Of a stretch of 64,000 nucleotides of DNA, positions 1 to 64,000 are shown piece after piece. Numbering within the stretch: position 1 is the stretch's first letter; each line of letters starts with the position of its first letter. Source of the DNA: Archangium gephyra (GTDB lineage Bacteria > Myxococcota > Myxococcia > Myxococcales > Myxococcaceae); contig NZ_CP011509.1 of the NCBI RefSeq assembly GCF_001027285.1, positions 10,440,501 through 10,504,500 on the forward strand, read 5' to 3'. The notes under the pieces are model-generated. The model was not told the DNA's origin. It worked only from the letters and a program-made list of their open reading frames with translations, and searched no databases. Both the position numbers and the translations under genes were made by a program.

Positions 1-1
1 G

Positions 2-2677
2 GCCACCGGGCGCCGGCTGATGCTGGACCGCAACGGCGATGGCCAGCTCACGGAGGGCTACTTCAACTTCACCTACCAGCCGCTGCTGGACGCGGGAGGC
101 CGGGTGGAGGCCGTGCTGCTCTTCGCGGTGGAGGTGACGGAGCAGGTCCGGGCCCGGCAGGTGGCGGAGGAGGCCCTGGCGCACCGGCAGCGGGCGGAGG
201 CCGCGCTGCGCGAGAGCGAGGCCCACCTGCGCCGGACGCTCAAGGCCGCCGAGGTGGGGGCCTGGGAGTGGGACCTGTCCAACCAGCGCATGGTGTGGAC
301 CCCCAACGTCGAGCCCATGTTCGGCATGGCGCCCGGCACCTTCCTTGGAACCGCCGACGCCGCCCTGGCGCTCATCCATCCCGAGGATCGCGAGCGCGTG
401 GCACGTGCGCTGGGACAGACGGCGCGGACCCAGGGCGAGAGCGAGCACCAGCTGGAGTACCGGGTCCTGCGCGCCGACGGCGGCGTGCGCTGGCAGGAGA
501 GCCGCGGCCGGGTCCTGTTCGACGAGCGGGGAAGGCCCTCGAAGCTGGCCGGCGTGGTGATGGACATCACCTCGCGCAAGCACGCCGAGCAGCAGCAGCG
601 CGAGTCCGAGGCACGCTTCCAGCTGCTCGCGGAGGCACTTCCCCAGCTCATCTGGAGGACCCGGGCGGACGGGTACACCGAGTACTTCAACCCGGGCTGG
701 TACGAGTACACGGGGCAGACGCGGGAACAGGCGATGGGCGACGGCTGGTTCCAGGCCATCCACCCGGAGGATCTCTCGCACACGGAGGAGGCCTGGCGGC
801 GCGCGGTCACCACGGGCGAGCCCTACTCCGTCGAGTACCGCGTGCGGCGGGCCGCGGATGGCGCGTACCGCTGGTTCATCGCGCGGGGCCTGCCCCTGAG
901 GGATGGGACGGGCCGCATCACGCACTGGTTCGGCACCTGCACGGACATCGACGACCAGAAGCGCGGCGCGGAGACCCTGCGCTTCCTCTCGGAGGCGAGC
1001 GCGGCCCTGGCGGCCTCGCTGGACCAGGCGGCCACGCTCAAGCAGGTGGCCCGGCTGGCCGTGCCGGTGCTGGCGGACTGGTGCCTGGTGGACCTGCTGG
1101 GGGAGGACGGCGGCGTCGAGCGCGTCGAGGTGGCCCACGCGGACCCCGCCTGGACGGAGCTGGCGGACCGGTTGCGCCGCTTCCCGCCCGTCCAGAATCC
1201 CGAGCACCCCTCCGCCCGGGCCATGCGCCTGGACCAGACCATCCTCGTGGCGGAGGTGACCGGCGCCTTCGAGGAGCGCTCGGCCCAGAGCGCCGAGCAC
1301 CGGGTGGCCATCCGGGAGATGAAGTGCCTCTCCATGATGTCCGTGCCCCTGCTGGCGCGGGGGCGGACGCTCGGCGTGCTGACGTTCTTCACCACGGAGT
1401 CCTCCGGCCGCCGCTACGGGCAGGAGGACGTGCTGCGGATGGAGGAGGTGGCGCGCCGGGTGGCGATGGCGTTCGACAACGCGCGGCTCTTCGCCCTGGC
1501 CCAGGAGGAGCGCCAGCGCGCCGAGGAGGCCAACCGGCTCAAGGACGACTTCCTGGCCACCGTCAGCCACGAGCTGCGCACGCCCCTCACGGCGATGATC
1601 GGCTGGCTGAAGATGCTGCGCTCCGGGCGGCTGCCGCCCGACAAGCACGCCAAGGCGCTGGAGACGGTGGACCGCAACACCCAGGCGCAGGCCCAGCTCA
1701 TCGAGGATCTGCTGGACGTGAGCCGCATCATCTCCGGCAAGCTGCGGATGGAGACGCAGCCGGTGCACCTGGTGGACGTCCTCCAGGCGGCGATGGAGTC
1801 GGTGCGTCCCGCGGCGGACGCCAGGACCATCCAGCTGCTGGCGGAGCTCGAGCCGGGCGAGCACGTGGTGATGGGGGACGCGGGCCGGCTGCAGCAGGTG
1901 GTGTGGAACCTGCTCTCCAACGCGGTGAAGTTCTCCCCCGGAGGCAGCCGCGTCTGGGTCCGGCTGCGGCGCGTGGAGACCTCGCTGGAGGTGACGGTGA
2001 GGGACGAGGGGCCGGGCGTTCCGGCGGACTTCCTGCCGCACATCTTCGAGCGCTTCCGCCAGCTCGAGGGCGGCACCACGCGGCGGCATGGAGGGCTGGG
2101 CCTGGGGCTCGCCATCGTCCGCCACCTCGTGGAGCTGCACGGAGGGACGGTGCACGCCGCGAGCGAGGGAGCGGGCCAGGGAGCCACCTTCACGGTCCTC
2201 CTGCCGCCCGCCACGCCCCGGCAGGTGCGGACCGAGCGCCCCGCGCCACCCGCCGTCCTCCCCCCCCACGCGGTGCTCTCGCGGCGGCGCATCCTCGTGG
2301 TGGACGACGAGGAGGACAACCGCGAGGTGCTGAAGGTGATGTTGGAGGAGTATGGGGCGCTCGTCGTCACCGCCGCCTCCGCGTCCGAGGCCCTGCGTGC
2401 CGTGCGCGAGGGAAGGCCGGATCTGCTCGTCTCGGACATCGGCATGCCGGGAGAGGACGGCTACCGGCTCATCTCCCAGGTGCGCGCGCTCCCGGCCGAG
2501 GAAGGCGGCGGGGTGCCCGCGGTGGCCCTCACGGCCTACGCCCGGGTGGAAGACAGGACGCGCGCCCTGACGGCGGGCTTCAACATGCACGTGGCCAAGC
2601 CCGTGGAGCCCACCGAGCTGCTGTCCATCCTCTCCAACCTGGTGATGCTCTCGGCCGGAGGCCAGGAGTCCGGGTGA
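2..2677 (+). CDS. Hybrid sensor histidine kinase, PAS-PAS-GAF-HisKA-HATPase-REC (5' truncated)
   Basis: The frame is open at the left edge, so the true start lies outside. The visible part begins with the end of one PAS domain, followed by two further PAS domains (WEWDL...IHPEDRERV; LPQLIWRTRADG...FNPGWYEYTG) and a GAF domain (VARLAVPVLADWCLVDLL). Next come the phosphoacceptor HisKA box VSHELRTPLTAM (His codon at 1568-1570), the ATPase N box NLLSNAVKFSPGG and the G boxes DEGPGVP and GLGLGLAIV. A C-terminal receiver domain (RILVVDDEEDN, phospho-Asp in LLVSDIGMPGEDGY, Lys in HVAKPVEP) makes it a hybrid kinase. No membrane segment is visible, so sensing is probably cytosolic through PAS/GAF. No separate response regulator is adjacent. 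The family assignment is secure; the signal is unknown. Confidence 0.95.
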   Translation, partial: ATGRRLMLDRNGDGQLTEGYFNFTYQPLLDAGGRVEAVLLFAVEVTEQVRARQVAEEALAHRQRAEAALRESEAHLRRTLKAAEVGAWEWDLSNQRMVWTPNVEPMFGMAPGTFLGTADAALALIHPEDRERVARALGQTARTQGESEHQLEYRVLRADGGVRWQESRGRVLFDERGRPSKLAGVVMDITSRKHAEQQQRESEARFQLLAEALPQLIWRTRADGYTEYFNPGWYEYTGQTREQAMGDGWFQAIHPEDLSHTEEAWRRAVTTGEPYSVEYRVRRAADGAYRWFIARGLPLRDGTGRITHWFGTCTDIDDQKRGAETLRFLSEASAALAASLDQAATLKQVARLAVPVLADWCLVDLLGEDGGVERVEVAHADPAWTELADRLRRFPPVQNPEHPSARAMRLDQTILVAEVTGAFEERSAQSAEHRVAIREMKCLSMMSVPLLARGRTLGVLTFFTTESSGRRYGQEDVLRMEEVARRVAMAFDNARLFALAQEERQRAEEANRLKDDFLATVSHELRTPLTAMIGWLKMLRSGRLPPDKHAKALETVDRNTQAQAQLIEDLLDVSRIISGKLRMETQPVHLVDVLQAAMESVRPAADARTIQLLAELEPGEHVVMGDAGRLQQVVWNLLSNAVKFSPGGSRVWVRLRRVETSLEVTVRDEGPGVPADFLPHIFERFRQLEGGTTRRHGGLGLGLAIVRHLVELHGGTVHAASEGAGQGATFTVLLPPATPRQVRTERPAPPAVLPPHAVLSRRRILVVDDEEDNREVLKVMLEEYGALVVTAASASEALRAVREGRPDLLVSDIGMPGEDGYRLISQVRALPAEEGGGVPAVALTAYARVEDRTRALTAGFNMHVAKPVEPTELLSILSNLVMLSAGGQESG

Positions 2678-2749
2678 CGCGCACCCTTCACGCCCACCAG
2701 GCGAGCTCGCGCATTCACCCGGGCGGCGTTTTCGGGTTGAGATGGGAGG

Positions 2750-3505
2750 ATGCCCCCGGAGATAGAGGCCCTCGCGCTGGAGAAGACGTACCCACGGCCC
2801 TGGTGGCCCCGGGCGCGCCGGCGGGAGGCACCCCGGACGGCCCTGCGAGGTGTCTCCTTCGAGGTGCGAGCAGGCGAGGTGGTGGCCCTCATCGGCCCCA
2901 ACGGCGCGGGGAAGAGCACGCTGTTACGCATCCTCTCGGGCCTGCTGCTGCCCAGCGCGGGCACGGCGCGGGTGGCCTCGCGTGACGTGGTGCGCGAGCG
3001 GCCCGAGTGCCGCCGCGAGGTGGGCGCCGCGCTCGCCGATGACCGGGGCCTGTCGCCGCGCCTCACCGCGCGCCAGAACCTGCGCTTCTACGCCGCGCTC
3101 TACGGCGTGCCCGCGCGCGAGGTGGAGGCGCGCATCGAGGAATTGTCCGGGCTGCTCGAGGCCCGGCGCCTGCTGGAGCGGGAGGTGCGCACGCTGTCCA
3201 CCGGGGAGAAGGCGCGGGTGGTGCTCACGCGCGCCCTGCTCCACCGGCCGCGGGTGCTGCTGCTGGACGAGGTGACGCGCTCGTTGGATCCGGGGGCCGC
3301 GCGCCGGCTGCGCACGCGGTTGTTGTCGGACGTGGCCGCACGGGGAGCGGCCGTGCTCTTCGCCAGCCATGACCTGGCCGAGGTGGAGGCCGTGGCCCAC
3401 CGGGTGCTGCTGGACGAGGGCCGCATCGCCGCCGCGGGCGCCTTCCCCGAGGTGCGGCCCACCGCCGAGGCCGTCTTCGCCGCCGTGCCCCGGGAGGAGG
3501 GGTGA
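2750..3505 (+). CDS. ABC transporter ATP-binding protein (ABC-2 exporter type)
   Basis: This 251-residue nucleotide-binding subunit carries Walker A GPNGAGKST, a signature motif LSTGEKARV (degenerate form of LSGGQ), Walker B VLLLDEVTRSLDP and an H-loop SHDL. Its stop codon overlaps the start of the permease gene (TGATG at 3503-3507), so the two are translationally coupled and should form one transporter. The layout, a single-domain ATPase followed by an ABC-2 permease, is typical of exporters of drugs, lipids or polysaccharides. The substrate cannot be read from the sequence. The purine-rich GGGAGG lies directly against the ATG, closer than usual, but an in-frame stop just upstream rules out a longer start. 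Confidence 0.92.
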   Translation: MPPEIEALALEKTYPRPWWPRARRREAPRTALRGVSFEVRAGEVVALIGPNGAGKSTLLRILSGLLLPSAGTARVASRDVVRERPECRREVGAALADDRGLSPRLTARQNLRFYAALYGVPAREVEARIEELSGLLEARRLLEREVRTLSTGEKARVVLTRALLHRPRVLLLDEVTRSLDPGAARRLRTRLLSDVAARGAAVLFASHDLAEVEAVAHRVLLDEGRIAAAGAFPEVRPTAEAVFAAVPREEG

Positions 3506-4302
3506 TGCGCCTGCTGCTCGCCTTCCTGGGGCGCGACCTGCGGATTCTCACGGCCTACCGGCTCAACGCGCTGCTGCTGCTGTCCGGGGGCCTCTTCACC
3601 CTCACCCTCTTCTATTTCCTCGCCCGCACGGTGGGCGAGTCCCCGCTGGTGCGCGGCCGCTATGGCGCGGACTATTTCTCCTTCGCGCTGGTGGGGCTGG
3701 CCACCGCGGCCCTGTTGCGCGCACTGCAGACGGGTTTCAGCCACGCCGTCCGCACGGCGCAGAACGACGGCTCCCTGGAGCCGCTGCTGGGCGCGCCCCT
3801 GTCCACCGTGCACGTGGTGACGCTCATGGGCGCCTGGCCCGTGGCCAACGCCCTGCTGCGCGCCCTGGGACTGCTCGCCCTGGGCGCGCTCCTCTTCGGC
3901 GCCCGGCTGCAGCTCCACCCCGTGTCCTTCGTCCTCACCTTGTTGCTTAGCGCCCTCGCCTTCTGCGCGCTCGGCCTGTTGTCGGCCGCCTTCGTGCTCG
4001 TCTTCAAGCGGGGCGACCCCTTCACCTACGCCCTGGACGCGCTCAGCTACCTCTTCGCCGGCGTCCTCTACCCGACAGACGTGCTGCCCCCGCTGCTGCG
4101 CACGATGGGCCGCCTGCTCCCCGCCACCCACGCCCTGCACGGCCTGCGCGAGTCCGCCCTGCGTGGCGCCGGCCCTCTCGAGCTGCTGCATACCTGGTCC
4201 ACCCTGTCCATCTTCAGCCTCATCCTCTGGCCGCTGGCCGCGTGGGCCCTGTCCGCCGCGCGCCGACATGTAGAGCAGGCGGGGACCCTGCCCCACAGCT
4301 GA
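3505..4302 (+). CDS. ABC-2 type transporter permease
   Basis: This is a 265-residue integral membrane protein with about six hydrophobic segments, for example LNALLLLSGGLFTLTLFYFL near the N-terminus and FVLTLLLSALAFCALGLLSA in the middle. The late segment with LSYLFAGVLYPTDVLP is typical of ABC-2 permeases. I chose ATG 3505, which overlaps the upstream stop (TGATG); a GTG three bases earlier is also possible. It pairs with the upstream ATPase to form a homodimeric or half-transporter exporter. The substrate is unknown, and neither neighbour (the sensor kinase upstream, the prkA triad downstream) suggests one. Confidence 0.88.
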   Translation: MRLLLAFLGRDLRILTAYRLNALLLLSGGLFTLTLFYFLARTVGESPLVRGRYGADYFSFALVGLATAALLRALQTGFSHAVRTAQNDGSLEPLLGAPLSTVHVVTLMGAWPVANALLRALGLLALGALLFGARLQLHPVSFVLTLLLSALAFCALGLLSAAFVLVFKRGDPFTYALDALSYLFAGVLYPTDVLPPLLRTMGRLLPATHALHGLRESALRGAGPLELLHTWSTLSIFSLILWPLAAWALSAARRHVEQAGTLPHS

Positions 4303-4635
4303 ACGTCCAATTTCCACCCTTCCTCTCGTACTGTCGTTCGCCGTGGACGGAGAAATCGCATCCCCACCTCCCCGAAGGTGAGCAGGCCCTTATAATGGAG
4401 TGTGCCTTTTCACCCCGTGGAGGCGGGGCCCGCCGCATCGGCGACGAGCCCTTCCGACACGAGCTGGCCACGCGGTCCCACCCCGCGGCGGGGTCCCGAA
4501 AGGGCAGGTCGGACGTTCGTGTCGTCTGGGACCCGTCACGGGTGGGATTGGAATGGCCCATTACCCCCCCAGGTTCACTTTTTGGCCCTCCAAAGGCGCG
4601 AAATCCCGCGCTTTCGGGTGGCCCGAGGGAGCGTC
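4303..4635. other. 333-bp leader upstream of prkA, no gene seen
   Basis: No convincing small gene is visible. The prkA frame is open upstream to 4402, but that stretch is Pro/Arg/Ser-rich and unlike the PrkA family, so it is not counted as coding. A TATAAT hexamer sits at 4391-4396 without a recognisable -35 box at normal spacing. Several short GC-rich inverted repeats occur between 4470 and 4550. A sigma-54-like GG-N10-GC motif lies at 4583-4598. The length suggests regulated transcription of the prkA-yeaH-spoVR operon. Confidence 0.4.
4583..4598 (+). promoter_or_regulatory. Weak sigma-54-like -24/-12 motif upstream of prkA
   Basis: TGGCCC followed by CCAA and AGGCG keeps the GG-N10-GC geometry of sigma-54 promoters (GG at 4584-4585, GC at 4596-4597), 38-53 bases before the prkA start. 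The -12 element matches the consensus poorly, and such a match can arise by chance in GC-rich DNA. The idea is worth recording because the enterobacterial yeaG-yeaH operon is known to belong to the nitrogen/sigma-54 response. Confidence 0.2.
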
Positions 4636-6702
<2,067 letters not shown>

Positions 6703-6720
6703 CCACCCAAGGGGGTTGTC

Positions 6721-7830
6721 GTGTCACTGCGGATCCACCAGGACCACTCGCGCTTCAAACAGATCGTCCGCGGGAAGATCAAATCCAACCTGCGCAAGTA
6801 CGTGCAGAAGGGGGAGATGATCGGAAAGAAGGGGAAGGACACCATCGCCATCCCCATCCCCTTCATCGACATCCCCCACTTCAAGTACGGCCACAAGGAG
6901 CAGGGGGGCGTCGGACAGGGAGAGGGCGAGGTGGGTCAGCAGCTGTCCCCGGGCTCGGTGCAGCCCGGGGATGGGCACCAGGCCGGCCAGGGAGAGGGCG
7001 ACCACTCCCTGGAGGTCGACGTCACGCTCGACGAGCTGGCGCAGATTCTCGGGGAGGAGCTGCAGCTCCCCAACATCGAGCGCCGGCACAACGAGAAGAT
7101 CGTCACCCAGAAGATCAAGTACACCGGGGTCAACACCACGGGCCCCGAGTCGCTGCGCCACTTCAAGCGCACCTACAAACAGGCGCTGAAGCGGCAGATC
7201 GCCATGGGCACGTATGACCCGGCGCGGCCGATCATCGTGCCCACGCGCGAGGACCGGCGCTACCGCAGCTACAAGATGCAGGAGCTGCCGGAGACGAACG
7301 CGGTCATCATCTACATGATGGACGTGTCCGGCTCGATGGGCGACGAGCAGAAGGAGATCGTCCGCATCGAGAGCTTCTGGCTCGATACGTGGCTGCGCCA
7401 CCAGTACAAGGGCCTGGAGGCGCGCTACATCATCCACGACGCCGTGGCGCGCGAGGTGGACCGGGACACCTTCTTCCACACCCGCGAGTCCGGCGGCACG
7501 ATGATCTCCAGCGCCTACAAGCTGTGCCGGGACATCATCAAGGCGGACTACCCCAAGAGCGCGTGGAACATCTACCCGTTCCACTTCTCGGACGGAGACA
7601 ACTGGAGCGCGGATGACACGCGCCAGTGCATCGAGATGCTTCGCGAGGACATCCTGCCCGGCGTCAATCAGTTCGCCTACGGTCAGGTGGAGAGCCCCTA
7701 TGGCAGCGGCCAGTTCATCAAGGACTTGCGCGAGGCCATCGGAGACTCCACCAACGTGGCCCTGAGTGAGATCGCGGACAAGGACGCCATCTACTCTTCC
7801 ATCAAGGATTTCCTCGGCAAGGGCCGCTGA
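6721..7830 (+). CDS. YeaH/YhbH family protein (DUF444, VWA-like)
   Basis: This 369-residue protein starts with GTG behind an AAGGGGG ribosome site. The N-terminus is basic ([18 protein letters not shown]) and is followed by a Gly/Gln-rich linker at about residues 62-95. The C-terminal half is a von Willebrand A-like fold with an intact MIDAS motif DVSGSMG (Asp201, Ser203, Ser205). DUF444 proteins accompany PrkA across bacteria and are thought to work with the kinase, but the biochemical role is unresolved. It is the middle gene of the prkA-yeaH-spoVR operon. Confidence 0.93.
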
Positions 7831-7852
7831 CGGCGGTCACCTGGAGCTCGCG

Positions 7853-9346
7853 ATGCCCAAGAGCCTCACCCCCGGACTCAGTAAGCTGAAAGAGGAAATC
7901 GAGGGCTACGCCCGCCAGTTCGGCCTCGACTTCTTCGAGACCATCTTCGAGGTCCTCACCTACGACGAGCTCAACATGGTGGCCTCCTACGGAGGCTTCC
8001 CCACGCGCTATCCGCACTGGCGCTGGGGCATGGAGTACGAGCAGCTCTCGAAGGGGTACGAGTACGGGCTCAGTAAAATCTACGAGCTCGTCATCAACAA
8101 CGACCCCTGCTACGCGTACCTGCTGGAGAGCAACTCGGACGTGGATCAGAAGCTCGTGATGGCGCACGTGTACGGCCACTGCGACTTCTTCAAGAACAAC
8201 TTCAGCTTCCGCCACACCAACCGCCGGATGATCGACGACATGGCGAACCACGCCACGCGCGTGCGCCGGTGGGTGGACAAGATTGGCGTGGAGAAGGTGG
8301 AGGACTTCATCGACCGGACGCTGTCGCTGGAGAACCTCATCGACCAGCACGCGCCGCACATCCGCCGCAACCCGGACCCCAAGCGGGCCGAGGACGAGAT
8401 GAAGTCCAACGAGCGGGTGGAGGGCTTCAAGGTGGACCGCGAGTACATGCGCGGCTTCATCAACCCCGCCGAGTTCCTCGACAGCCAGCGCAAGAAGGTC
8501 GAGGACGAGAAGATCAAGGCCAAGAAGTTCCCCGAGCGCCCGCAGCGCGACGTGCTGCACTTCCTGTTGGAGCACGCCCCGCTGGAGCCGTGGGAGTCGG
8601 ACGTGCTGTCCATCATCCGCGACGAGGCCTACTACTTCGCGCCGCAGGGGCAGACGAAGATCATGAACGAGGGCTGGGCCAGCTACTGGCACTCGACGAT
8701 CATGACCCGGCGCGCGCTGAAGGATGACGAGGTCATCGACTACGCGGACCGGCACTCGGGCACCATGGGGACGCGGCCCGGGGCGCTCAACCCGTACAAG
8801 CTGGGCATCGAGCTGTGGCGGGACATTGAAGAGCGCTGGAACAAGGGCCGCTTCGGCAAGGAGTGGGACGAGTGCGATGATCTGCGCGCGCGCCGCTCGT
8901 GGGACAAGAAGCTGGGCGTGGGCCGCGAGAAGATCTTCGAGGTGCGCAAGCACTACAACGACATCACCTTCATCGACACGTTCCTGACGCCGGAGTTCGC
9001 GATCGAGCAGAAGCTGTTCGTCTACGGCTTCAACGAGAAGCGCAACTCGTGGGAGATCCTGGACCGTGAGTTCCGGAAGGTGAAGAACAAGCTGTTGCAG
9101 GGGCTGACGAACTTCGGGCAGCCGATCATCGAGGTGGTGGACGGCAACTACGAGAACCGGGGCGAGCTGCTGCTGGCGCACAAGCACGACGGGCAGGATC
9201 TGAAGGGCGACTACGCGCGAGAGACGTTGCGCAACCTTCAGTCGTTGTGGCGGCGGCCCACGTGCATCATCACGCGCTACGACAACAAGGGCGTGCTGTT
9301 GCGGTTCGACGGGCAGAACCACACCGAGAAGAAGATCGACCTGTAG
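7853..9346 (+). CDS. spoVR: SpoVR family protein
   Basis: The 497-residue protein belongs to the SpoVR/YcgB family. Recognisable stretches include [20 protein letters not shown], the [16 protein letters not shown] block and [15 protein letters not shown] chose ATG 7853; the frame is open further upstream, but that part would overlap the 3' end of the previous gene and is not family-like. SpoVR is needed for spore cortex formation in Bacillus. In other bacteria it forms a functional unit with PrkA and YeaH, affecting cell-wall or stress physiology. Here it closes the triad. The His/Glu-rich motifs suggest metal binding, but no reaction is established. Confidence 0.95.
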
Positions 9347-9396
9347 AAGGGGCCGTCAGAAGGGGCGCCACTCAGAACCCCCCTCACGCCAAGAAC

Positions 9397-9430
9397 CCCT
9401 CTCCCTCCGGGAGAGGGACGGGGTGAGGGT
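9397..9430 (+). repeat. Dispersed palindromic element, copy 1 of 3
   Basis: A perfect 9-bp inverted repeat, CCCTCTCCC and GGGAGAGGG, is separated by 3 bases and followed by ACGGGGTGAGGGT. Near-identical copies occur at 55278-55311 and 63649-63682, always in this orientation and always shortly downstream of a plus-strand gene, here spoVR. It is a REP-like element that would form a strong RNA hairpin; no T-run follows. Confidence 0.8.
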
Positions 9431-9569
9431 GCCCGGGTCCCGGGTTCCCCCCGTGCCGGAAAACCACCGTCACCGTGAAGCGAGGGAACCAGCCAGCCAG
9501 CCAGGCCCCGGGTGACAGTGGCCAGAAGTTAGGCACAGGCCTGTAGCTCCACTACACTGCGCGGGCCCC

Positions 9570-10742
9570 ATGAGACTCGCCACTGCCGTCGTGTGCCTGG
9601 GCCTGCTGCTGGCCGCGCCCTTCGCCGAAGCCTCGACCGTCCGTTACACCGTGAAGAACCGCCGCATCGAGCCCAACCAGCCGATGGCGGTGGCGCTGCA
9701 GGAGGCGGGCTTGCCTCCGGAGCAGGTGGGGGCGCTGATCTCCGCGCTCGAGGGCGTGTTCGACTTCCGCAAGTCGCGGGTGGGAGACCAGTTCCGCCTC
9801 GTCATGCGCGAGGGCGAGCTGGACTTCTTCGACTACCGGCAGAGCACGGTGGACGAGTGGCAGGTGCGGCGCGACGGGGACAAGTACGTCGGCAGCAAGC
9901 GCTCCATCGAGGTGGAGAAGCAGGTGGGCCTGGTCTCCCTGGAGATCAACAACTCGCTCTACGAGGCGGCGCTGGCGGCGGGCGAGGATCCGATCATCGG
10001 CATGGTGCTGGCGGACGTGTTCGCCTGGGACATCGACTTCTACCGGGACGTGCGGCGGGGAGACCGGGCGCGGGCGCTGGTGGAGAAGTTCGTCTCCAAG
10101 GGGCGGATCCTGCGCTACGGCGAGGTGCTGGCGGCCACGTACGAGGGCGAGTCGGTGGGCACCAAGCGGGTGTTCCGCTACGAGCTGCCGGACGGCAAGG
10201 CCAGCTTCTTCCAGGAGGACGGGGCGAGCGCGCGCAAGGCCTTCCTCAAGAGCCCGCTGAAGTACGCGCACGTCACCAGCCGGTTCGGCAGCCGGGTGCA
10301 CCCGGTGCTCAAGTACGTGAAGGCGCACAACGGCGTGGACTACGCGGCGGCCATCGGCACGCCGGTGTGGGCCGTGGCCGACGGCACCGTCACCGTGGCG
10401 CACAACACCGGGGCCGGCGGCAACACCGTGTGCCTGCGCCACACCAACGGCTTCGAGACGTGCTACCTGCACCTGTCCAAGTACGGCTCCGGCGTGCGCG
10501 CGGGCTCCCGCGTCAGCCAGAAGCAGGTCATCGCCTACTCGGGCAACACGGGCCGCAGCACCGGCCCCCACCTGCACTACGCCCTCAAGCGCAACGGCGG
10601 CTACGTCAACCCGCTCAACCAGAACTTCCCGCGCACGGAGCCGCTGCCCAAGAACCTGCTCGCGGACTTCCGCGCCAAGGTCGCTCCCCTCGCCCAGCAG
10701 CTCGACGCCGTCTCCGTCGCCTCGGCGAGCAGCCAGCCGTAG
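9570..10742 (+). CDS. Secreted M23 family metallopeptidase
   Basis: This 390-residue exported protein has a signal peptide (MRLATAVVCLGLLLAAPFAEA). Its N-terminal region is the kind seen in MepM/OapA-like cell-wall peptidases, and residues 225-350 form an M23 (LytM) domain. The zinc site appears intact: His253 and Asp257 in HNGVDYA, and His336 in the HLHYAL motif. Such enzymes cleave peptide cross-links in peptidoglycan during growth, division or predation. It stands alone, with the spoVR repeat element before it. The fold is secure, the exact bond cleaved is not. Confidence 0.9.
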   Translation: MRLATAVVCLGLLLAAPFAEASTVRYTVKNRRIEPNQPMAVALQEAGLPPEQVGALISALEGVFDFRKSRVGDQFRLVMREGELDFFDYRQSTVDEWQVRRDGDKYVGSKRSIEVEKQVGLVSLEINNSLYEAALAAGEDPIIGMVLADVFAWDIDFYRDVRRGDRARALVEKFVSKGRILRYGEVLAATYEGESVGTKRVFRYELPDGKASFFQEDGASARKAFLKSPLKYAHVTSRFGSRVHPVLKYVKAHNGVDYAAAIGTPVWAVADGTVTVAHNTGAGGNTVCLRHTNGFETCYLHLSKYGSGVRAGSRVSQKQVIAYSGNTGRSTGPHLHYALKRNGGYVNPLNQNFPRTEPLPKNLLADFRAKVAPLAQQLDAVSVASASSQP

Positions 10743-10897
10743 ATTTTTCCAGCCTGACCTGAAATGTAGGGTTGAACCCTACTTCCCCTTCTCGCGGGAA
10801 AAGCGGGAAAGCGAGCAAGCCCTCTGCTCCAGGGCAACCTGTCTGATAGGATGGGAAGTTACCCCCGCGTCACACTCCCTCCGCCGCCCCCGACAGA

Positions 10898-11974
10898 ATG
10901 TCCGCCATCGCCGATTTCATCGATATCGCCGAGGAGCTCCGCAAGGGGCTCACCGAGCTGAGCAACGAGTTCCAACATGGCCTGCCGGAGCGCCTCGCGC
11001 GTTTTCCGCGCGACCCCCAGCAGCGCGCCATCATGCAGCAGGAGCAGCAGGAGGTGCTCAAGCGGCGCATCCCGGAGGTGACGGCCTGGTTGGATGCGAA
11101 GTACCGGCGGCTGGCCGAGCTGGACGCGAAGCTGACGGAGGAGGAGCGCGAGCGGGCGATGGAGCACCACCGCTCCGCCGTGCAGCCCTTCTTCCTGCAG
11201 TGCCCCCTCATCCGGCGCTGCGTGGACAAGCCCCTGGGCTACCCCGGCGACTACGTGACGGTGGAGATGCTCTTCGGCACCGAGGATCAGGGCGTCTCCA
11301 CGATGTCCAGGCTGCTGTCGCACTACGCGCTCAACGTGGGGCCCTCCCAGGCGCACCGCGCGCGCCCGCCCTGGTTGATCGGCCACCTGCGCAAGCGCGA
11401 GCAGGAGGTGGGGCGCCCCCTGCGCGTGCTCTCCTTCGCCTGCGGGCCCGAGCACTCCCTGCGCGAGCACACCGCCATGGGGGGCACGGGGGACTTCACC
11501 CTGTGCGACTTCGATCCCGCCCCGCTCGACTACTGCCGTCGGCAGTTCGAGAAGCTGGCGCGCATGCCCCGTGGCGGCATCCCCGCGCCCCAGGTGCGCT
11601 TCACCCAGGTGTCCACCTACCAGCTCATCCGCTACCGGGACTCGCTGGACAAGCTGCGCCACCCGGACGGGCCCATGGACGTGGTGATCGCCGCCGGCAT
11701 CCTCGACTACCTCAAGGACAACGTCCTCACGCGCTTCCTGGACATGATGGCGTCGCTGCTCGCCCCGGGCGGGGTGCTGCTGCTGACCAACCTCAACCAG
11801 AACAACCCCTGGCGCGCCCTCATGGAGTACGTGTGTGACTGGTACGTGCTGCACCGCACCCGCGAGCAGTTCCAGTCGCTGTGCGAGGGCCCGGCCGAGC
11901 GCCGCATGCGCACCCTCGAGCTCACCACGGACGCCACGGACACCAACATCTTCTGGGCCGGTCAGAAGCGCTGA
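10898..11974 (+). CDS. SAM-dependent methyltransferase, PhcB-like
   Basis: This 358-residue protein is predicted cytosolic. The N-terminal third is helical. A block CPLIRRCVDKPLGYPGDYVT resembles the GYAGDY motif of the PhcB-type methyltransferases that make 3-hydroxypalmitate methyl ester signals. A class I SAM fold follows, with motif I VLSFACGPEHSL, the acidic loop LCDFDPAPLDYC, and later VVIAAGILDYL and GGVLLLTNL. The relationship is from remembered family patterns, so the substrate is uncertain: a fatty-acid ester signal is one possibility, a generic small molecule another. No quorum-sensing kinase or regulator lies next to it. Confidence 0.7.
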   Translation: MSAIADFIDIAEELRKGLTELSNEFQHGLPERLARFPRDPQQRAIMQQEQQEVLKRRIPEVTAWLDAKYRRLAELDAKLTEEERERAMEHHRSAVQPFFLQCPLIRRCVDKPLGYPGDYVTVEMLFGTEDQGVSTMSRLLSHYALNVGPSQAHRARPPWLIGHLRKREQEVGRPLRVLSFACGPEHSLREHTAMGGTGDFTLCDFDPAPLDYCRRQFEKLARMPRGGIPAPQVRFTQVSTYQLIRYRDSLDKLRHPDGPMDVVIAAGILDYLKDNVLTRFLDMMASLLAPGGVLLLTNLNQNNPWRALMEYVCDWYVLHRTREQFQSLCEGPAERRMRTLELTTDATDTNIFWAGQKR

Positions 11975-11992
11975 GCGGCCCCCAGCCCCCGC

Positions 11993-12580
11993 TCAGTTCC
12001 ACTCCAGCAGGTACTGGCCGTAGTCCAGGGTCACGGCCGTCCCCGTGGCCTTGCCGTTGCCCCGCAGCACGTGCAGCGCCTCGGTGAGGGCGCCCTCGTG
12101 GAAGTAGATGGGCTGCATGTCCCCGCGGTAGTGCAGGCGCAGGCGGCTCTCCCCGAGGTCCTCGAAGGAGCGCTTCCCGTAGCTCACCAGCGTGGAATAG
12201 ATGGTGTCCACCGAGGAGAAGACGCGCTTGGGGTCCCCCACCCCCACCAGCTTCATGAGCGTGTTGCCCACGTAGGACTTGAAGAAGCCCGTCACCGTGG
12301 AGGCCCCGCACGCGCGGATGGCGTCCTCGATGGTGGGGAACTGCGGCTCCAGCACGTCCGCCGCCGTGTACAGCATCCGCAGGAAGTCCGCCGCCGGGTA
12401 CGAGAAGAAGTCCACCGGCATCTTATTGATGCGCAGCTGCTGCAGCATGCGATCCGTCCCGGCGCTGCCCACACGCTGCTCCACCAGGCCATACACCGCC
12501 TTGAAGATGAAGCCGCGCACGGTGTCCTCGGGCTTGCAGATGGCTATCCGCTGAGCGAGGTCGTTCTTGTCACTGGGCAT
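11993..12580 (-). CDS. DUF2378 family protein (TIGR02265)
   Basis: The product is a 195-residue cytosolic protein of the Myxococcus-Stigmatella paralogous family. Recognisable parts are the start DTVRGFIFKAVYGLVEQRV, the central YPAADFLRMLYTAADVL, and the end with RLRLHYRGDMQPIYFHEGAL. Many paralogs of this family occur per myxobacterial genome and none has a firm function; a sensing or heme-NO-binding-like fold has been suggested. I chose ATG 12580, which has GGAAGG just upstream. It converges with the methyltransferase gene, 18 bases away. Confidence 0.88.
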   Translation of the reverse strand: MPSDKNDLAQRIAICKPEDTVRGFIFKAVYGLVEQRVGSAGTDRMLQQLRINKMPVDFFSYPAADFLRMLYTAADVLEPQFPTIEDAIRACGASTVTGFFKSYVGNTLMKLVGVGDPKRVFSSVDTIYSTLVSYGKRSFEDLGESRLRLHYRGDMQPIYFHEGALTEALHVLRGNGKATGTAVTLDYGQYLLEWN

Positions 12581-12923
12581 GAAAGAACCTTCCGGGTCCC
12601 AGGCCGGGGGCAGGACCTGGATGCTCCCGCTTCCTACCAGAGTCTTCGCCTGATCGGCGAGTGATCGGCGAGGCCGCCCCACCCTCGCCACGCCCTCTCG
12701 CCACTCGGCCCGGGAGCCGGTCCACCGAGGGGGAATCCGGGCGCCCCGAGCCCCGCAACTCGGGATCAGGCCGCGTGGCGGGAGTGCCTGCCCGCCCTGG
12801 GAGCACGCATTTTTTCTTTCGGTGCGAGCCGGAGCGGTGACAGATACCCTGGCAAGCCCCGCGCACCGCCCACCGGCGGGCGCATGACGCCACCTGATTC
12901 ACCGAACGAAGAGTTCCACGAAT
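12581..12923. other. Divergent intergenic region, DUF2378 / glgP
   Basis: These 343 bases contain no gene. A tandem direct repeat of TGATCGGCGAG occupies 12651-12661 and 12662-12672 (11-bp period, one helical turn), about 70 bases upstream of the DUF2378 start. A GGCGGG/CCCGCC hairpin lies at 12777-12796 and a T-run near 12810. Promoters for both divergent genes must lie here, but I cannot identify -35/-10 boxes. Confidence 0.4.
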
Positions 12924-15434
<2,511 letters not shown>

Positions 15435-15485
15435 GCTGCTGCCGGGGGGCCCGCGGCACGTTGACGCTGCGGGCGCCCTGCCCTT

Positions 15486-15506
15486 ACCCCGGGGCTGCCC
15501 CGGGGT
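15486..15506. terminator. Perfect 9-bp hairpin between convergent genes
   Basis: ACCCCGGGG and CCCCGGGGT flank a CTG loop. The element lies 51 bases after glgP and directly abuts the stop codon of the minus-strand gene. Neither side has a T-run, so it could be a bidirectional, T-less terminator or an mRNA-stabilising hairpin. Confidence 0.5.
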
Positions 15507-15959
15507 TCAACCCGCGCGGACACCGCCCACGCCGAACTGACGGCGGATGCGCGCGGCGTCCTCACCGAGCCCCGCCTCCTCCAGCTTGCCGATCACGAAC
15601 CGCAAGGCCGAGTCCATGTCGGGGACGGCGGCATACGGCATGGGCAGGGGCTTGAGGTGGAAGATGAGGCTCAGCGCCAGGCGCAGGGGCGCCGAGGTGA
15701 TGATGTTGGCGTTGCCGAGCACCCGCTCGCGCAGCTGGGCGTCGTACTTGCGGATCCACTCCACCTGCATCTGGCGCTGCGTGGGCGAGGGCAGGCCCGC
15801 CTGGGCGATGTCGAAGATGCTGACGTACCGCTCCCCGCGCTCCACGTAGGTGGTCGACTGCGCGAGGAACTCGCCGAACTGCTTGTCCGTCATCGGACCC
15901 GTGACGCGCAGCAGGAGCAGGGGCCAGCACGAATCGTCGAACATGATGATGGCGCTCAT
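15507..15959 (-). CDS. SpoIIAA-like (STAS/SEC14-type) hypothetical protein
   Basis: The protein is 150 residues and cytosolic. It opens with beta-rich sequence containing LLLLRVTGPMTDKQFGEFLA, followed by RYVSIFDIAQAGLPSPTQRQ, WIRKYDAQLRERVLGNANII and a C-terminal FVIGKLEEAG helix. This order resembles the SpoIIAA-like/STAS family of small single-domain proteins common in myxobacteria. The family is structural; no partner or ligand is known. I chose ATG 15959 because upstream in-frame sequence is low-complexity Gly/Ser/Pro-rich. It converges with glgP. Confidence 0.6.
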   Translation of the reverse strand: MSAIIMFDDSCWPLLLLRVTGPMTDKQFGEFLAQSTTYVERGERYVSIFDIAQAGLPSPTQRQMQVEWIRKYDAQLRERVLGNANIITSAPLRLALSLIFHLKPLPMPYAAVPDMDSALRFVIGKLEEAGLGEDAARIRRQFGVGGVRAG

Positions 15960-16260
15960 GCCTCCTCCGGCACAGGCGATTCCTGGGGAATGGGAAGACG
16001 GCCCATCGGGCAACAACTGACGTCGCTGTTTCCCCGCCGCGTCGCCCCCGTCCGGCCCGTCGGGAGTGGACGTCCGCACACCCTACAGCCAACCTCGCCC
16101 CGGGACGATCCCCCCCGGCCCTGGGTGTCGCGCCTCCGAAACGCGTCCCGCACCGGTGTGCACCAGTCAACGCCCGCGAGCTCTCCTTGGAGCTGAAAAC
16201 AAGAGGCCGCCCCGGTCACCCGGAGCGGCCTCTTTTCACATCCGATGAACGAGCGGCGCG
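15960..16260. other. Intergenic region with terminator, no gene
   Basis: These 301 bases separate two minus-strand genes. The left part should hold the promoter of the SpoIIAA-like gene, though no boxes stand out. The right end carries the terminator of the lamin-tail gene. No plausible short coding sequence is seen. Confidence 0.4.
16197..16236 (-). terminator. Rho-independent-type terminator after lamin-tail gene
   Basis: Read on the minus strand, AAGAGGCCGC pairs with GCGGCCTCTT (arms 16225-16234 and 16201-16210) with additional CCGG pairing in the loop, and TTGTTTT follows. It lies about 25 bases after the stop codon of the giant surface-protein gene. Confidence 0.75.
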
Positions 16261-19200
16261 CTACGGCACTTCGGTGGGGCTCGCGGAGCTCTGCGGCTGA
16301 CGCACCGCGCGAGTCACGAAGTCAGCCGAGTTGTTGTTCGTGTCGGTGCCGTTGCCACGGGTGGCGTCGCTTCCCCCCACCGCCATGGTGGCGGAGGTGG
16401 AGGTGGTGTACGCCTTGCGCTCGAGGCTGCCGCCAACAGCCGGATGGAATGGAGCCGCCGAGCCCTCCGGCTGATTCCCCGTACCCCACCCCAGCTTGTC
16501 CACGGTCTTCGGGTCATTGAGATCAGTCCCCACGAGACCGGGACCGATGCGCACGTGACCACCGGCCGTGGTCGAGGCCGACGTGTCGAGGGTGTAGCGG
16601 GCATCGGGAGCGGCCGAAGCGCTGTAGTTGGCGCCCGCGAGCAGGAAGTACCCCCTGGCCTTGATGATGGTTCCCCCCGGCGCCGTGGTGGCGTTGATCG
16701 TCATCGAGCCGCTGTAGGTCGCACCGGTGGCCGACTTGTACTGCATCGTCCACCCGTTGAGGTCCACCGGGCTGTCCGTCGGGTTGTACAGCTCGACGAA
16801 CTCATCCGTGGCGGCGGTACCGGTCCCGTTGCCGCCGGAGAACTCGCTGATGACCACGTGATTGGTCAGAACGGGAGGACCCACCGTGGCCACCGTCACG
16901 GAGCCATAGGTGCCGGCCGGCGGCGTCACCACCCCACTCTGGTCGCAATACACGTAGGGGCCGTAGCTGGCCGTGGCCGTGTCCCAGAGCCGGTAGCGGA
17001 AGCCGTACTTGTACGTGCCCGCCGTGGGGATGCTCAACGAACCCAGCACCTCGTCGTTGTTGGTGAACCCGCTGGAGTAGGCCTTGTAGGGCAGCGCCGC
17101 CGTCCACGTCCAACCCGCCGGGTTGGTGGGATCCGCGCCGTAGCCCAGCTCGGCGGACACGTGCGGGTAGAAGTCGTTCCCCGTCGTGTTCCGGTCCGTC
17201 ATGCTCGCGCCGTAGAACTGGCTGTAGATGGTCCACGAGGAGCCCGGCGTCACGGTGGCCGGGTAGTCGGTGCCCGTCGGGAACGTCTTCGGGTACTGGA
17301 TGTTGCACCAATCCAGCGCCGGGACGTCCGGCATGCCGCAGGTGGAGTTGCGGGCGTTGGGCGTGCCCAGGTCACCGCCCTCCTTGAGCGGCGCCTCCGA
17401 GTCGCACCAGTACCAGGGCTGCGCGGAGGCCTTGGTCCCCACCACGACGGCCGAGAGGTTCATGGACCTGCCCAGCGTCTGCGGGAAGGACGGCGTGTAC
17501 AGGAAGTCCTCCACCGTGGTGCCCCCCTGGTTGAGCACGAGCTGGCCCGAGCCCTCCAGGTTCAGATCCGCGCCGTACTGGTAGTCGGCGGAGACCCCAC
17601 CGTTGGTGGCGCCGTCCTTGTTCTGCGCCAGCACGAAGGTGCCCTTGCGGTCGATGATCACCGGCTTGCCACCGGCGCTCACGGAGAAGGACGACGTGAG
17701 GCTCGCGCTGTTCCGGTAGAGGACCGAGAGCCCGTTGAGGTTGAGCAGGCCGCCGGTGTTGTTGGTCAGCTCGATGTACTCGGTGATGCTGGCCGACGAG
17801 GGCGAGTGCATCACCTCGGAGATGCTCAGCTGGTTGGCTCCCGGAGCGGCCGCCGTGTCACACGCCTCCTTGAAGCAGACGGCATTGGCACCCGGGCAGA
17901 GGGTGGTCGTCTGCGACTCCTTGCAGGTGGCGGTGTTGTCCACGTCGACGCACGTCTGCGTGTAGGTGGTCCGCGAGACACCATCCGGGGCGCAGATGGG
18001 GCTCGGCGGCGTGCAGGTGAAGCCCGCGCACGGGTCCGCGTTCGTCGCCGTGCTCAGGTTGGAGACGGCCGTGTTGCCCGCGTCGTCGTGCACCTTCAGC
18101 GCGAAGTAGTAGGTCGTGCTGGGGGTCAGCCCGGTGACGAGCACCGACTCCTCGCTGCCCGGAGACAGCGGACGGTCCAGCGTCACCGACGAGATGGCGC
18201 CAGCGGGCGCGGTCTCGACGGGGACGGTCGCGTAGAGCAGCTCCTGGCTGGAGGCATTGCCCTCCATGCCGTCATCACCCACGGCCGTCCACTTCAGCGC
18301 CACCTGGACGCTCGTCTTGCCCGTCTCGCTGAGCGCCACGGCCGCCGGAGCCACGTCATCCACGAGGGTGAACGGGTTGCTGCTGGCACCGTCCAGCGGC
18401 CCACCCACGGCCTCGAGCCGGAAGCCCGAGCCCTGCTGGTCCACGGTGAGGCCGGAGAAGGTCGCGAGGCCCTTCACGGGCTTCACGGTCAGCGGGCCGC
18501 CACCGAGCACGGCCGCGGGGTTGCCCCCGGCCAGGCCCAGCGTGATGTCCGGAGCGTCCACGTCGAGCACGTTGTCGAACGCGTCCGTGACGGCCACGGT
18601 CACCGCCGCCAGCGCCTTGCGCACCTTGCCATCCGTGGGCTGGTCGCGGAACACGAGCTTCGCGGCGGGGCCGGGATTGACCACGATGGAGGGAGCCGTC
18701 GCCGCCAGGAAGGCCCGGGCGAGGTCCTTCACGGACAGCGACTGCTCGCCCGCGGTCTTCAGCGTCACGGAGAAGACCTTGTGGCCGGCATCCGCGCTGG
18801 TGAGCTCGCCGCTCGCGGGAGGCACCAGCTTCGAGTCGCTCGAGGTGAAGCCGAGCGTGCCCGTGTAGCCGGTGGCCACGTTGTCGTAGGCATCCTTCAG
18901 GGTCACGTCGACGGTGAAGGCAACACCCGCCTCCACCGGGGCGGAGGGCGCCACCAGCACGAGCGTGGAAGCCGGGGCGTGGGAGACCGACACGTCATGC
19001 GAGGCGCTCAGGCCCGCCGTGTCCGTCACGGTGATCTTCGTGGAGACGGCCTTCTCCAGCTTGAAGTCGAACCGGCGGCTGCCCTCGTCCGCGAGGACGA
19101 ACATGTAGGACGCCGGACCGGTGGCCCGGTCGGCATCCACGGTGAAGGTCACCTCGCGGGTGTAGTCCTTCACCACGTTGTCATGGGCATCCAGGGCGGT

Positions 19201-21858
19201 GACCTTCAGGGCCAGCGGGCCACCCGCCTCCACGGAGGCCGGAGCCTCCAGCACGAGGCGCGCCGCCGCGAGCCACTTCACCGTGGTGTCGGCCTTCGCG
19301 TTGAGCGCCGGAGAGGCCTTGTCCTGGACCGTCACGGACTGCGCGCCCGCGGTCACCAGCTTCACGGGGAACGTCTTGAAGCCCTTGTCCGCGGCGGTGA
19401 AGGTGTACTCCGCCGCCAGGGTGGCCTTGCCGTCGGTGGAGCTCAGCATCACCGTGCCGGTGTAGCCAGTGGCCCGGTTGCCGAAGCCGTCACGAATCTC
19501 GACGGAGAGCTCGGCCGAATCACCCGCGTTCAGCTCGGCCGGCAGACCCGTGAGCAGCAGCGTGCTGGGGTCCGCATGGCCCACCTCCGTGCGCAGCGTG
19601 GCGTCCGGCAGGCCCGCGGCGGACACCGTGAGGCTCTGCTCACCCACGGTGTGCAGCTTCACATGCTCGAAGGCGTGCTGGCCCTTGTCCGAGGCGATGA
19701 AGTCATAGGGCGCCGGCTTGTCGGCGGCGGCGTCACTGGAGGCGAAGGACACCGTGCCGGTGTAGTCCTCGACGGCGTTGCCGTAGGCGTCACGCACCGT
19801 CACCGTCACCGTGTTGTCGGCGCCAGCGGTCGTCGTCGAGCCCAGCCCCGCCAGCTCCAGGCGCGTGGCCTCGGCGTGGGCGATGTCGAAGGGCGTGCTG
19901 TCGTCTTCCGTGAGCCCGGACGAGGTGGCCTTCAGGGTGTAGCCCTTGCCGGCCTTGTCGATGCGCACACCCGTGAAGGTGGCCACGCCCTTGTCCGACG
20001 TCACGGTGAAGGGACCGAAGCCCGAGGTGCCCACCACCGTCAGCGTCACCGCCACGGCCGCGTTGTCCACGCGCACTCCGGCGGCGTCACGCACCTCCAC
20101 CGTGATGGGAGCCAGCACTCCGCCGGCCTTCCCACTCTTGGGCTGCTCGATGAAGGCGAGCTGGGTGGCGGTCAGGTTCCTCGTGGAGGCCGGGAGCGTG
20201 TCCGAGCGCACCGCGTTGCCACTGTTGTCCGTCGCCCGCAGGGCCACGTAGTAGGTCGTATTGGAGGTGAGGCCGGAGATGGTCGCGGTCCGCGTGGTGT
20301 CGGACGGCGAGGGCGCCGCCACCGTCACCGGGGTGGCCGCCTCGAAATCCAGCGCCGTGAGGATGTTCGACGTGGAGTAGCGCAGCTCGTAGCTGGCCGG
20401 CGTGCCGAGCATCCCGTCATCACCCACCGCCGCCCAGGAGACGGTGATGGACGTGGGCGCGTTGTCCGCCTGGACGAGCGCCGGCTTGGAGGGCGCCACA
20501 TTGTCGATGACGTCGAAGGCGTTGCCCGGCACGGAGCCCACGTCCGCGGCCGAGGCCGTCAGCACGTAACCCGTGTCCTCCTCGGCGATGGAGAGGCCCG
20601 GGAAGGAGGCCAGGCCATCCACCGGCGTCACGGTGCCAAGGCCCGTCACCCGCCCCGTCTTGTTGGCGGTGAGCGTCACGGCGGGAGCGCTGGTCCGCAC
20701 CAGGTTGCCGAACGCGTCCGTCAGCGCCACCTGCACGCCGAACGTCTCACGCACCGAGCGGTTGGGCAGCGTGTCGGTGAAGGCGAGCGTCGACACGGCC
20801 GCCGGCACCACGGAGAGCTCCACCGTGGAGGTGAAAGCCGCCGTCGCCGTATCCGTCACCGTCAGCTGGCGGGCGCCCGCGCGCCTCGCGATGATGCCCG
20901 TGAAGGCATGGCGGCCCGCGTCCGTCGCGGTGAACGTGTAGTCACCCGGCAGCGTGGCCGAGTCATCATCCGAGGAGAAGTGCACCGTACCGGTGTAGCC
21001 AGCCGCGTCGTTGCCGAACGCATCCTGGACGAACACCTCGACGCTCTGCGCGACACCCGCAGTCACGGGCATGCCCGAGTGGCTCATCACCAGCAGGGCC
21101 GGAGCAGCGGACGCCACATCGAAGCTCGCGCTCGTCGCGCCCGTGAGGCTCCCGGAGGCCGCCACCAGGGTGTAGCCCCGCGCGGCCTTCTCGAGCACCA
21201 GGTCCGTGAAGCGCGCCACGCCCTTCACCGCCGCCACCGTCACCGTGCCCTTCAGGGTGGCCGCCGCCGGACCGGAGCCGATGGCCACCGTCACGTCGCC
21301 CGTGGCGTCGCTCATCGTCTCGCCCTCGGCGTTCTGGATGACGACCTCGAAAGCGCCCAGCGCCGCGCCCGCCGTCCCGGAGGAAGGCGCCGCGGTGAAG
21401 GCCAGCTTCGCGGCCGGCAGCCGGACGAACTCGACGGTGGGCCGCGACGACAGCGTCACCGCGCCGCCCTCGGCCTCCACCGACACCGTCACCGTCTTCA
21501 CGCCCGCCACCGTGGACACCAGCTTCGCGCTCGTCTGGCCGTTCGCGTCGGTGGTGCCCGCGGGCTGCGTCACCGTGTTGCCTTCGCCGGAGACCGCCAC
21601 CCGCACGGTCCGGCCCGCCAGCGCCGTGCCGTCCTGCTTGCGCACCACCACCTGGATGTCGACGGCGTCCTCACCGTTGGCCTTGACCCCCAGCGACCTG
21701 CTCACCGCGACCGACGAGCGATCCGCGTCCGGCATCTCGCGCGCTGCCGGCGGGTTGGGATTGGGATCTCCACATCCCTGCCCACAGCCCACGGATAGAC
21801 CCAGCAACAACACGCTCCATGCGACCAGCCGCGCAAAGGCGGGGGGGCCATGCATCAT
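16261..21858 (-). CDS. Giant secreted protein with Ig-like repeats, two Fn3 and two lamin-tail domains
   Basis: The 1865-residue exported protein starts at ATG 21858 behind CTGGAG. Its signal sequence (FARLVAWSVLLLGLSVGCGQ) ends in a Cys with a poor lipobox, so it may be a lipoprotein. After an invasin/Big-1-like domain come at least five Ig-like repeats of about 100 residues with the recurrent core GYTGTV...SSD followed by YTF..AD.G.H.F. Two Fn3-like domains contain WAAVGDDGM / WTAVGDDGM and TTYYVALRATDNSGN / TTYYFALKVHDDAGN. A Cys-rich linker leads to two lamin-tail domains (LSISEVMHSPS...EYIELTNN and VVISEFSGG...EFVELYNP). It is probably a cell-surface or matrix protein for adhesion. The repeats could also drive recombination. 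No enzymatic motif was seen. Confidence 0.82.
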   Translation of the reverse strand: MMHGPPAFARLVAWSVLLLGLSVGCGQGCGDPNPNPPAAREMPDADRSSVAVSRSLGVKANGEDAVDIQVVVRKQDGTALAGRTVRVAVSGEGNTVTQPAGTTDANGQTSAKLVSTVAGVKTVTVSVEAEGGAVTLSSRPTVEFVRLPAAKLAFTAAPSSGTAGAALGAFEVVIQNAEGETMSDATGDVTVAIGSGPAAATLKGTVTVAAVKGVARFTDLVLEKAARGYTLVAASGSLTGATSASFDVASAAPALLVMSHSGMPVTAGVAQSVEVFVQDAFGNDAAGYTGTVHFSSDDDSATLPGDYTFTATDAGRHAFTGIIARRAGARQLTVTDTATAAFTSTVELSVVPAAVSTLAFTDTLPNRSVRETFGVQVALTDAFGNLVRTSAPAVTLTANKTGRVTGLGTVTPVDGLASFPGLSIAEEDTGYVLTASAADVGSVPGNAFDVIDNVAPSKPALVQADNAPTSITVSWAAVGDDGMLGTPASYELRYSTSNILTALDFEAATPVTVAAPSPSDTTRTATISGLTSNTTYYVALRATDNSGNAVRSDTLPASTRNLTATQLAFIEQPKSGKAGGVLAPITVEVRDAAGVRVDNAAVAVTLTVVGTSGFGPFTVTSDKGVATFTGVRIDKAGKGYTLKATSSGLTEDDSTPFDIAHAEATRLELAGLGSTTTAGADNTVTVTVRDAYGNAVEDYTGTVSFASSDAAADKPAPYDFIASDKGQHAFEHVKLHTVGEQSLTVSAAGLPDATLRTEVGHADPSTLLLTGLPAELNAGDSAELSVEIRDGFGNRATGYTGTVMLSSTDGKATLAAEYTFTAADKGFKTFPVKLVTAGAQSVTVQDKASPALNAKADTTVKWLAAARLVLEAPASVEAGGPLALKVTALDAHDNVVKDYTREVTFTVDADRATGPASYMFVLADEGSRRFDFKLEKAVSTKITVTDTAGLSASHDVSVSHAPASTLVLVAPSAPVEAGVAFTVDVTLKDAYDNVATGYTGTLGFTSSDSKLVPPASGELTSADAGHKVFSVTLKTAGEQSLSVKDLARAFLAATAPSIVVNPGPAAKLVFRDQPTDGKVRKALAAVTVAVTDAFDNVLDVDAPDITLGLAGGNPAAVLGGGPLTVKPVKGLATFSGLTVDQQGSGFRLEAVGGPLDGASSNPFTLVDDVAPAAVALSETGKTSVQVALKWTAVGDDGMEGNASSQELLYATVPVETAPAGAISSVTLDRPLSPGSEESVLVTGLTPSTTYYFALKVHDDAGNTAVSNLSTATNADPCAGFTCTPPSPICAPDGVSRTTYTQTCVDVDNTATCKESQTTTLCPGANAVCFKEACDTAAAPGANQLSISEVMHSPSSASITEYIELTNNTGGLLNLNGLSVLYRNSASLTSSFSVSAGGKPVIIDRKGTFVLAQNKDGATNGGVSADYQYGADLNLEGSGQLVLNQGGTTVEDFLYTPSFPQTLGRSMNLSAVVVGTKASAQPWYWCDSEAPLKEGGDLGTPNARNSTCGMPDVPALDWCNIQYPKTFPTGTDYPATVTPGSSWTIYSQFYGASMTDRNTTGNDFYPHVSAELGYGADPTNPAGWTWTAALPYKAYSSGFTNNDEVLGSLSIPTAGTYKYGFRYRLWDTATASYGPYVYCDQSGVVTPPAGTYGSVTVATVGPPVLTNHVVISEFSGGNGTGTAATDEFVELYNPTDSPVDLNGWTMQYKSATGATYSGSMTINATTAPGGTIIKARGYFLLAGANYSASAAPDARYTLDTSASTTAGGHVRIGPGLVGTDLNDPKTVDKLGWGTGNQPEGSAAPFHPAVGGSLERKAYTTSTSATMAVGGSDATRGNGTDTNNNSADFVTRAVRQPQSSASPTEVP

Positions 21859-21999
21859 GAACAGCTCCAGATGAAGGGGAAACAGAACCCGCCAGGGAAT
21901 GGCGAGCACGGTCTGTAGCCTACCAGACACCCCGTATCTGGAAAAACCCAGCGCCAGAGGACGAAGCAGCCTGCTCCCTCTGGCCGGGCCGGGCCCCTC

Positions 22000-22800
22000 T
22001 TACATGCCCATGGCCTGGAGCATGAGGCCAGAGCCGAGCAACGACTGGCCTCCATCGCAAACCATGATGGAACCGGTGATGTATGACGCTGCATCGGACG
22101 CCAGGAAAAGCGCGAGTTGCGAGATGTCTTGCTTTGTCCCGAAACGCTGCAATGGCAACGCACGGGTGAGCTTCTCGCGGGTCTCTCCGCTGGGAGCGAG
22201 CCGATTCATGCCCTCGGTGTCCTCGATGGGGCCGGGGGTGATGGAGTTGACGCGCACGCCCACCCCACCCCACTCGATGGCGAGGGTGCGGGTGATCATG
22301 TCCACGCCGGCCTTGGCGGCACACACGTGGGCCTGCATGGCCATGGGCAGGTAGGCCTGGGGCGCGGAGATGTTGAGGACGCAAGCACCCGGCTTGCGCA
22401 GGTGCTCGAAGGCGGCGCGGCAGGCATTGAAGGTGCCCAGCACGTCGATCTCCAGCACCGACTTGAAGCCGTTGGAGGACATGCCCAGCGCGGGCGCGGG
22501 GAAGTTGCCGGCCGCGCCACACACGAGGATGTCCAGCTCCCCGTAGGCCTCGCGCGCCGTCCGCAGGGCCTTCTCCATGGACTCGTAGTTGCGCACGTCC
22601 GCGGCCTGGCCCATGGCGGTGCCGTGCTGCTGGAGCCCCTTCACGGCGGCCTCGAGCTTCTCCACGTTGCGGCCGTTGATGACCACCTTGGCGCCAGCCT
22701 TCACGAACGCCTCGGCGATGCCGAGGTTGATGCCACTGCTGCCACCGGTGATGAACGCCACCTTGCCCTGGAGCAGCCCCGACTTGAACACGTCCGACAT
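22000..22800 (-). CDS. SDR family 2,4-dienoyl-CoA reductase-like oxidoreductase
   Basis: The protein is 266 residues with a Rossmann start (VAFITGGSSGINLGIAEAFV) and an NAG-like motif (LVCGAAGNF). The region VRVNSITPGPIEDTEGMNRL closely resembles peroxisomal 2,4-dienoyl-CoA reductase. The canonical YxxxK tyrosine is absent (HVCAAK), as expected for that subfamily. The reaction would be NADPH-dependent reduction of 2,4-dienoyl-CoA during beta-oxidation of unsaturated fatty acids. ATG 22800 has GGGGAG nine bases upstream; ATG 22809, which overlaps the previous stop codon, is the alternative. It is coupled to the dienoyl-CoA isomerase-like gene, which supports the assignment. Confidence 0.8.
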   Translation of the reverse strand: MSDVFKSGLLQGKVAFITGGSSGINLGIAEAFVKAGAKVVINGRNVEKLEAAVKGLQQHGTAMGQAADVRNYESMEKALRTAREAYGELDILVCGAAGNFPAPALGMSSNGFKSVLEIDVLGTFNACRAAFEHLRKPGACVLNISAPQAYLPMAMQAHVCAAKAGVDMITRTLAIEWGGVGVRVNSITPGPIEDTEGMNRLAPSGETREKLTRALPLQRFGTKQDISQLALFLASDAASYITGSIMVCDGGQSLLGSGLMLQAMGM

Positions 22801-22805
22801 GTGCT

Positions 22806-23633
22806 TCATCTCCCCTGGAAACGCGGAGGCCGGCGCTCGGCGAACGCGGCGAAGGCCTCGGCGAAGTCATGCGACTGAAGGAAGGCGGAGTTCCACACCG
22901 CCACGTAACGCAGGCCGTCCGCCACGGACTTGCCCGCGCAATACTCCATCACCTGCTTGGCCCCCTGCACCACGAGCGGCGGGTTGTCGGCGATCTTCCG
23001 CGCGGTGGCGCGCGCCTCGGCCAGCAGCTCCTCGGGGGTGGCGAAGACCTGGTTCACCAGCCCCATCCGCAGGGCGCGCTCGGCGTCCACGTCCCCGCCG
23101 GTGTAGGCGAGCTCGCGCGTGTGGCCCTCGCCGATGATGCGCGGCAGCCGCTGCAGCGCGCCGAGGTCCGCGGTGATGCCCACGCGCACCTCGCGCAGGG
23201 AGAACTTCGCCTCGCGCGAGCAGTAGCGGAAGTCACACGCGGCGATGAGATCCATGCCGCCGCCGATGCACCAGCCGTACACCGCCGCCAGCACCGGCTT
23301 GCGGCAACGGGCGAGCCCCTCGGTGGCGGCCTGCATCTTCTCGATGAGCTGGAGCAGCTTCGTGCGCTCGAGCGCGAGGTTGCCCTCACCGAGGATGAGC
23401 GGACCGAGCGACTCCGTCATCGCCATCAGGTCCAGGCCGTAGGTGAAGTTCGCGCCGTCGCCGCGCAGGAGGATGACGCGGACCGAGTCATCCGCGTCGA
23501 GGGCCCGGAGCGCCTCGGGCATCTCGCGCCAGAAGTCCGGCCCGAGCGCGTTGCCCTTGCCCGGGCCGGTGAGCACCAGCTCGGCGATGCCGTCCGCCTG
23601 CTCGATGCGAAGAGACTGGTATGCCGCCGTCAT
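22806..23633 (-). CDS. Enoyl-CoA hydratase/isomerase, dienoyl-CoA isomerase (ECH1) type
   Basis: This 275-residue crotonase-fold protein has the oxyanion blocks NFTYGLDLMAM and GWCIGGGMDLIAACDFRYC. The Asp, Glu and Asp spaced 20 and 8 residues apart (GGGMDL, LREVRVG, ITADLG) match the three acidic residues of delta3,5-delta2,4-dienoyl-CoA isomerase, rather than the two Glu of hydratases. Such an enzyme moves double bonds during breakdown of odd-position unsaturated fatty acids. I chose the start MTAAYQ (23633). It overlaps the reductase gene by one of its two start choices and lies 66 bases after dnaE on the same strand. Confidence 0.85.
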   Translation of the reverse strand: MTAAYQSLRIEQADGIAELVLTGPGKGNALGPDFWREMPEALRALDADDSVRVILLRGDGANFTYGLDLMAMTESLGPLILGEGNLALERTKLLQLIEKMQAATEGLARCRKPVLAAVYGWCIGGGMDLIAACDFRYCSREAKFSLREVRVGITADLGALQRLPRIIGEGHTRELAYTGGDVDAERALRMGLVNQVFATPEELLAEARATARKIADNPPLVVQGAKQVMEYCAGKSVADGLRYVAVWNSAFLQSHDFAEAFAAFAERRPPRFQGR

Positions 23634-23699
23634 GCTGGGCCCTCCCTCGCGAGGAAGGGCCACTTGAGCAGAACGGGCGGGCAGCGTCCACGCCCGCGC

Positions 23700-26600
23700 T
23701 CAGCCGAACTCGACCACCTTCATGCCGAAGAGCCGCTCCACGGACTGGATGAGCTCGTCACTCACCTGCACCTTGAGCGACGTGTTGCCGATGAGCGCCT
23801 CGGCCTCGTTGGTGAAGAGCAGGCTCACGGCCACCGGCGTGGCGCCCTCGTACTGCTTGACGAGCTTCGCCAGCTTCTCCATCCGCTCGTCCGTGGCGAG
23901 GTCCACCGGCAGCCGGAACTCCAGCCGCTTGGTGCGCTTCTCGCGCACGGCCTTGAGGCTCTGGATGTCCTCGACGATGAGCTCGGCCACCGGCGTGTCC
24001 TCGTCGCGCTGATTGATTTGGACCGTGCCCGTCACGAGGATGGGGTCATCGCTCTTGAGCAGCGGCTCCCAGTGCTCGAAGCCGGGCTTGGGCCCCTGCT
24101 TCGACCACTTGCCGTCCTTGCCCATGACGTTGCGCGTGCCGTCCTTGCCCGGGAAGCACACCAGCTCGATGGAGCCGGACAGGTCCTCCAGCGTCACCCA
24201 CGCCATGCGCTTGCCCGTCTTGGTGGGCCGCTCGCGCAGCGCCGCGACGATGCCGGCGATGGTGATCTTCTCGTCCTTGCGCGCGCGCGCCACCGCGGTG
24301 ATGGGCCGGGCGTAGCGCTTGAGCTCCTTGTCGTACTGGTGCAGCGGGTGGCCCGACACGTAGAAGCCGATGGCCTCCTTCTCCAGCGACAGGCGCTCCT
24401 TCTCCGGCCACTCCTCCGCCTGGACGTACTCGTCCTTCATCGCGGCGCCACCCGAGGAGCCACCGCCCAGCATGCCGAAGAGCGAGCTCTGCCCCGCGGC
24501 CTTGTCCTTCTGGCTGCTGGAGCCGCGGCTCATCGCGCGCTCGATGCTCTCGAAGAGCTGCCGCCGCGGGCGGTTCTCGAAATCGAAGGCTCCGGCCTTC
24601 ACCAGCGCCTCGAGCACCTTGCGGTTCACCTTGCGCGAGTCCACGCGCTCGCAGAAGTCGAACAGGCTCTTGAAGGGGCCCTCCTTGCGCGCCTCGACGA
24701 TGGACTCGATGGCGCCCTCGCCCACGCCCTTGATGGCGCCCAGGCCGAACCTGATTTTCCCCTCCACCGCGCCGAAGGCCATGTCCGACTGGTTCACGTC
24801 CGGCGGCAGCACCTGCACGCCCGACTGCCGGGCCTCGCCGATGTGCAGCACCACCTTGTCGGTGTTGTCCTTCTCGCTGGTGAGAAGGGCCGCCATGAAC
24901 TCCACGCGGTAGTGGGCCTTGAGCCACGCCGTGTGGATGGTGACCAGGCCGTAGGCCGCCGAGTGGCTCTTGTTGAAGCCGTACTCGGCGAACTTCTCCA
25001 TGAGGTCGAAGATTTCCCCGGCGACCTTCAGGTCGACGTTGTTCTTCGCGCAGCCCTCGAGGAAGCCGGCCCGCTCGGCCTGCATGACCTCGGCCTTCTT
25101 CTTGCCCATCGCGCGGCGCAGCAGGTCCGCGCGGCCCAGGGTGTAGCCTCCCAGCACCTGGGAGATCTGCATCACCTGTTCCTGGTAGACGATGACGCCG
25201 TAGGTGTCCTTGAGGACGGGCTCCAGCTTCGGGTGCGGGTACACCACCGGCTCGCGGCCGTGCTTGCGGTTGATGAAGACGTCCACCATGCCCGAGTCGA
25301 GCGGACCCGGGCGGTAGAGCGCGCCGGCGGCGACCACGTCCTCGAAGCAGGACGGCTTGAGCTTCATCACCATTTCGGTGAAGCCGCTGGACTCCATCTG
25401 GAAGACGCCGGCCGTGTCGCCCTCGGCCATCAGCTTCCAGACCTCGGCGTCACCCTCCAGCGGGATGTCCTCGCGCAGGATGGGCTTGCCGTTGGGCGGG
25501 TTGCGGTTGATGAGGTTGAGCGCGTTCTGGATGACGGTGAGCGTCTTGAGGCCGAGGAAGTCGAACTTCACCAGGCCGGCGGCCTCCACCTCGTCCTTGG
25601 CGAACTGGGTGATGAGGGTGTCTTCCCCCGGAGGCTGGTAGGTGGGGACGAACTCCCACAGCGGCTTGTCGGCGATGACGACGCCGGCCGCGTGCATGCC
25701 GGGCTGGCGGTGCAGGCCCTCCAGCGCGAGCGCGATCTCCAGCACGTCCCTGGTGGTGACGTCCTTGCCCTCCACCTGCCCGATGGCGGTGGGCTTCTCC
25801 ATCATCTCCTTGAGGCGCGGCTCCTGCTCGATGGCGTCCTTGAGCGTGATGCCGAGCACCTCGGGCACCAGCTTGGCGATTCGGTCCCCCTCGCTGAAGG
25901 GCAGCGCGAACACGCGGCACACGTCGCGCAGCACGCTCTTGGCCTTGAGCGAGCCGAACGTGATGATCTGCCCCACGTTGTTCTCGCCGTACTTGCGGCC
26001 CACGTACTTGATGACCTCGTCGCGCCGGTCCTGGCAGAAGTCGATATCGAAGTCCGGCATCGACACGCGCTCGGGGTTGAGGAAGCGCTCGAAGAGCAGG
26101 TTGTACGGGAGCGGATCCAGGTCGGTGATGCGCAGGCAGTAGGCCACGAGGCTGCCGGCGCCCGAGCCACGGCCCGGACCCACCGGAATCCCGTGCTGCT
26201 TGGCCCAGTTGATGAAGTCCTGGACGATGAGGAAGTAGCCGCTGAACCCCATCTTCTGGATGACGCCGATCTCCAGCTCCAGACGGGCCTTGTAGGGCTC
26301 GCGCTCCACGGGCTTCTGGCCCGTGCGGTAGCGCGCGATGTCGATCTCCTTGAAGCGCTCCTCGAGGTTCTTGCGCGCCAGCTCCGCCATGAAGCTATCG
26401 GCGGTGTGGTCCCCGGGCACCTGGAAGGTGGGCAGCATGGGCTTGCCCAGCTTCAGCTCCAGGTTGATCTGCTCGACGATCCGCTGGGTGTTGTGGACGG
26501 CCTCGGGCGTGTCCTTGAAGTACTCCAGCATCTCCTGCGGACTGGTGACGTAGAGCTTGTCCGTGGAGTGCTTCATGCGCTTGCCGTCGGCGAGCGTCTT

Positions 26601-27272
26601 GCCGCTGGCGATGCACATGAGGAGCTCGTGGGCGCGCGCGTCCTCCTTCTTGATGTAGTGCGCGTCCGCGGTGGCGCACAGCCCGATGCCCAGGTCGCGG
26701 CCGAGCTGCTTCAGGTTCTCGTTGGCCTTCTCCTGCTCGGGCATCCCGTTGGACTGCACCTCGAGGAAGAAGTGCTCGGGCTCGAAGATCTCCTTGTACT
26801 CGAGCGCCGCCTTGCGGGCGTGGTCCATGTCCCCGCGGAAGGCCGCGCCGGTGACCTCGCCACCCAGGCACGCGGTGAGCGCGAAGAGACCCTTGCTGTG
26901 GTCCTTCAGCAGCTGCTTGTCGATGCGCGGGTGGTAGTAGAAGCCCTCGCGGTAGGCCATGGAGGAGAGGTACTTGAGGTTGTCGTACCCCTCCTTGTTC
27001 TTGGCCAGGAGGATGAGGTGGTGGCCCACCTTCTCGGTGCGGTCCTTGCGGCCCTTGGGCCCGGCCACGTACGTCTCCATCCCGATGATGGGCTTGATGC
27101 CGGCGTCCTTGGCCTTCTTGTAGAAGTCGATGGTGGCGAACATGTTGCCGTGATCCGTCACGGCCACGCTCGTCATCCCCTTCTCCTTCACCGTCTTGAT
27201 GAGGTCCTTCATCCGGATCGCCCCATCGAGGAGCGAGTACAGGGAGTGCAGGTGCAGATGGGTAAAGGACAT
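23700..27272 (-). CDS. dnaE: DNA polymerase III subunit alpha
   Basis: The replicative polymerase is 1190 residues. It begins with a PHP domain (THLHLHSLYSLLDG, TDHGNM, HHLILLAKN, TADAHY), then the C-family polymerase core with the catalytic PDFDIDF motif, QPGMHAAGVV and KFDFLGLKTL. A helix-hairpin-helix region and a C-terminal OB domain (ITIAGIVAALRE) follow. I chose MSFTHLHLHS at 27272; upstream sequence is not family-like. The PHP metal ligands look intact, unlike in E. coli DnaE, so a proofreading-type nuclease activity is possible. The two lipid genes downstream may be co-transcribed, with no obvious link to replication. Confidence 0.97.
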   Translation of the reverse strand: MSFTHLHLHSLYSLLDGAIRMKDLIKTVKEKGMTSVAVTDHGNMFATIDFYKKAKDAGIKPIIGMETYVAGPKGRKDRTEKVGHHLILLAKNKEGYDNLKYLSSMAYREGFYYHPRIDKQLLKDHSKGLFALTACLGGEVTGAAFRGDMDHARKAALEYKEIFEPEHFFLEVQSNGMPEQEKANENLKQLGRDLGIGLCATADAHYIKKEDARAHELLMCIASGKTLADGKRMKHSTDKLYVTSPQEMLEYFKDTPEAVHNTQRIVEQINLELKLGKPMLPTFQVPGDHTADSFMAELARKNLEERFKEIDIARYRTGQKPVEREPYKARLELEIGVIQKMGFSGYFLIVQDFINWAKQHGIPVGPGRGSGAGSLVAYCLRITDLDPLPYNLLFERFLNPERVSMPDFDIDFCQDRRDEVIKYVGRKYGENNVGQIITFGSLKAKSVLRDVCRVFALPFSEGDRIAKLVPEVLGITLKDAIEQEPRLKEMMEKPTAIGQVEGKDVTTRDVLEIALALEGLHRQPGMHAAGVVIADKPLWEFVPTYQPPGEDTLITQFAKDEVEAAGLVKFDFLGLKTLTVIQNALNLINRNPPNGKPILREDIPLEGDAEVWKLMAEGDTAGVFQMESSGFTEMVMKLKPSCFEDVVAAGALYRPGPLDSGMVDVFINRKHGREPVVYPHPKLEPVLKDTYGVIVYQEQVMQISQVLGGYTLGRADLLRRAMGKKKAEVMQAERAGFLEGCAKNNVDLKVAGEIFDLMEKFAEYGFNKSHSAAYGLVTIHTAWLKAHYRVEFMAALLTSEKDNTDKVVLHIGEARQSGVQVLPPDVNQSDMAFGAVEGKIRFGLGAIKGVGEGAIESIVEARKEGPFKSLFDFCERVDSRKVNRKVLEALVKAGAFDFENRPRRQLFESIERAMSRGSSSQKDKAAGQSSLFGMLGGGSSGGAAMKDEYVQAEEWPEKERLSLEKEAIGFYVSGHPLHQYDKELKRYARPITAVARARKDEKITIAGIVAALRERPTKTGKRMAWVTLEDLSGSIELVCFPGKDGTRNVMGKDGKWSKQGPKPGFEHWEPLLKSDDPILVTGTVQINQRDEDTPVAELIVEDIQSLKAVREKRTKRLEFRLPVDLATDERMEKLAKLVKQYEGATPVAVSLLFTNEAEALIGNTSLKVQVSDELIQSVERLFGMKVVEFG

Positions 27273-27668
27273 GGCAGGAAAGTAGTCAGGAAGAGGGCCT
27301 ACAGCATCACATTTGTACAGTGGGACGGCGCTCGCCAGTTTCCGGCCGGGCGTCGCGTCCGGAGCCGGAAAATCGGCCCCGGAGCGTTGTGGCATGCCTC
27401 ACACGGGCCGTGAAGGAGCCGTCAGGTCGGGCATGGCTCGGGTGGCCTGGCACCTGGGGTACCCCTCGGAAGCCCCCTGGCCGGGCGGCCGGGCAGGCGT
27501 GACGGGGTGGGTTCCACACGGCTCCGGAGCCTCCCGCGCGGCCTTCACACTTCTTTACCCCAGCGAAAAGCGCCCGCAACGGGCCTCTCGCATTCTGTAC
27601 ACCGTCGCCGATTGACGGCGCCCCCGAACAGAAAGCGGGGCCCCCGAGGCCCCTGGGAGTTACACGCC
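27273..27668. other. Divergent intergenic region, dnaE / Spy-like gene
   Basis: These 396 bases contain no convincing gene: the open frames are short and Arg/Gly/Pro-rich. The promoters for both genes must lie here, but I cannot point to boxes. A GC-rich hairpin (GGGGCCCCCGAGGCCCC) sits about 15-30 bases before the Spy-like start and overlaps its leader. Confidence 0.35.
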
Positions 27669-28118
27669 ATGACCACGAAGAACAAGCTGATGATCGCCGG
27701 TTCCGCCGTCCTCGCCTTCGTCCTCCTCACGGGTTTCCGCGGTGGACACTTCGGCGGCCCGCGCGACCCCGAGCGCGTGAAGCAGATGATCACCTGGCGG
27801 CTGGATGACCGCCTCGAGGACCTGAAGGCCTCGGAGCAGCAGAAGCAGGCCCTCCATGGGCTGAAGGACTCGCTCTTCGAGGACGGCAAGCGCCTCTTCG
27901 AGGAGAACAAGGGCGCCCGGACGCAGATGCTGGACCAGTGGGAGTCGGCCAACCCGGACTCCAATGCGGTGCACGCCCTGGTGGACGCCCGCATGGACGC
28001 CTTCCGCGCCTTCGCCCACAAGGTGGCGGACGCCGCCCTCCAGGCCCACCGCATCCTCAGCCCGGAGCAGCGCCAGCAGGTGACGGCCAACGTTCGTGAG
28101 CACATGAACGCTCGCTAG
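27669..28118 (+). CDS. Spy/CpxP-like periplasmic protein
   Basis: The product is a 149-residue exported protein. An N-terminal hydrophobic segment (KLMIAGSAVLAFVLLTGF) is followed by an all-helical charged domain. Its pattern, with WRLDDRLEDLKASEQQKQAL and a late LSPEQRQQVTANVREH, matches the Spy/CpxP/heavy-metal-sensor group, including the LxPEQR-type repeat. Such proteins act as ATP-independent periplasmic chaperones or stress sensors. No regulator is adjacent. I chose ATG 27669, which has GGGAG upstream, over the longer in-frame extension. Confidence 0.7.
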   Translation: MTTKNKLMIAGSAVLAFVLLTGFRGGHFGGPRDPERVKQMITWRLDDRLEDLKASEQQKQALHGLKDSLFEDGKRLFEENKGARTQMLDQWESANPDSNAVHALVDARMDAFRAFAHKVADAALQAHRILSPEQRQQVTANVREHMNAR

Positions 28119-28215
28119 CGCCCGCCCGGCGCCCGGTATCCATCCATGCACACATCCGGGCACAATTGGGCCTGCGTACACTTCGGCGGGGTCCCCCAGT
28201 GAGTACCCTGGGGGC

Positions 28216-29028
28216 GTGCCACAGAACTACGACGAGTACGCCCGCCGCATCCGCGGCTACGCCCAGTTCGCCGAGGTGAACGAGTACGCCCGTGTCGTCG
28301 AGGGTGGTGTCGAGTATCCACTCTTCCGGCTCACGACACCCGGCGACCGTTGGCTGGTCATCACCTCCGGCTTCCACGGAGAGGAGCCCGCCGGCCCGCT
28401 CACGCTCTGCCACTACTTCGCGGACATCTACGCCTATGCCCGGGAACGCGGCGTGGGCCTGCGCGTGTACCCGTGCATCAACCCCTCGGGCTTCGTGGAC
28501 GGCACCCGCTACAACCGCAGCGGGGAGAAGCCCAACAACGACTTCATGCGCTACGAGACGGCGCCCGGCGAGTGGAAGGGTGAGCTCACCCGGGATGAGC
28601 CCTTCCTGCGCTGGGCCCTGTACGAGGGCGGGCCCAAGGAGACGCGCGCGGTGCGCTCGGACATCGCGCGCTACCCCGCTCCCGCCGCCGCGCTCGACAT
28701 CCACCAGGACAACTACCTGCCGGACCCCGCCACCTACGCCTATACCTTCGGGGACAAGGCCGCCTACCGGCCCTTCATGAAGGCCGCCTCGGCGCACGCC
28801 CAGGTCATCCGCAACGAGAAGGTGGACGAGTACAACCGCACCGACGCGGACGGCCTCATCGAGTACCACGACGGCAGCGTCACCGATTACTTCATGCGCC
28901 TGGGCGTGCCCTACACCACGGCGCTGGAGACCACCACCCGGACTCCGCTAGAAGCCTGCCACGCCATCAACCTCATCTGGATTCGCGGCTTCATCGACCT
29001 GGCCGCGCGTGGAAGCGGGAGCACATGA
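28216..29028 (+). CDS. M14-family zinc carboxypeptidase-like protein
   Basis: This 270-residue protein starts with GTG after a G-rich site. Zinc and substrate motifs of M14 are present: HxxE in SGFHGEEPAG, NPSGF...GTRYNRSG, the third ligand His in DIHQDN, and a candidate catalytic Glu in ALETTTRTP. There is no signal peptide, so it probably acts in the cytosol. The family covers carboxypeptidases and succinylglutamate desuccinylase-like amidohydrolases. It overlaps the next gene by four bases (ATGA), suggesting a shared pathway with the aldo/keto reductase. The substrate is unknown. Confidence 0.8.
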   Translation: MPQNYDEYARRIRGYAQFAEVNEYARVVEGGVEYPLFRLTTPGDRWLVITSGFHGEEPAGPLTLCHYFADIYAYARERGVGLRVYPCINPSGFVDGTRYNRSGEKPNNDFMRYETAPGEWKGELTRDEPFLRWALYEGGPKETRAVRSDIARYPAPAAALDIHQDNYLPDPATYAYTFGDKAAYRPFMKAASAHAQVIRNEKVDEYNRTDADGLIEYHDGSVTDYFMRLGVPYTTALETTTRTPLEACHAINLIWIRGFIDLAARGSGST

Positions 29029-29909
29029 TGATTCGCCGTCCTCTGGGCAACACCGGTCTGCAGGTCTCCGCGCTGGGTTTTGGAGCAGGGCCGGTGGGCA
29101 GTCCAGAGCTGTCCGAGTCCGAGGCCGAGGCCCTCTTGAAGGGCGTGCTGGACGCGGGCATCAACCTCCTCGACACCGCCCCCAGCTACGGGCAGTCCGA
29201 GGAGCGCATCGGCCGCGCGCTACAGGGACGGCGGCAGGACTTCGTGCTCTCCACCAAGTGCGGCTACGGCGTGCCCGGCGTGGAGGACTGGACCGGGCCC
29301 TGCATCACCCAGGGCATCGACCTGGCCCTGCGCCGGCTGCGCACCGACTTCCTCGATGTCGTGCACTTCCACTCGTGCCCCGTGGAGGTGCTGGAGCGCC
29401 CCGGCGTGGTGGACGCGCTCCGGCACGCCGTGCAGCAGGGCAAGGTGCGCGTGGCCGCGTACTCGGGGGAGAGCGCGCCCCTGAGCTGGGCGCTGCACTC
29501 GGGGGCCTTCGGCTCCGTGCAGACATCCGTGAATGTGTTCGACCAGAAGGTGCTGGACTGGGCGCTGCCCCTGGCCCGGGAGAAGGGCATCGGCGTCATC
29601 GCCAAGCGCCCCCTGGGCAATGCACCGTGGCGTCACGCGGAGCGTCCTTCCGCTCCGGATGTCGCGACGTACTGGGACCGGATGCGCGCCATGGGCCTGG
29701 AGACCGGGGGCATGGACTGGAGCGAGCTCGCGCTGCGCTTCGCCGCCTTCGCGCCCGGTGTGGCCAGCTGCATCGTGGGGACGACGCGGCTGGAGAACCT
29801 CCAGCGCAACGTGCACGCCCTGGAGAAGGGTCCGCTGCCCGAGGCCATGGTGGAACGGATTCGCGGTGCGTTCCGCCAGCATGACCACGGGTGGGAAGGA
29901 CTCATCTGA
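29025..29909 (+). CDS. Aldo/keto reductase
   Basis: The protein is 294 residues with a TIM-barrel AKR fold. The catalytic tetrad is readable: Asp and Tyr in LLDTAPSYGQSE, Lys in LSTKCGYG, and His in DVVHFHSCP. The NADPH-binding end VGTTRLENLQRNV is also present. It would reduce an aldehyde or ketone with NADPH. The ATG overlaps the stop codon of the M14 gene, so the two are translationally coupled and may act on the same compound. The substrate cannot be deduced. Confidence 0.88.
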   Translation: MMIRRPLGNTGLQVSALGFGAGPVGSPELSESEAEALLKGVLDAGINLLDTAPSYGQSEERIGRALQGRRQDFVLSTKCGYGVPGVEDWTGPCITQGIDLALRRLRTDFLDVVHFHSCPVEVLERPGVVDALRHAVQQGKVRVAAYSGESAPLSWALHSGAFGSVQTSVNVFDQKVLDWALPLAREKGIGVIAKRPLGNAPWRHAERPSAPDVATYWDRMRAMGLETGGMDWSELALRFAAFAPGVASCIVGTTRLENLQRNVHALEKGPLPEAMVERIRGAFRQHDHGWEGLI

Positions 29910-30093
29910 CGAGCGCCAGGCCGTAGGCGCGCTCAGCAGGCTCCGCTCCCGCCCAAAACGCTGGGACCGAGGGCGCTCTGCCGTGGCGGCCTTCCCGCGG
30001 GGGAAGAACATCCCAGGTCCCTGGCACCTCTTCCCGTAACGGGAGGCGCCGGCCCGTGCCGAAATACCCTCCGAGGGGGTCCGCGTTGCATCC

Positions 30094-31644
30094 ATGTCCA
30101 TGGACAACCCCTCCACGCCGCCCGAGAGCCAGCGCCTGCTGAAAGCCATCACCGAGCGCTTCGGCTTCGTGCCGCCGTTCTTCGAGCCCGCGGTGGAGAC
30201 ACCCGATGTGCTGTCGTTGCTGTGGCAACAGACGCTCACGGCGTACGTGGACAACCCGCTCCCCGCCCTTTTCAAGGAGAAGCTCTCCGCCCTCCTCTCG
30301 CGCTACTGCGCCGTCTCCTACTGCCTGGTGTGTCACAGCTGCAGTCTGGGCCCCCTGGGCATGCGCGGCCCGCAGGTGCTGCGGTTGCTCCAGTCTCCTG
30401 TTCCCGACGAGGCACGGACCGAGCGGATCCTCACCGGGCTGTCGGGTGTCCAGACGCCCGTGGAGGAATTTCCCTCCCCGGACTCGCCCCTGGAGGAGGA
30501 CGTGCTGCAGCTCTCCAGCATCCTCTACCTGCGCCAACCCTCCGCGGCGGCGGCGCGGGAATGCCTGCTGCGGGTGCTGGGCCGTGCGCACTACAACCGG
30601 CTGGTGGCGCTCATCAACTACGTGAAGACGTGCCATGGGTGGATGGAGGCCAACCCCCAGGTCTCCTACCGGATGGATGCGCGCTACCAGCGGCACTTCG
30701 AACCACTCGCCGCCGAGGAGCCGGACCTGACGCGCTACTTCGAGGAGCACCTCCCGGAGTTCGCCCGCTGGCAGCAGGCCCAGGAGAAGGCCCGGGAGAC
30801 GGCGGCCGTGGTGGCCCAGCGCGCGGAGGAGGCCGAGGCCACCGTGGACCTGTTGGAGAAGCAGTTGCTGTACGCGATGGGGGAGCTGCGCAGGGGCGCG
30901 GAGTTCGCCCAGGTGCTCATGGCGGTGGTGGGCCACGACCTGCGCAATCCCCTCGCCGCCATCCTCACCTCCGCGCACCTGCTGGTCCGCCAGCAACCCG
31001 ACAACCGCCCGGTGGTGAAGGCCGCCACCCGCATCACCTCCAGCGCCCAGCGGGCGAGCCGGCTGGTGACGGACCTGCTGGATTTCACCCAGGCGCGCCT
31101 CGGTGGCGGAATCCCCGTGCACCCCACCACCGGGGACATCCACCTGCTGGTGCACTACGTGGTGGACGAGCTGCGGGCGGCCCACCCCACGCGCACCTTC
31201 CACGTGGAGTACCACGGGGACGGCACGGGCCTCTGGGACGCGGACAGGTTGCAGCAGGTGCTCGGCAACCTGCTGGCCAACGCGGTGGCGCACAGCCCGG
31301 AGGACAGCCCCATCCACGTGGAGACGCGGGCGTTCGAGGGCGAGGTGAGCGTGTGCGTGCACAACGAGAACCGTGAGGGCCCCATCCCCGCGCTGCTCCT
31401 GCCGCACCTCTTCGATCCCTTCCGGCGTGGCGCCACGGCCCCCTCCGCCAGCCGCAGCCGCAGCATGGGGCTGGGGCTGTACGTCGTCGAGCGTCTGGTG
31501 CGAGCACACCACGGCCGCGTGGAGGTGGAGTCCGACGCGCGAGGCACGACGTTCTGCCTGCACCTGCCGCGGGGGAAGGGGATGGACATTCCTCCCCACC
31601 AGGCCTCGCCTCTTGCCAGCAGTGGGGGCCTCCCCGCACACTGA
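30094..31644 (+). CDS. Histidine kinase with AhpD/CMD-like N-terminal domain
   Basis: The 516-residue protein is soluble. Residues about 20-190 look like an AhpD-type peroxidase fold: FGFVPPFFE, then FKEKLSALLSRYC, then YCLVCHS with Cys77, Cys80 and His81, and a second half-repeat around YNRLVALINYVKTCHGWM. A coiled coil (227-270) leads to a kinase with H-box GHDLRNPLAAIL (His281), N-box QQVLGNLLANAVAHSP and G-box MGLGLYVVERLV. There is no receiver domain and no neighbouring regulator, so it is an orphan kinase. The redox-like domain in place of PAS/GAF suggests peroxide or thiol sensing (inference). The first Cys of the usual CxxC is not in the standard place. Confidence 0.85.
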   Translation: MSMDNPSTPPESQRLLKAITERFGFVPPFFEPAVETPDVLSLLWQQTLTAYVDNPLPALFKEKLSALLSRYCAVSYCLVCHSCSLGPLGMRGPQVLRLLQSPVPDEARTERILTGLSGVQTPVEEFPSPDSPLEEDVLQLSSILYLRQPSAAAARECLLRVLGRAHYNRLVALINYVKTCHGWMEANPQVSYRMDARYQRHFEPLAAEEPDLTRYFEEHLPEFARWQQAQEKARETAAVVAQRAEEAEATVDLLEKQLLYAMGELRRGAEFAQVLMAVVGHDLRNPLAAILTSAHLLVRQQPDNRPVVKAATRITSSAQRASRLVTDLLDFTQARLGGGIPVHPTTGDIHLLVHYVVDELRAAHPTRTFHVEYHGDGTGLWDADRLQQVLGNLLANAVAHSPEDSPIHVETRAFEGEVSVCVHNENREGPIPALLLPHLFDPFRRGATAPSASRSRSMGLGLYVVERLVRAHHGRVEVESDARGTTFCLHLPRGKGMDIPPHQASPLASSGGLPAH

Positions 31645-31694
31645 CGTCCATCAGCGGGAGCGCCAGGGCCGGACGCATCCGACTGGAGGCCGTC

Positions 31695-33281
31695 GTGAGG
31701 CGCTGGAATGGATGGGGAGACACCGCCGTCAGCAACCCGCTGCCGGATGCCACCGCCGCTGTCCTCGCGGAACGGATCGGCCCCGGGACGCCACCCCGGG
31801 ATGCCTCGCTCGACGAGGTGATGGCCTCCGTGCCTCCCTCCCGCCTTCCGCCCCACCCACTCGTCTCCACCGAGCCCGAGGTCCGTCTGCGCCACGCCCG
31901 CGGCCAGAGCTTCCCCGACCTCATCGTCCTGCGCAGCGGCCGCGTCCCCGCCTTCCCCGATGGGGTCGCCTTCCCTCGCGATGCCGCGGAAGTCCGCGCC
32001 CTGTTCTCCTATGCGCGCGAGGCCGGCGCCCGCCTCATCCCCTACGGCGGTGGCACCAGCGTCGTCGGCCACGTCAACGTCGCTCCCGGTGACGCCCCCA
32101 TCCTCACCGTCTCCCTCGAGCGGCTCCAGCAGCTCCACGCGCTCTCCGAGGAGGACCGGCTCGCCACCTTCGGCGCCGGGGTGAGCGGCCCCCGGCTCGA
32201 GGAGGCCCTGCGCGCCCGCGGCTACACGCTCGGGCACTTCCCCCAGTCCTTCGAGCTGTCCACGCTCGGTGGATGGATCGTCACCCGCTCGCGCGGGCAG
32301 CAGTCGCTCGGCTACGGGCGCATCGAGAACCTCTTCGCCGGAGGACGGCTCGAGTCCCCCGCCGGCCCCCTGGTGCTCCCCTCCTTCCCCGCCAGCTCCA
32401 CCGGGCCGGACCTGCGTGAGTTCGTCCTCGGCTCCGAGGGACGCATGGGCATCCTCACCGAGGCCACGGTCCGCATCTCCCCGTTGCCCGAGCGCGAGGA
32501 CTTCCACGCCCTCTTCTTCCCCGACTGGGAGCGCGCCCGCACCGCCGCACGCGAGCTGGTGCAGAGCGGCACGCCCCTCTCCATGCTGCGCCTGAGCACG
32601 CCCCAGGAGACGGCCATCAACCTGGCCCTGTCCGGCCACCCGCGCATGGTGAAGGTGCTGTCCGGCTCCCTCTCCCTGTTCGGCGTGGGCTCGGACGGCT
32701 GCATGCTCGTGCTCGGCGTGTCCGGGAGCCGGCGCGCCGTGGAGTCCGCGCAGCACACCGCCATGGGCCTCGCGGGCCGGCACGGCGGGGTGCGCGTGCC
32801 CCTGCTGGGACAGAAGTGGCTCAAGGGCCGCTTCCGCGCCCCCTACCTGCGCAACACCGCCTGGGAGCGCGGCTGGGGCGTGGACACCGTGGAGACGGCC
32901 ACCTCCTGGAGCAACGTGCCCCGCCTCCTCACCGCCGTCGAGGACGCCCTGCGCGGGGCCCTCGCGGACCAGGGCGAGCGGGCACTCGTCTTCACCCACC
33001 TGTCACACGTGTACGCAACCGGCTCCAACCTGTACACGACATTCATCTTCCGCCTGGGGAAGGATGCCGAGGAAACCCAGGCACGCTGGCTCGCGCTCAA
33101 GACCGCCGCCAGCCGCGCCATGGCCACCCACGGCGGAACCATCAGCCATCAACACGGCGTGGGCACCGACCACCGGCCCTGGCTGGAAGCGGAGAAGGGC
33201 GCACTCGGCCTCTCCGCCATCCGCCAGATGTTGGGAACATTCGATCCAACGGGCATGCTCAATCCGGGCAAGCTCGTCTGA
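31695..33281 (+). CDS. FAD-linked oxidase, alkylglycerone-phosphate synthase-like
   Basis: The 528-residue flavoprotein starts with GTG behind TGGAGG. It begins RRWNGWGD, a hallmark of bacterial AGPS-like proteins, and has an FAD-binding PP-loop (IPYGGGTSVVGH), the block HFPQSFELSTLGGWIVTRS, and a C-terminal SHQHGVGTDHRPWL. Canonical AGPS has three consecutive His in the last motif; here the middle one is Gln. AGPS swaps the acyl group of acyl-DHAP for a fatty alcohol, making ether lipids, which signal in myxobacterial development. The next gene makes DHAP, which supports this. A generic D-lactate/glycolate dehydrogenase-type activity remains possible. Confidence 0.8.
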   Translation: MRRWNGWGDTAVSNPLPDATAAVLAERIGPGTPPRDASLDEVMASVPPSRLPPHPLVSTEPEVRLRHARGQSFPDLIVLRSGRVPAFPDGVAFPRDAAEVRALFSYAREAGARLIPYGGGTSVVGHVNVAPGDAPILTVSLERLQQLHALSEEDRLATFGAGVSGPRLEEALRARGYTLGHFPQSFELSTLGGWIVTRSRGQQSLGYGRIENLFAGGRLESPAGPLVLPSFPASSTGPDLREFVLGSEGRMGILTEATVRISPLPEREDFHALFFPDWERARTAARELVQSGTPLSMLRLSTPQETAINLALSGHPRMVKVLSGSLSLFGVGSDGCMLVLGVSGSRRAVESAQHTAMGLAGRHGGVRVPLLGQKWLKGRFRAPYLRNTAWERGWGVDTVETATSWSNVPRLLTAVEDALRGALADQGERALVFTHLSHVYATGSNLYTTFIFRLGKDAEETQARWLALKTAASRAMATHGGTISHQHGVGTDHRPWLEAEKGALGLSAIRQMLGTFDPTGMLNPGKLV

Positions 33282-33310
33282 GACTTGCAGTCGGGGGGAG
33301 TCGCTACACC

Positions 33311-35854
33311 ATGTCCGCATCCACTCAACGAGAGACGCTCTGGGGAGCGCTGGCAGAGCCCTGGGATTTGCTCATCATCGGAGGGGGTATCACCGGCGCC
33401 TCCGTGCTGCGCGAGGCCACCCGCGCCGGCGTGAAGGCCCTGCTCGTCGAGCAGCGCGACTTCGCCTGGGGCACCTCCAGCCGCTCCAGCAAGCTCGTCC
33501 ACGGCGGCCTGCGCTACCTCGCCACCGGAGATGTGCACCTGGTCCGCCAGTCCATCCGCGAGCGCAAGCGGCTGCTGGCCGAGGGCGACGGACTGGTGCG
33601 GCCGCTCGACTTCATGCTCGCCAGCCACCCCAAGGAGGGCGGCAAGCACTGGCAGGGCCGCGCCGGCATCTTCGTGTACGAGCTGCTCACCGGCAGGTGG
33701 CCTCGCGGCAACCACGCCACCTCCCGGCTGCACGAGCTGGAGCCCTCGCTCGTGCGGGAGGAGCGGCTCATCGGCGTGCCCTATGACGAGGCCTGGGTCG
33801 ACGACGCGCGGCTGGTGCTGCGCATCGTCCGCGAGGCCGTGGCGGCGGGAGGCGCGGCGCTCAACCACGTGCGTGTCACCGGCCTGCTGCGCGAGGAGGG
33901 CCGTGTCGCGGGCGTCGAGCTGTGGGACACCGTCGGGCAGCGCTCCGCCACCGTCCGGGCCCGCGCCGTCGTCAACGCCACGGGCGTGTGGGCGGACTCG
34001 GTGCGCGCGCACCTGTCCGGGGCCCCCAAGCTGCGCCCCCTGCGCGGCAGCCACCTCGTCTTCTCCTCCCAGCGCTTCCCCCTCGCCCACGGCATCAGCT
34101 TCCGCCACCCGCGCGGTGACCGCTTCGTGTGCGTCATGCCCTGGGAGGACTCCACGCTCGTGGGAACCACGGACCTGGACCACTCCACCCCGCTGGACCA
34201 GGAGCCCTCCATCTCCTCCGAGGAGGTGGCCTACCTCATGGAGGCCGTGGAGTCCCGCTTCCCCGCGCTGGGGCTCACCGTCGACGACGTGGTGTCGTGC
34301 TACGCCGGTGTGCGGCCCGTCATCTCCTCCGGCGCGAGCGACCCGTCCAAGGAGTCGCGCGAGCACCTCGTCCTCGAGGAGGAGGGGCTCGTCACCGTCA
34401 CCGGCGGCAAGCTCACCACCTGCCGCGCCATCGCGCACGATGCCCTGCGCGCCCTCCGCCGCCGGATTCCCGAGCTGGCCGCGTTGGAGCCGGAGGGGCC
34501 CTTCCTCGGCACGCCTCCCGCGCTGGACGACGCACCCCTCTCCCCCGAGGCCCGCCTGCGGCTGCGAGGACGCTACGGAGCGGACGCGCCCGCGCTCGTC
34601 GCCGCGGCCCATGCTGGGGAGCTCGACGCAGTCCCCGGCACCTCCACGCTCTGGGCGGAGCTGCGCTGGGCGGCGCGCAACGAGAACGTCGTCCACCTGG
34701 ATGACCTGCTGCTGCGGCGCGTGCGGCTGGGGCTGCTGCTGCCCCGGGGGGGCGAGGCACACCTGCCCGCCATCCGCGCCCTCTGCCAGCGGGAGCTGGG
34801 CTGGGATGACGCGCGCTGGGAGTCCGAGGCCCGCGCCTACCTCGCCCTCTGGCGCACCCACTACGCGCTGCCCGAGCGGCCCCGCCTGTCCGCGGTGAAC
34901 GAGGTCCGGCTCGCCACGTCCCTGGCGAACCCGGTGCAACTGCGGACGGTGAACCTGCCGGGAGGCCCCGTCCACTACGCCGACTATGGCGGGAGCGGCC
35001 CCACGGTGGTGATGCTGCATGGCCTGGGCGGCTGCTACCTCAACTGGCTCCCCGCCGCGCCCCTGCTGACGAAGCACGCGCGGGTGCTCGCGGTGGATCT
35101 CATCGGCTTCGGTCGGACGCCCATCGCCGGGCGCTCCGTCGGCGTGGAGGCCCAGCGGCAGATGCTCCACCACTTCCTCACGGAGGTGGTGGGCGGGCCC
35201 GCCGTGCTGGTGGGCAACTCCTGGGGTGGGTTGGTGGCGCTCGCCCATGCCGCCCGGGCGCCGGAGACGACGGCGGGTCTCGTGCTCGTCAGCCCCGCGC
35301 AGCCGCCTCCGCGTGGCACGCGGTTGGATCCAGCGCAGGCCAGCCGCCTCGTGCTGCACACGATGCCGGGCGTGGGCGAGTACAAGGTGTGGCGCGAGGG
35401 CAAGCGCACCGGTGCGCGCGGGTTGTTCATGGACCTGCTCACCCTGGGGTGCGCGGACGTGCGGCGCGTCCCCCAGGAGGTGGTGGAGGAGAACACGGCC
35501 CTCATCGCCGAGCGCATGGAGCGCATGCCCCTGGGCCACTCCGCCAGCTACCTGCGGGCCACGCGCTCGATGATCCTCACCCTGCTGGGACGCAACCGTT
35601 TCGAGTCCTGGGTGCACGGCGTGCGCGCGCCCACCCTGCTGGTGCATGGCCGGCAGGACCGGCTGGTGCCCGTGGCCTCCTCGGAGGCCCTGGCCGCGCT
35701 GCGCCCGGACTGGAGCTTCGAGCCCATGGACGACATCGGCCACGTGCCCCAGATGGAGGACGCGCCCCGCTTCGTCGCGCGCATGGTGCGCTGGCTGGAC
35801 GAGTCGAAGGCCGCTCCGCGCCTGAGCCCCGCGCTCGTGGCTCGTCAGGCCTGA
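33311..35854 (+). CDS. Glycerol-3-phosphate dehydrogenase fused to alpha/beta-hydrolase
   Basis: The 847-residue protein joins two enzymes. Residues 1-525 are a GlpD-type FAD dehydrogenase: LLIIGGGITGASVLREA, TSSRSSKLVHGGLRYL, a substrate-site TGGKLTTCR and the C-terminal alpha-helical GlpD cap. It oxidises sn-glycerol-3-phosphate to DHAP. Residues 541-832 are an alpha/beta-hydrolase: oxyanion HGLGG, nucleophile elbow GNSWGG (Ser637), Asp783 in GRQDRLVP and His811 in IGHVPQMED. I see no frameshift or stop at the join (about 34930). The start is ATG 33311, 29 bases after the AGPS-like gene. Together they could supply DHAP and process acyl groups for ether lipids. The hydrolase substrate is unknown. 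Confidence 0.9.
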   Translation: MSASTQRETLWGALAEPWDLLIIGGGITGASVLREATRAGVKALLVEQRDFAWGTSSRSSKLVHGGLRYLATGDVHLVRQSIRERKRLLAEGDGLVRPLDFMLASHPKEGGKHWQGRAGIFVYELLTGRWPRGNHATSRLHELEPSLVREERLIGVPYDEAWVDDARLVLRIVREAVAAGGAALNHVRVTGLLREEGRVAGVELWDTVGQRSATVRARAVVNATGVWADSVRAHLSGAPKLRPLRGSHLVFSSQRFPLAHGISFRHPRGDRFVCVMPWEDSTLVGTTDLDHSTPLDQEPSISSEEVAYLMEAVESRFPALGLTVDDVVSCYAGVRPVISSGASDPSKESREHLVLEEEGLVTVTGGKLTTCRAIAHDALRALRRRIPELAALEPEGPFLGTPPALDDAPLSPEARLRLRGRYGADAPALVAAAHAGELDAVPGTSTLWAELRWAARNENVVHLDDLLLRRVRLGLLLPRGGEAHLPAIRALCQRELGWDDARWESEARAYLALWRTHYALPERPRLSAVNEVRLATSLANPVQLRTVNLPGGPVHYADYGGSGPTVVMLHGLGGCYLNWLPAAPLLTKHARVLAVDLIGFGRTPIAGRSVGVEAQRQMLHHFLTEVVGGPAVLVGNSWGGLVALAHAARAPETTAGLVLVSPAQPPPRGTRLDPAQASRLVLHTMPGVGEYKVWREGKRTGARGLFMDLLTLGCADVRRVPQEVVEENTALIAERMERMPLGHSASYLRATRSMILTLLGRNRFESWVHGVRAPTLLVHGRQDRLVPVASSEALAALRPDWSFEPMDDIGHVPQMEDAPRFVARMVRWLDESKAAPRLSPALVARQA

Positions 35855-35882
35855 CGGTCATACTCGGACGGGCGGGCTGATG

Positions 35883-35922
35883 GGTCCGCGGTACAGGTGA
35901 CTGGTCCGCGGTACAGGTGACG
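35883..35922. repeat. Two tandem 20-bp repeats upstream of the multicopper oxidase
   Basis: GGTCCGCGGTACAGGTGACT is followed directly by the same unit with a last-base change. Each unit contains a CCGCGG palindrome. The pair starts 195 bases before the oxidase gene, with a GATTG/CAATC inverted repeat about 10 bases further on. A two-site operator spaced by nearly two helical turns is a reasonable reading, but no regulator is known. Confidence 0.6.
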
Positions 35923-36077
35923 GGTGCGATTGGTGTCAATCCAACGCTCTCCAGCACTCGCGGGCCATGTTTTACTCCGCCTCTAAAGAGTTACACACCC
36001 TCTACACCATTCATTGCCATTGCTCCCGCTTTTCCGGGGTGACGGCAAGCATTGGAAATGAACTCGCGTGGGGGGCC

Positions 36078-39000
36078 ATGCAACGAACCGTGGTAGCGGC
36101 GGTGGTGGGCGTGTGCATCGTGGCGTTGGGCGTGGGCGTCGTGACCCGGGAACAAGAACCCCAGGCCCCCGCAGCCGCGGCGGCCCAGCAACCCGTGGCG
36201 AGCGTGGTCGCCTGCGCGCGGACGATCTCCGCCAGCGTGGTGGTGATGGATCAGCCGCTGATGTTCAACCGGCTGGGCGCCCAGAACGTCAACGGAATGA
36301 TGTACGCGCTGAGCCGGGACGTCATCAACCTGGACTCGGGCCTGCCGCTGACGCGGGGAGGGGCGCCAGTGCCGGGCCGGGTGGCCTTGCGTCCGGACAA
36401 ACGGCCGCGGCCGCTCGTGCTGCGCGCCGCCGAGGGCGACTGCCTGCGCGTGAGCCTCACCAACCTGCTCACGCCCGCCGCCAATCCGCGAAGCCCCCCC
36501 ACCCTCATCAACCGCCTGCGCTTCAACCTGCCGCTCAACGAGCAGGTCGCCGACCGGACCGTGGGCTTCACCGTGCCGGGCCTGCAGCTCGTGGGCACCA
36601 TCGCCGATGACAGCTCCTTCGCCGGGCGCAACGCCAGCAGCCTGGTCTCCCCGGGCCGCGGCGCCGTCTACAACCTGCTGGCCGTGGAGGAAGGCACCTT
36701 CCTCGCCACGAGCGACGGCGCCCCGTTCGGCGGCGAGGGCGGCTATGGCAACGGCACCAATGGCCTGTTCGCCGCCGTCAACGTGGAGCCCCGCGGCGCG
36801 AGCTTCTACCGCAGCCAGGTGACCGAGGAGGAGCTGCGGCTGAGCACCACCGGGACGAGCCCCACGGGCCACCCGCTCATCAACTACGAGGCGGTGTACC
36901 CCGCCGTGGAGCCGTGGCTCGGCGAGGGCAAGAGCGGCCTGCCCATCCTCAACATGCTGACGTCGTCCGGGGAGCTCGTCCACACGGACATCAACGCCAT
37001 CATCATGGGCCCCCTGGGGGATGGCTCCTTCCCGCCGAGCACCTACCCCCTGGAGAGCGTGGGCCGGCGCAACCCCAGCGTGCCCAACCGCCTGGAGGCC
37101 TTCCGCGAGTTCACCTCCCTCTTCCATGACGAGGTCGCCGCGGCCAACGCCTTCCCCGGCTACTTCGAGGATCCGGTGCTCGGCTACACCCTGGAGGGCG
37201 TCCGGGATGCCTTCATGATCAACTACGGCTCGGCGGGCATCGGCTCGGAGATCATCGCCAACCGCCTGTCCGTGGGGCCGATGCACGACTGCCTCGACTG
37301 CGCCTACGAGGACTTCTTCCTGAGCTCGTTCGCGGTGGGTGACGCCGCGATGGTGGTGGACGTGCCGGCCAACATCGGGCTGGAGACGCTGAGGCCCGGG
37401 GTGGCGCCGCCGCCGGGCGCCTCGGGGCCCAAGGCCACCCGGGCCTTCTTCCCGGAGGACCCCAGCAACGTCTCCCACAGCTACCTCAGCGACTTCGTGA
37501 AGTTCCGCAACCTCCACGTGGGCAAGGAGCACCACGTCTTCCACCTGCACAACCACCAATGGCTGTTCAATCCCAACGACGACAACTCGAACTACATCGA
37601 CGCCCAGGGCATCGGGTCGGGTTCGGGCTACACGTATGAAATCAGCTTCGGTGGCTCCGGCAATCGCAACCTCAGCGCGGGCGACGCCATCTTCCACTGT
37701 CACTTCTATCCCCACTTCGCCCAGGGCATGTGGGCCATGTGGCGCATCCACGACACGTTCGAGGCGGGAACGAAGCTGGCGGTGAGCGGTACGGGCTTCC
37801 ATACCGCCCCCTTCTCGCTCCAGGACGGGAGGCCGGCCGTTGGAGCCCGGGCCCTGCCGGACGGAGAGCTCGTCGCCGGGACGCCCATTCCCGCGGTGGT
37901 GCCACTGCCCGGCAAGGCCATGGCGCCCATGCCCGGCCGGGTCGAGGTGGTGCCCAGCCCGAACATCACCACGGCCTCCACCTTCCATCCGCTCAACCCG
38001 GGGGCCCGCGTGCCGGTGGGCAGCAATGCCCGCGTCATCGATCGCACCACCAACCCCGGCTACCCGTTCTGGATCGCCGGCATCGAGAACATCGTGGGCC
38101 AGCGGCCGACCACGCCGCCCCTGGACATGCTGTCGGAGGCGGAAGCGGCGGCGCTCCAGTCCGGCACCAATCCGCTGTTCGCCGGCCGGGCGGAGCTCGT
38201 CGCCGGTGCCGGCGGCTTCACGGGCGGATTGCCGAGGCACGCGTTGGAGGGCGTGGCGGCGGGAGGTGAGGCCGAGTCCACCCTGAGCCGGCTGGACTTC
38301 AGCAAGGAGATGCTCAAGGCGCGGCCGGTGTACTTCCCCGAGGAGGGCACGGACGTGGAGCAGACGGCCATGCTCTTCCACTCCCGGCCCATCCACCCGA
38401 GCACGACGCTGCGCCGCGATGGCAGCTCGGTGCCGGGCAACTTCCGCACCAACGGGCTGCCCCCCGTGCCCAGCGCTCCGTTCTTCGAGCCCTGCCGGGA
38501 TGACGCGGGCAATCCCATCCTCGCCGGCGTGGCGCCGCGCTTCTTCGACGGCGCGGGCGGCCTGGGCACCACGGGCGCCGTGCAGTTCGGCGCGAGGAAT
38601 CCCCGCGTCTACAAGGGCGCCAACATCCAGCTCGACGTGGTCTTCAACAAGGTGGGCTACCACTACCCGCAGGAGCGCATCCTCACCCTGTGGGAGGACG
38701 TGACGCCCACGCTCAACAAGACGCGGCCGCCCGAGCCCTTCGTCATCCGGTTCAACACCTTCGACTGCGGCAAGTACCTCCACACCAACCTCATCCCCAA
38801 ATACTTCGAGTTGGATGACTTCCAGGTGCGCTCGCCCACGGACGTCATCGGGCAGCACATCCACCTGCCCAAGTGGGACCTGCCCTCGGCCGATGGCGCG
38901 GCCAACGGCTGGAACTACGAGGACGGCACCCTGGCACCCGGCGCGGTGCGCGAGCGCATCGAGGCCATCAACACGTACAACACCACCCCGGGCGTCACCC

Positions 39001-41732
39001 CCGTGCCGGCGCCGGATGGCCGCATCACGCTCACGCCGCTGCCCCACCCCTTCTTCGGCGCCGGCCCGGGCGGCGAGTGGCTGGGGGCCCGCACCACCCT
39101 CCAACGCTGGTTCTTCGATCCGGTGGTCAACGCGCAGGGCGTCCACCGGGGACTCGGCGTCATCTTCACGCATGATCACCTGGGGCCCTCCACCCACCAG
39201 CAGGTGGGCCTCTACGGCTCGGTGATCACCGAGCCTCCGGGCTCCACCTGGAGACACAACGAGACCGGCGTGCCACTCGGGACGCGGAGCGATGGAGGCC
39301 CCACGAGCTGGCAGGCCGCCATCCTCACCGGGGACCTGGACGGAGACGGGCTCAACGACAGCTACCGCGAGTTCTGGTTCCAGGCCTCGGACTTCCAGCA
39401 CGCCTATGAGGCCGGCGTGTACGTGGGAGCCGGTCCGGACGGGAGGCCCGGGCCGGGGACCGCGCCCACCGCGGCGACGTTCCGCAACGCGATCGGCCCG
39501 CCCCACCGGCTGCAGGCCAGCCCGGTGTTCCCGGACCTGTTCGTCAACGCGGCCACCTGTCCCGGAGGTGTGCCGCGGCCGTGCCCGCAGGCCATCTCCG
39601 TGGATGACCCGGGCATGCTCGTCGTCAACTACCGCAACGAGCCCGTGGGCCTGCGCGTCTACGACCCGGGCAAGGTGGGACCGGATGGCAAACCGGGATC
39701 GCAGGCCACAGGCCTGGCCGGAGACCTGGCCTTCGCGCTGCAGACACGCAGGGACCGCGCCATCTCCGCGCTCAACACCGCGCTCGGCAACACCCCCTAC
39801 CCCGCGCTGACAGCGGACATCGACGGTGGAGATCCGTTCACCCCGCTCATCCGCACCTATATGGGAGACCGGGTGCGGGTGAAGTTCCAGGTCGGCGGAC
39901 ACGAGGAGGAGTTCAACGCCACCATCCACGGGGTGAAGTGGCTGCAGGCGGGCTCCAGCTACGGCTCCTCGCCCAACTCCGGCTGGCGCAACGCCCAGGC
40001 GCAGGGCATCTCCGAGCAGTTCACCTTCACGGTGCCGCTCCTGCCCGCACTCGGCCAGGCCGGCGCCCGGGTGGACTACGCGTACGGCCTCAACAGCAGC
40101 CAGGACGGCTGGTGGAGCGGCGCATGGGGCCTGATGCGCTCGTACAACACCCCGCGCACGGACCTGTTCCCGCTGCCCACCACCCGGGCCCCGCTGCGGA
40201 TCGCCAACCCCGCGGACTTCAGCGCCGACGCGGGTGGCGCCTGCCCGCGCGCCGCACCGGTGCGCGCCTATGACATCACCGCCGTGCTGGCCAACACCGC
40301 GCTCACCAGCCCGGCGGGTGTGTCCCTCGTCCCCTCGGATGCCTCGGCCACCCTGCACGTCGGAGCCCCGTTGGATCCGCGCGGCGGCACGCTCGTGTAC
40401 AACCCGCGGCGCACGGCACTGTCCAACGGCGAGTCGGGACCGCTCCATGACCCCACCGCCATCCTCTACGTGCGCACCGCGGACCTGGATCCCACCACCG
40501 GCAAGCTCCTGCCCGGTGTCCCCATCGAGCCGCTCGTCCTGCGCGCGGCGGCGGGCGAGTGCATCGAGGTCACCCTGCGCAACCGGCTGCCCGCGGACGT
40601 CAACGGCAACACCTTCTTCGACGACAACCCGGACCTGGCCAACCTCACCAGCCTCATCGGCGTGGTCAACCGCGACCGGAGCAACCCGCAGGGCGTGACC
40701 ACCTTCAACAACAACCTCATCCGCCCCTCGAGCTGGGTGGGGCTGCATCCCCAGCTCGTGGCCTATGACCCCACCAAGGCGGATGGAACCAACGTCGGCA
40801 ACAACCCGCAGCAGCTCGTGTCTCCCGGTGGCCAGGCACGCTACCGCTGGTACGCGGGCGACATCAGCGGGACACCGGGCAACACCCGGGCCGTCACGCT
40901 CGTGGCCACGCCGTTGGAGTTCGGCGGCACCAACCTCATCCCCGCCGACAAGGTCAAACAGGGGCAGAAGTCGCTGGTGGGCGCGCTCATCATCGAGCCC
41001 GCGGGCTCGGCGTGGACCGAGGACGCGAGCCGGAGGGCCGCGGCGAGCGTGGGCCCCGATGCCAACCGCGATGGCCGGCCGGACAGCACCGCGTTCCGGG
41101 ACTTCGCCGTGGTGTGGCAGAAGCAGCTGAGCCACCGCTACGCGGATGGCACGGCCGTGGAGAACGTCGCCGCCGAGCAGCTCATCTCCGAGGACTCGCA
41201 GGACTCCGGGCAGATGGCCATCAACTACGGCTCCGAGCCGCTGTGGTTCCGCTTCGGCCTGCGCCCCAACGCGCCGCTCGGCAACACGGCCGGGGGCTAC
41301 GGTGCGGTGCCGGATGCCTTCACGGCCTACAGCAACAGCCGCGGAGGGGGAGATCCGGTGACGCCCGTGTTCACCGCGGCGCCCGGCCAGCAGGCCCGCA
41401 TGCGGCTGGTGGAGCCGCACGGGTCCTACCGCGGCTCCAGCTTCCGGCTGCACGGCCATGGCTGGCAGAGGGACCCGTACATCTGTCCGGGCTCGGCCAA
41501 CCTCGGCCTGCCGGGCAAGTGCAGCGCGACGGAGCTCGGCTCCCGGGCGCTCGGCGTCAACCCCGTGGGCATGTACCTGGGTGCCCAGGAGAGCGTGCAC
41601 CCCTACACGCACTTCGAGATCTTCCTGCCCAGCGCCGGAGGCGCCAACGCGGTGCCGGGGGACTACCTGTTCCGGGACTACGAGAGCCTCGGAAACATCT
41701 GCGGCCAGTGGGGCCTGCTGCGCGTGCAGTGA
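36078..41732 (+). CDS. Giant multicopper oxidase, MnxG/ceruloplasmin-like
   Basis: The exported 1884-residue oxidase starts at ATG 36078 (preceded by GTGGGGGGCC) with an N-terminal hydrophobic signal or anchor. Copper motifs: HHVFHLHNH (485-493), then HCHFYPHFAQGM (540-551, with Cys541 and axial Met551), then HIH (927-929) and HDH (1032-1034). In ordinary multicopper oxidases the two HxH motifs come first, so the order is permuted. Two further cupredoxin ends, SGAWGLMR (Trp1350) and GDYLFRDYESLGNICGQWGLLR (Trp1878), resemble the HCH motif region but have lost the ligands. The size suggests about six cupredoxin domains, as in MnxG-type manganese oxidases or ceruloplasmin. The real substrate, Mn(II), Fe(II) or Cu(I), is unknown. 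It heads an operon with SCO copper chaperones. Confidence 0.88.
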   Translation: MQRTVVAAVVGVCIVALGVGVVTREQEPQAPAAAAAQQPVASVVACARTISASVVVMDQPLMFNRLGAQNVNGMMYALSRDVINLDSGLPLTRGGAPVPGRVALRPDKRPRPLVLRAAEGDCLRVSLTNLLTPAANPRSPPTLINRLRFNLPLNEQVADRTVGFTVPGLQLVGTIADDSSFAGRNASSLVSPGRGAVYNLLAVEEGTFLATSDGAPFGGEGGYGNGTNGLFAAVNVEPRGASFYRSQVTEEELRLSTTGTSPTGHPLINYEAVYPAVEPWLGEGKSGLPILNMLTSSGELVHTDINAIIMGPLGDGSFPPSTYPLESVGRRNPSVPNRLEAFREFTSLFHDEVAAANAFPGYFEDPVLGYTLEGVRDAFMINYGSAGIGSEIIANRLSVGPMHDCLDCAYEDFFLSSFAVGDAAMVVDVPANIGLETLRPGVAPPPGASGPKATRAFFPEDPSNVSHSYLSDFVKFRNLHVGKEHHVFHLHNHQWLFNPNDDNSNYIDAQGIGSGSGYTYEISFGGSGNRNLSAGDAIFHCHFYPHFAQGMWAMWRIHDTFEAGTKLAVSGTGFHTAPFSLQDGRPAVGARALPDGELVAGTPIPAVVPLPGKAMAPMPGRVEVVPSPNITTASTFHPLNPGARVPVGSNARVIDRTTNPGYPFWIAGIENIVGQRPTTPPLDMLSEAEAAALQSGTNPLFAGRAELVAGAGGFTGGLPRHALEGVAAGGEAESTLSRLDFSKEMLKARPVYFPEEGTDVEQTAMLFHSRPIHPSTTLRRDGSSVPGNFRTNGLPPVPSAPFFEPCRDDAGNPILAGVAPRFFDGAGGLGTTGAVQFGARNPRVYKGANIQLDVVFNKVGYHYPQERILTLWEDVTPTLNKTRPPEPFVIRFNTFDCGKYLHTNLIPKYFELDDFQVRSPTDVIGQHIHLPKWDLPSADGAANGWNYEDGTLAPGAVRERIEAINTYNTTPGVTPVPAPDGRITLTPLPHPFFGAGPGGEWLGARTTLQRWFFDPVVNAQGVHRGLGVIFTHDHLGPSTHQQVGLYGSVITEPPGSTWRHNETGVPLGTRSDGGPTSWQAAILTGDLDGDGLNDSYREFWFQASDFQHAYEAGVYVGAGPDGRPGPGTAPTAATFRNAIGPPHRLQASPVFPDLFVNAATCPGGVPRPCPQAISVDDPGMLVVNYRNEPVGLRVYDPGKVGPDGKPGSQATGLAGDLAFALQTRRDRAISALNTALGNTPYPALTADIDGGDPFTPLIRTYMGDRVRVKFQVGGHEEEFNATIHGVKWLQAGSSYGSSPNSGWRNAQAQGISEQFTFTVPLLPALGQAGARVDYAYGLNSSQDGWWSGAWGLMRSYNTPRTDLFPLPTTRAPLRIANPADFSADAGGACPRAAPVRAYDITAVLANTALTSPAGVSLVPSDASATLHVGAPLDPRGGTLVYNPRRTALSNGESGPLHDPTAILYVRTADLDPTTGKLLPGVPIEPLVLRAAAGECIEVTLRNRLPADVNGNTFFDDNPDLANLTSLIGVVNRDRSNPQGVTTFNNNLIRPSSWVGLHPQLVAYDPTKADGTNVGNNPQQLVSPGGQARYRWYAGDISGTPGNTRAVTLVATPLEFGGTNLIPADKVKQGQKSLVGALIIEPAGSAWTEDASRRAAASVGPDANRDGRPDSTAFRDFAVVWQKQLSHRYADGTAVENVAAEQLISEDSQDSGQMAINYGSEPLWFRFGLRPNAPLGNTAGGYGAVPDAFTAYSNSRGGGDPVTPVFTAAPGQQARMRLVEPHGSYRGSSFRLHGHGWQRDPYICPGSANLGLPGKCSATELGSRALGVNPVGMYLGAQESVHPYTHFEIFLPSAGGANAVPGDYLFRDYESLGNICGQWGLLRVQ

Positions 41733-41752
41733 GAGACCGGAGACCCGACACC

Positions 41753-43756
41753 ATGAGCCCACACGACACCTCGTCCCACCCGAAACGCCCGTGGCGTACC
41801 GCCGCCGTGGGAGCGTTGCTCACCGTCCTGCCCCTGGCCGGGTACGCCGTCCTCTCCGCGAAGGAGCGCGAGAGACCGGCCCCCACGGCCAAGGCTCCCG
41901 AGCAGGTGAGCGCCACCGGACGGCTCGAGAAGAGCGGCGTCGTGGTGGAGTTCTCCGTCGTCCAGCCCGGGCTCACCGGGACGGAGCAGCGGCCGCTGAT
42001 GGAAGGGGACCATGCCGAGGTCCGCTTCCGCATGACCGATGCCACCAGCGGCCTGCCGCTGCGGGGCCTCTCGCCCGCGGCGTGGATGGACCTGGGCCAG
42101 GTGCTCTCGGGGAAGGTGGAGCAGAAACACGAGTGCAAGGAACGCGTCGCGCTCTACCTCAAGGGGCTGGTCGGCATCCGCCCGCTCATCGACCTCAACA
42201 GCTACTACCTGCTGGTGATGAACCAGGATGCGAGCCTCTCGGTCATCGACCCGCTGGTGGGGATGACGGGCAAGACGAGCCTCTATGCCACGGTGGTGCT
42301 CGACCGGCCCGGCGCCGACTGGGTGAAGAGCCGCGACGGGCGGAAGCTCTTCGTGTCGATGCCCCGGGCGGGGAAGGTGGCGGTGGTGGACACGGAGGTG
42401 TTCCGGGTGGAGGCCCGGGTGGAGGCCGGCGAGGAGCCCACGCGCGTCGCCGTCCAGCCGGATGGGCGCTACCTCTGGGTGGGAGATGGCCCCGGGGCGA
42501 AGGCCGGCAGCGGCGTCACGGTCATCGACACCGAGTCCCTGGAGACCGTGGCCCGGATTCCCACCGGACGCGGACACCACGAGCTCGCCTTCACCCCGGA
42601 TGACCGCTTCGCCTTCGTCAGCAACCGCGAGGAGGGCACGGTGTCCGTCATCGACATCGCGAAGCTCGCGAAGGTGAAGGACCTGCGGACGGGCCCGCTC
42701 CCCATCTCCGTGGCCTTCTCTCCCCTCTCCGGCGCGCTCTACGTGGCGGACGGCAAGGAGGGAACCATCGTGGCCATCGACGGCGAGCGGCTGGAGGAGC
42801 GCGCCCGCCTGACGGCGAAACCGGGCCTGGGGCCCATGCGCTTCACCCAGGACGGACGCTGGGGCCTGGTGGTCAATCCCTCCGAGCACACGGTGTCCGT
42901 CATCGACGCCGCCAGCCACCGGCTCGAGCACACGCTCAGCGTGGCAGGCCAGCCCTACCAGGTGGGCTTCACCCGGGCGTTCGCCTACGTGCGCCTGCTC
43001 GACTCCGAGCGCGTGGAGATGATCAACCTCGCGACCCTGGGCGGTGGCGCGAAGCCGACGATACAGGGCTTCGGCGCGGGAGCCTCGGCGCCCAGGCTCG
43101 CGGGAGACCTCAGCCTCGCCGACTCCATCTCACAGGCCGCCACCGAGGCGGCGGTCTTCGTGGTCAACCCGGCGGAGAACACCACGTACTTCTATATGGA
43201 GGGCATGAACGCCCCCATGGGGAGCTTCGGCAACTACGGACACAACGCCCGGGCGGTGAGCGTGGTGGACAGGAGCCTGAAGGAAGTCGAGCCCGGGGTG
43301 TACTCCGCGCGCGTCCGCGTTCCGGTGGCGGGCAGGTACGACGTCGCCTTCCTGTTGGACTCGCCGCGCGTGCTGCACTGCTTCACGGTCGAGGCGAAGG
43401 AGAACCCCGCCCAGCAGCAGGCGCGCCATGCGCTCGAGCTCGAGTACCTGGACTTCCCGGCGCGGCTGACGGCGGGCGAGGAGCCACGGCTGCGCTTCAA
43501 GCTGCGCGAGCCGGCCACCCACCAGCCCGTCGCCGGGTTGGGTGACGTGACGATGCTCACCTATGCCGCGCCCGGACAGCAGCGCGCCGAGGTGACCGCG
43601 CGAGAGGTGGAAGACGGCGTCTACGAGGCACGGCCCACGCTGGCGAGCGCTGGCGCGTACTACCTCTACGTCTCGGTGCCCTCGCGGAAGGTGGGCTACG
43701 GCGGGCTGCCCTACCGGACGCTCTGGGTGGCGGGCGCGGCGAAGAGCGAACCCTGA
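41753..43756 (+). CDS. Exported YVTN beta-propeller protein
   Basis: The 667-residue protein has an N-terminal signal-anchor (TAAVGALLTVLPLAGYAVLS). An Ig-like domain (about 60-125) is followed by a YVTN/cytochrome-D1-type propeller (about 150-430) with repeats such as GVTVIDTESLETVARIPTGRG and FVSNREEGTVSVIDIAKL. A C-terminal beta-sandwich pair follows (about 470-667). A Met/Asn-rich loop (YMEGMNAPMGSFGNYGHN) could bind copper. It starts 20 bases after the oxidase stop codon; in-frame sequence upstream lies inside the oxidase gene and is not coding. Likely a periplasmic partner or scaffold of the oxidase (inference). Confidence 0.85.
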   Translation: MSPHDTSSHPKRPWRTAAVGALLTVLPLAGYAVLSAKERERPAPTAKAPEQVSATGRLEKSGVVVEFSVVQPGLTGTEQRPLMEGDHAEVRFRMTDATSGLPLRGLSPAAWMDLGQVLSGKVEQKHECKERVALYLKGLVGIRPLIDLNSYYLLVMNQDASLSVIDPLVGMTGKTSLYATVVLDRPGADWVKSRDGRKLFVSMPRAGKVAVVDTEVFRVEARVEAGEEPTRVAVQPDGRYLWVGDGPGAKAGSGVTVIDTESLETVARIPTGRGHHELAFTPDDRFAFVSNREEGTVSVIDIAKLAKVKDLRTGPLPISVAFSPLSGALYVADGKEGTIVAIDGERLEERARLTAKPGLGPMRFTQDGRWGLVVNPSEHTVSVIDAASHRLEHTLSVAGQPYQVGFTRAFAYVRLLDSERVEMINLATLGGGAKPTIQGFGAGASAPRLAGDLSLADSISQAATEAAVFVVNPAENTTYFYMEGMNAPMGSFGNYGHNARAVSVVDRSLKEVEPGVYSARVRVPVAGRYDVAFLLDSPRVLHCFTVEAKENPAQQQARHALELEYLDFPARLTAGEEPRLRFKLREPATHQPVAGLGDVTMLTYAAPGQQRAEVTAREVEDGVYEARPTLASAGAYYLYVSVPSRKVGYGGLPYRTLWVAGAAKSEP

Positions 43757-43768
43757 GGAAGGAACCCC

Positions 43769-44422
43769 ATGTCATTCGAGAGCAAGAGAGCGAAGGCCGC
43801 GAGTCTCCTCCTGGCCCTGCTGCTGGTGGTACCAGCCCGCGCGATGGGGGACGAAGCGTGCCCCCATCACAAGCAAGGCACCGCCACCGCGGCGCCCGCC
43901 CCCAAGGCCCCGTCCTCCGAGGTCCGCCTCGTCGAGGCCGGGCTCGTCGACCAGGACGGCACACCCGTCCGGCTCGGCGGTGAGGTGATTGGCGACAGGC
44001 TCGTCGTCATGAACTTCGTCTTCACCACCTGCACCACGGTGTGCCCCGTCCTCTCGGCGATCTTCTCCCGGGTCCAGGGCAGGCTGGGCGACCGGCTGGG
44101 CAAGGAGGTCCAGCTGGTCTCCCTCAGCGTGGACCCCACCCGCGACACGCCCGCGCGCTTGAAGGACTACGCGACCCGCCTCCGGGCGAAGGCCGGATGG
44201 ACCTGGCTCACCGGCGGCCCGGAGAACGTCAAACAGGTGCTCCAGGGCCTCGGGGCCTACACCCCGTCGTACGCCAACCACACGCCCATGGTGCTCATCG
44301 GTGACGCGCGCACCGGCACGTGGGTGAGGCTCAATGGCTTTCCCAGCGAGGAGCAGATCCTCGCGAAGGTGGATGAACTGGCCGCGGCCCGCCGGGCTCG
44401 CGCGGAGAACCCCGCCCCATGA
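43769..44422 (+). CDS. SCO1/SenC-family copper chaperone, first copy
   Basis: This is a 217-residue exported thioredoxin-fold protein with a signal peptide (SLLLALLLVVPARA). The copper motif FTTCTTVCPVLS (CxxxC) and the distal His in YANHTPMVLIGD are intact. SCO proteins deliver copper to CuA or other periplasmic copper sites and also reduce cysteines. A His pair in the mature N-terminus (CPHHK) adds a possible copper ligand set. It follows the propeller gene by 12 bases and overlaps the second SCO gene by four, so it should serve the oxidase complex. Confidence 0.94.
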   Translation: MSFESKRAKAASLLLALLLVVPARAMGDEACPHHKQGTATAAPAPKAPSSEVRLVEAGLVDQDGTPVRLGGEVIGDRLVVMNFVFTTCTTVCPVLSAIFSRVQGRLGDRLGKEVQLVSLSVDPTRDTPARLKDYATRLRAKAGWTWLTGGPENVKQVLQGLGAYTPSYANHTPMVLIGDARTGTWVRLNGFPSEEQILAKVDELAAARRARAENPAP

Positions 44423-44988
44423 CACTCCCCTGCAAGCCGTTGCTCGTCCTGGCCCTGGCCTTCTGCCTTCACGCTCGCGCGGCGGATCCCACGCCCGAGG
44501 AGAAGGCCCGCGCCTGGTTCACCGACACCTCGCTCGTCACGCAGGAAGGGAAACAGGTCCGGTTCTACAGCGACGTCCTGAAGGATCGCGTGGTCGTCAT
44601 CTCCTTCCTCTTCACGCGCTGCACCACCGCCTGTCCGATGATCGCCGCCCGGCTCAATCGCATCCGCGAGCAGCTCGGCGAGCGCTTCGGGCGCGAGGTG
44701 ACCTTCATCTCCATCAGCGTGGACCCCGAGCACGACACCCCGCAGCGGCTCGCGGAGTTCGCCCGCAAGCACCAGGCGGCCCACCCGGGCTGGACGTTCC
44801 TCACCGGGAAGAAGGAGGACGTGAACCAGGTCATCGCCCGGCTCGGCCAGTACGTGGAGAACATCGAGGGACACTCCACGCTGCTCATCGCTGGCAACGA
44901 GAAGCGCAAGCACTGGACGAAGATCCGCCCGGATGAGCCCTCCCCGGCCGTCGCCGAGCGCGTGCGGCAGCTCGCCGAGGAACGATGA
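44419..44988 (+). CDS. SCO1/SenC-family copper chaperone, second copy
   Basis: This 189-residue exported protein has a signal peptide (PLLVLALAFCLHARA). The SCO copper motif FTRCTTACPMIA and distal His in IEGHSTLLIAGN are present. It shares fold and motifs with the upstream SCO protein but differs widely in sequence, so this is not a recent tandem duplication. The start ATG overlaps the previous stop codon (ATGA at 44419-44422), and its own stop overlaps the next gene in the same way. Two chaperones suggest two copper sites or two redox steps to load. Confidence 0.94.
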   Translation: MTLPCKPLLVLALAFCLHARAADPTPEEKARAWFTDTSLVTQEGKQVRFYSDVLKDRVVVISFLFTRCTTACPMIAARLNRIREQLGERFGREVTFISISVDPEHDTPQRLAEFARKHQAAHPGWTFLTGKKEDVNQVIARLGQYVENIEGHSTLLIAGNEKRKHWTKIRPDEPSPAVAERVRQLAEER

Positions 44989-46559
44989 CCATGCGGGCCC
45001 TCCCCCTGCTGCTCTGCGCGCTGTCCTGTGCCGCGGCCGCGAGTCCCACTCCGCTCACGCCCCGGGAGCAGGCGGGCAGGAGAATCTACTTCGAGGGGGA
45101 GAGCCCCACGGGCGGGAGCATCTCCGCGACGCTCGGCGCGAACGTCCGGCTGCCGGGCTCGGCGGTGCCGTGCGTCAACTGCCACGGCGAGGACGGCTCG
45201 GGCCGTCCCGAGGGGGGAGTCCTTCCCCCGGACATCACCTGGACGGAGCTCACCAAGCCGTACGGCCACGTCCATCCAGGTGGAAGGAAGCACCCGGTGC
45301 TCGAGGACAGGAGCGTGGCGCGCGCCGTCTCCGAGGGCATCGATCCGGGCGGGAACCGGCTGGACGCGGTGATGCCGCGCTACTCGATGTCCTGGGAGGA
45401 CATGAGCAGCCTGCTCGCGTGGCTGAAGCGGCTGGAGCACGAGCGCGAGCCCGGGGTGACGGACTCGGCGCTGCGGCTGGGCGTCGTGCTTCCCACGCGG
45501 GGGCGGCTCGCGGAGCTGGGACAGGCCATGCGCGGCGTGCTGGAGGCCTGGTGCGCCGAGCTCAACGCCTCGGGAGGCATTCACGGCCGCACGCTCGAGC
45601 TGGTCATCGCCGGGTACGACAGCGACCAGGAGACGGGCCTGGCCAGCGCCCAGCGGATGCTCGGCCAGGAGCCCGTCTTCGCGCTGCTGTCCGGCTTCCT
45701 GCCGGGAGCGGAGAAGGAGCTGGCCGCGCTGGCGGAGCGGGAGGCGCTGCCGCTCATCGGGCCCTTCACCCTGTCCGCCCGGAAGGACGGTACGCCGGAG
45801 CGTCACGTCTTCTTCCTCCTGTCGGACGCGGGAGAGCAGGCCCGCGTCCTCGCCGAGTACGCCGCGAGGGAGCTGTCCCGGGAAGGCACACGGGCCGCCA
45901 TCCTCCATCCCGAGGACGAGGGCCTCGCCGGAGCCGCACGCGCGGCACGGGCCCGGCTCCAGGCGCGCGGCTGGAAGCAGGTGGAGCTGCTGCGCTACAC
46001 CCGGGGCGCCTTCAATCCCGCGCTGGCCGAGGACCTGAAGCGCAAGGGCACGCGGGTGATGCTGTTCCTCGGCAACGACGAGGAGCTCGCCGCGCTGCTG
46101 GAGAAGGCGCGGACACTGGGCTGGGCGCCCTACCTGCTGTTGCCGGGAAACCTCTCCGCGCGAGCGGCGGTGCGAGCGCCCGCGCTCTTCCAGGGCCGCA
46201 TCTTCCTCGCCTACCCCACCCTGCCGTCGGACGAGCAGCCCCGTGCCCGGGAGGCGTTCTCCCGTCTACAAGCGAGCACCCCGGCCGCGGAAGGCTACCG
46301 GATGGCCCAGGTCTCCGCGTACACCGCCGCGACGCTGCTCACCGAGGGCCTGCGCCGCTCTGGCAGACAGTTGAGCAGGAAGAAGCTGCTCGGCCACCTG
46401 GAGGGACTGTATGCCTTCGAACCGGGGCTCGTGCCGCCCTTGAGCTACGGGCCCAACCGGCGCGTGGGCGCGTGGGGGGCCTACGTCGTCACGGTGGACC
46501 TCGCGGCCCGGAGCTTCCGTCCGGTCACCGGGTGGATGGAGCTGCCCGACGGGGGGTAA
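44985..46559 (+). CDS. Cytochrome c fused to type-1 periplasmic binding protein
   Basis: The 524-residue protein is exported (signal peptide, residues 1-20). A class I cytochrome c domain carries the haem motif CVNCH (63-67) with Met130 or Met135 as axial ligand (DAVMPRYSMS). From about residue 163 it becomes a branched-chain-amino-acid-type periplasmic binding protein (LRLGVVLPTRGRLAELGQAMR, ASGGIHGRTLELVIAGYDSD). No permease or ATPase is nearby, so the binding domain probably senses or scaffolds rather than imports. It ends the oxidase operon, overlapping the second SCO gene (ATGA). It may accept electrons from, or pass them to, the multicopper oxidase (inference). Confidence 0.9.
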   Translation: MTMRALPLLLCALSCAAAASPTPLTPREQAGRRIYFEGESPTGGSISATLGANVRLPGSAVPCVNCHGEDGSGRPEGGVLPPDITWTELTKPYGHVHPGGRKHPVLEDRSVARAVSEGIDPGGNRLDAVMPRYSMSWEDMSSLLAWLKRLEHEREPGVTDSALRLGVVLPTRGRLAELGQAMRGVLEAWCAELNASGGIHGRTLELVIAGYDSDQETGLASAQRMLGQEPVFALLSGFLPGAEKELAALAEREALPLIGPFTLSARKDGTPERHVFFLLSDAGEQARVLAEYAARELSREGTRAAILHPEDEGLAGAARAARARLQARGWKQVELLRYTRGAFNPALAEDLKRKGTRVMLFLGNDEELAALLEKARTLGWAPYLLLPGNLSARAAVRAPALFQGRIFLAYPTLPSDEQPRAREAFSRLQASTPAAEGYRMAQVSAYTAATLLTEGLRRSGRQLSRKKLLGHLEGLYAFEPGLVPPLSYGPNRRVGAWGAYVVTVDLAARSFRPVTGWMELPDGG

Positions 46560-46657
46560 GTCCCCCTGAGTCATACACACCCTGGAGAGCGATGCGCGCC
46601 GGAAGGGGGCGTGCCCATCCTCCAGGAAGAGTGCTGTCCATGTCCGGGAGAGGAAGC

Positions 46658-47248
46658 ATGTTCCGTATACCGAAGCAGCACTGGAAGCGTTCCGCCTTCG
46701 TGGTGGGTGGTGTCCTCCTCGGCCTCACACCGCTGGTGTACGCGGAGGGGCCGGTCGAGGAGGACCCCCAGGGCAAGGAGGCCCGCCCCAGGCCCGAGGG
46801 CAACGTCCGCTCGTCGTCCGAGCGCCAGGCGAAGCGAAGCATGCCCAAGGCCTCGCTGACGGGGAACCAGCTCTTCCTGAGCTGCATGCTGGACTTCCCC
46901 AGCCAGGTGAGGCGCTACGCCGTCACCTGCCCCGGCACCCGGCACATCGACGTGAGGCTCGCCGACTGTTGCGACGCGGGGGACCACTGGCAGGTGACGG
47001 TGCGCTCGTGGGATCCCAAACCCACCGTGGCGATCGCGAGCACCTCGGGCGGTAACGGCGACTTCAGCATGCCCGCACGCGTCTTCACCTACAGCACCAG
47101 CCGGGACATGAACGCGCTCATCGAGTGCAGCTACCTGCACGGCCGCAACCTCTTCCCGGCCGAGGCCGACATCCTCGTGGAGACACCGGGAGCGCCCTGC
47201 ACCGTGCAGGAGCAGGTGTTCACGGGCGAGGTGGAACCCAGCCGGTGA
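46658..47248 (+). CDS. Secreted Cys-containing hypothetical protein
   Basis: This 196-residue protein has a signal peptide (SAFVVGGVLLGLTPLVYA) and starts at ATG 46658, with GAGAGGAAG just upstream; ATG 46640 is the alternative. The mature part has a charged low-complexity stretch (about 30-60), then a domain with six cysteines, including CMLDFP, VTCPGTRHIDVR, LADCCDAGDHW and IECSYL, which could form disulfides. I do not recognise the family. It lies 98 bases after the redox operon on the same strand and may or may not belong to it. Confidence 0.6.
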   Translation: MFRIPKQHWKRSAFVVGGVLLGLTPLVYAEGPVEEDPQGKEARPRPEGNVRSSSERQAKRSMPKASLTGNQLFLSCMLDFPSQVRRYAVTCPGTRHIDVRLADCCDAGDHWQVTVRSWDPKPTVAIASTSGGNGDFSMPARVFTYSTSRDMNALIECSYLHGRNLFPAEADILVETPGAPCTVQEQVFTGEVEPSR

Positions 47249-47255
47249 GAGCGGG

Positions 47256-48218
47256 CTACTTGCCGCCCGAGGTCATGCGCCTCATCTGCTCGGTGTACTC
47301 GGCCATGGTGCCCAGGCCCACGGCCGCGCGGCGCGCGTCCACGTTGGCCTCGTCCTCGATGGGACGGGGCACATGCTTGCCTTCCACCTGGTGGAACTGG
47401 GTGCCGTAGCGCTGCGGCTTGCCCTCGGCCACCAGCACCCGGTCCGTCAGGTAGGCCAGCTCCATGGGCGAGCCCTCCCCCGCCGCCACCGACTTCTCCA
47501 GCAACGGCAGGCACTGCCGCTGGAAGGCCACGTCCTGGTCCGCGTGCTGCACCAGCAGCCAGGCGGCCCTCGCGCCCCGCTCGCTCACCAGCGTCTTCGT
47601 GGGCCAGCCCACCTGCGCGACAATCTCCTTCATCCGCGCGGTGTTCTCGAGGTCGATGGCCTTCATCCGCTCGTTGGCCGCCGTGTCCTTGAACCGCGCC
47701 GCGCCCGCGGCACGCCGGGCGGCCTGGTCCTCCTCCATCATGCGCAGCAGCTCGTCGCGCAGTTGCGGATTCTGGGCCGCCATGAGCTTCGCCTCGTTGG
47801 CGGCCGCCTTCTCGGAGATACGGGCGAAGGCGGGCTCCGCGCGCAGTGAGGCCAGGTCCTCGTCCTGCTTCAGGTGCCCGGGCTCGGCGAAGCCGGCGTC
47901 CACGGCGCGCTCGAGCCACGTGAGGGCCTCGGCCTTCTGGCCCGCGAGCGACGCGGCACAGGCGGCGTTGTAGCTCATGCGCTCGGCGCGCACGCCCTGC
48001 TCCCAGGCCTGTTGGTAGAGCGGGAGCGACTCGGCGCTCTTGCCGCTCATGAGCAGCGCATCCGCCTGCATCGCCAGCGCACGGGCCTCGGGGGTGGGCG
48101 CCGGGGCCGCGATGGGCGCGGTGGCCGCGGCGGGCGCGGGCGTCTCGGAGGGGGCCGCCGTATGGGCGCAGGCCGACAGCAGACTCAGCGCGGCGAGCCG
48201 CACGATGAGGCGATTCAT
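47256..48218 (-). CDS. Lipoprotein with TPR-like region and DUF6624 domain
   Basis: The protein is 320 residues. It starts with a lipoprotein signal (LAALSLLSACAH, lipobox LSAC) and a Pro/Ala-rich linker. A short TPR-like region (LPLYQQAWEQGVRAERMSYN, AEALTWLERAVDAGF) precedes a C-terminal DUF6624 domain (AAWLLVQHADQDVAFQRQCL, YLTDRVLVAEGKPQRYGTQF). The domain is uncharacterised. It converges with the secreted Cys protein, 7 bases away, and is divergent from the next lipoprotein gene. Confidence 0.8.
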   Translation of the reverse strand: MNRLIVRLAALSLLSACAHTAAPSETPAPAAATAPIAAPAPTPEARALAMQADALLMSGKSAESLPLYQQAWEQGVRAERMSYNAACAASLAGQKAEALTWLERAVDAGFAEPGHLKQDEDLASLRAEPAFARISEKAAANEAKLMAAQNPQLRDELLRMMEEDQAARRAAGAARFKDTAANERMKAIDLENTARMKEIVAQVGWPTKTLVSERGARAAWLLVQHADQDVAFQRQCLPLLEKSVAAGEGSPMELAYLTDRVLVAEGKPQRYGTQFHQVEGKHVPRPIEDEANVDARRAAVGLGTMAEYTEQMRRMTSGGK

Positions 48219-48417
48219 TCAGTCATCTCCCAGTGGGGATGGGGACCGGCGGAATGCCGGCCCGGGGGGGCGTGGATGCTAACGGAGAAGCCGGACGTGC
48301 CCTCCTGATTGGACTCCAGGCAGGCGGCCAGCATCGCGAGGACGGAGCGGCTTCCAGGGTTTATTGGACTTCCAAGTAGATCGACCGGAGCGGCTCTGTC
48401 CGATACAGTCGCGAGCC

Positions 48418-49254
48418 ATGAATTTCGTGAGCCGGAAGCTGTGGATCGTCGGAGGAATGAGCCTGGCGCTGGGCGCGTGTGCGGCGAAGAAGGTGACGCC
48501 GGTGCAGTACAGCCTGGGGTTGTCGCGCGCGGAGTACCGCGACTACTCGCGAGCCAGGGTCAACATCTGTGACGTGGAGCCGGGCACCGTGTCGGGCGAG
48601 CTGGGGGCGGTGAACAAGCTGCTGACGGACTTCCTGTCCTCCTCGGAGCAGGTGAAGAACCCACAGTCGGTGGACCATGGCCGCGCCGTGGAGCTGCTGA
48701 AGGAGGCGGAAGGCTCGCTGGACAAGGTGCTGGACGTGTACCAGGCCAACCTGCAAGCGGTGAGCAGGTGTGGCTTCGCGAAGTCCGGCACCATCCAGGA
48801 GCTGGCGAAGCAAGGCACGGCGCTGGTGGAGCAGTCGCGCACGCGGATGGCGGAGTCCTCCCAGCTGCTCGCGGTGAAGGACGCCCAGCGCAAGTGGCAG
48901 GCGGAGGCCCCACAGCGGGAGCAGGCGGCACGCCAGGAGTGGTGCGCGAAGAACCCCGAGGTGGGCAGCACCGACCTGTACTACGCGCGCAAGCACGCCG
49001 ACGGCCGCACCGAGTGGTTCTTCTGTGACGGGCACATCGTCCAGTCCGGCACCAACGGAGGCGAGCCGACGCTCGTCTCTCCCGAGGGCCTGAGCGCGAA
49101 GGATCGCCGCAAGGTGAAGCCGTCGCGCTACCTCGAGGCGGCCCAGGGCTACCCGGTGGAGGAGATGGACAAGCAGCCGGCGAGCGTCGCGGACATGGCG
49201 GCTCCCGCGCCTGCTCCGGCGCCCGCCCAGGGCACGGCCGCGGGCGGGAACTGA
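48418..49254 (+). CDS. Lipoprotein of unknown function
   Basis: The product is 278 residues, starting at ATG 48418 with a lipoprotein signal (GGMSLALGACAAKK, lipobox LGAC). The middle is helical and charged, with a coiled-coil-like stretch (RAVELLKEAEGSLDKVLDVY). The C-terminus is Ala/Pro-rich (PAPAPAPAQG). No family recognised. A region with WCAKNPEVGSTDLYYARKH may be a small domain. It is divergent from the DUF6624 lipoprotein and converges with the next cluster. Confidence 0.65.
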   Translation: MNFVSRKLWIVGGMSLALGACAAKKVTPVQYSLGLSRAEYRDYSRARVNICDVEPGTVSGELGAVNKLLTDFLSSSEQVKNPQSVDHGRAVELLKEAEGSLDKVLDVYQANLQAVSRCGFAKSGTIQELAKQGTALVEQSRTRMAESSQLLAVKDAQRKWQAEAPQREQAARQEWCAKNPEVGSTDLYYARKHADGRTEWFFCDGHIVQSGTNGGEPTLVSPEGLSAKDRRKVKPSRYLEAAQGYPVEEMDKQPASVADMAAPAPAPAPAQGTAAGGN

Positions 49255-49263
49255 GCGCCCGCG

Positions 49264-49968
49264 CTACGGCGCGTACGTCACCACCAGGTGGTTGGCGGTG
49301 AGCACCATCCCGCGCGGCGCGCCGCCGCTCGGGAGGGTGAGCTCGAAGACGAAGGGCAGGCGCAGCACGCGCTCGTTCATGGCGTTGCGCAGCATGCCCT
49401 CCGGCTGGCTGCTGGAGTTCGCCTTGAGCTTCGTGCGCGAGGCGTGGGCCCGGGCCATCAGCGTGTTGTCGCCGCCCAGGGACAGCTCCACCACGAGGTC
49501 CGCCACCACGCCGGCGGCCACGCCCGACTGGAACTTGCGGACCTCGGCCTGGTAGGCCTTGGGGACGCTGCCGTTGTAGCGGATGTTGTCGCCGCGCAGC
49601 TCGGCCCGGCAGGTGAGCGTGTTGAGCGGGCCGAAGCGCACATCGGAGAGGCGCTCAATGACGACCTCGCCCAGGAGCCGCTGGTCGAAGCTGCGGGCGG
49701 GCATCCGCATGGGCAGCAGCTGCGCGGCCAGCTGCTCCAGGGCGGCGGGCGTGTAGTACATGGAGAAGGAGCGCCCCGCCTTGCCGGGCGAGCGCAGCCC
49801 CTCGGTGTAGCGGGAGACGGACTGGAGGGCCCGGTCGAGCTGCTGCTGCTCCTCGGTGAGGAGCCGGTTGTCCTGCTCCGCCGAGCGCAGCCGCGCGGCG
49901 GCACTCGTGCCACACCCGGTGCCCAGGACGGCCCACAGCCCCAGCAGGCCCAGCCACGGCGCCCTCAT
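49264..49968 (-). CDS. Lipoprotein of unknown function
   Basis: The 234-residue protein has a signal peptide ending in GTGCGT (lipobox-like) and a short coiled coil (RLRSAEQDNRLLTEEQQQLDRAL). A beta-rich C-terminal half includes RLPFVFELTLPSGGAPRGMV. No family recognised. ATG 49968 overlaps the stop codon of the preceding minus-strand gene by four bases, so the two are likely co-translated and may act together at the envelope. Confidence 0.6.
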   Translation of the reverse strand: MRAPWLGLLGLWAVLGTGCGTSAAARLRSAEQDNRLLTEEQQQLDRALQSVSRYTEGLRSPGKAGRSFSMYYTPAALEQLAAQLLPMRMPARSFDQRLLGEVVIERLSDVRFGPLNTLTCRAELRGDNIRYNGSVPKAYQAEVRKFQSGVAAGVVADLVVELSLGGDNTLMARAHASRTKLKANSSSQPEGMLRNAMNERVLRLPFVFELTLPSGGAPRGMVLTANHLVVTYAP

Positions 49969-50378
49969 GGCCCCACCACCTTGCAGGTGCCCTGGGACAC
50001 GCGCCACTCCCCTGCCTTGCGAGGCGCGGAGAAGCTGGCCGTCATGCTGTAGGGCTGGCCGCGCAGCTGGAAGCAGGCATGGACGGCGCCCGACTGGGGC
50101 AGTCCCGGCACCTGCGCGCTGGCCGGAGCCACGCCGGCACAGCCCAGGTTGTTCAGGCCGGCGGCGCCCTCCGCCTGCGCCATCACCTGGTAGGACTGCT
50201 GGAGCTCGGCCCTCTTGCGCTCCAGCTCCGCCCGGAGCTCCGCGTTGCGCGCCTCCAGCTCATTCGCGCGCCGCTCCGTGGCCGAGCCCGAGGATGCACG
50301 GGCGCCACTCCTGCCTGAAGCACACCCGGCCGCGCACAGCGCGAGCACGGGCAACCAACACCAGCGGGACATGTTCAT
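49965..50378 (-). CDS. Small coiled-coil lipoprotein
   Basis: This 137-residue lipoprotein (LALCAAGCAS, lipobox AAGC) has a coiled coil (RRANELEARNAELRAELERKR) and a C-terminal Cys-containing domain (LNNLGCAGVAPA, HACFQLRGQ). Unknown function. It is upstream of and overlaps the next lipoprotein by four bases, suggesting a complex of the two. ATG 50378 or 50372 may be the start. Confidence 0.65.
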   Translation of the reverse strand: MNMSRWCWLPVLALCAAGCASGRSGARASSGSATERRANELEARNAELRAELERKRAELQQSYQVMAQAEGAAGLNNLGCAGVAPASAQVPGLPQSGAVHACFQLRGQPYSMTASFSAPRKAGEWRVSQGTCKVVGP

Positions 50379-50403
50379 GGTCCCGCCAGGGTAGCACCAC
50401 CCC

Positions 50404-51267
50404 TCACCCGCCCAGCCGGGACAGGCGCTCGGCGAGCCGTGCATCGCCCCCCGCTTCCAGCGAGCGCAGCAGGGCCGGCAGGGAGCTGCCGCCCGAGACG
50501 AGGTGTCCCTCGACGTGCGGACGCAGCGCGCTCCAGCGCTTGTCCCAGCCCTCGCCGGAGGCACGGGGCCGCGCCTCCAGCAGCGCGCCCAGGCGCAGCG
50601 CCAGCTCGGGCTCGCCGAGCACCTCGGCCTGGCGGGACAGCAGACCGATGGCGGCCTGGGCCGGCGTCCCCGCGGGAGCCCGCTTCCACTGCTCCAGCGT
50701 CCGGACGAAGGCCGCGGCGTCCAGCTCGGACAGCAGCTCCAGGGCCACCCACATCGGCAGCCGCGGCTCGCCCTTGGGGGCCACCACCTTCCCCATCAAC
50801 GACGTGAACACCGCGCCGAGGGCGGAGTGGCTGGCCGGGTCCACGCCGCCCAGGGCCCGGAGCGCGTGCCGCGCCCGGCGGGCCTGGAGCGACACCTTCC
50901 AGCTGCGCCCGCCCACCCGCGCGTCGAGCCCGGTGAGCGCCTCGGCGGCCACCGTCACCTGCTCCGCGGACGGCTTGCCCCCGCGCACCCGGGGAGGCAG
51001 CGAGAGCTTGGGAGTGGCGGCGGCCGCGCCCTTCGCTCCCTTGGGCGCCGGCGCGGACTCGGTGGACACCTCGTGGTAGCCCTCGCGCAGCTTCTCGGCC
51101 ACCTTGCGCTCGTACTCGCGCCGGGCGCCCTCCTCGTCGGAGAACTCCTTCTCCTTGCGCTGCCCGTCGGTGCCCAGCCGGCCGTACACCACGATGAAGG
51201 TGTTGCCCTGGACCTCGGCCATCCAGAACTTCGCGCTGGTGCCTTCCACGAATTCGAACCTGCGCAT
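50404..51267 (-). CDS. WGR domain protein
   Basis: The 287-residue protein starts with a WGR domain (residues 1-65) recognised from KFWMAEVQGNTFIVVYGRLG and the following KEKEFSDEEGARREYERKV. WGR domains occur in poly-ADP-ribose polymerases and bacterial MolR-type regulators and are thought to bind nucleic acid. The C-terminal helical part (about 110-285), Leu/Ala-rich, is not recognised and may be an armadillo-like array. GGGAGGGG precedes ATG 51267. It is divergent from the acetyltransferase gene. Confidence 0.85.
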   Translation of the reverse strand: MRRFEFVEGTSAKFWMAEVQGNTFIVVYGRLGTDGQRKEKEFSDEEGARREYERKVAEKLREGYHEVSTESAPAPKGAKGAAAATPKLSLPPRVRGGKPSAEQVTVAAEALTGLDARVGGRSWKVSLQARRARHALRALGGVDPASHSALGAVFTSLMGKVVAPKGEPRLPMWVALELLSELDAAAFVRTLEQWKRAPAGTPAQAAIGLLSRQAEVLGEPELALRLGALLEARPRASGEGWDKRWSALRPHVEGHLVSGGSSLPALLRSLEAGGDARLAERLSRLGG

Positions 51268-51362
51268 GGTGCTGCCCCTCCCGTACCCGGTGTGCGGATG
51301 CGGGGCCGGACGCTACTACGAAGCGGCCCCACCCGCGTGGCCAGGGCGCTAGCATTCCCCGC

Positions 51363-51836
51363 ATGATTCGTTCAGCGACCCCCGCGGATGTCCCCGCCAT
51401 CGCCCGGCTCATCCGGGCCCTGGCCGAGTACGAGAAGCTCTCCCACGAGGTCGTCCTGCGCGAGGAGGAGTTGCACCAGCACCTCTTCGGCGAGCGGCGC
51501 TATGCCGAGGTCGTCCTGGCCGAGGACGGCGGGCAGGTGGTGGGCTTCGCCCTCTTCTTCCACAACTACTCCACCTTCCTCTCCAAGCCGGGCCTCTACC
51601 TGGAGGATCTCTTCGTCCTGCCCGAGCAGCGCGGCCGGGGGCACGGCAAGCGCCTGTTGTCGCACCTGGCGAAGCTCGCCGTGGAGCGGGGCTGCGGCCG
51701 CTTCGAGTGGTCCGTGCTGGACTGGAACACCCCCTCCATCGAGTTCTACAAGTCCTTCGGCGCGGTACCGATGAACGACTGGACGGTCTTCCGCGTCACG
51801 GGTGAGTCGCTGGAGCGGCTCGCCCGGGCGGCTTGA
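51363..51836 (+). CDS. GNAT acetyltransferase, SSAT-like
   Basis: This 157-residue GNAT protein begins RSATPADVPAIARLIRALAE. It carries the block FLSKPGLYLEDLFVLPEQRG, the acetyl-CoA loop RGRGHGKRLL, and FEWSVLDWNTPSIEFY. These patterns resemble spermidine/spermine or thialysine N-acetyltransferases. It would acetylate a small amine; the actual substrate is not known. It stands alone between the WGR gene (divergent) and the kinase gene. Confidence 0.85.
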   Translation: MIRSATPADVPAIARLIRALAEYEKLSHEVVLREEELHQHLFGERRYAEVVLAEDGGQVVGFALFFHNYSTFLSKPGLYLEDLFVLPEQRGRGHGKRLLSHLAKLAVERGCGRFEWSVLDWNTPSIEFYKSFGAVPMNDWTVFRVTGESLERLARAA

Positions 51837-51967
51837 GCCCGTCTGCCCTCCATCCGTCCTGCCGCGGAGCGTCGCCGTGCATTGATTGGCGAATCGGTGC
51901 GACGATCCGTTCTCGCGTCCACGCGGGCGTGACATCCTGCGTGGGAGCTGCGTGGTAGCGAGGCCGC

Positions 51968-55165
<3,198 letters not shown>

Positions 55166-55280
55166 CCCCACCCGCGCAACCACCCCCACACCCGCGCAAC
55201 CACCCCCACCCGCACAACCCCCCCCACCCGCGCAACCACCCCCCACCCGCGCAACCACCCCCCACCCGCGCAACCACCCC
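55166..55280 (+). repeat. Tandem 17-20-bp array downstream of the kinase gene
   Basis: About six units of the form CCCCCACCCGCGCAACCA begin right after the kinase stop codon and run into the palindromic element. Unit lengths vary between 17 and 20 bases, and one unit has CACAACC in place of GCGCAACC. There are no unique spacers, so this is not a CRISPR array. Confidence 0.85.
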
Positions 55281-55311
55281 TCTCCCCTCGGGAGAGGGAC
55301 GGGGTGAGGGT
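55278..55311 (+). repeat. Dispersed palindromic element, copy 2 of 3
   Basis: It has the same 9-3-9 inverted repeat (CCCTCTCCC, CTC loop, GGGAGAGGG) and the same ACGGGGTGAGGGT tail as the copy after spoVR. It follows the tandem array behind the Ser/Thr kinase gene. Confidence 0.8.
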
Positions 55312-55403
55312 ATCAGGGCCCCAGGTTGAGCCCGCGTCCCCGAGCGCCTAAGCCAGAAGGGGTAAGTCCGTTCAGGGGGAGGCTCCGGCCGCGATGTGGA
55401 GCA

Positions 55404-55426
55404 ACTGGTCCGATTGTTGGACCAGT
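55404..55426. other. Inverted repeat ACTGGTCC / GGACCAGT
   Basis: Two 8-base arms are separated by GATTGTT. It lies about 75 bases from the amidase stop codon and could be a hairpin or a regulator site. The half-sites look like those of FadR-type operators, but the spacing is too wide and the position is downstream of both genes. Confidence 0.35.
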
Positions 55427-55501
55427 CGGCACGCCGCGCGACCGGAAGGCGCTCCGTGCCTTCCTGCAAGAGCACCCCTGAAAGAATTTACTTCCGCCGG
55501 C

Positions 55502-57190
55502 TTAGACCTTGGCCACCTGGCGCAGGTCCGCCGTCGGAGCGAACGTGGGCGGGCGGCGGTGCTTGGAGGCCTGCTCGTAGGCGAACGCGAGACGCAGGAG
55601 CACGGGCTCGCTCCAGGCGCGGCCGATGAAGGAGAGGCCCACGGGCAGACCGGCCACATAACCGGCGGGGACGGTGATGCTCGGGTAGCCCGCGACGGCG
55701 GCGGGTGAGGAGCTGCTGCCGAGCCAGTGGTCGCCGTTCACCAGATCGATGAGCCCGGGAGGAGCCTGGGTGGGAGCGACGAGCGCATCGAGCTTGTGCT
55801 TCGCCATGACGGCATCGATGCCCTGCTCGCGCGACAACTTCCGGCAGGCGGCGAGGGCCTTGAGGTACTTCTTGTCGGTGAGGGGCCCCTTCTCCTGGGC
55901 CTGGAGGAAGAGCTCCTGGCCGAACCAGGGCAGCTCGGTGTCGCGGTGCTCCTCGTTGAAGCGGATGAGGTCCGCGAGCGTCTTGAGCCGGGTCTTGTCC
56001 CCGAGCCCGGCGAGGTAGGCCTCGATGTCGGCCTTGAACTCGTAGAGCAGCACCTCCGTCTCCGGCTCATCCATCTTGGAGGCGGTGGGGATGTGGGCCT
56101 CGTCGACGATGACGGCGCCCTGGGCCTTCATGAGCTCGAGGGCCTGGGCGACGAGCGCATCGGTGGCGGGGTGGTAGCCGAAGAAGCGCTCGCGAGGGAC
56201 GCCGATGCGAGCCCCCTTCAACCCGTTGGGATCGAGGAAGCGCGTGTAGTCCGCGTGCGCGTGGCCCTTGCTCGAAGCCGTGACGGCGTCCGTGGAATCG
56301 ATGCCGGCGAGAACACCCAGGAGCGCGGCGGCGTCAGCCACGGTGCGCGTCATGGGGCCGGCGGTGTCCTGGCTGTGCGAGAGGGGGATGATGCCCGAGC
56401 GGCTCACGAGGCCGAGGGTGGGCTTGAGCCCGACGAGCGAGCTGGCCGCCGAGGGAGAGACGATGGAGCCATCCGTCTCGGTGCCGACGGACACGGCGCA
56501 GAAGTTGGCGGCGGTGGCGGCGCCGGAGCCCGAGCTGGAGCCCGAGGGCGTCCGGTCGAGGGCATAGGGATTGCGGCACTGGCCACCGCGCCCGCTCCAT
56601 CCACTGGAGGAGTGCGTGGAGCGGAAGTTGGCCCACTCGCTGAGGTTCGTCTTGCCGAGGATGACGGCGCCCGCGGCCCGCAGGCGCTCCACCACGAAGG
56701 CATCGCGGGAGGGGATGGCGCCCACGAGGGCGAGGGAGCCGGCGGTGGTCTGCATCTTGTCGGCGGTCCCGATGTTGTCCTTGATGAGGACGGGGATGCC
56801 GTGGAGCGGACCGCGAGGCCCCTTCGCCTTGCGCTCCTCATCGAGCGCGGCGGCGATGGCGAGGGCATCCGGGTTGAGCTCGATGACGGACTTGAGCGGA
56901 AGGTCGCCCTCGCGGTCCAGCGACTGGATGCGAGCGAGGTAGCGCTCGGCGAGACCCTGCGCGGTGTGCCGTCCCGACTGCATGGCGGCCTGGAGCTCGG
57001 AGACGGTGGCCTCCTCGAGCTCGAAGGAGCCGGCACGCGGCGCGGGAGCGGGAGCGCGCGCGGCGTTGCCGGGAGAGGGCTGGGCATGGGCATCCAGGGC
57101 GGCCAGCGTGCTGGCGGCGGCGGCGCCACCGAGGAGCGTCCGGCGGCTCAGTCCCTGGGAGTTTCCGGGGGAAGGAATGGGCTTCTTCAT
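55502..57190 (-). CDS. Tat-exported amidase (amidase signature family)
   Basis: This is a 562-residue enzyme with a Tat signal (SRRTLLGGAAAASTLAALDA, twin Arg in SRRTLLG). The amidase-signature catalytic triad Ser-cisSer-Lys is readable: Lys in PVLIKDNIG, Ser in PSGSSSGSGAA, and Ser in VGTETDGSIVSP. It would hydrolyse an amide outside the cytoplasm. The natural substrate is unknown. I chose ATG 57190; a TTG six codons upstream is less likely. It is 49 bases after the kelch gene on the same strand and converges with the kinase gene. Confidence 0.93.
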   Translation of the reverse strand: MKKPIPSPGNSQGLSRRTLLGGAAAASTLAALDAHAQPSPGNAARAPAPAPRAGSFELEEATVSELQAAMQSGRHTAQGLAERYLARIQSLDREGDLPLKSVIELNPDALAIAAALDEERKAKGPRGPLHGIPVLIKDNIGTADKMQTTAGSLALVGAIPSRDAFVVERLRAAGAVILGKTNLSEWANFRSTHSSSGWSGRGGQCRNPYALDRTPSGSSSGSGAATAANFCAVSVGTETDGSIVSPSAASSLVGLKPTLGLVSRSGIIPLSHSQDTAGPMTRTVADAAALLGVLAGIDSTDAVTASSKGHAHADYTRFLDPNGLKGARIGVPRERFFGYHPATDALVAQALELMKAQGAVIVDEAHIPTASKMDEPETEVLLYEFKADIEAYLAGLGDKTRLKTLADLIRFNEEHRDTELPWFGQELFLQAQEKGPLTDKKYLKALAACRKLSREQGIDAVMAKHKLDALVAPTQAPPGLIDLVNGDHWLGSSSSPAAVAGYPSITVPAGYVAGLPVGLSFIGRAWSEPVLLRLAFAYEQASKHRRPPTFAPTADLRQVAKV

Positions 57191-57239
57191 GGAGGACGCC
57201 CAGTACAACAGCGAACGCGGCTGGCCACAACCCGGAGGG

Positions 57240-59816
57240 CTACAGCTTCGACAGGTCGTAGTACTCCGCCGACGACTGATCGTGGTTGCTCACGCCGCCC
57301 ACCGCGAGCACCGTGCCGTGACCCAGCAAGGTCGCGGTGTGCTGATAGCGGTCCACGTTCATGGCGGCCGTCGCGCGCCACGTGCCCGTGGCCGGGTCAT
57401 ACAGCTCGGACGAGGTCAGGATGCCCGTGGCCGGGTGGTAGCCACCGGCGATGAGCACGCGGCCATCCGGAAGCACGTTCGCGGTGTGGAGCCGGCGCGG
57501 CGAGCCCATGCCGCCCGTGGCCGACCAGCTGCCCGTGGCCGGGTCATACAGCTCCGCCGAGGCGCCCGGGGCCACGTCGAGGCTCGAGCCGCCCGCGACC
57601 AGCACCTTGCCGTCAGGCAACAGGGTGGCGGTGTGCGAGGCGCGGCCCGTGCCCATGGCCGCCACGGCCGTCCACCTGCCGGTGGCCGGGTCGTACAGCT
57701 CCGCGGAGGCGATGAGACCGCCGGAGGCATCACTGCCGCCCGTCACCAGCACCTGGCCGCCGGGCAGCAGCGTCATGGTGTGGAAGGCGCGAGCCGTGTT
57801 CAGGCCGCCGGTGGAGGACCAGGTGTTGGTGGCCGGGTCATACAGCTCGGCCGAGGCCAGCGTGGCGCTGTCATCCTCACCCGCGCGGCCACCGGCCACG
57901 AGCACCTTGCCGTTGGGCAGCAGCACCGCGGTGTGGTGATAGCGCTGGGTGTTGAGGATGCCCGCGGGCTTCCACTTGCCCAGAGAGGGCACGTACAGCT
58001 CGGCCGTGGCGTTGGTGATGGGGCACACGCCGCCGCCCGCGATGAGCACCCGGCCATCCCTCAACTTCGTGGCCGTGTGGCCCCGGTGCGAGCCCAGCGT
58101 GCTTCCCGTGGCGGACCAGGTCCGGGCCTCGGGATTGTAGACCTCCGCCGTGGTGTTGAAGCCCCCGGCCACCAGCACCCGGCCGTCGTCCAGCAGCGTG
58201 GCGGTGTGCAGCAGCCGCGGCAGGGCCAGGCTGCCCGTCACGATCCAGCCACCGCCCCGGTCGTCGCACGAGCCGGAGGCGCCCGGAACGACCGTGACCG
58301 TCCGCGTCGCGCTGCCCACGTTGCCGGGTGCATCCTTCGCCGAGTACGTGAGGGTGTACGTGCCCGGCGCGCGGGTGTTGACCGAGCCAGACACCGTCAC
58401 CGCGGAGGACAGATCTCCGGCGCACTGGTCGATGGCCACCGCGCCCGGCTCGACGTAGGGCTTGCCACACTCGAGCGTCTCCGAGGCGTACCCCACCAGC
58501 GACACGGCTGGCGGCGTGGTGTCGACGACGGACACCGTCCCGGCGCAGCTCGACAGCAGGCCCGCGGGATCCAGGCACGTCAGCCCCACCAGGTAGTCGC
58601 CCAGGCCCAGGGAGCCGACGAGCCCCTGGGTGCACTGCAGCGCATCCCCATCCGGATCGTACGAGCCATCATTCACGGAGGGGACGGTGGCGCCGCAGGT
58701 GGGGCCGGCCGGGAGCGTCACGTTCTTGCACTTCGCCACCGGCGCACGGTTGACGGCGACGGACCGGCAGGACGCGCTGCACGCACCCGAGCCGTTGGCC
58801 GCGCCGGTGTCGCACTGCTCGCCCGGATCCACCGTGCCATCTCCGCACCAGTGCAGGCGGCACACGGACGAGCAGACCGAGCCCGGCACGCCGTTGCCGA
58901 GACCGGTGTCACACTCCTCGGGGTACTGCACCGCGCCATCGCCGCAGCGCACGGGGACGGCCCCGCGGGCCAGGATGTAGGGCACCCCATGCGAGCCGTC
59001 CGCGAAGTCCAGCGAGCCCGGCAGGCGCGCGCCGTACACCGGGTCCCTCGCGATGACGAGCGGCGTGAAGTTGGCGGCCGGGAAGGAATCGAAGGCCTCG
59101 TGCACGGAGCAGGCCCAGCGGGACAACAGCGTGTCCGTCATGCCCGACAGGGCCGGGTGCGAGGCCACCATGTGGGCGTCGTCGTAGCAACCCACGCCCG
59201 TCACGGTGAAGGCGCCGAAGGGCTCCAGCACGGGCACCGGCGTCATCGGCTCCGTGTCGTGGTAGTAGCAGCTCAGGTTGATATAGGCGCCCGTCCTGCC
59301 CTCCTGCGCGGCGGCGAACTGGACGGCGTTCTTCGTGACCCCATCCTTGAAGTGGTACACGGGATCCGTGCCCACGATGATGACGTTCCCATCCACCACC
59401 GGGCCCCAGACGCCACGGCTCTTCGACGCCGCGGAGATCAACCCCAGGCTGCCAGCGCACGTGGCATCCCCCAGGATGATGGCGCGATAGCCCGCGAAGT
59501 CCGCCGAGCTCTTCGCGGCCCAGGCGGCATCGGACGCCACCTCCACCGTGTAGCCCAGGCTCCGCGCGGCCACCGCCTCCACGCTGTTGGAGCCCCCCGT
59601 CACCGAAGCCGCCAGGATGAGCACCTTGTTGGTGCTGCCCAGCCCCTGGGGACGCGTGCTCACGGCCACGGGCGGCACCGGCTCGGAAGCCAGGCTCCCG
59701 CGGGCTCCATCCGCCGGCAACTCACCGCCACACGCCGCGAGCCACCACACGCCCAGGGCCATCAGCATCCGGTAGCAGAGGCCGCTCCAGCTCTTCGGGG
59801 GGATTCCAGACCGCAT
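57240..59816 (-). CDS. Kelch-repeat lipoprotein with DUF4215- and DUF5011-like regions
   Basis: The protein is 858 residues. A lipoprotein signal (WWLAACGG, lipobox LAAC) is followed by an unfamiliar N-terminal domain (about 60-290) with [10 protein letters not shown] and [16 protein letters not shown]. Then come two Cys-rich myxo-type repeats ([30 protein letters not shown]), an Ig-like DUF5011 domain, and about six kelch repeats. The recurrent kelch core is [16 protein letters not shown] followed by [14 protein letters not shown]. The propeller should be exposed on the cell surface. GAGG precedes ATG 59816. No ligand or catalytic site is seen. Confidence 0.85.
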
Positions 59817-60066
59817 GGGTTACCTCGGGGGGTTCCGACGCACCGCTCCCAGACACCGGGAGCGGGCGGGCGGCGCCTTTGTACACCAGCGCTCGGGGTG
59901 GACGGACGGGGGGGCCCGCGCCAGGTCCGGCGGCAGAGATGGATTCCTGGAGAGGCCCGGCAACCAGCGAGGCTCGAAGCCTCCGCTGGCGCTCTTGGGC
60001 ACCGGGCAGGCGGCACCGGTCACACCGCTTGTTCGCCCCCGGACAGATGCTCAGCTTTCCGGAGCG

Positions 60067-60300
60067 ATGAAGACCTCACAGATGATTCCGGCCTGGGTCG
60101 TGTCCCTGCTCATCCCGATGATGGCGCTCGCGCAGACAGCGCCCCCGGGGGACAGCCAGAAGGTGGACCAGTATGTCACCCAGAGCCCGGCGCTCTGGTA
60201 CTGGGTGGCGGTGCTCGTGGTGGCGGCGGCGGCCTTCGCGTGGGTCTCCTTCCGCCTGTCCAGGCACAAGCGGCCGCCCCACCGTCCGATCACTCCCTGA
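60067..60300 (+). CDS. Small membrane protein
   Basis: The product is 77 residues. It has a signal-peptide-like start (PAWVVSLLIPMMALAQ), a short periplasmic stretch, and one membrane helix (ALWYWVAVLVVAAAAFAWVSF) with a basic C-tail (RHKRPPHRP). Unknown function. ATG 60067 follows GGAG closely. The stop codon is 6 bases from the end of the OmpA-type gene on the opposite strand. It is divergent from the kelch gene. Confidence 0.6.
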   Translation: MKTSQMIPAWVVSLLIPMMALAQTAPPGDSQKVDQYVTQSPALWYWVAVLVVAAAAFAWVSFRLSRHKRPPHRPITP

Positions 60301-60306
60301 CGCGGC

Positions 60307-61188
60307 TCAGCGCGCGTCCGCGGCCGTCTTCGTCTCGCCCTGCTTGCCCGCGGGGAGATCCGGGATGAGGAGGATCTCGATGCGGCGGTTGCGGGCGCGG
60401 CCCTTGGCGTTGGCGTTGCTGGCCACGGGCTTGGTGTCCGAATGGCCCGCGGCCACCAGCTTGCCCGGGGGAACACTGGCCTTCTCGCCGAGGAAGCGCA
60501 CCACGTTCACCGCGCGCGCCACCGACAGCTCCCAGTTCGTCGGGTAGGTGGCCGCCAGCCGCTGCGAGGGCGGCGCGTCATCCGTGTGGCCCGACACGAG
60601 GATGGAGCGGTTCTCCACCTTGGAGAGCACCGTGCCCAGCCGCGCCAGCACCTCGCTCCCACGCGGCGACAGACTCGCCTCGCCGGAGTCGAAGAGGATC
60701 TTGTCCACCAGGTCCACCTGGATGCGGCCCTCGCCCTGCGACAGGCGGATCTCCCCATCGGCGATCTCCGCCTTCAGCTTCTGCTCGATGTCCTCATAGG
60801 TGGCCTTGAGGCGGGCGAGCTCGGCGTCCTTCTCCTGCACCGCCAGCTGGAGCTGCTCGCGCTCGGTGGACAGCCGCGTGCGCTCGTCCTCGAGCGCCGT
60901 GAGCTTCTGGTCCTTCGCCGCGAGCTGCTGCGACAGCTGCGCCTCCAGCGCCTTGCGCGCCTGCTCCGTGCTCACCGTCTGCGCACGGGCCTCCGCGGCC
61001 GACTTCTCCGCCGCCTCCGCGCGCTCCTTCTGCATCGCATACGCCCCGTAACCGAAGTAGCCCGCCACACCGGCCAGCAGCGCCACCACCGCCGTCACCA
61101 GCCACGGGAGCCAGGGCTTCGAACCACCCCCCTTGTTCTGGGGAGCCATTCCCTTCGCGAACACCGTCTTGTCTGAATCTCCAGGCAT
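60307..61188 (-). CDS. OmpA-family peptidoglycan-binding protein with coiled coil
   Basis: This 293-residue protein has one N-terminal membrane anchor (LVTAVVALLAGVAGYFGYGAY). A long coiled coil (about 55-145, with EDERTRLSTEREQLQLAVQE) follows, then a C-terminal OmpA/MotB domain (about 160-285). Typical peptidoglycan-binding residues are present: GHTDDAPP, SVARAVNVVRFL and ARNRRIEILL. It probably links the inner membrane to the cell wall, as MotB-like or Pal-like proteins do. No MotA partner is nearby. I chose ATG 61188 (MPGDSDK); ATG 61197 is possible. Confidence 0.88.
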   Translation of the reverse strand: MPGDSDKTVFAKGMAPQNKGGGSKPWLPWLVTAVVALLAGVAGYFGYGAYAMQKERAEAAEKSAAEARAQTVSTEQARKALEAQLSQQLAAKDQKLTALEDERTRLSTEREQLQLAVQEKDAELARLKATYEDIEQKLKAEIADGEIRLSQGEGRIQVDLVDKILFDSGEASLSPRGSEVLARLGTVLSKVENRSILVSGHTDDAPPSQRLAATYPTNWELSVARAVNVVRFLGEKASVPPGKLVAAGHSDTKPVASNANAKGRARNRRIEILLIPDLPAGKQGETKTAADAR

Positions 61189-61256
61189 GGCGCGCAAGCT
61201 AGAGGCCCCGCCCGGGTGCGCCTCAAGGCGTTGCAGGTACGCGCAGGTATCTGGAG

Positions 61257-61270
61257 GTGCAACGTTGCAC
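61257..61270. promoter_or_regulatory. 14-bp perfect palindrome upstream of the OmpA-type gene
   Basis: GTGCAACGTTGCAC lies 69 bases before the minus-strand ATG at 61188. Perfect symmetry and position suggest a dimeric repressor site. A related TTGCAGGT sequence lies at about 61231. No regulator gene is adjacent. Confidence 0.4.
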
Positions 61271-61329
61271 TGCTGGCGGAGCGGGTCCCACGCTCCACGC
61301 CGTCCGGTTACAGCCCGGGTCGCGAAGTT

Positions 61330-61722
61330 TCAGGCCAGCGAACCGCTCGGGGTGCGCAGCGCGTCGATGAGTTCGCGAGCCGACACCGGGTGCCCCTGCC
61401 CTTCCGGCGTGAAGAAGATGCCCACGGGCATCCCCTCCTCCTCGAGCTGGGGCAGCACGTTCTCCAGCAGCTCCTGCAGCTTGATGGCGCGAGGCTGGAA
61501 GCCGGACCACAGGCGCGTGGCGCACAGGGCGGCGAACTCGGGGGCGGGCCAGAGCGGCAGCACGTCCCGCCCGGTGTCGTCGAGCGCGAGCGCCCAGCCC
61601 TCGCCATCGAGCCCCCAGACCTCGCCGGACTCCGCCACGCGCTGGAGGAAGTACGAGTAGCGGCGGGCCGCGGGCAACCGCAGCACGGCCTGCATCCGAT
61701 CCTGGCTCTGCTCACTTTCCAT
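61330..61722 (-). CDS. DUF2750 family protein
   Basis: The product is a 130-residue cytosolic protein matching DUF2750: RRYSYFLQRVAESGEVWGL, then WALALDDTGRDVLPLWPAPEFA and a C-terminal GIFFTPEGQGHPV. Family function is unknown. I chose MESEQSQDR (61722) because AGGA lies just upstream; an ATG at 61776 is possible. It overlaps the 3' end of the flavoprotein gene by 11 bases, indicating co-transcription. Confidence 0.85.
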   Translation of the reverse strand: MESEQSQDRMQAVLRLPAARRYSYFLQRVAESGEVWGLDGEGWALALDDTGRDVLPLWPAPEFAALCATRLWSGFQPRAIKLQELLENVLPQLEEEGMPVGIFFTPEGQGHPVSARELIDALRTPSGSLA

Positions 61723-62722
61723 GGGTCCTCCCAATGCGCGAAGGATGGTGGGCCGGTCCGACATGGGGCGCGCCATCGGTCAACTGGCCCACGAGCGCGG
61801 CCACCTCCTCGGCACATCCCCAGGAGAGTGTCACGCCCGCGCCGCCATGCCCGTAGTTGTGGAGGACGTGGCGTCCGTCCACCTGCTCCAGCTCGAGGCG
61901 CACGGCGGGCCGTCCGGGCCGCAGCCCCACGAGGTGCTGCAACACCTGGATGCGGGTGCCCTCGGGCAGCAGCCGCGCCGCGCGCGCGAGGATGGCCTCG
62001 GCCTGCGCGGGGTCCGGCTCCAGGGAAGCGCTCCCCTTCACGGAGGTGCCGCCGAGGATGCAGTCGTCGAGGCGGGGAATGAGGTACGTCATGCCCCGCG
62101 CCTCGTCCTGCTCGTCGAGGAGGAAGCGCTCCAGGGGGAGCGGCGCCACGCGCAGCACCTCGCCGCGGATGGGGTGGAGCGTCTCGTCTCCCAGCAGGGT
62201 GCGAGACCCGAGGCCCGTGCAGTTGACGACGAGCGGAGCCACCGCCCAGGCCTCGTCGAGCGAGCGCACCTCGCGCTGGACGATGGAGCCACCGAGCCGG
62301 CGGAAGCGCGCCATGAGGTATGGGAGGTAGCGCCGCATGTCGATGACGGGGGCCTCGAAGACGTAGCCCTCGACGAAGCCCGGGAGCAGCTCGGCGGGAG
62401 TGGCGCGGCGGAAGCCGGGGACGCTGGAGGCCCACCACGGATCGGGCGCGGGCCAGAGCAGCAGCTCCGTGCCGGAGACGCGCCGCACGCCGGTCTCGGG
62501 GTGCGCGGCGAGGGCGCACAGCTCCTCGAGGGTGCGCGCGGCCCAGGCGGTGACACGCTCCTGGGGGAAGGCGAGGTACGGGTACCAGACGGCCGCCGCG
62601 ACATCGGACGTGGTGTGCGGGGGCAGCTCGCGCGCCCAGAGCTCCACCGCGTGCCCGGCTTCGAGCAGCCGGACACCGCAGGACAAGCCAGAGACTCCAC
62701 AGCCAAGGATGATGACGCGCAT
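61712..62722 (-). CDS. FAD-dependent D-amino-acid oxidase-like protein
   Basis: This 336-residue flavoprotein opens with a dinucleotide-binding motif (VIILGCGVSGLSCGVRLLE) and ends with the D-amino acid oxidase signature HNYGHGGAGVTLSWG. A substrate-site-like WYPYLA and the sequence VVNCTGLGSRTL also match DAO. It would oxidise a D-amino acid to an imino acid with H2O2 release. D-aspartate or neutral D-amino acids are both possible. The DUF2750 gene overlaps its end. Confidence 0.87.
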   Translation of the reverse strand: MRVIILGCGVSGLSCGVRLLEAGHAVELWARELPPHTTSDVAAAVWYPYLAFPQERVTAWAARTLEELCALAAHPETGVRRVSGTELLLWPAPDPWWASSVPGFRRATPAELLPGFVEGYVFEAPVIDMRRYLPYLMARFRRLGGSIVQREVRSLDEAWAVAPLVVNCTGLGSRTLLGDETLHPIRGEVLRVAPLPLERFLLDEQDEARGMTYLIPRLDDCILGGTSVKGSASLEPDPAQAEAILARAARLLPEGTRIQVLQHLVGLRPGRPAVRLELEQVDGRHVLHNYGHGGAGVTLSWGCAEEVAALVGQLTDGAPHVGPAHHPSRIGRTHGK

Positions 62723-62829
62723 GGGAGACAGGGGGGTGGTTCCCTGTTCTATGCGGACGAGGCCGGTGAAGTGAATGCCCCCCCCACTGAATCCCGGAAC
62801 CAGGGCGGTGCGGCTATCCTCCGGGAGTG

Positions 62830-63615
62830 ATGCCTCCCCTCATCAGCCTGTTGACGGACTTCGGCGTGAAGGACACCTACGTGGGCCAGATGAAGGCGGC
62901 GCTACTCCGAGTGTGTCCGGGGGCGAGCCTCGTGGACCTGACGCACGAGGTGCCCGCACAGGACGTGAGGGGTGGAGCCTTCCTGCTGTGGAGCGCGGTG
63001 GAGGCCTTCCCCGAGGGCTCGCTGCACCTGGCGGTGGTGGACCCGGGCGTGGGCTCGACACGGCGCGCCGTGGCGGCGAGGACGCGGCGGGGAGACGTGC
63101 TGGTGGGGCCGGACAACGGACTGCTGGTGCCAGCGCTCGAGCAGCTCGGGGGGCTGGCCGCGGCGGTGGAGCTGAGCGCGGCGGAATACTGGGGACCGAG
63201 GCAGTCGAGGACGTTCCACGGGCGGGACGTGTTCGCTCCGGTGGTGGGGCACCTGGCGGCGGGCGTCCCGCTGGAGAAGCTCGGCCGGACGTTGGCGCAC
63301 CTGGAGAGACCGTTCTCATTCCCGAGGCCGAGGGAGGAGGACGGAGGCCCGGTGGGCGAGGTGCTCCACGTGGACACCTACGGCAACCTCATCACGAACC
63401 TGCCGGGAGCACTGCTGCCCGCGCGCTTCCGGGTGCACCTGGGGAGCACGGTCATCGAGGACGCGCCGCACGCGCACTACCAGGCGGTCACCTCAGGGAA
63501 ACCCCTCGCCCTGGTGGGGAGCGCGGGCCTGCTGGAGATCTCGGTAAGAGACGGGAGCGCGGCAAAGGAGCTGGGGTTGGACCGGGGAGCGCGGGTGCGC
63601 ATCGAGCCGTCGTGA
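62830..63615 (+). CDS. SAM hydroxide adenosyltransferase (DUF62 family)
   Basis: The 261-residue protein has the DUF62 signature: SLLTDFGVKDTYVGQMK at the start, VVDPGVGSTRR, VGPDNGLLVPAL and DTYGNLITNLP. Family members hydrolyse S-adenosylmethionine to adenosine and methionine and are related to fluorinases and chlorinases. ATG 62830 is chosen; a GTG three bases earlier overlaps GGGAG. It is divergent from the flavoprotein gene. A palindromic element follows 33 bases after the stop codon. Confidence 0.92.
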   Translation: MPPLISLLTDFGVKDTYVGQMKAALLRVCPGASLVDLTHEVPAQDVRGGAFLLWSAVEAFPEGSLHLAVVDPGVGSTRRAVAARTRRGDVLVGPDNGLLVPALEQLGGLAAAVELSAAEYWGPRQSRTFHGRDVFAPVVGHLAAGVPLEKLGRTLAHLERPFSFPRPREEDGGPVGEVLHVDTYGNLITNLPGALLPARFRVHLGSTVIEDAPHAHYQAVTSGKPLALVGSAGLLEISVRDGSAAKELGLDRGARVRIEPS

Positions 63616-63648
63616 AGCAAGCCCCCTGAGTGCGCACGGTGGACCGCC

Positions 63649-63682
63649 CCCTCTCCCCCCGGGAGAGGGACAGGGTGAGGGT
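63649..63682 (+). repeat. Dispersed palindromic element, copy 3 of 3
   Basis: CCCTCTCCC, CCC loop, GGGAGAGGG, followed by ACAGGGTGAGGGT. It differs from the other two copies by the loop and one tail base. It lies downstream of the SAM hydroxide adenosyltransferase gene in the same orientation as the others. Confidence 0.8.
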
Positions 63683-63739
63683 GCCTGCTTCCCACCGTTC
63701 ACCCCCGTGCCCAGGCTTCACCCCAGGGGACTACCCGCG

Positions 63740-64000
63740 ATGAGCACGGAGCGGCCGAAACGAAAGGCACCGGGCTGGGCCAGAGCACGCATCTACACGG
63801 TGGGCCACTCCACGCGCTCGGCGGAGGAGTTGCTGGAACTGCTCCAGGCGCACGGCATCCAGACGCTGGTGGACATCCGCACGGTGCCGCGCTCGCGCAC
63901 GAATCCGCAGTTCAACCAGGACACCCTGCCCCGGACGCTCGGGAAGGTGGACCTCCGGTACGTGCACCTGCCGAGGCTCGGAGGGCTGCGGCGCACGAGC
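63740..64000 (+). CDS. DUF488 family protein (3' truncated)
   Basis: The frame runs off the right edge after 87 codons. The visible part starts MSTERPKRKAPGWARARIYT and then matches DUF488: TVGHSTRSAEELLELLQ, then TLVDIRTVPRSRTNPQFN and YVHLPRLGG. DUF488 proteins are small cytosolic proteins of unsettled function. The gene follows the third palindromic element. It has no neighbour that helps. Confidence 0.85.
   Translation, partial: MSTERPKRKAPGWARARIYTVGHSTRSAEELLELLQAHGIQTLVDIRTVPRSRTNPQFNQDTLPRTLGKVDLRYVHLPRLGGLRRTS

Follow-up and report, generated by a model that had tools for sequence, protein, structure and literature searches.

Multicopper oxidases (MCOs) accept electrons at a type 1 copper for the reduction of O2, which takes place at a trinuclear copper cluster, and SCO proteins deliver copper or reduce thiols. 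Both kinds of protein meet in an operon of Pseudomonas putida GB-1, the mnxG operon, which consists of mnxG, a YVTN beta-propeller gene, two consecutive SCO1/SenC genes, a gene whose product joins an ABC substrate-binding protein to a cytochrome c domain, and a gene with a SurA domain (PMC11409713 Table 4). An mnxG operon of matching make-up is present in Pseudomonas sp. OF001 (PMC8218464 Fig. 2c). In P. putida, mnxG is needed for most Mn oxidation and its deletion makes Mn removal tenfold slower, and a double mutant in mnxG and mcoA forms no Mn oxide (PMC11930936). Our literature search found no published function for the propeller, SCO or cytochrome/binding-protein genes of mnxG operons. Here we describe a five-gene locus of the myxobacterium Archangium gephyra, found in a stretch of 64,000 nucleotides (contig NZ_CP011509.1, positions 10,440,501 to 10,504,500; hereafter the window), and compare it with these operons.

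Layout of the five-gene locus

Five plus-strand genes occupy positions 36078-46559 of the window. The layout given in the original prediction, which was made from the sequence without database searches, was re-found in full: gaps of 20 bases between the MCO and propeller genes and of 12 bases between the propeller and first SCO genes, and ATGA overlaps at the SCO/SCO and SCO/cytochrome junctions. The first gene (36078..41732, +) encodes a giant MnxG-type MCO of 1884 aa (NCBIfam NF041487, PDB 9bxa). It is followed by the gene for a YVTN beta-propeller protein with a C-terminal YtkA-like domain at residues 573-640 (41753..43756, +; 667 aa; TIGR02276, Cytochrom_D1 and YtkA), by those for SCO1/SenC protein 1 (43769..44422, +; 217 aa; PF02630, E=2.9e-18) and SCO1/SenC protein 2 (44419..44988, +; 189 aa; PF02630, E=7e-21), and by that for a fusion of a class I cytochrome c with a Peripla_BP_6 domain (44985..46559, +; 524 aa; PF13458, E=3.6e-36, with a weak PF00034 match). 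Pfam bore out the earlier domain calls for the propeller, the SCO pair and the cytochrome/binding-protein fusion, and added the YtkA-like tail of the propeller protein, which had been absent from that description. Each of the five proteins has a hydrophobic N-terminus as judged by eye, and export of all five is plausible. Directly 3' of the operon, a small exported-looking protein is encoded at 46640-47248 (+), the place held by the surA-like gene in most other loci.

The multicopper oxidase and its relatives

The MCO found no family match in Pfam, which suggested an orphan; this idea was dropped after a match to NCBIfam NF041487 (manganese-oxidizing multicopper oxidase MnxG) of 2551 bits (E=0) that spans positions 1-1893 of the 1894 in the profile. 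Because the score lies below the equivalog cut-off of 3100, which was reached by no myxobacterial copy found, we name the protein MnxG-type and do not call it an NCBI equivalog. Its best relative among solved structures is Bacillus MnxG (PDB 9bxa, E=6e-68). A scan of contigs for homologues of the MCO yielded 80 loci with 54-59% identity and nearly the whole protein aligned, chiefly from Pseudomonas and also from Aromatoleum, Caldimonas, Anaeromyxobacter oryzae and several metagenome bins; identity to the MCOs of P. putida strains is about 54-55%. Three loci, from P. jinjuensis (L111), P. schmalbachii (L115) and a gammaproteobacterial bin (L047), carry tandem sets of two or three oxidase genes of the MnxG type. 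In the MCO tree, the window protein falls within the MnxG part, separate from the divergent paralogues described below, and groups with full support with the copies of its two nearest relatives (G046 and G052), apart from the Anaeromyxobacter-type group.

The metal and haem sites of the encoded proteins appear intact. The MCO carries ten copper-binding histidines and the type 1 cysteine in HxH, HxH, HxxHxH and HCHxxxH motifs. By MCO motif, H486, C541, H546 and M551 are assigned to the type 1 copper, and H489, H491, H540, H542, H927, H929, H1032 and H1034 to the trinuclear cluster. Among 92 orthologues each ligand histidine and cysteine is kept in 99% or more, and all 10 divergent paralogues have them too; this count covers all of these ligands except M551, which is a motif reading only. 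The SCO proteins have CTTVC (C88, C92) with a distal H171 and CTTAC (C68, C72) with a distal H152, respectively, and these ligands are conserved. In the cytochrome domain, CVNCH lies at residues 63-67, and the CxxCH motif is retained in all 74 homologues; M130 is the probable axial ligand and is Met in 73 of the 74. No loss of catalytic residues was seen in the MCO, the SCO pair or the cytochrome domain.

Conservation of gene order and distribution

Conserved adjacency across genomes had been proposed as one check on the operon, and it is found: of the 75 homologous loci whose sequence extends far enough downstream, 72 have all five genes in order. The loci come from several phyla, and one A. 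oryzae locus is counted twice (L044 and L127). This conservation is far beyond chance. The SCO pair forms one fused frame of 371 aa in G052 (L123:10432-11547), and a 368-aa frame covers both SCO matches in a second module of the window genome, at 3.98 Mb (L009:8178-9284); these fused frames suggest that the two SCO proteins work as a pair.

The sixth gene of the Pseudomonas operon is less constant. A surA-like gene is present at 65 of the 75 loci holding the cytochrome gene and was not found in A. oryzae, and tblastn gave no match to it in the window or in G046 and G052. Being common and not universal, it is not taken as defining an mnxG-type operon.

Among 144 relatives, some match to NF041487 is found in 32. 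A score above 1000 bits is reached only in the window genome, in three others of its family (G046, G052 and G008) and in four genomes from another family within its order; the five other genomes of the window's genus have no match above this score. Given this distribution and the placement in the tree, vertical loss and lateral gain are both possible origins of the window operon.

Divergent modules in the same genome

A tblastn search of the window genome recovered two further complete five-gene modules in identical order, both on the minus strand, at about 3.975-3.984 Mb (L009) and about 8.148-8.158 Mb (L010) of the contig. Three module copies in one genome were unexpected, if only a small surprise. 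The MCOs of the two extra modules are about 37-38% identical to that of the window and form a separate clade. Homologous modules are present at eight of nine other myxobacterial loci examined; at the ninth (L133), only the MCO was seen. In a set of 195 genomes from the phylum, the divergent MCO clade is strongly matched only within the window's family, and in seven chosen genomes, six from outside the phylum and A. oryzae, only MnxG-type frames were matched and none of the divergent clade. This clade has lost H403, H575, H1457, H1794 and C1169, which vary little or not at all among MnxG-type proteins and are kept in the window MCO. Tentatively, the mnxG five-gene module may have been duplicated and repurposed in the window's family, and the divergent clade might oxidise another metal, or a substrate from development or secondary metabolism, while using the same helper kit of SCO, propeller and cytochrome proteins; we consider this scenario possible, if somewhat doubtful. 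The divergent modules are the most novel part of the present observations and merit a separate look.

Discussion

Full-length homology to MnxG, the match to a published operon, the order kept at 72/75 loci, the intact ligands and the tree position together argue that the window operon probably encodes a myxobacterial Mn(II) oxidase of the mnxG type together with copper-loading and haem partners of its own; that Mn(II) is the substrate in this host is something we infer from sequence. The original prediction had proposed an extracytoplasmic oxidase with its own metallation and electron-transfer parts, and this portion stands with the conserved five-gene set. Its open choice among Mn, Fe, Cu and small molecules is narrowed to Mn(II) by the homology to MnxG. 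The accompanying remark that no described system with exactly this set was known fails, since the five-gene set has already been published as the mnxG operon (PMC11409713, PMC8218464).

The MnxG-like oxidase would be exported, and electrons from Mn(II), and later from Mn(III), would enter at or near the type 1 copper and pass to the trinuclear copper cluster, where O2 would be reduced to water, with Mn(III,IV) oxide deposited outside the cell. The SCO pair may deliver copper or hold the copper-site thiols of the oxidase reduced, and the propeller/YtkA protein and the cytochrome c-binding-protein fusion may aid assembly or electron exchange.

Several observations count against the Mn-oxidase reading, namely the sub-cut-off NF041487 scores of the window and other myxobacterial copies, the missing surA-like gene together with the missing sigma-54 consensus, and a literature search that found no paper linking a myxobacterium to MCO-based Mn oxidation. 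The same architecture could act on another substrate, such as Fe(II), Cu(I) or a small organic molecule, with Mn activity minor or absent. Large MCOs can be promiscuous, the window MCO falls short of the MnxG equivalog cut-off, and the two related modules in its genome make divergence of substrate plausible; however, the protein is 54-59% identical over nearly its full length to the oxidases of Pseudomonas and other MnxG-type oxidases and retains all five of the residues H403, H575, H1457, H1794 and C1169, and we regard a different substrate as unlikely. That the five genes are chance neighbours transcribed separately is far less credible still, because the gaps are only 20 and 12 bases, two junctions are ATGA overlaps, and the gene order is kept at 72/75 loci of several phyla and repeated in the two divergent modules of the window genome. 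Chance adjacency is rejected on the conserved gene order.

With this locus, the range of the mnxG-type operon comes to include predatory soil myxobacteria that form fruiting bodies. In addition, the genes for the propeller, the two SCO proteins and the cytochrome/binding protein accompany the oxidase across long evolutionary distances (72/75 loci) and into the divergent clade, and this co-travel indicates that the accessory genes probably matter for the enzyme.

Comparison with known systems

Among characterised Mn oxidases, Bacillus MnxG (PDB 9bxa) is homologous to the window MCO, and the HxH and HCH stretches of the two match; it differs in its length (1227 residues versus 1884) and in having Ala at the position aligned with H546. 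Its partners are MnxE and MnxF, not the SCO/propeller/cytochrome set. The mofA operon of Leptothrix discophora SS-1 also has a cytochrome c gene as partner to its giant MCO, but it consists of mofA, mofB (a mip-like isomerase) and mofC, and neither a propeller nor an SCO pair is reported for it. The mcoA operon of P. putida GB-1 likewise has a giant Mn-oxidising MCO, with one SCO gene behind it, but a propeller, a second SCO and a cytochrome fusion, all present in the window, are missing there. An McoA-type or MofA-type identity is ruled out by operon content.

The mnxG-type operon of Anaeromyxobacter oryzae (L044/L127) matches the window in all five genes and in their order, but a further open frame of about 1 kb separates its second SCO gene from the cytochrome gene. 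At L127 and at L125, both Anaeromyxobacter-type loci, this interposed frame gave no tblastn match to the SurA-like gene. In Pseudomonas, the mnxG promoters are predicted to be of the sigma-54 type, whereas upstream of the window MCO, where the start site is not fixed, no sigma-54 consensus was found and only weak GG-N10-GC matches are seen. The window operon differs further from that of Pseudomonas in having no sixth, surA-like gene, in its myxobacterial host and in an MCO that scores below the NCBI equivalog cut-off. With the mnxG operons of P. putida GB-1 and its relatives DSV-1, MS-1 and OF001 it shares the five gene types in identical order. The gene set itself is not new; it is an mnxG-type operon in a myxobacterium.

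Follow-up and report, generated by a model that had tools for sequence, protein, structure and literature searches.

Where does a multicopper oxidase build its copper site when its copper motifs come in an unusual order, and what would such a protein oxidise? Both questions are raised by an intact open reading frame at 36078..41732 (plus strand) of a 64,000-nucleotide stretch of the Archangium gephyra genome (hereafter the window). Its product, of 1884 residues, starts with a hydrophobic signal-type segment. A motif scan of the translated frame, together with alignment, placed HxxHxH at residues 486 to 491 (37533..37550), HCHxxxHxxxxM at 540 to 551 (37695..37730) and HxH at 927 to 929 (38856..38864) and again at 1032 to 1034 (39171..39179), all on the plus strand and all at the positions given in a first-pass annotation of this DNA. 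The first two motifs lie in domain 2 and the HxH pair in domain 3 of the architecture described below. With roles assigned from established multicopper oxidase chemistry, H486, C541, H546 and M551 are T1 copper ligands, and H489, H491, H540 and H542 together with H927, H929, H1032 and H1034 are trinuclear ligands. The annotation had described the order as the reverse of the usual; it is indeed unusual, but it is a swap of blocks (III-IV-I-II in place of I-II-III-IV) and not a strict reversal.

Two later cupredoxin ends retain the G-x-WG-x-x-R frame, at W1350 and W1878, as had been claimed, and in both the HCH is replaced. At the end of domain 6 (41451..41729, plus strand), RDY stands at residues 1866 to 1868, where the annotation had read it and where the profile alignment agrees. 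The 'GLN' proposed for the middle domain at 1337 to 1339, conversely, is off by one or misaligned: profile alignment leads to V1332-D-Y, and a count from the tryptophan leads to 1338 to 1340. Under either placement the end of domain 4 (residues 1332 to 1357; 40071..40148, plus strand) carries no HCH. The motif scan also revealed an additional, residual HGH at 1792 to 1794 in domain 6, which was missing from the earlier list.

The family to which the protein belongs was apparent from the NCBIfam model NF041487 (manganese-oxidizing multicopper oxidase MnxG, an equivalog), which matched residues 46 to 1883 over profile positions 1 to 1893 of 1894. The score of 2551 bits falls below the curated cut-off of 3100 bits; among relatives, the Pseudomonas jinjuensis protein scores 3827 and that of Rubrivivax A210 scores 2152. 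Pfam searches with the 1884-residue protein returned no copper-oxidase match, and Pfam alone would therefore miss the oxidase. Among solved structures the closest chain is 9bxa_A, the MnxG of Bacillus sp. PL-12, at E 6e-68 (8e-92 using the 55-row profile of residues 40 to 1130). In these alignments the HVFHLH, HCH, HIH and HDH of the window oxidase fall onto the corresponding Bacillus residues, and a CxxC at residues 405 to 408 (37290..37301, plus strand), which might form a disulfide or a metal site, is likewise shared. By our reading of the alignment, position 340, which is mutated in 9bxa, would be the T1 histidine equivalent to H546.

Profile comparison with hhalign resolved residues 40 to 700, 840 to 1375 and 1389 to 1884 as three copies of a single two-cupredoxin unit (probabilities 97.7, 99.8 and 99.7, the match at 97.7 spanning only domains 2 and 4). 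The HxxHxH/HCH of domain 2 aligns with IHGVKW/VDY in domain 4 and with LHGHGW/RDY in domain 6, and the HIH/HDH of domain 3 aligns with HPQ/TPL in domain 5; in this protein neither domain 1 nor domain 5 possesses an HxH pair. A cluster could form at the interfaces 2/3, 4/5 and 6/1, and the ligands are complete at 2/3 only. The sequence and profile alignments thus give a T1 site in domain 2 alone and trinuclear ligands drawn from domains 2 and 3, a single complete set in accordance with the one active cluster that had been proposed. This explains the motif order: where a cluster bridges the last and first domains, the HxH pair is met first along the chain, and where it bridges domains 2 and 3, the pair is met last; here the active trinuclear site is between domains 2 and 3 rather than 6 and 1.

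Structure prediction with AlphaFold2 (alignments for the structure work: A3, 55/72 rows; A4, 51/61 rows) gave mean pLDDT values of 83.2 for residues 40 to 1130 and 86.2 for residues 840 to 1884, with a pTM of 0.89 for both. The top PDB match in Foldseek for each model was 9bxa_A (E 5e-37 and 4e-47, respectively). In VIA-align 2, residues 48 to 1114 of the predicted model superposed on residues 1 to 668 of 9bxa (Z 22.8, rmsd 3.0 Å, 621 residues), a single superposition that contains both motif pairs. The C-terminal model (residues 840 to 1884) fitted residues 350 to 1038 of human ceruloplasmin, 1kcw (Z 22.1, rmsd 3.8 Å, 551 residues); 9bxa was missing from the best 50 rows of the VIA table for this model, although it ranked first by Foldseek. 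The three two-cupredoxin repeats are thereby predicted to form a six-domain, ceruloplasmin-like ring, whose closure is visible via the structure matches only, the chain having been modelled as two overlapping parts. The full-length NF041487 match, the Bacillus ligands in register and the fit of ceruloplasmin to the C-terminal model bear out the annotation's description of a ceruloplasmin/MnxG-like multi-cupredoxin protein.

The window oxidase and Bacillus MnxG are both multi-cupredoxin chains with HxxHxH/HCH followed by HxH/HxH. The Bacillus chain, however, is about 1217 to 1227 residues long against 1884, and the segment preceding domain 3 (residues 574 to 845) is approximately three times longer in the window oxidase. 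Taken by itself, this segment matched nothing convincingly in Pfam or the PDB, but weakly aligning stretches within it follow the shorter segment of Bacillus MnxG in the same order. A foreign extra domain was therefore rejected, and the segment looks like an expanded inter-domain region.

To establish whether the motifs are a family trait, relatives were collected by two routes. An HMM search covering 193 genomes from the phylum found matches in 39, none above the cut-off. A scan across genome contigs yielded 217 confirmed relatives, with 79 loci returned, including Pseudomonas jinjuensis, Rubrivivax sp. A210, Hyphomonas, Nitrosomonas, Nitrospira and Anaeromyxobacter. Of 108 matching frames, 10 were left out as shorter than 1600 residues and 4 as duplicates; with the window protein added, the alignment has 95 rows. 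None of the 12 ligand residues varies (95/95 rows), and the same holds for C405, C408 and C897, although loci of the contig scan were picked by two sequence patterns, MHDCLDC and HLHNHQW, which partly builds in the conservation of C405, C408, H489 and H491. A set of 19 rows, comprising MnxG HMM matches or the genome's own paralogs and free of this bias, provides a cleaner control, and here the same 12 ligands are invariant in 19/19. The HxH motifs, whose conservation in homologs the annotation had named as a test of its proposal, are thus kept throughout both sets. An origin of the motif order in gene damage or fusion was also considered and ruled out, the order being the same in all 95 aligned members.

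The substituted sites are family-wide too. W1350 is kept in 95/95 rows and W1878 in 90/95 (the others being 4 gaps and 1 Phe), and the residues listed for the 95 rows at the HCH/T1-Cys places of domains 4 and 6 include no Cys. As no member has an HCH at these places, the motif seems to have been lost in an ancestor of the family rather than by recent decay. The annotation's two T1-like sites lacking HCH are therefore real, but 'decayed' does not describe a property of this gene in particular.

Neither the copper-site layout nor the motif order is new: both are published traits of the whole family. For the bacterial six-domain oxidases analysed there, the available part of PMC3600357 (2013) describes a trinuclear site in domains 2 and 3, a mononuclear site in domain 2 only and residual ligands elsewhere, and the central point of the copper-site finding was therefore already known. 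A table in the same paper lists proteins of 1944 residues in P. putida GB-1, 1760 in Stigmatella aurantiaca and 1580 in Sorangium cellulosum. The length of 1884 residues, which the annotation had singled out, is great but normal for the family.

Two-domain (small) laccases, e.g. 3cg8, resemble the window oxidase in their repeated unit, and their domain-2 ligand motif can be aligned with it. These enzymes, however, are homotrimers with three clusters, whereas the window oxidase has one chain and one cluster. Human ceruloplasmin shares the arrangement of six cupredoxin domains in a ring, but it has its cluster at the interface of domains 6 and 1, with T1 sites in domains 2, 4 and 6 (available part of PMC3600357). 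A ceruloplasmin-type 6/1 cluster is absent from the window oxidase, in which domain 6 has no HCH and domain 1 no HxH.

The oxidase gene heads a cluster of five genes on the plus strand. It is followed by genes for a 667-residue YVTN beta-propeller protein (Cytochrom_D1-like) with a C-terminal YtkA domain (41753..43756), two SCO1/SenC copper chaperones (43769..44422 and 44419..44988) and a 524-residue fusion of a cytochrome c (CVNCH) to an ABC-type substrate-binding protein (44985..46559). The gaps are 20 and 12 bases, followed by two 4-base overlaps, the first of them between the chaperone genes. A 19-base direct repeat, GGTCCGCGGTACAGGTGAC, occurs in two copies head to tail at 35880-35925, some 150 bases before the oxidase gene begins, and is a possible regulatory site.

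Table 4 of PMC11409713, in the part available, gives the mnxG operon of P. putida GB-1 as mnxG, YVTN propeller, SCO1, SCO1, a substrate-binding protein with a cytochrome c domain, and SurA. The first five of these six genes are present in order in the window, and no SurA domain was found adjoining the five-gene cluster. The window oxidase is thus like Pseudomonas MnxG in its full-length match, motif order and operon order, being approximately 55 percent identical to its P. jinjuensis counterpart, and unlike it in scoring below the equivalog cut-off and in that no SurA domain was found beside its operon. Bacillus MnxG differs in having MnxE/MnxF partners, neither of which is among the Pfam-named neighbours of the window oxidase. 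Among the 78 loci with at least 4.2 kb of downstream sequence (shorter ones and 4 duplicates excluded), the exact propeller-SCO-SCO-cytochrome/SBP order follows the oxidase in 67, a variant in 8 and none of these genes in 3 (L051, L128 and L139); the cytochrome c/SBP fusion itself accompanies MnxG-type oxidases in 74/78. The set is widely kept, the loci compared coming from Pseudomonadota, Myxococcota, Nitrospirota, Acidobacteriota and others, and a large myxobacterial genome (12.5 Mb) can now be credited with five of the six genes of a Mn-oxidase operon of the P. putida type.

The same genome contains two more oxidase copies with partners, at 3.98 and 8.15 Mb, making three sets in all; these further oxidase-propeller-SCO-SCO-cytochrome/SBP sets are found at L040:5251-10440 and L041:5860-10935 (minus strand) together with the genes downstream of these coordinates, and their oxidases are approximately 45 percent identical to that of the window. 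In a FastTree phylogeny (every third well-filled column; 87 of the 95 rows, near-identical rows having been dropped), whose deep forks are weak, the window protein grouped with two proteins of the same bacterial family (74 percent identity) inside an MnxG-type clade that also contains Pseudomonas and Rubrivivax A210. The two paralogs fell in a separate myxobacterial clade. Rubrivivax A210 has two members within the MnxG-type clade; according to the available part of PMC8218464 this strain is Mn-oxidising, the responsible oxidase not being settled there. Three MnxG-type genes stand in tandem in both Pseudomonas jinjuensis (L077:2760-20869) and P. schmalbachii (L079:2564-21004).

These results identify the window oxidase as a member of the MnxG six-domain family, and it most probably uses O2 to oxidise Mn(II), acting outside the cytoplasm. 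Mn(II) is suggested as the substrate by the family and the operon: MnxG is the main Mn oxidase of GB-1, where, as stated in the available part of PMC11930936, deletion of mnxG slows Mn removal roughly tenfold. In the mechanism we propose, copper would be loaded by the SCO proteins, and Mn(II) would donate electrons singly to the T1 copper (H486, C541, H546, M551). The electrons would pass via C541 to the trinuclear site, which would reduce O2 to water, and Mn(III) would proceed to Mn(IV) oxide. The intact ligands, read in the light of established multicopper oxidase chemistry, argue for this path from T1 copper through the trinuclear site to O2; domains 4 to 6 would be structural, closing the ring.

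The main competitor to Mn(II) oxidation, appreciably less probable, is that the same fold and cluster serve another substrate, the protein being a ferroxidase, cuprous oxidase or phenol oxidase with weak or absent Mn oxidation. A score of 2551 against a cut-off of 3100 bits means that the same substrate is not guaranteed, the fold is ceruloplasmin-like, and the two SCO chaperones and YtkA domain point to copper handling. Furthermore, most members of the 95-row alignment have, to our knowledge, never been assayed, and we know of no activity for the window oxidase itself; a literature search on myxobacteria, Mn oxidation and multicopper oxidases found nothing on topic. Against another substrate, the window oxidase groups with Pseudomonas and the known Mn oxidiser Rubrivivax A210, apart from the clade of its own paralogs, and has five of the six mnxG operon genes in order.

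The remaining possibilities concern the copper sites themselves. Loss of two of the three T1 places and two of the three trinuclear places, and the presence of factors VIII and V among the structure matches, might suggest a degenerate, non-enzymatic copper-binding or structural protein comparable to coagulation factors V and VIII; this is highly improbable given one complete set of 12 ligands, intact and invariant in 95/95 rows. Three separately active clusters, one per domain pair, we consider the least probable reading of all: the HGH of domain 6 survives, and H1792 is kept in 75/95 rows and H1794 in 80/95, but the T1 places of domains 4 and 6 have no listed Cys and in the window protein HxH pairs are absent from domains 1 and 5.

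Beyond Mn(II) oxidation by the oxidase alone, we speculate, with little confidence, that the five-gene set acts as one conserved machine, in which the cytochrome c/SBP fusion would relay or accept the electrons of Mn(II) oxidation or sense a Mn(III) ligand; the three copies, which come from two old clades, might each be suited to a different metal or stage of growth. In P. putida MnB1, genes for cytochrome c maturation are involved in Mn oxidation (available part of PMC11409713). A fusion lying in the electron path or sensing a Mn(III) ligand would explain the impaired Mn oxidation of pseudomonad cytochrome c maturation mutants, and the conserved fusion is thus a candidate reason for this effect. 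The wide conservation of the set makes the role of this partner a direct target.

Elsewhere in the window, two very long open reading frames on the plus strand (16444-21798, 1784 residues; 22869-27413, 1514 residues) had no Pfam match at E 1e-4. Genes for a PrkA kinase, a DUF444 protein and SpoVR lie consecutively at 4402-9346, where the G+C content is 0.62-0.65 against approximately 0.70.
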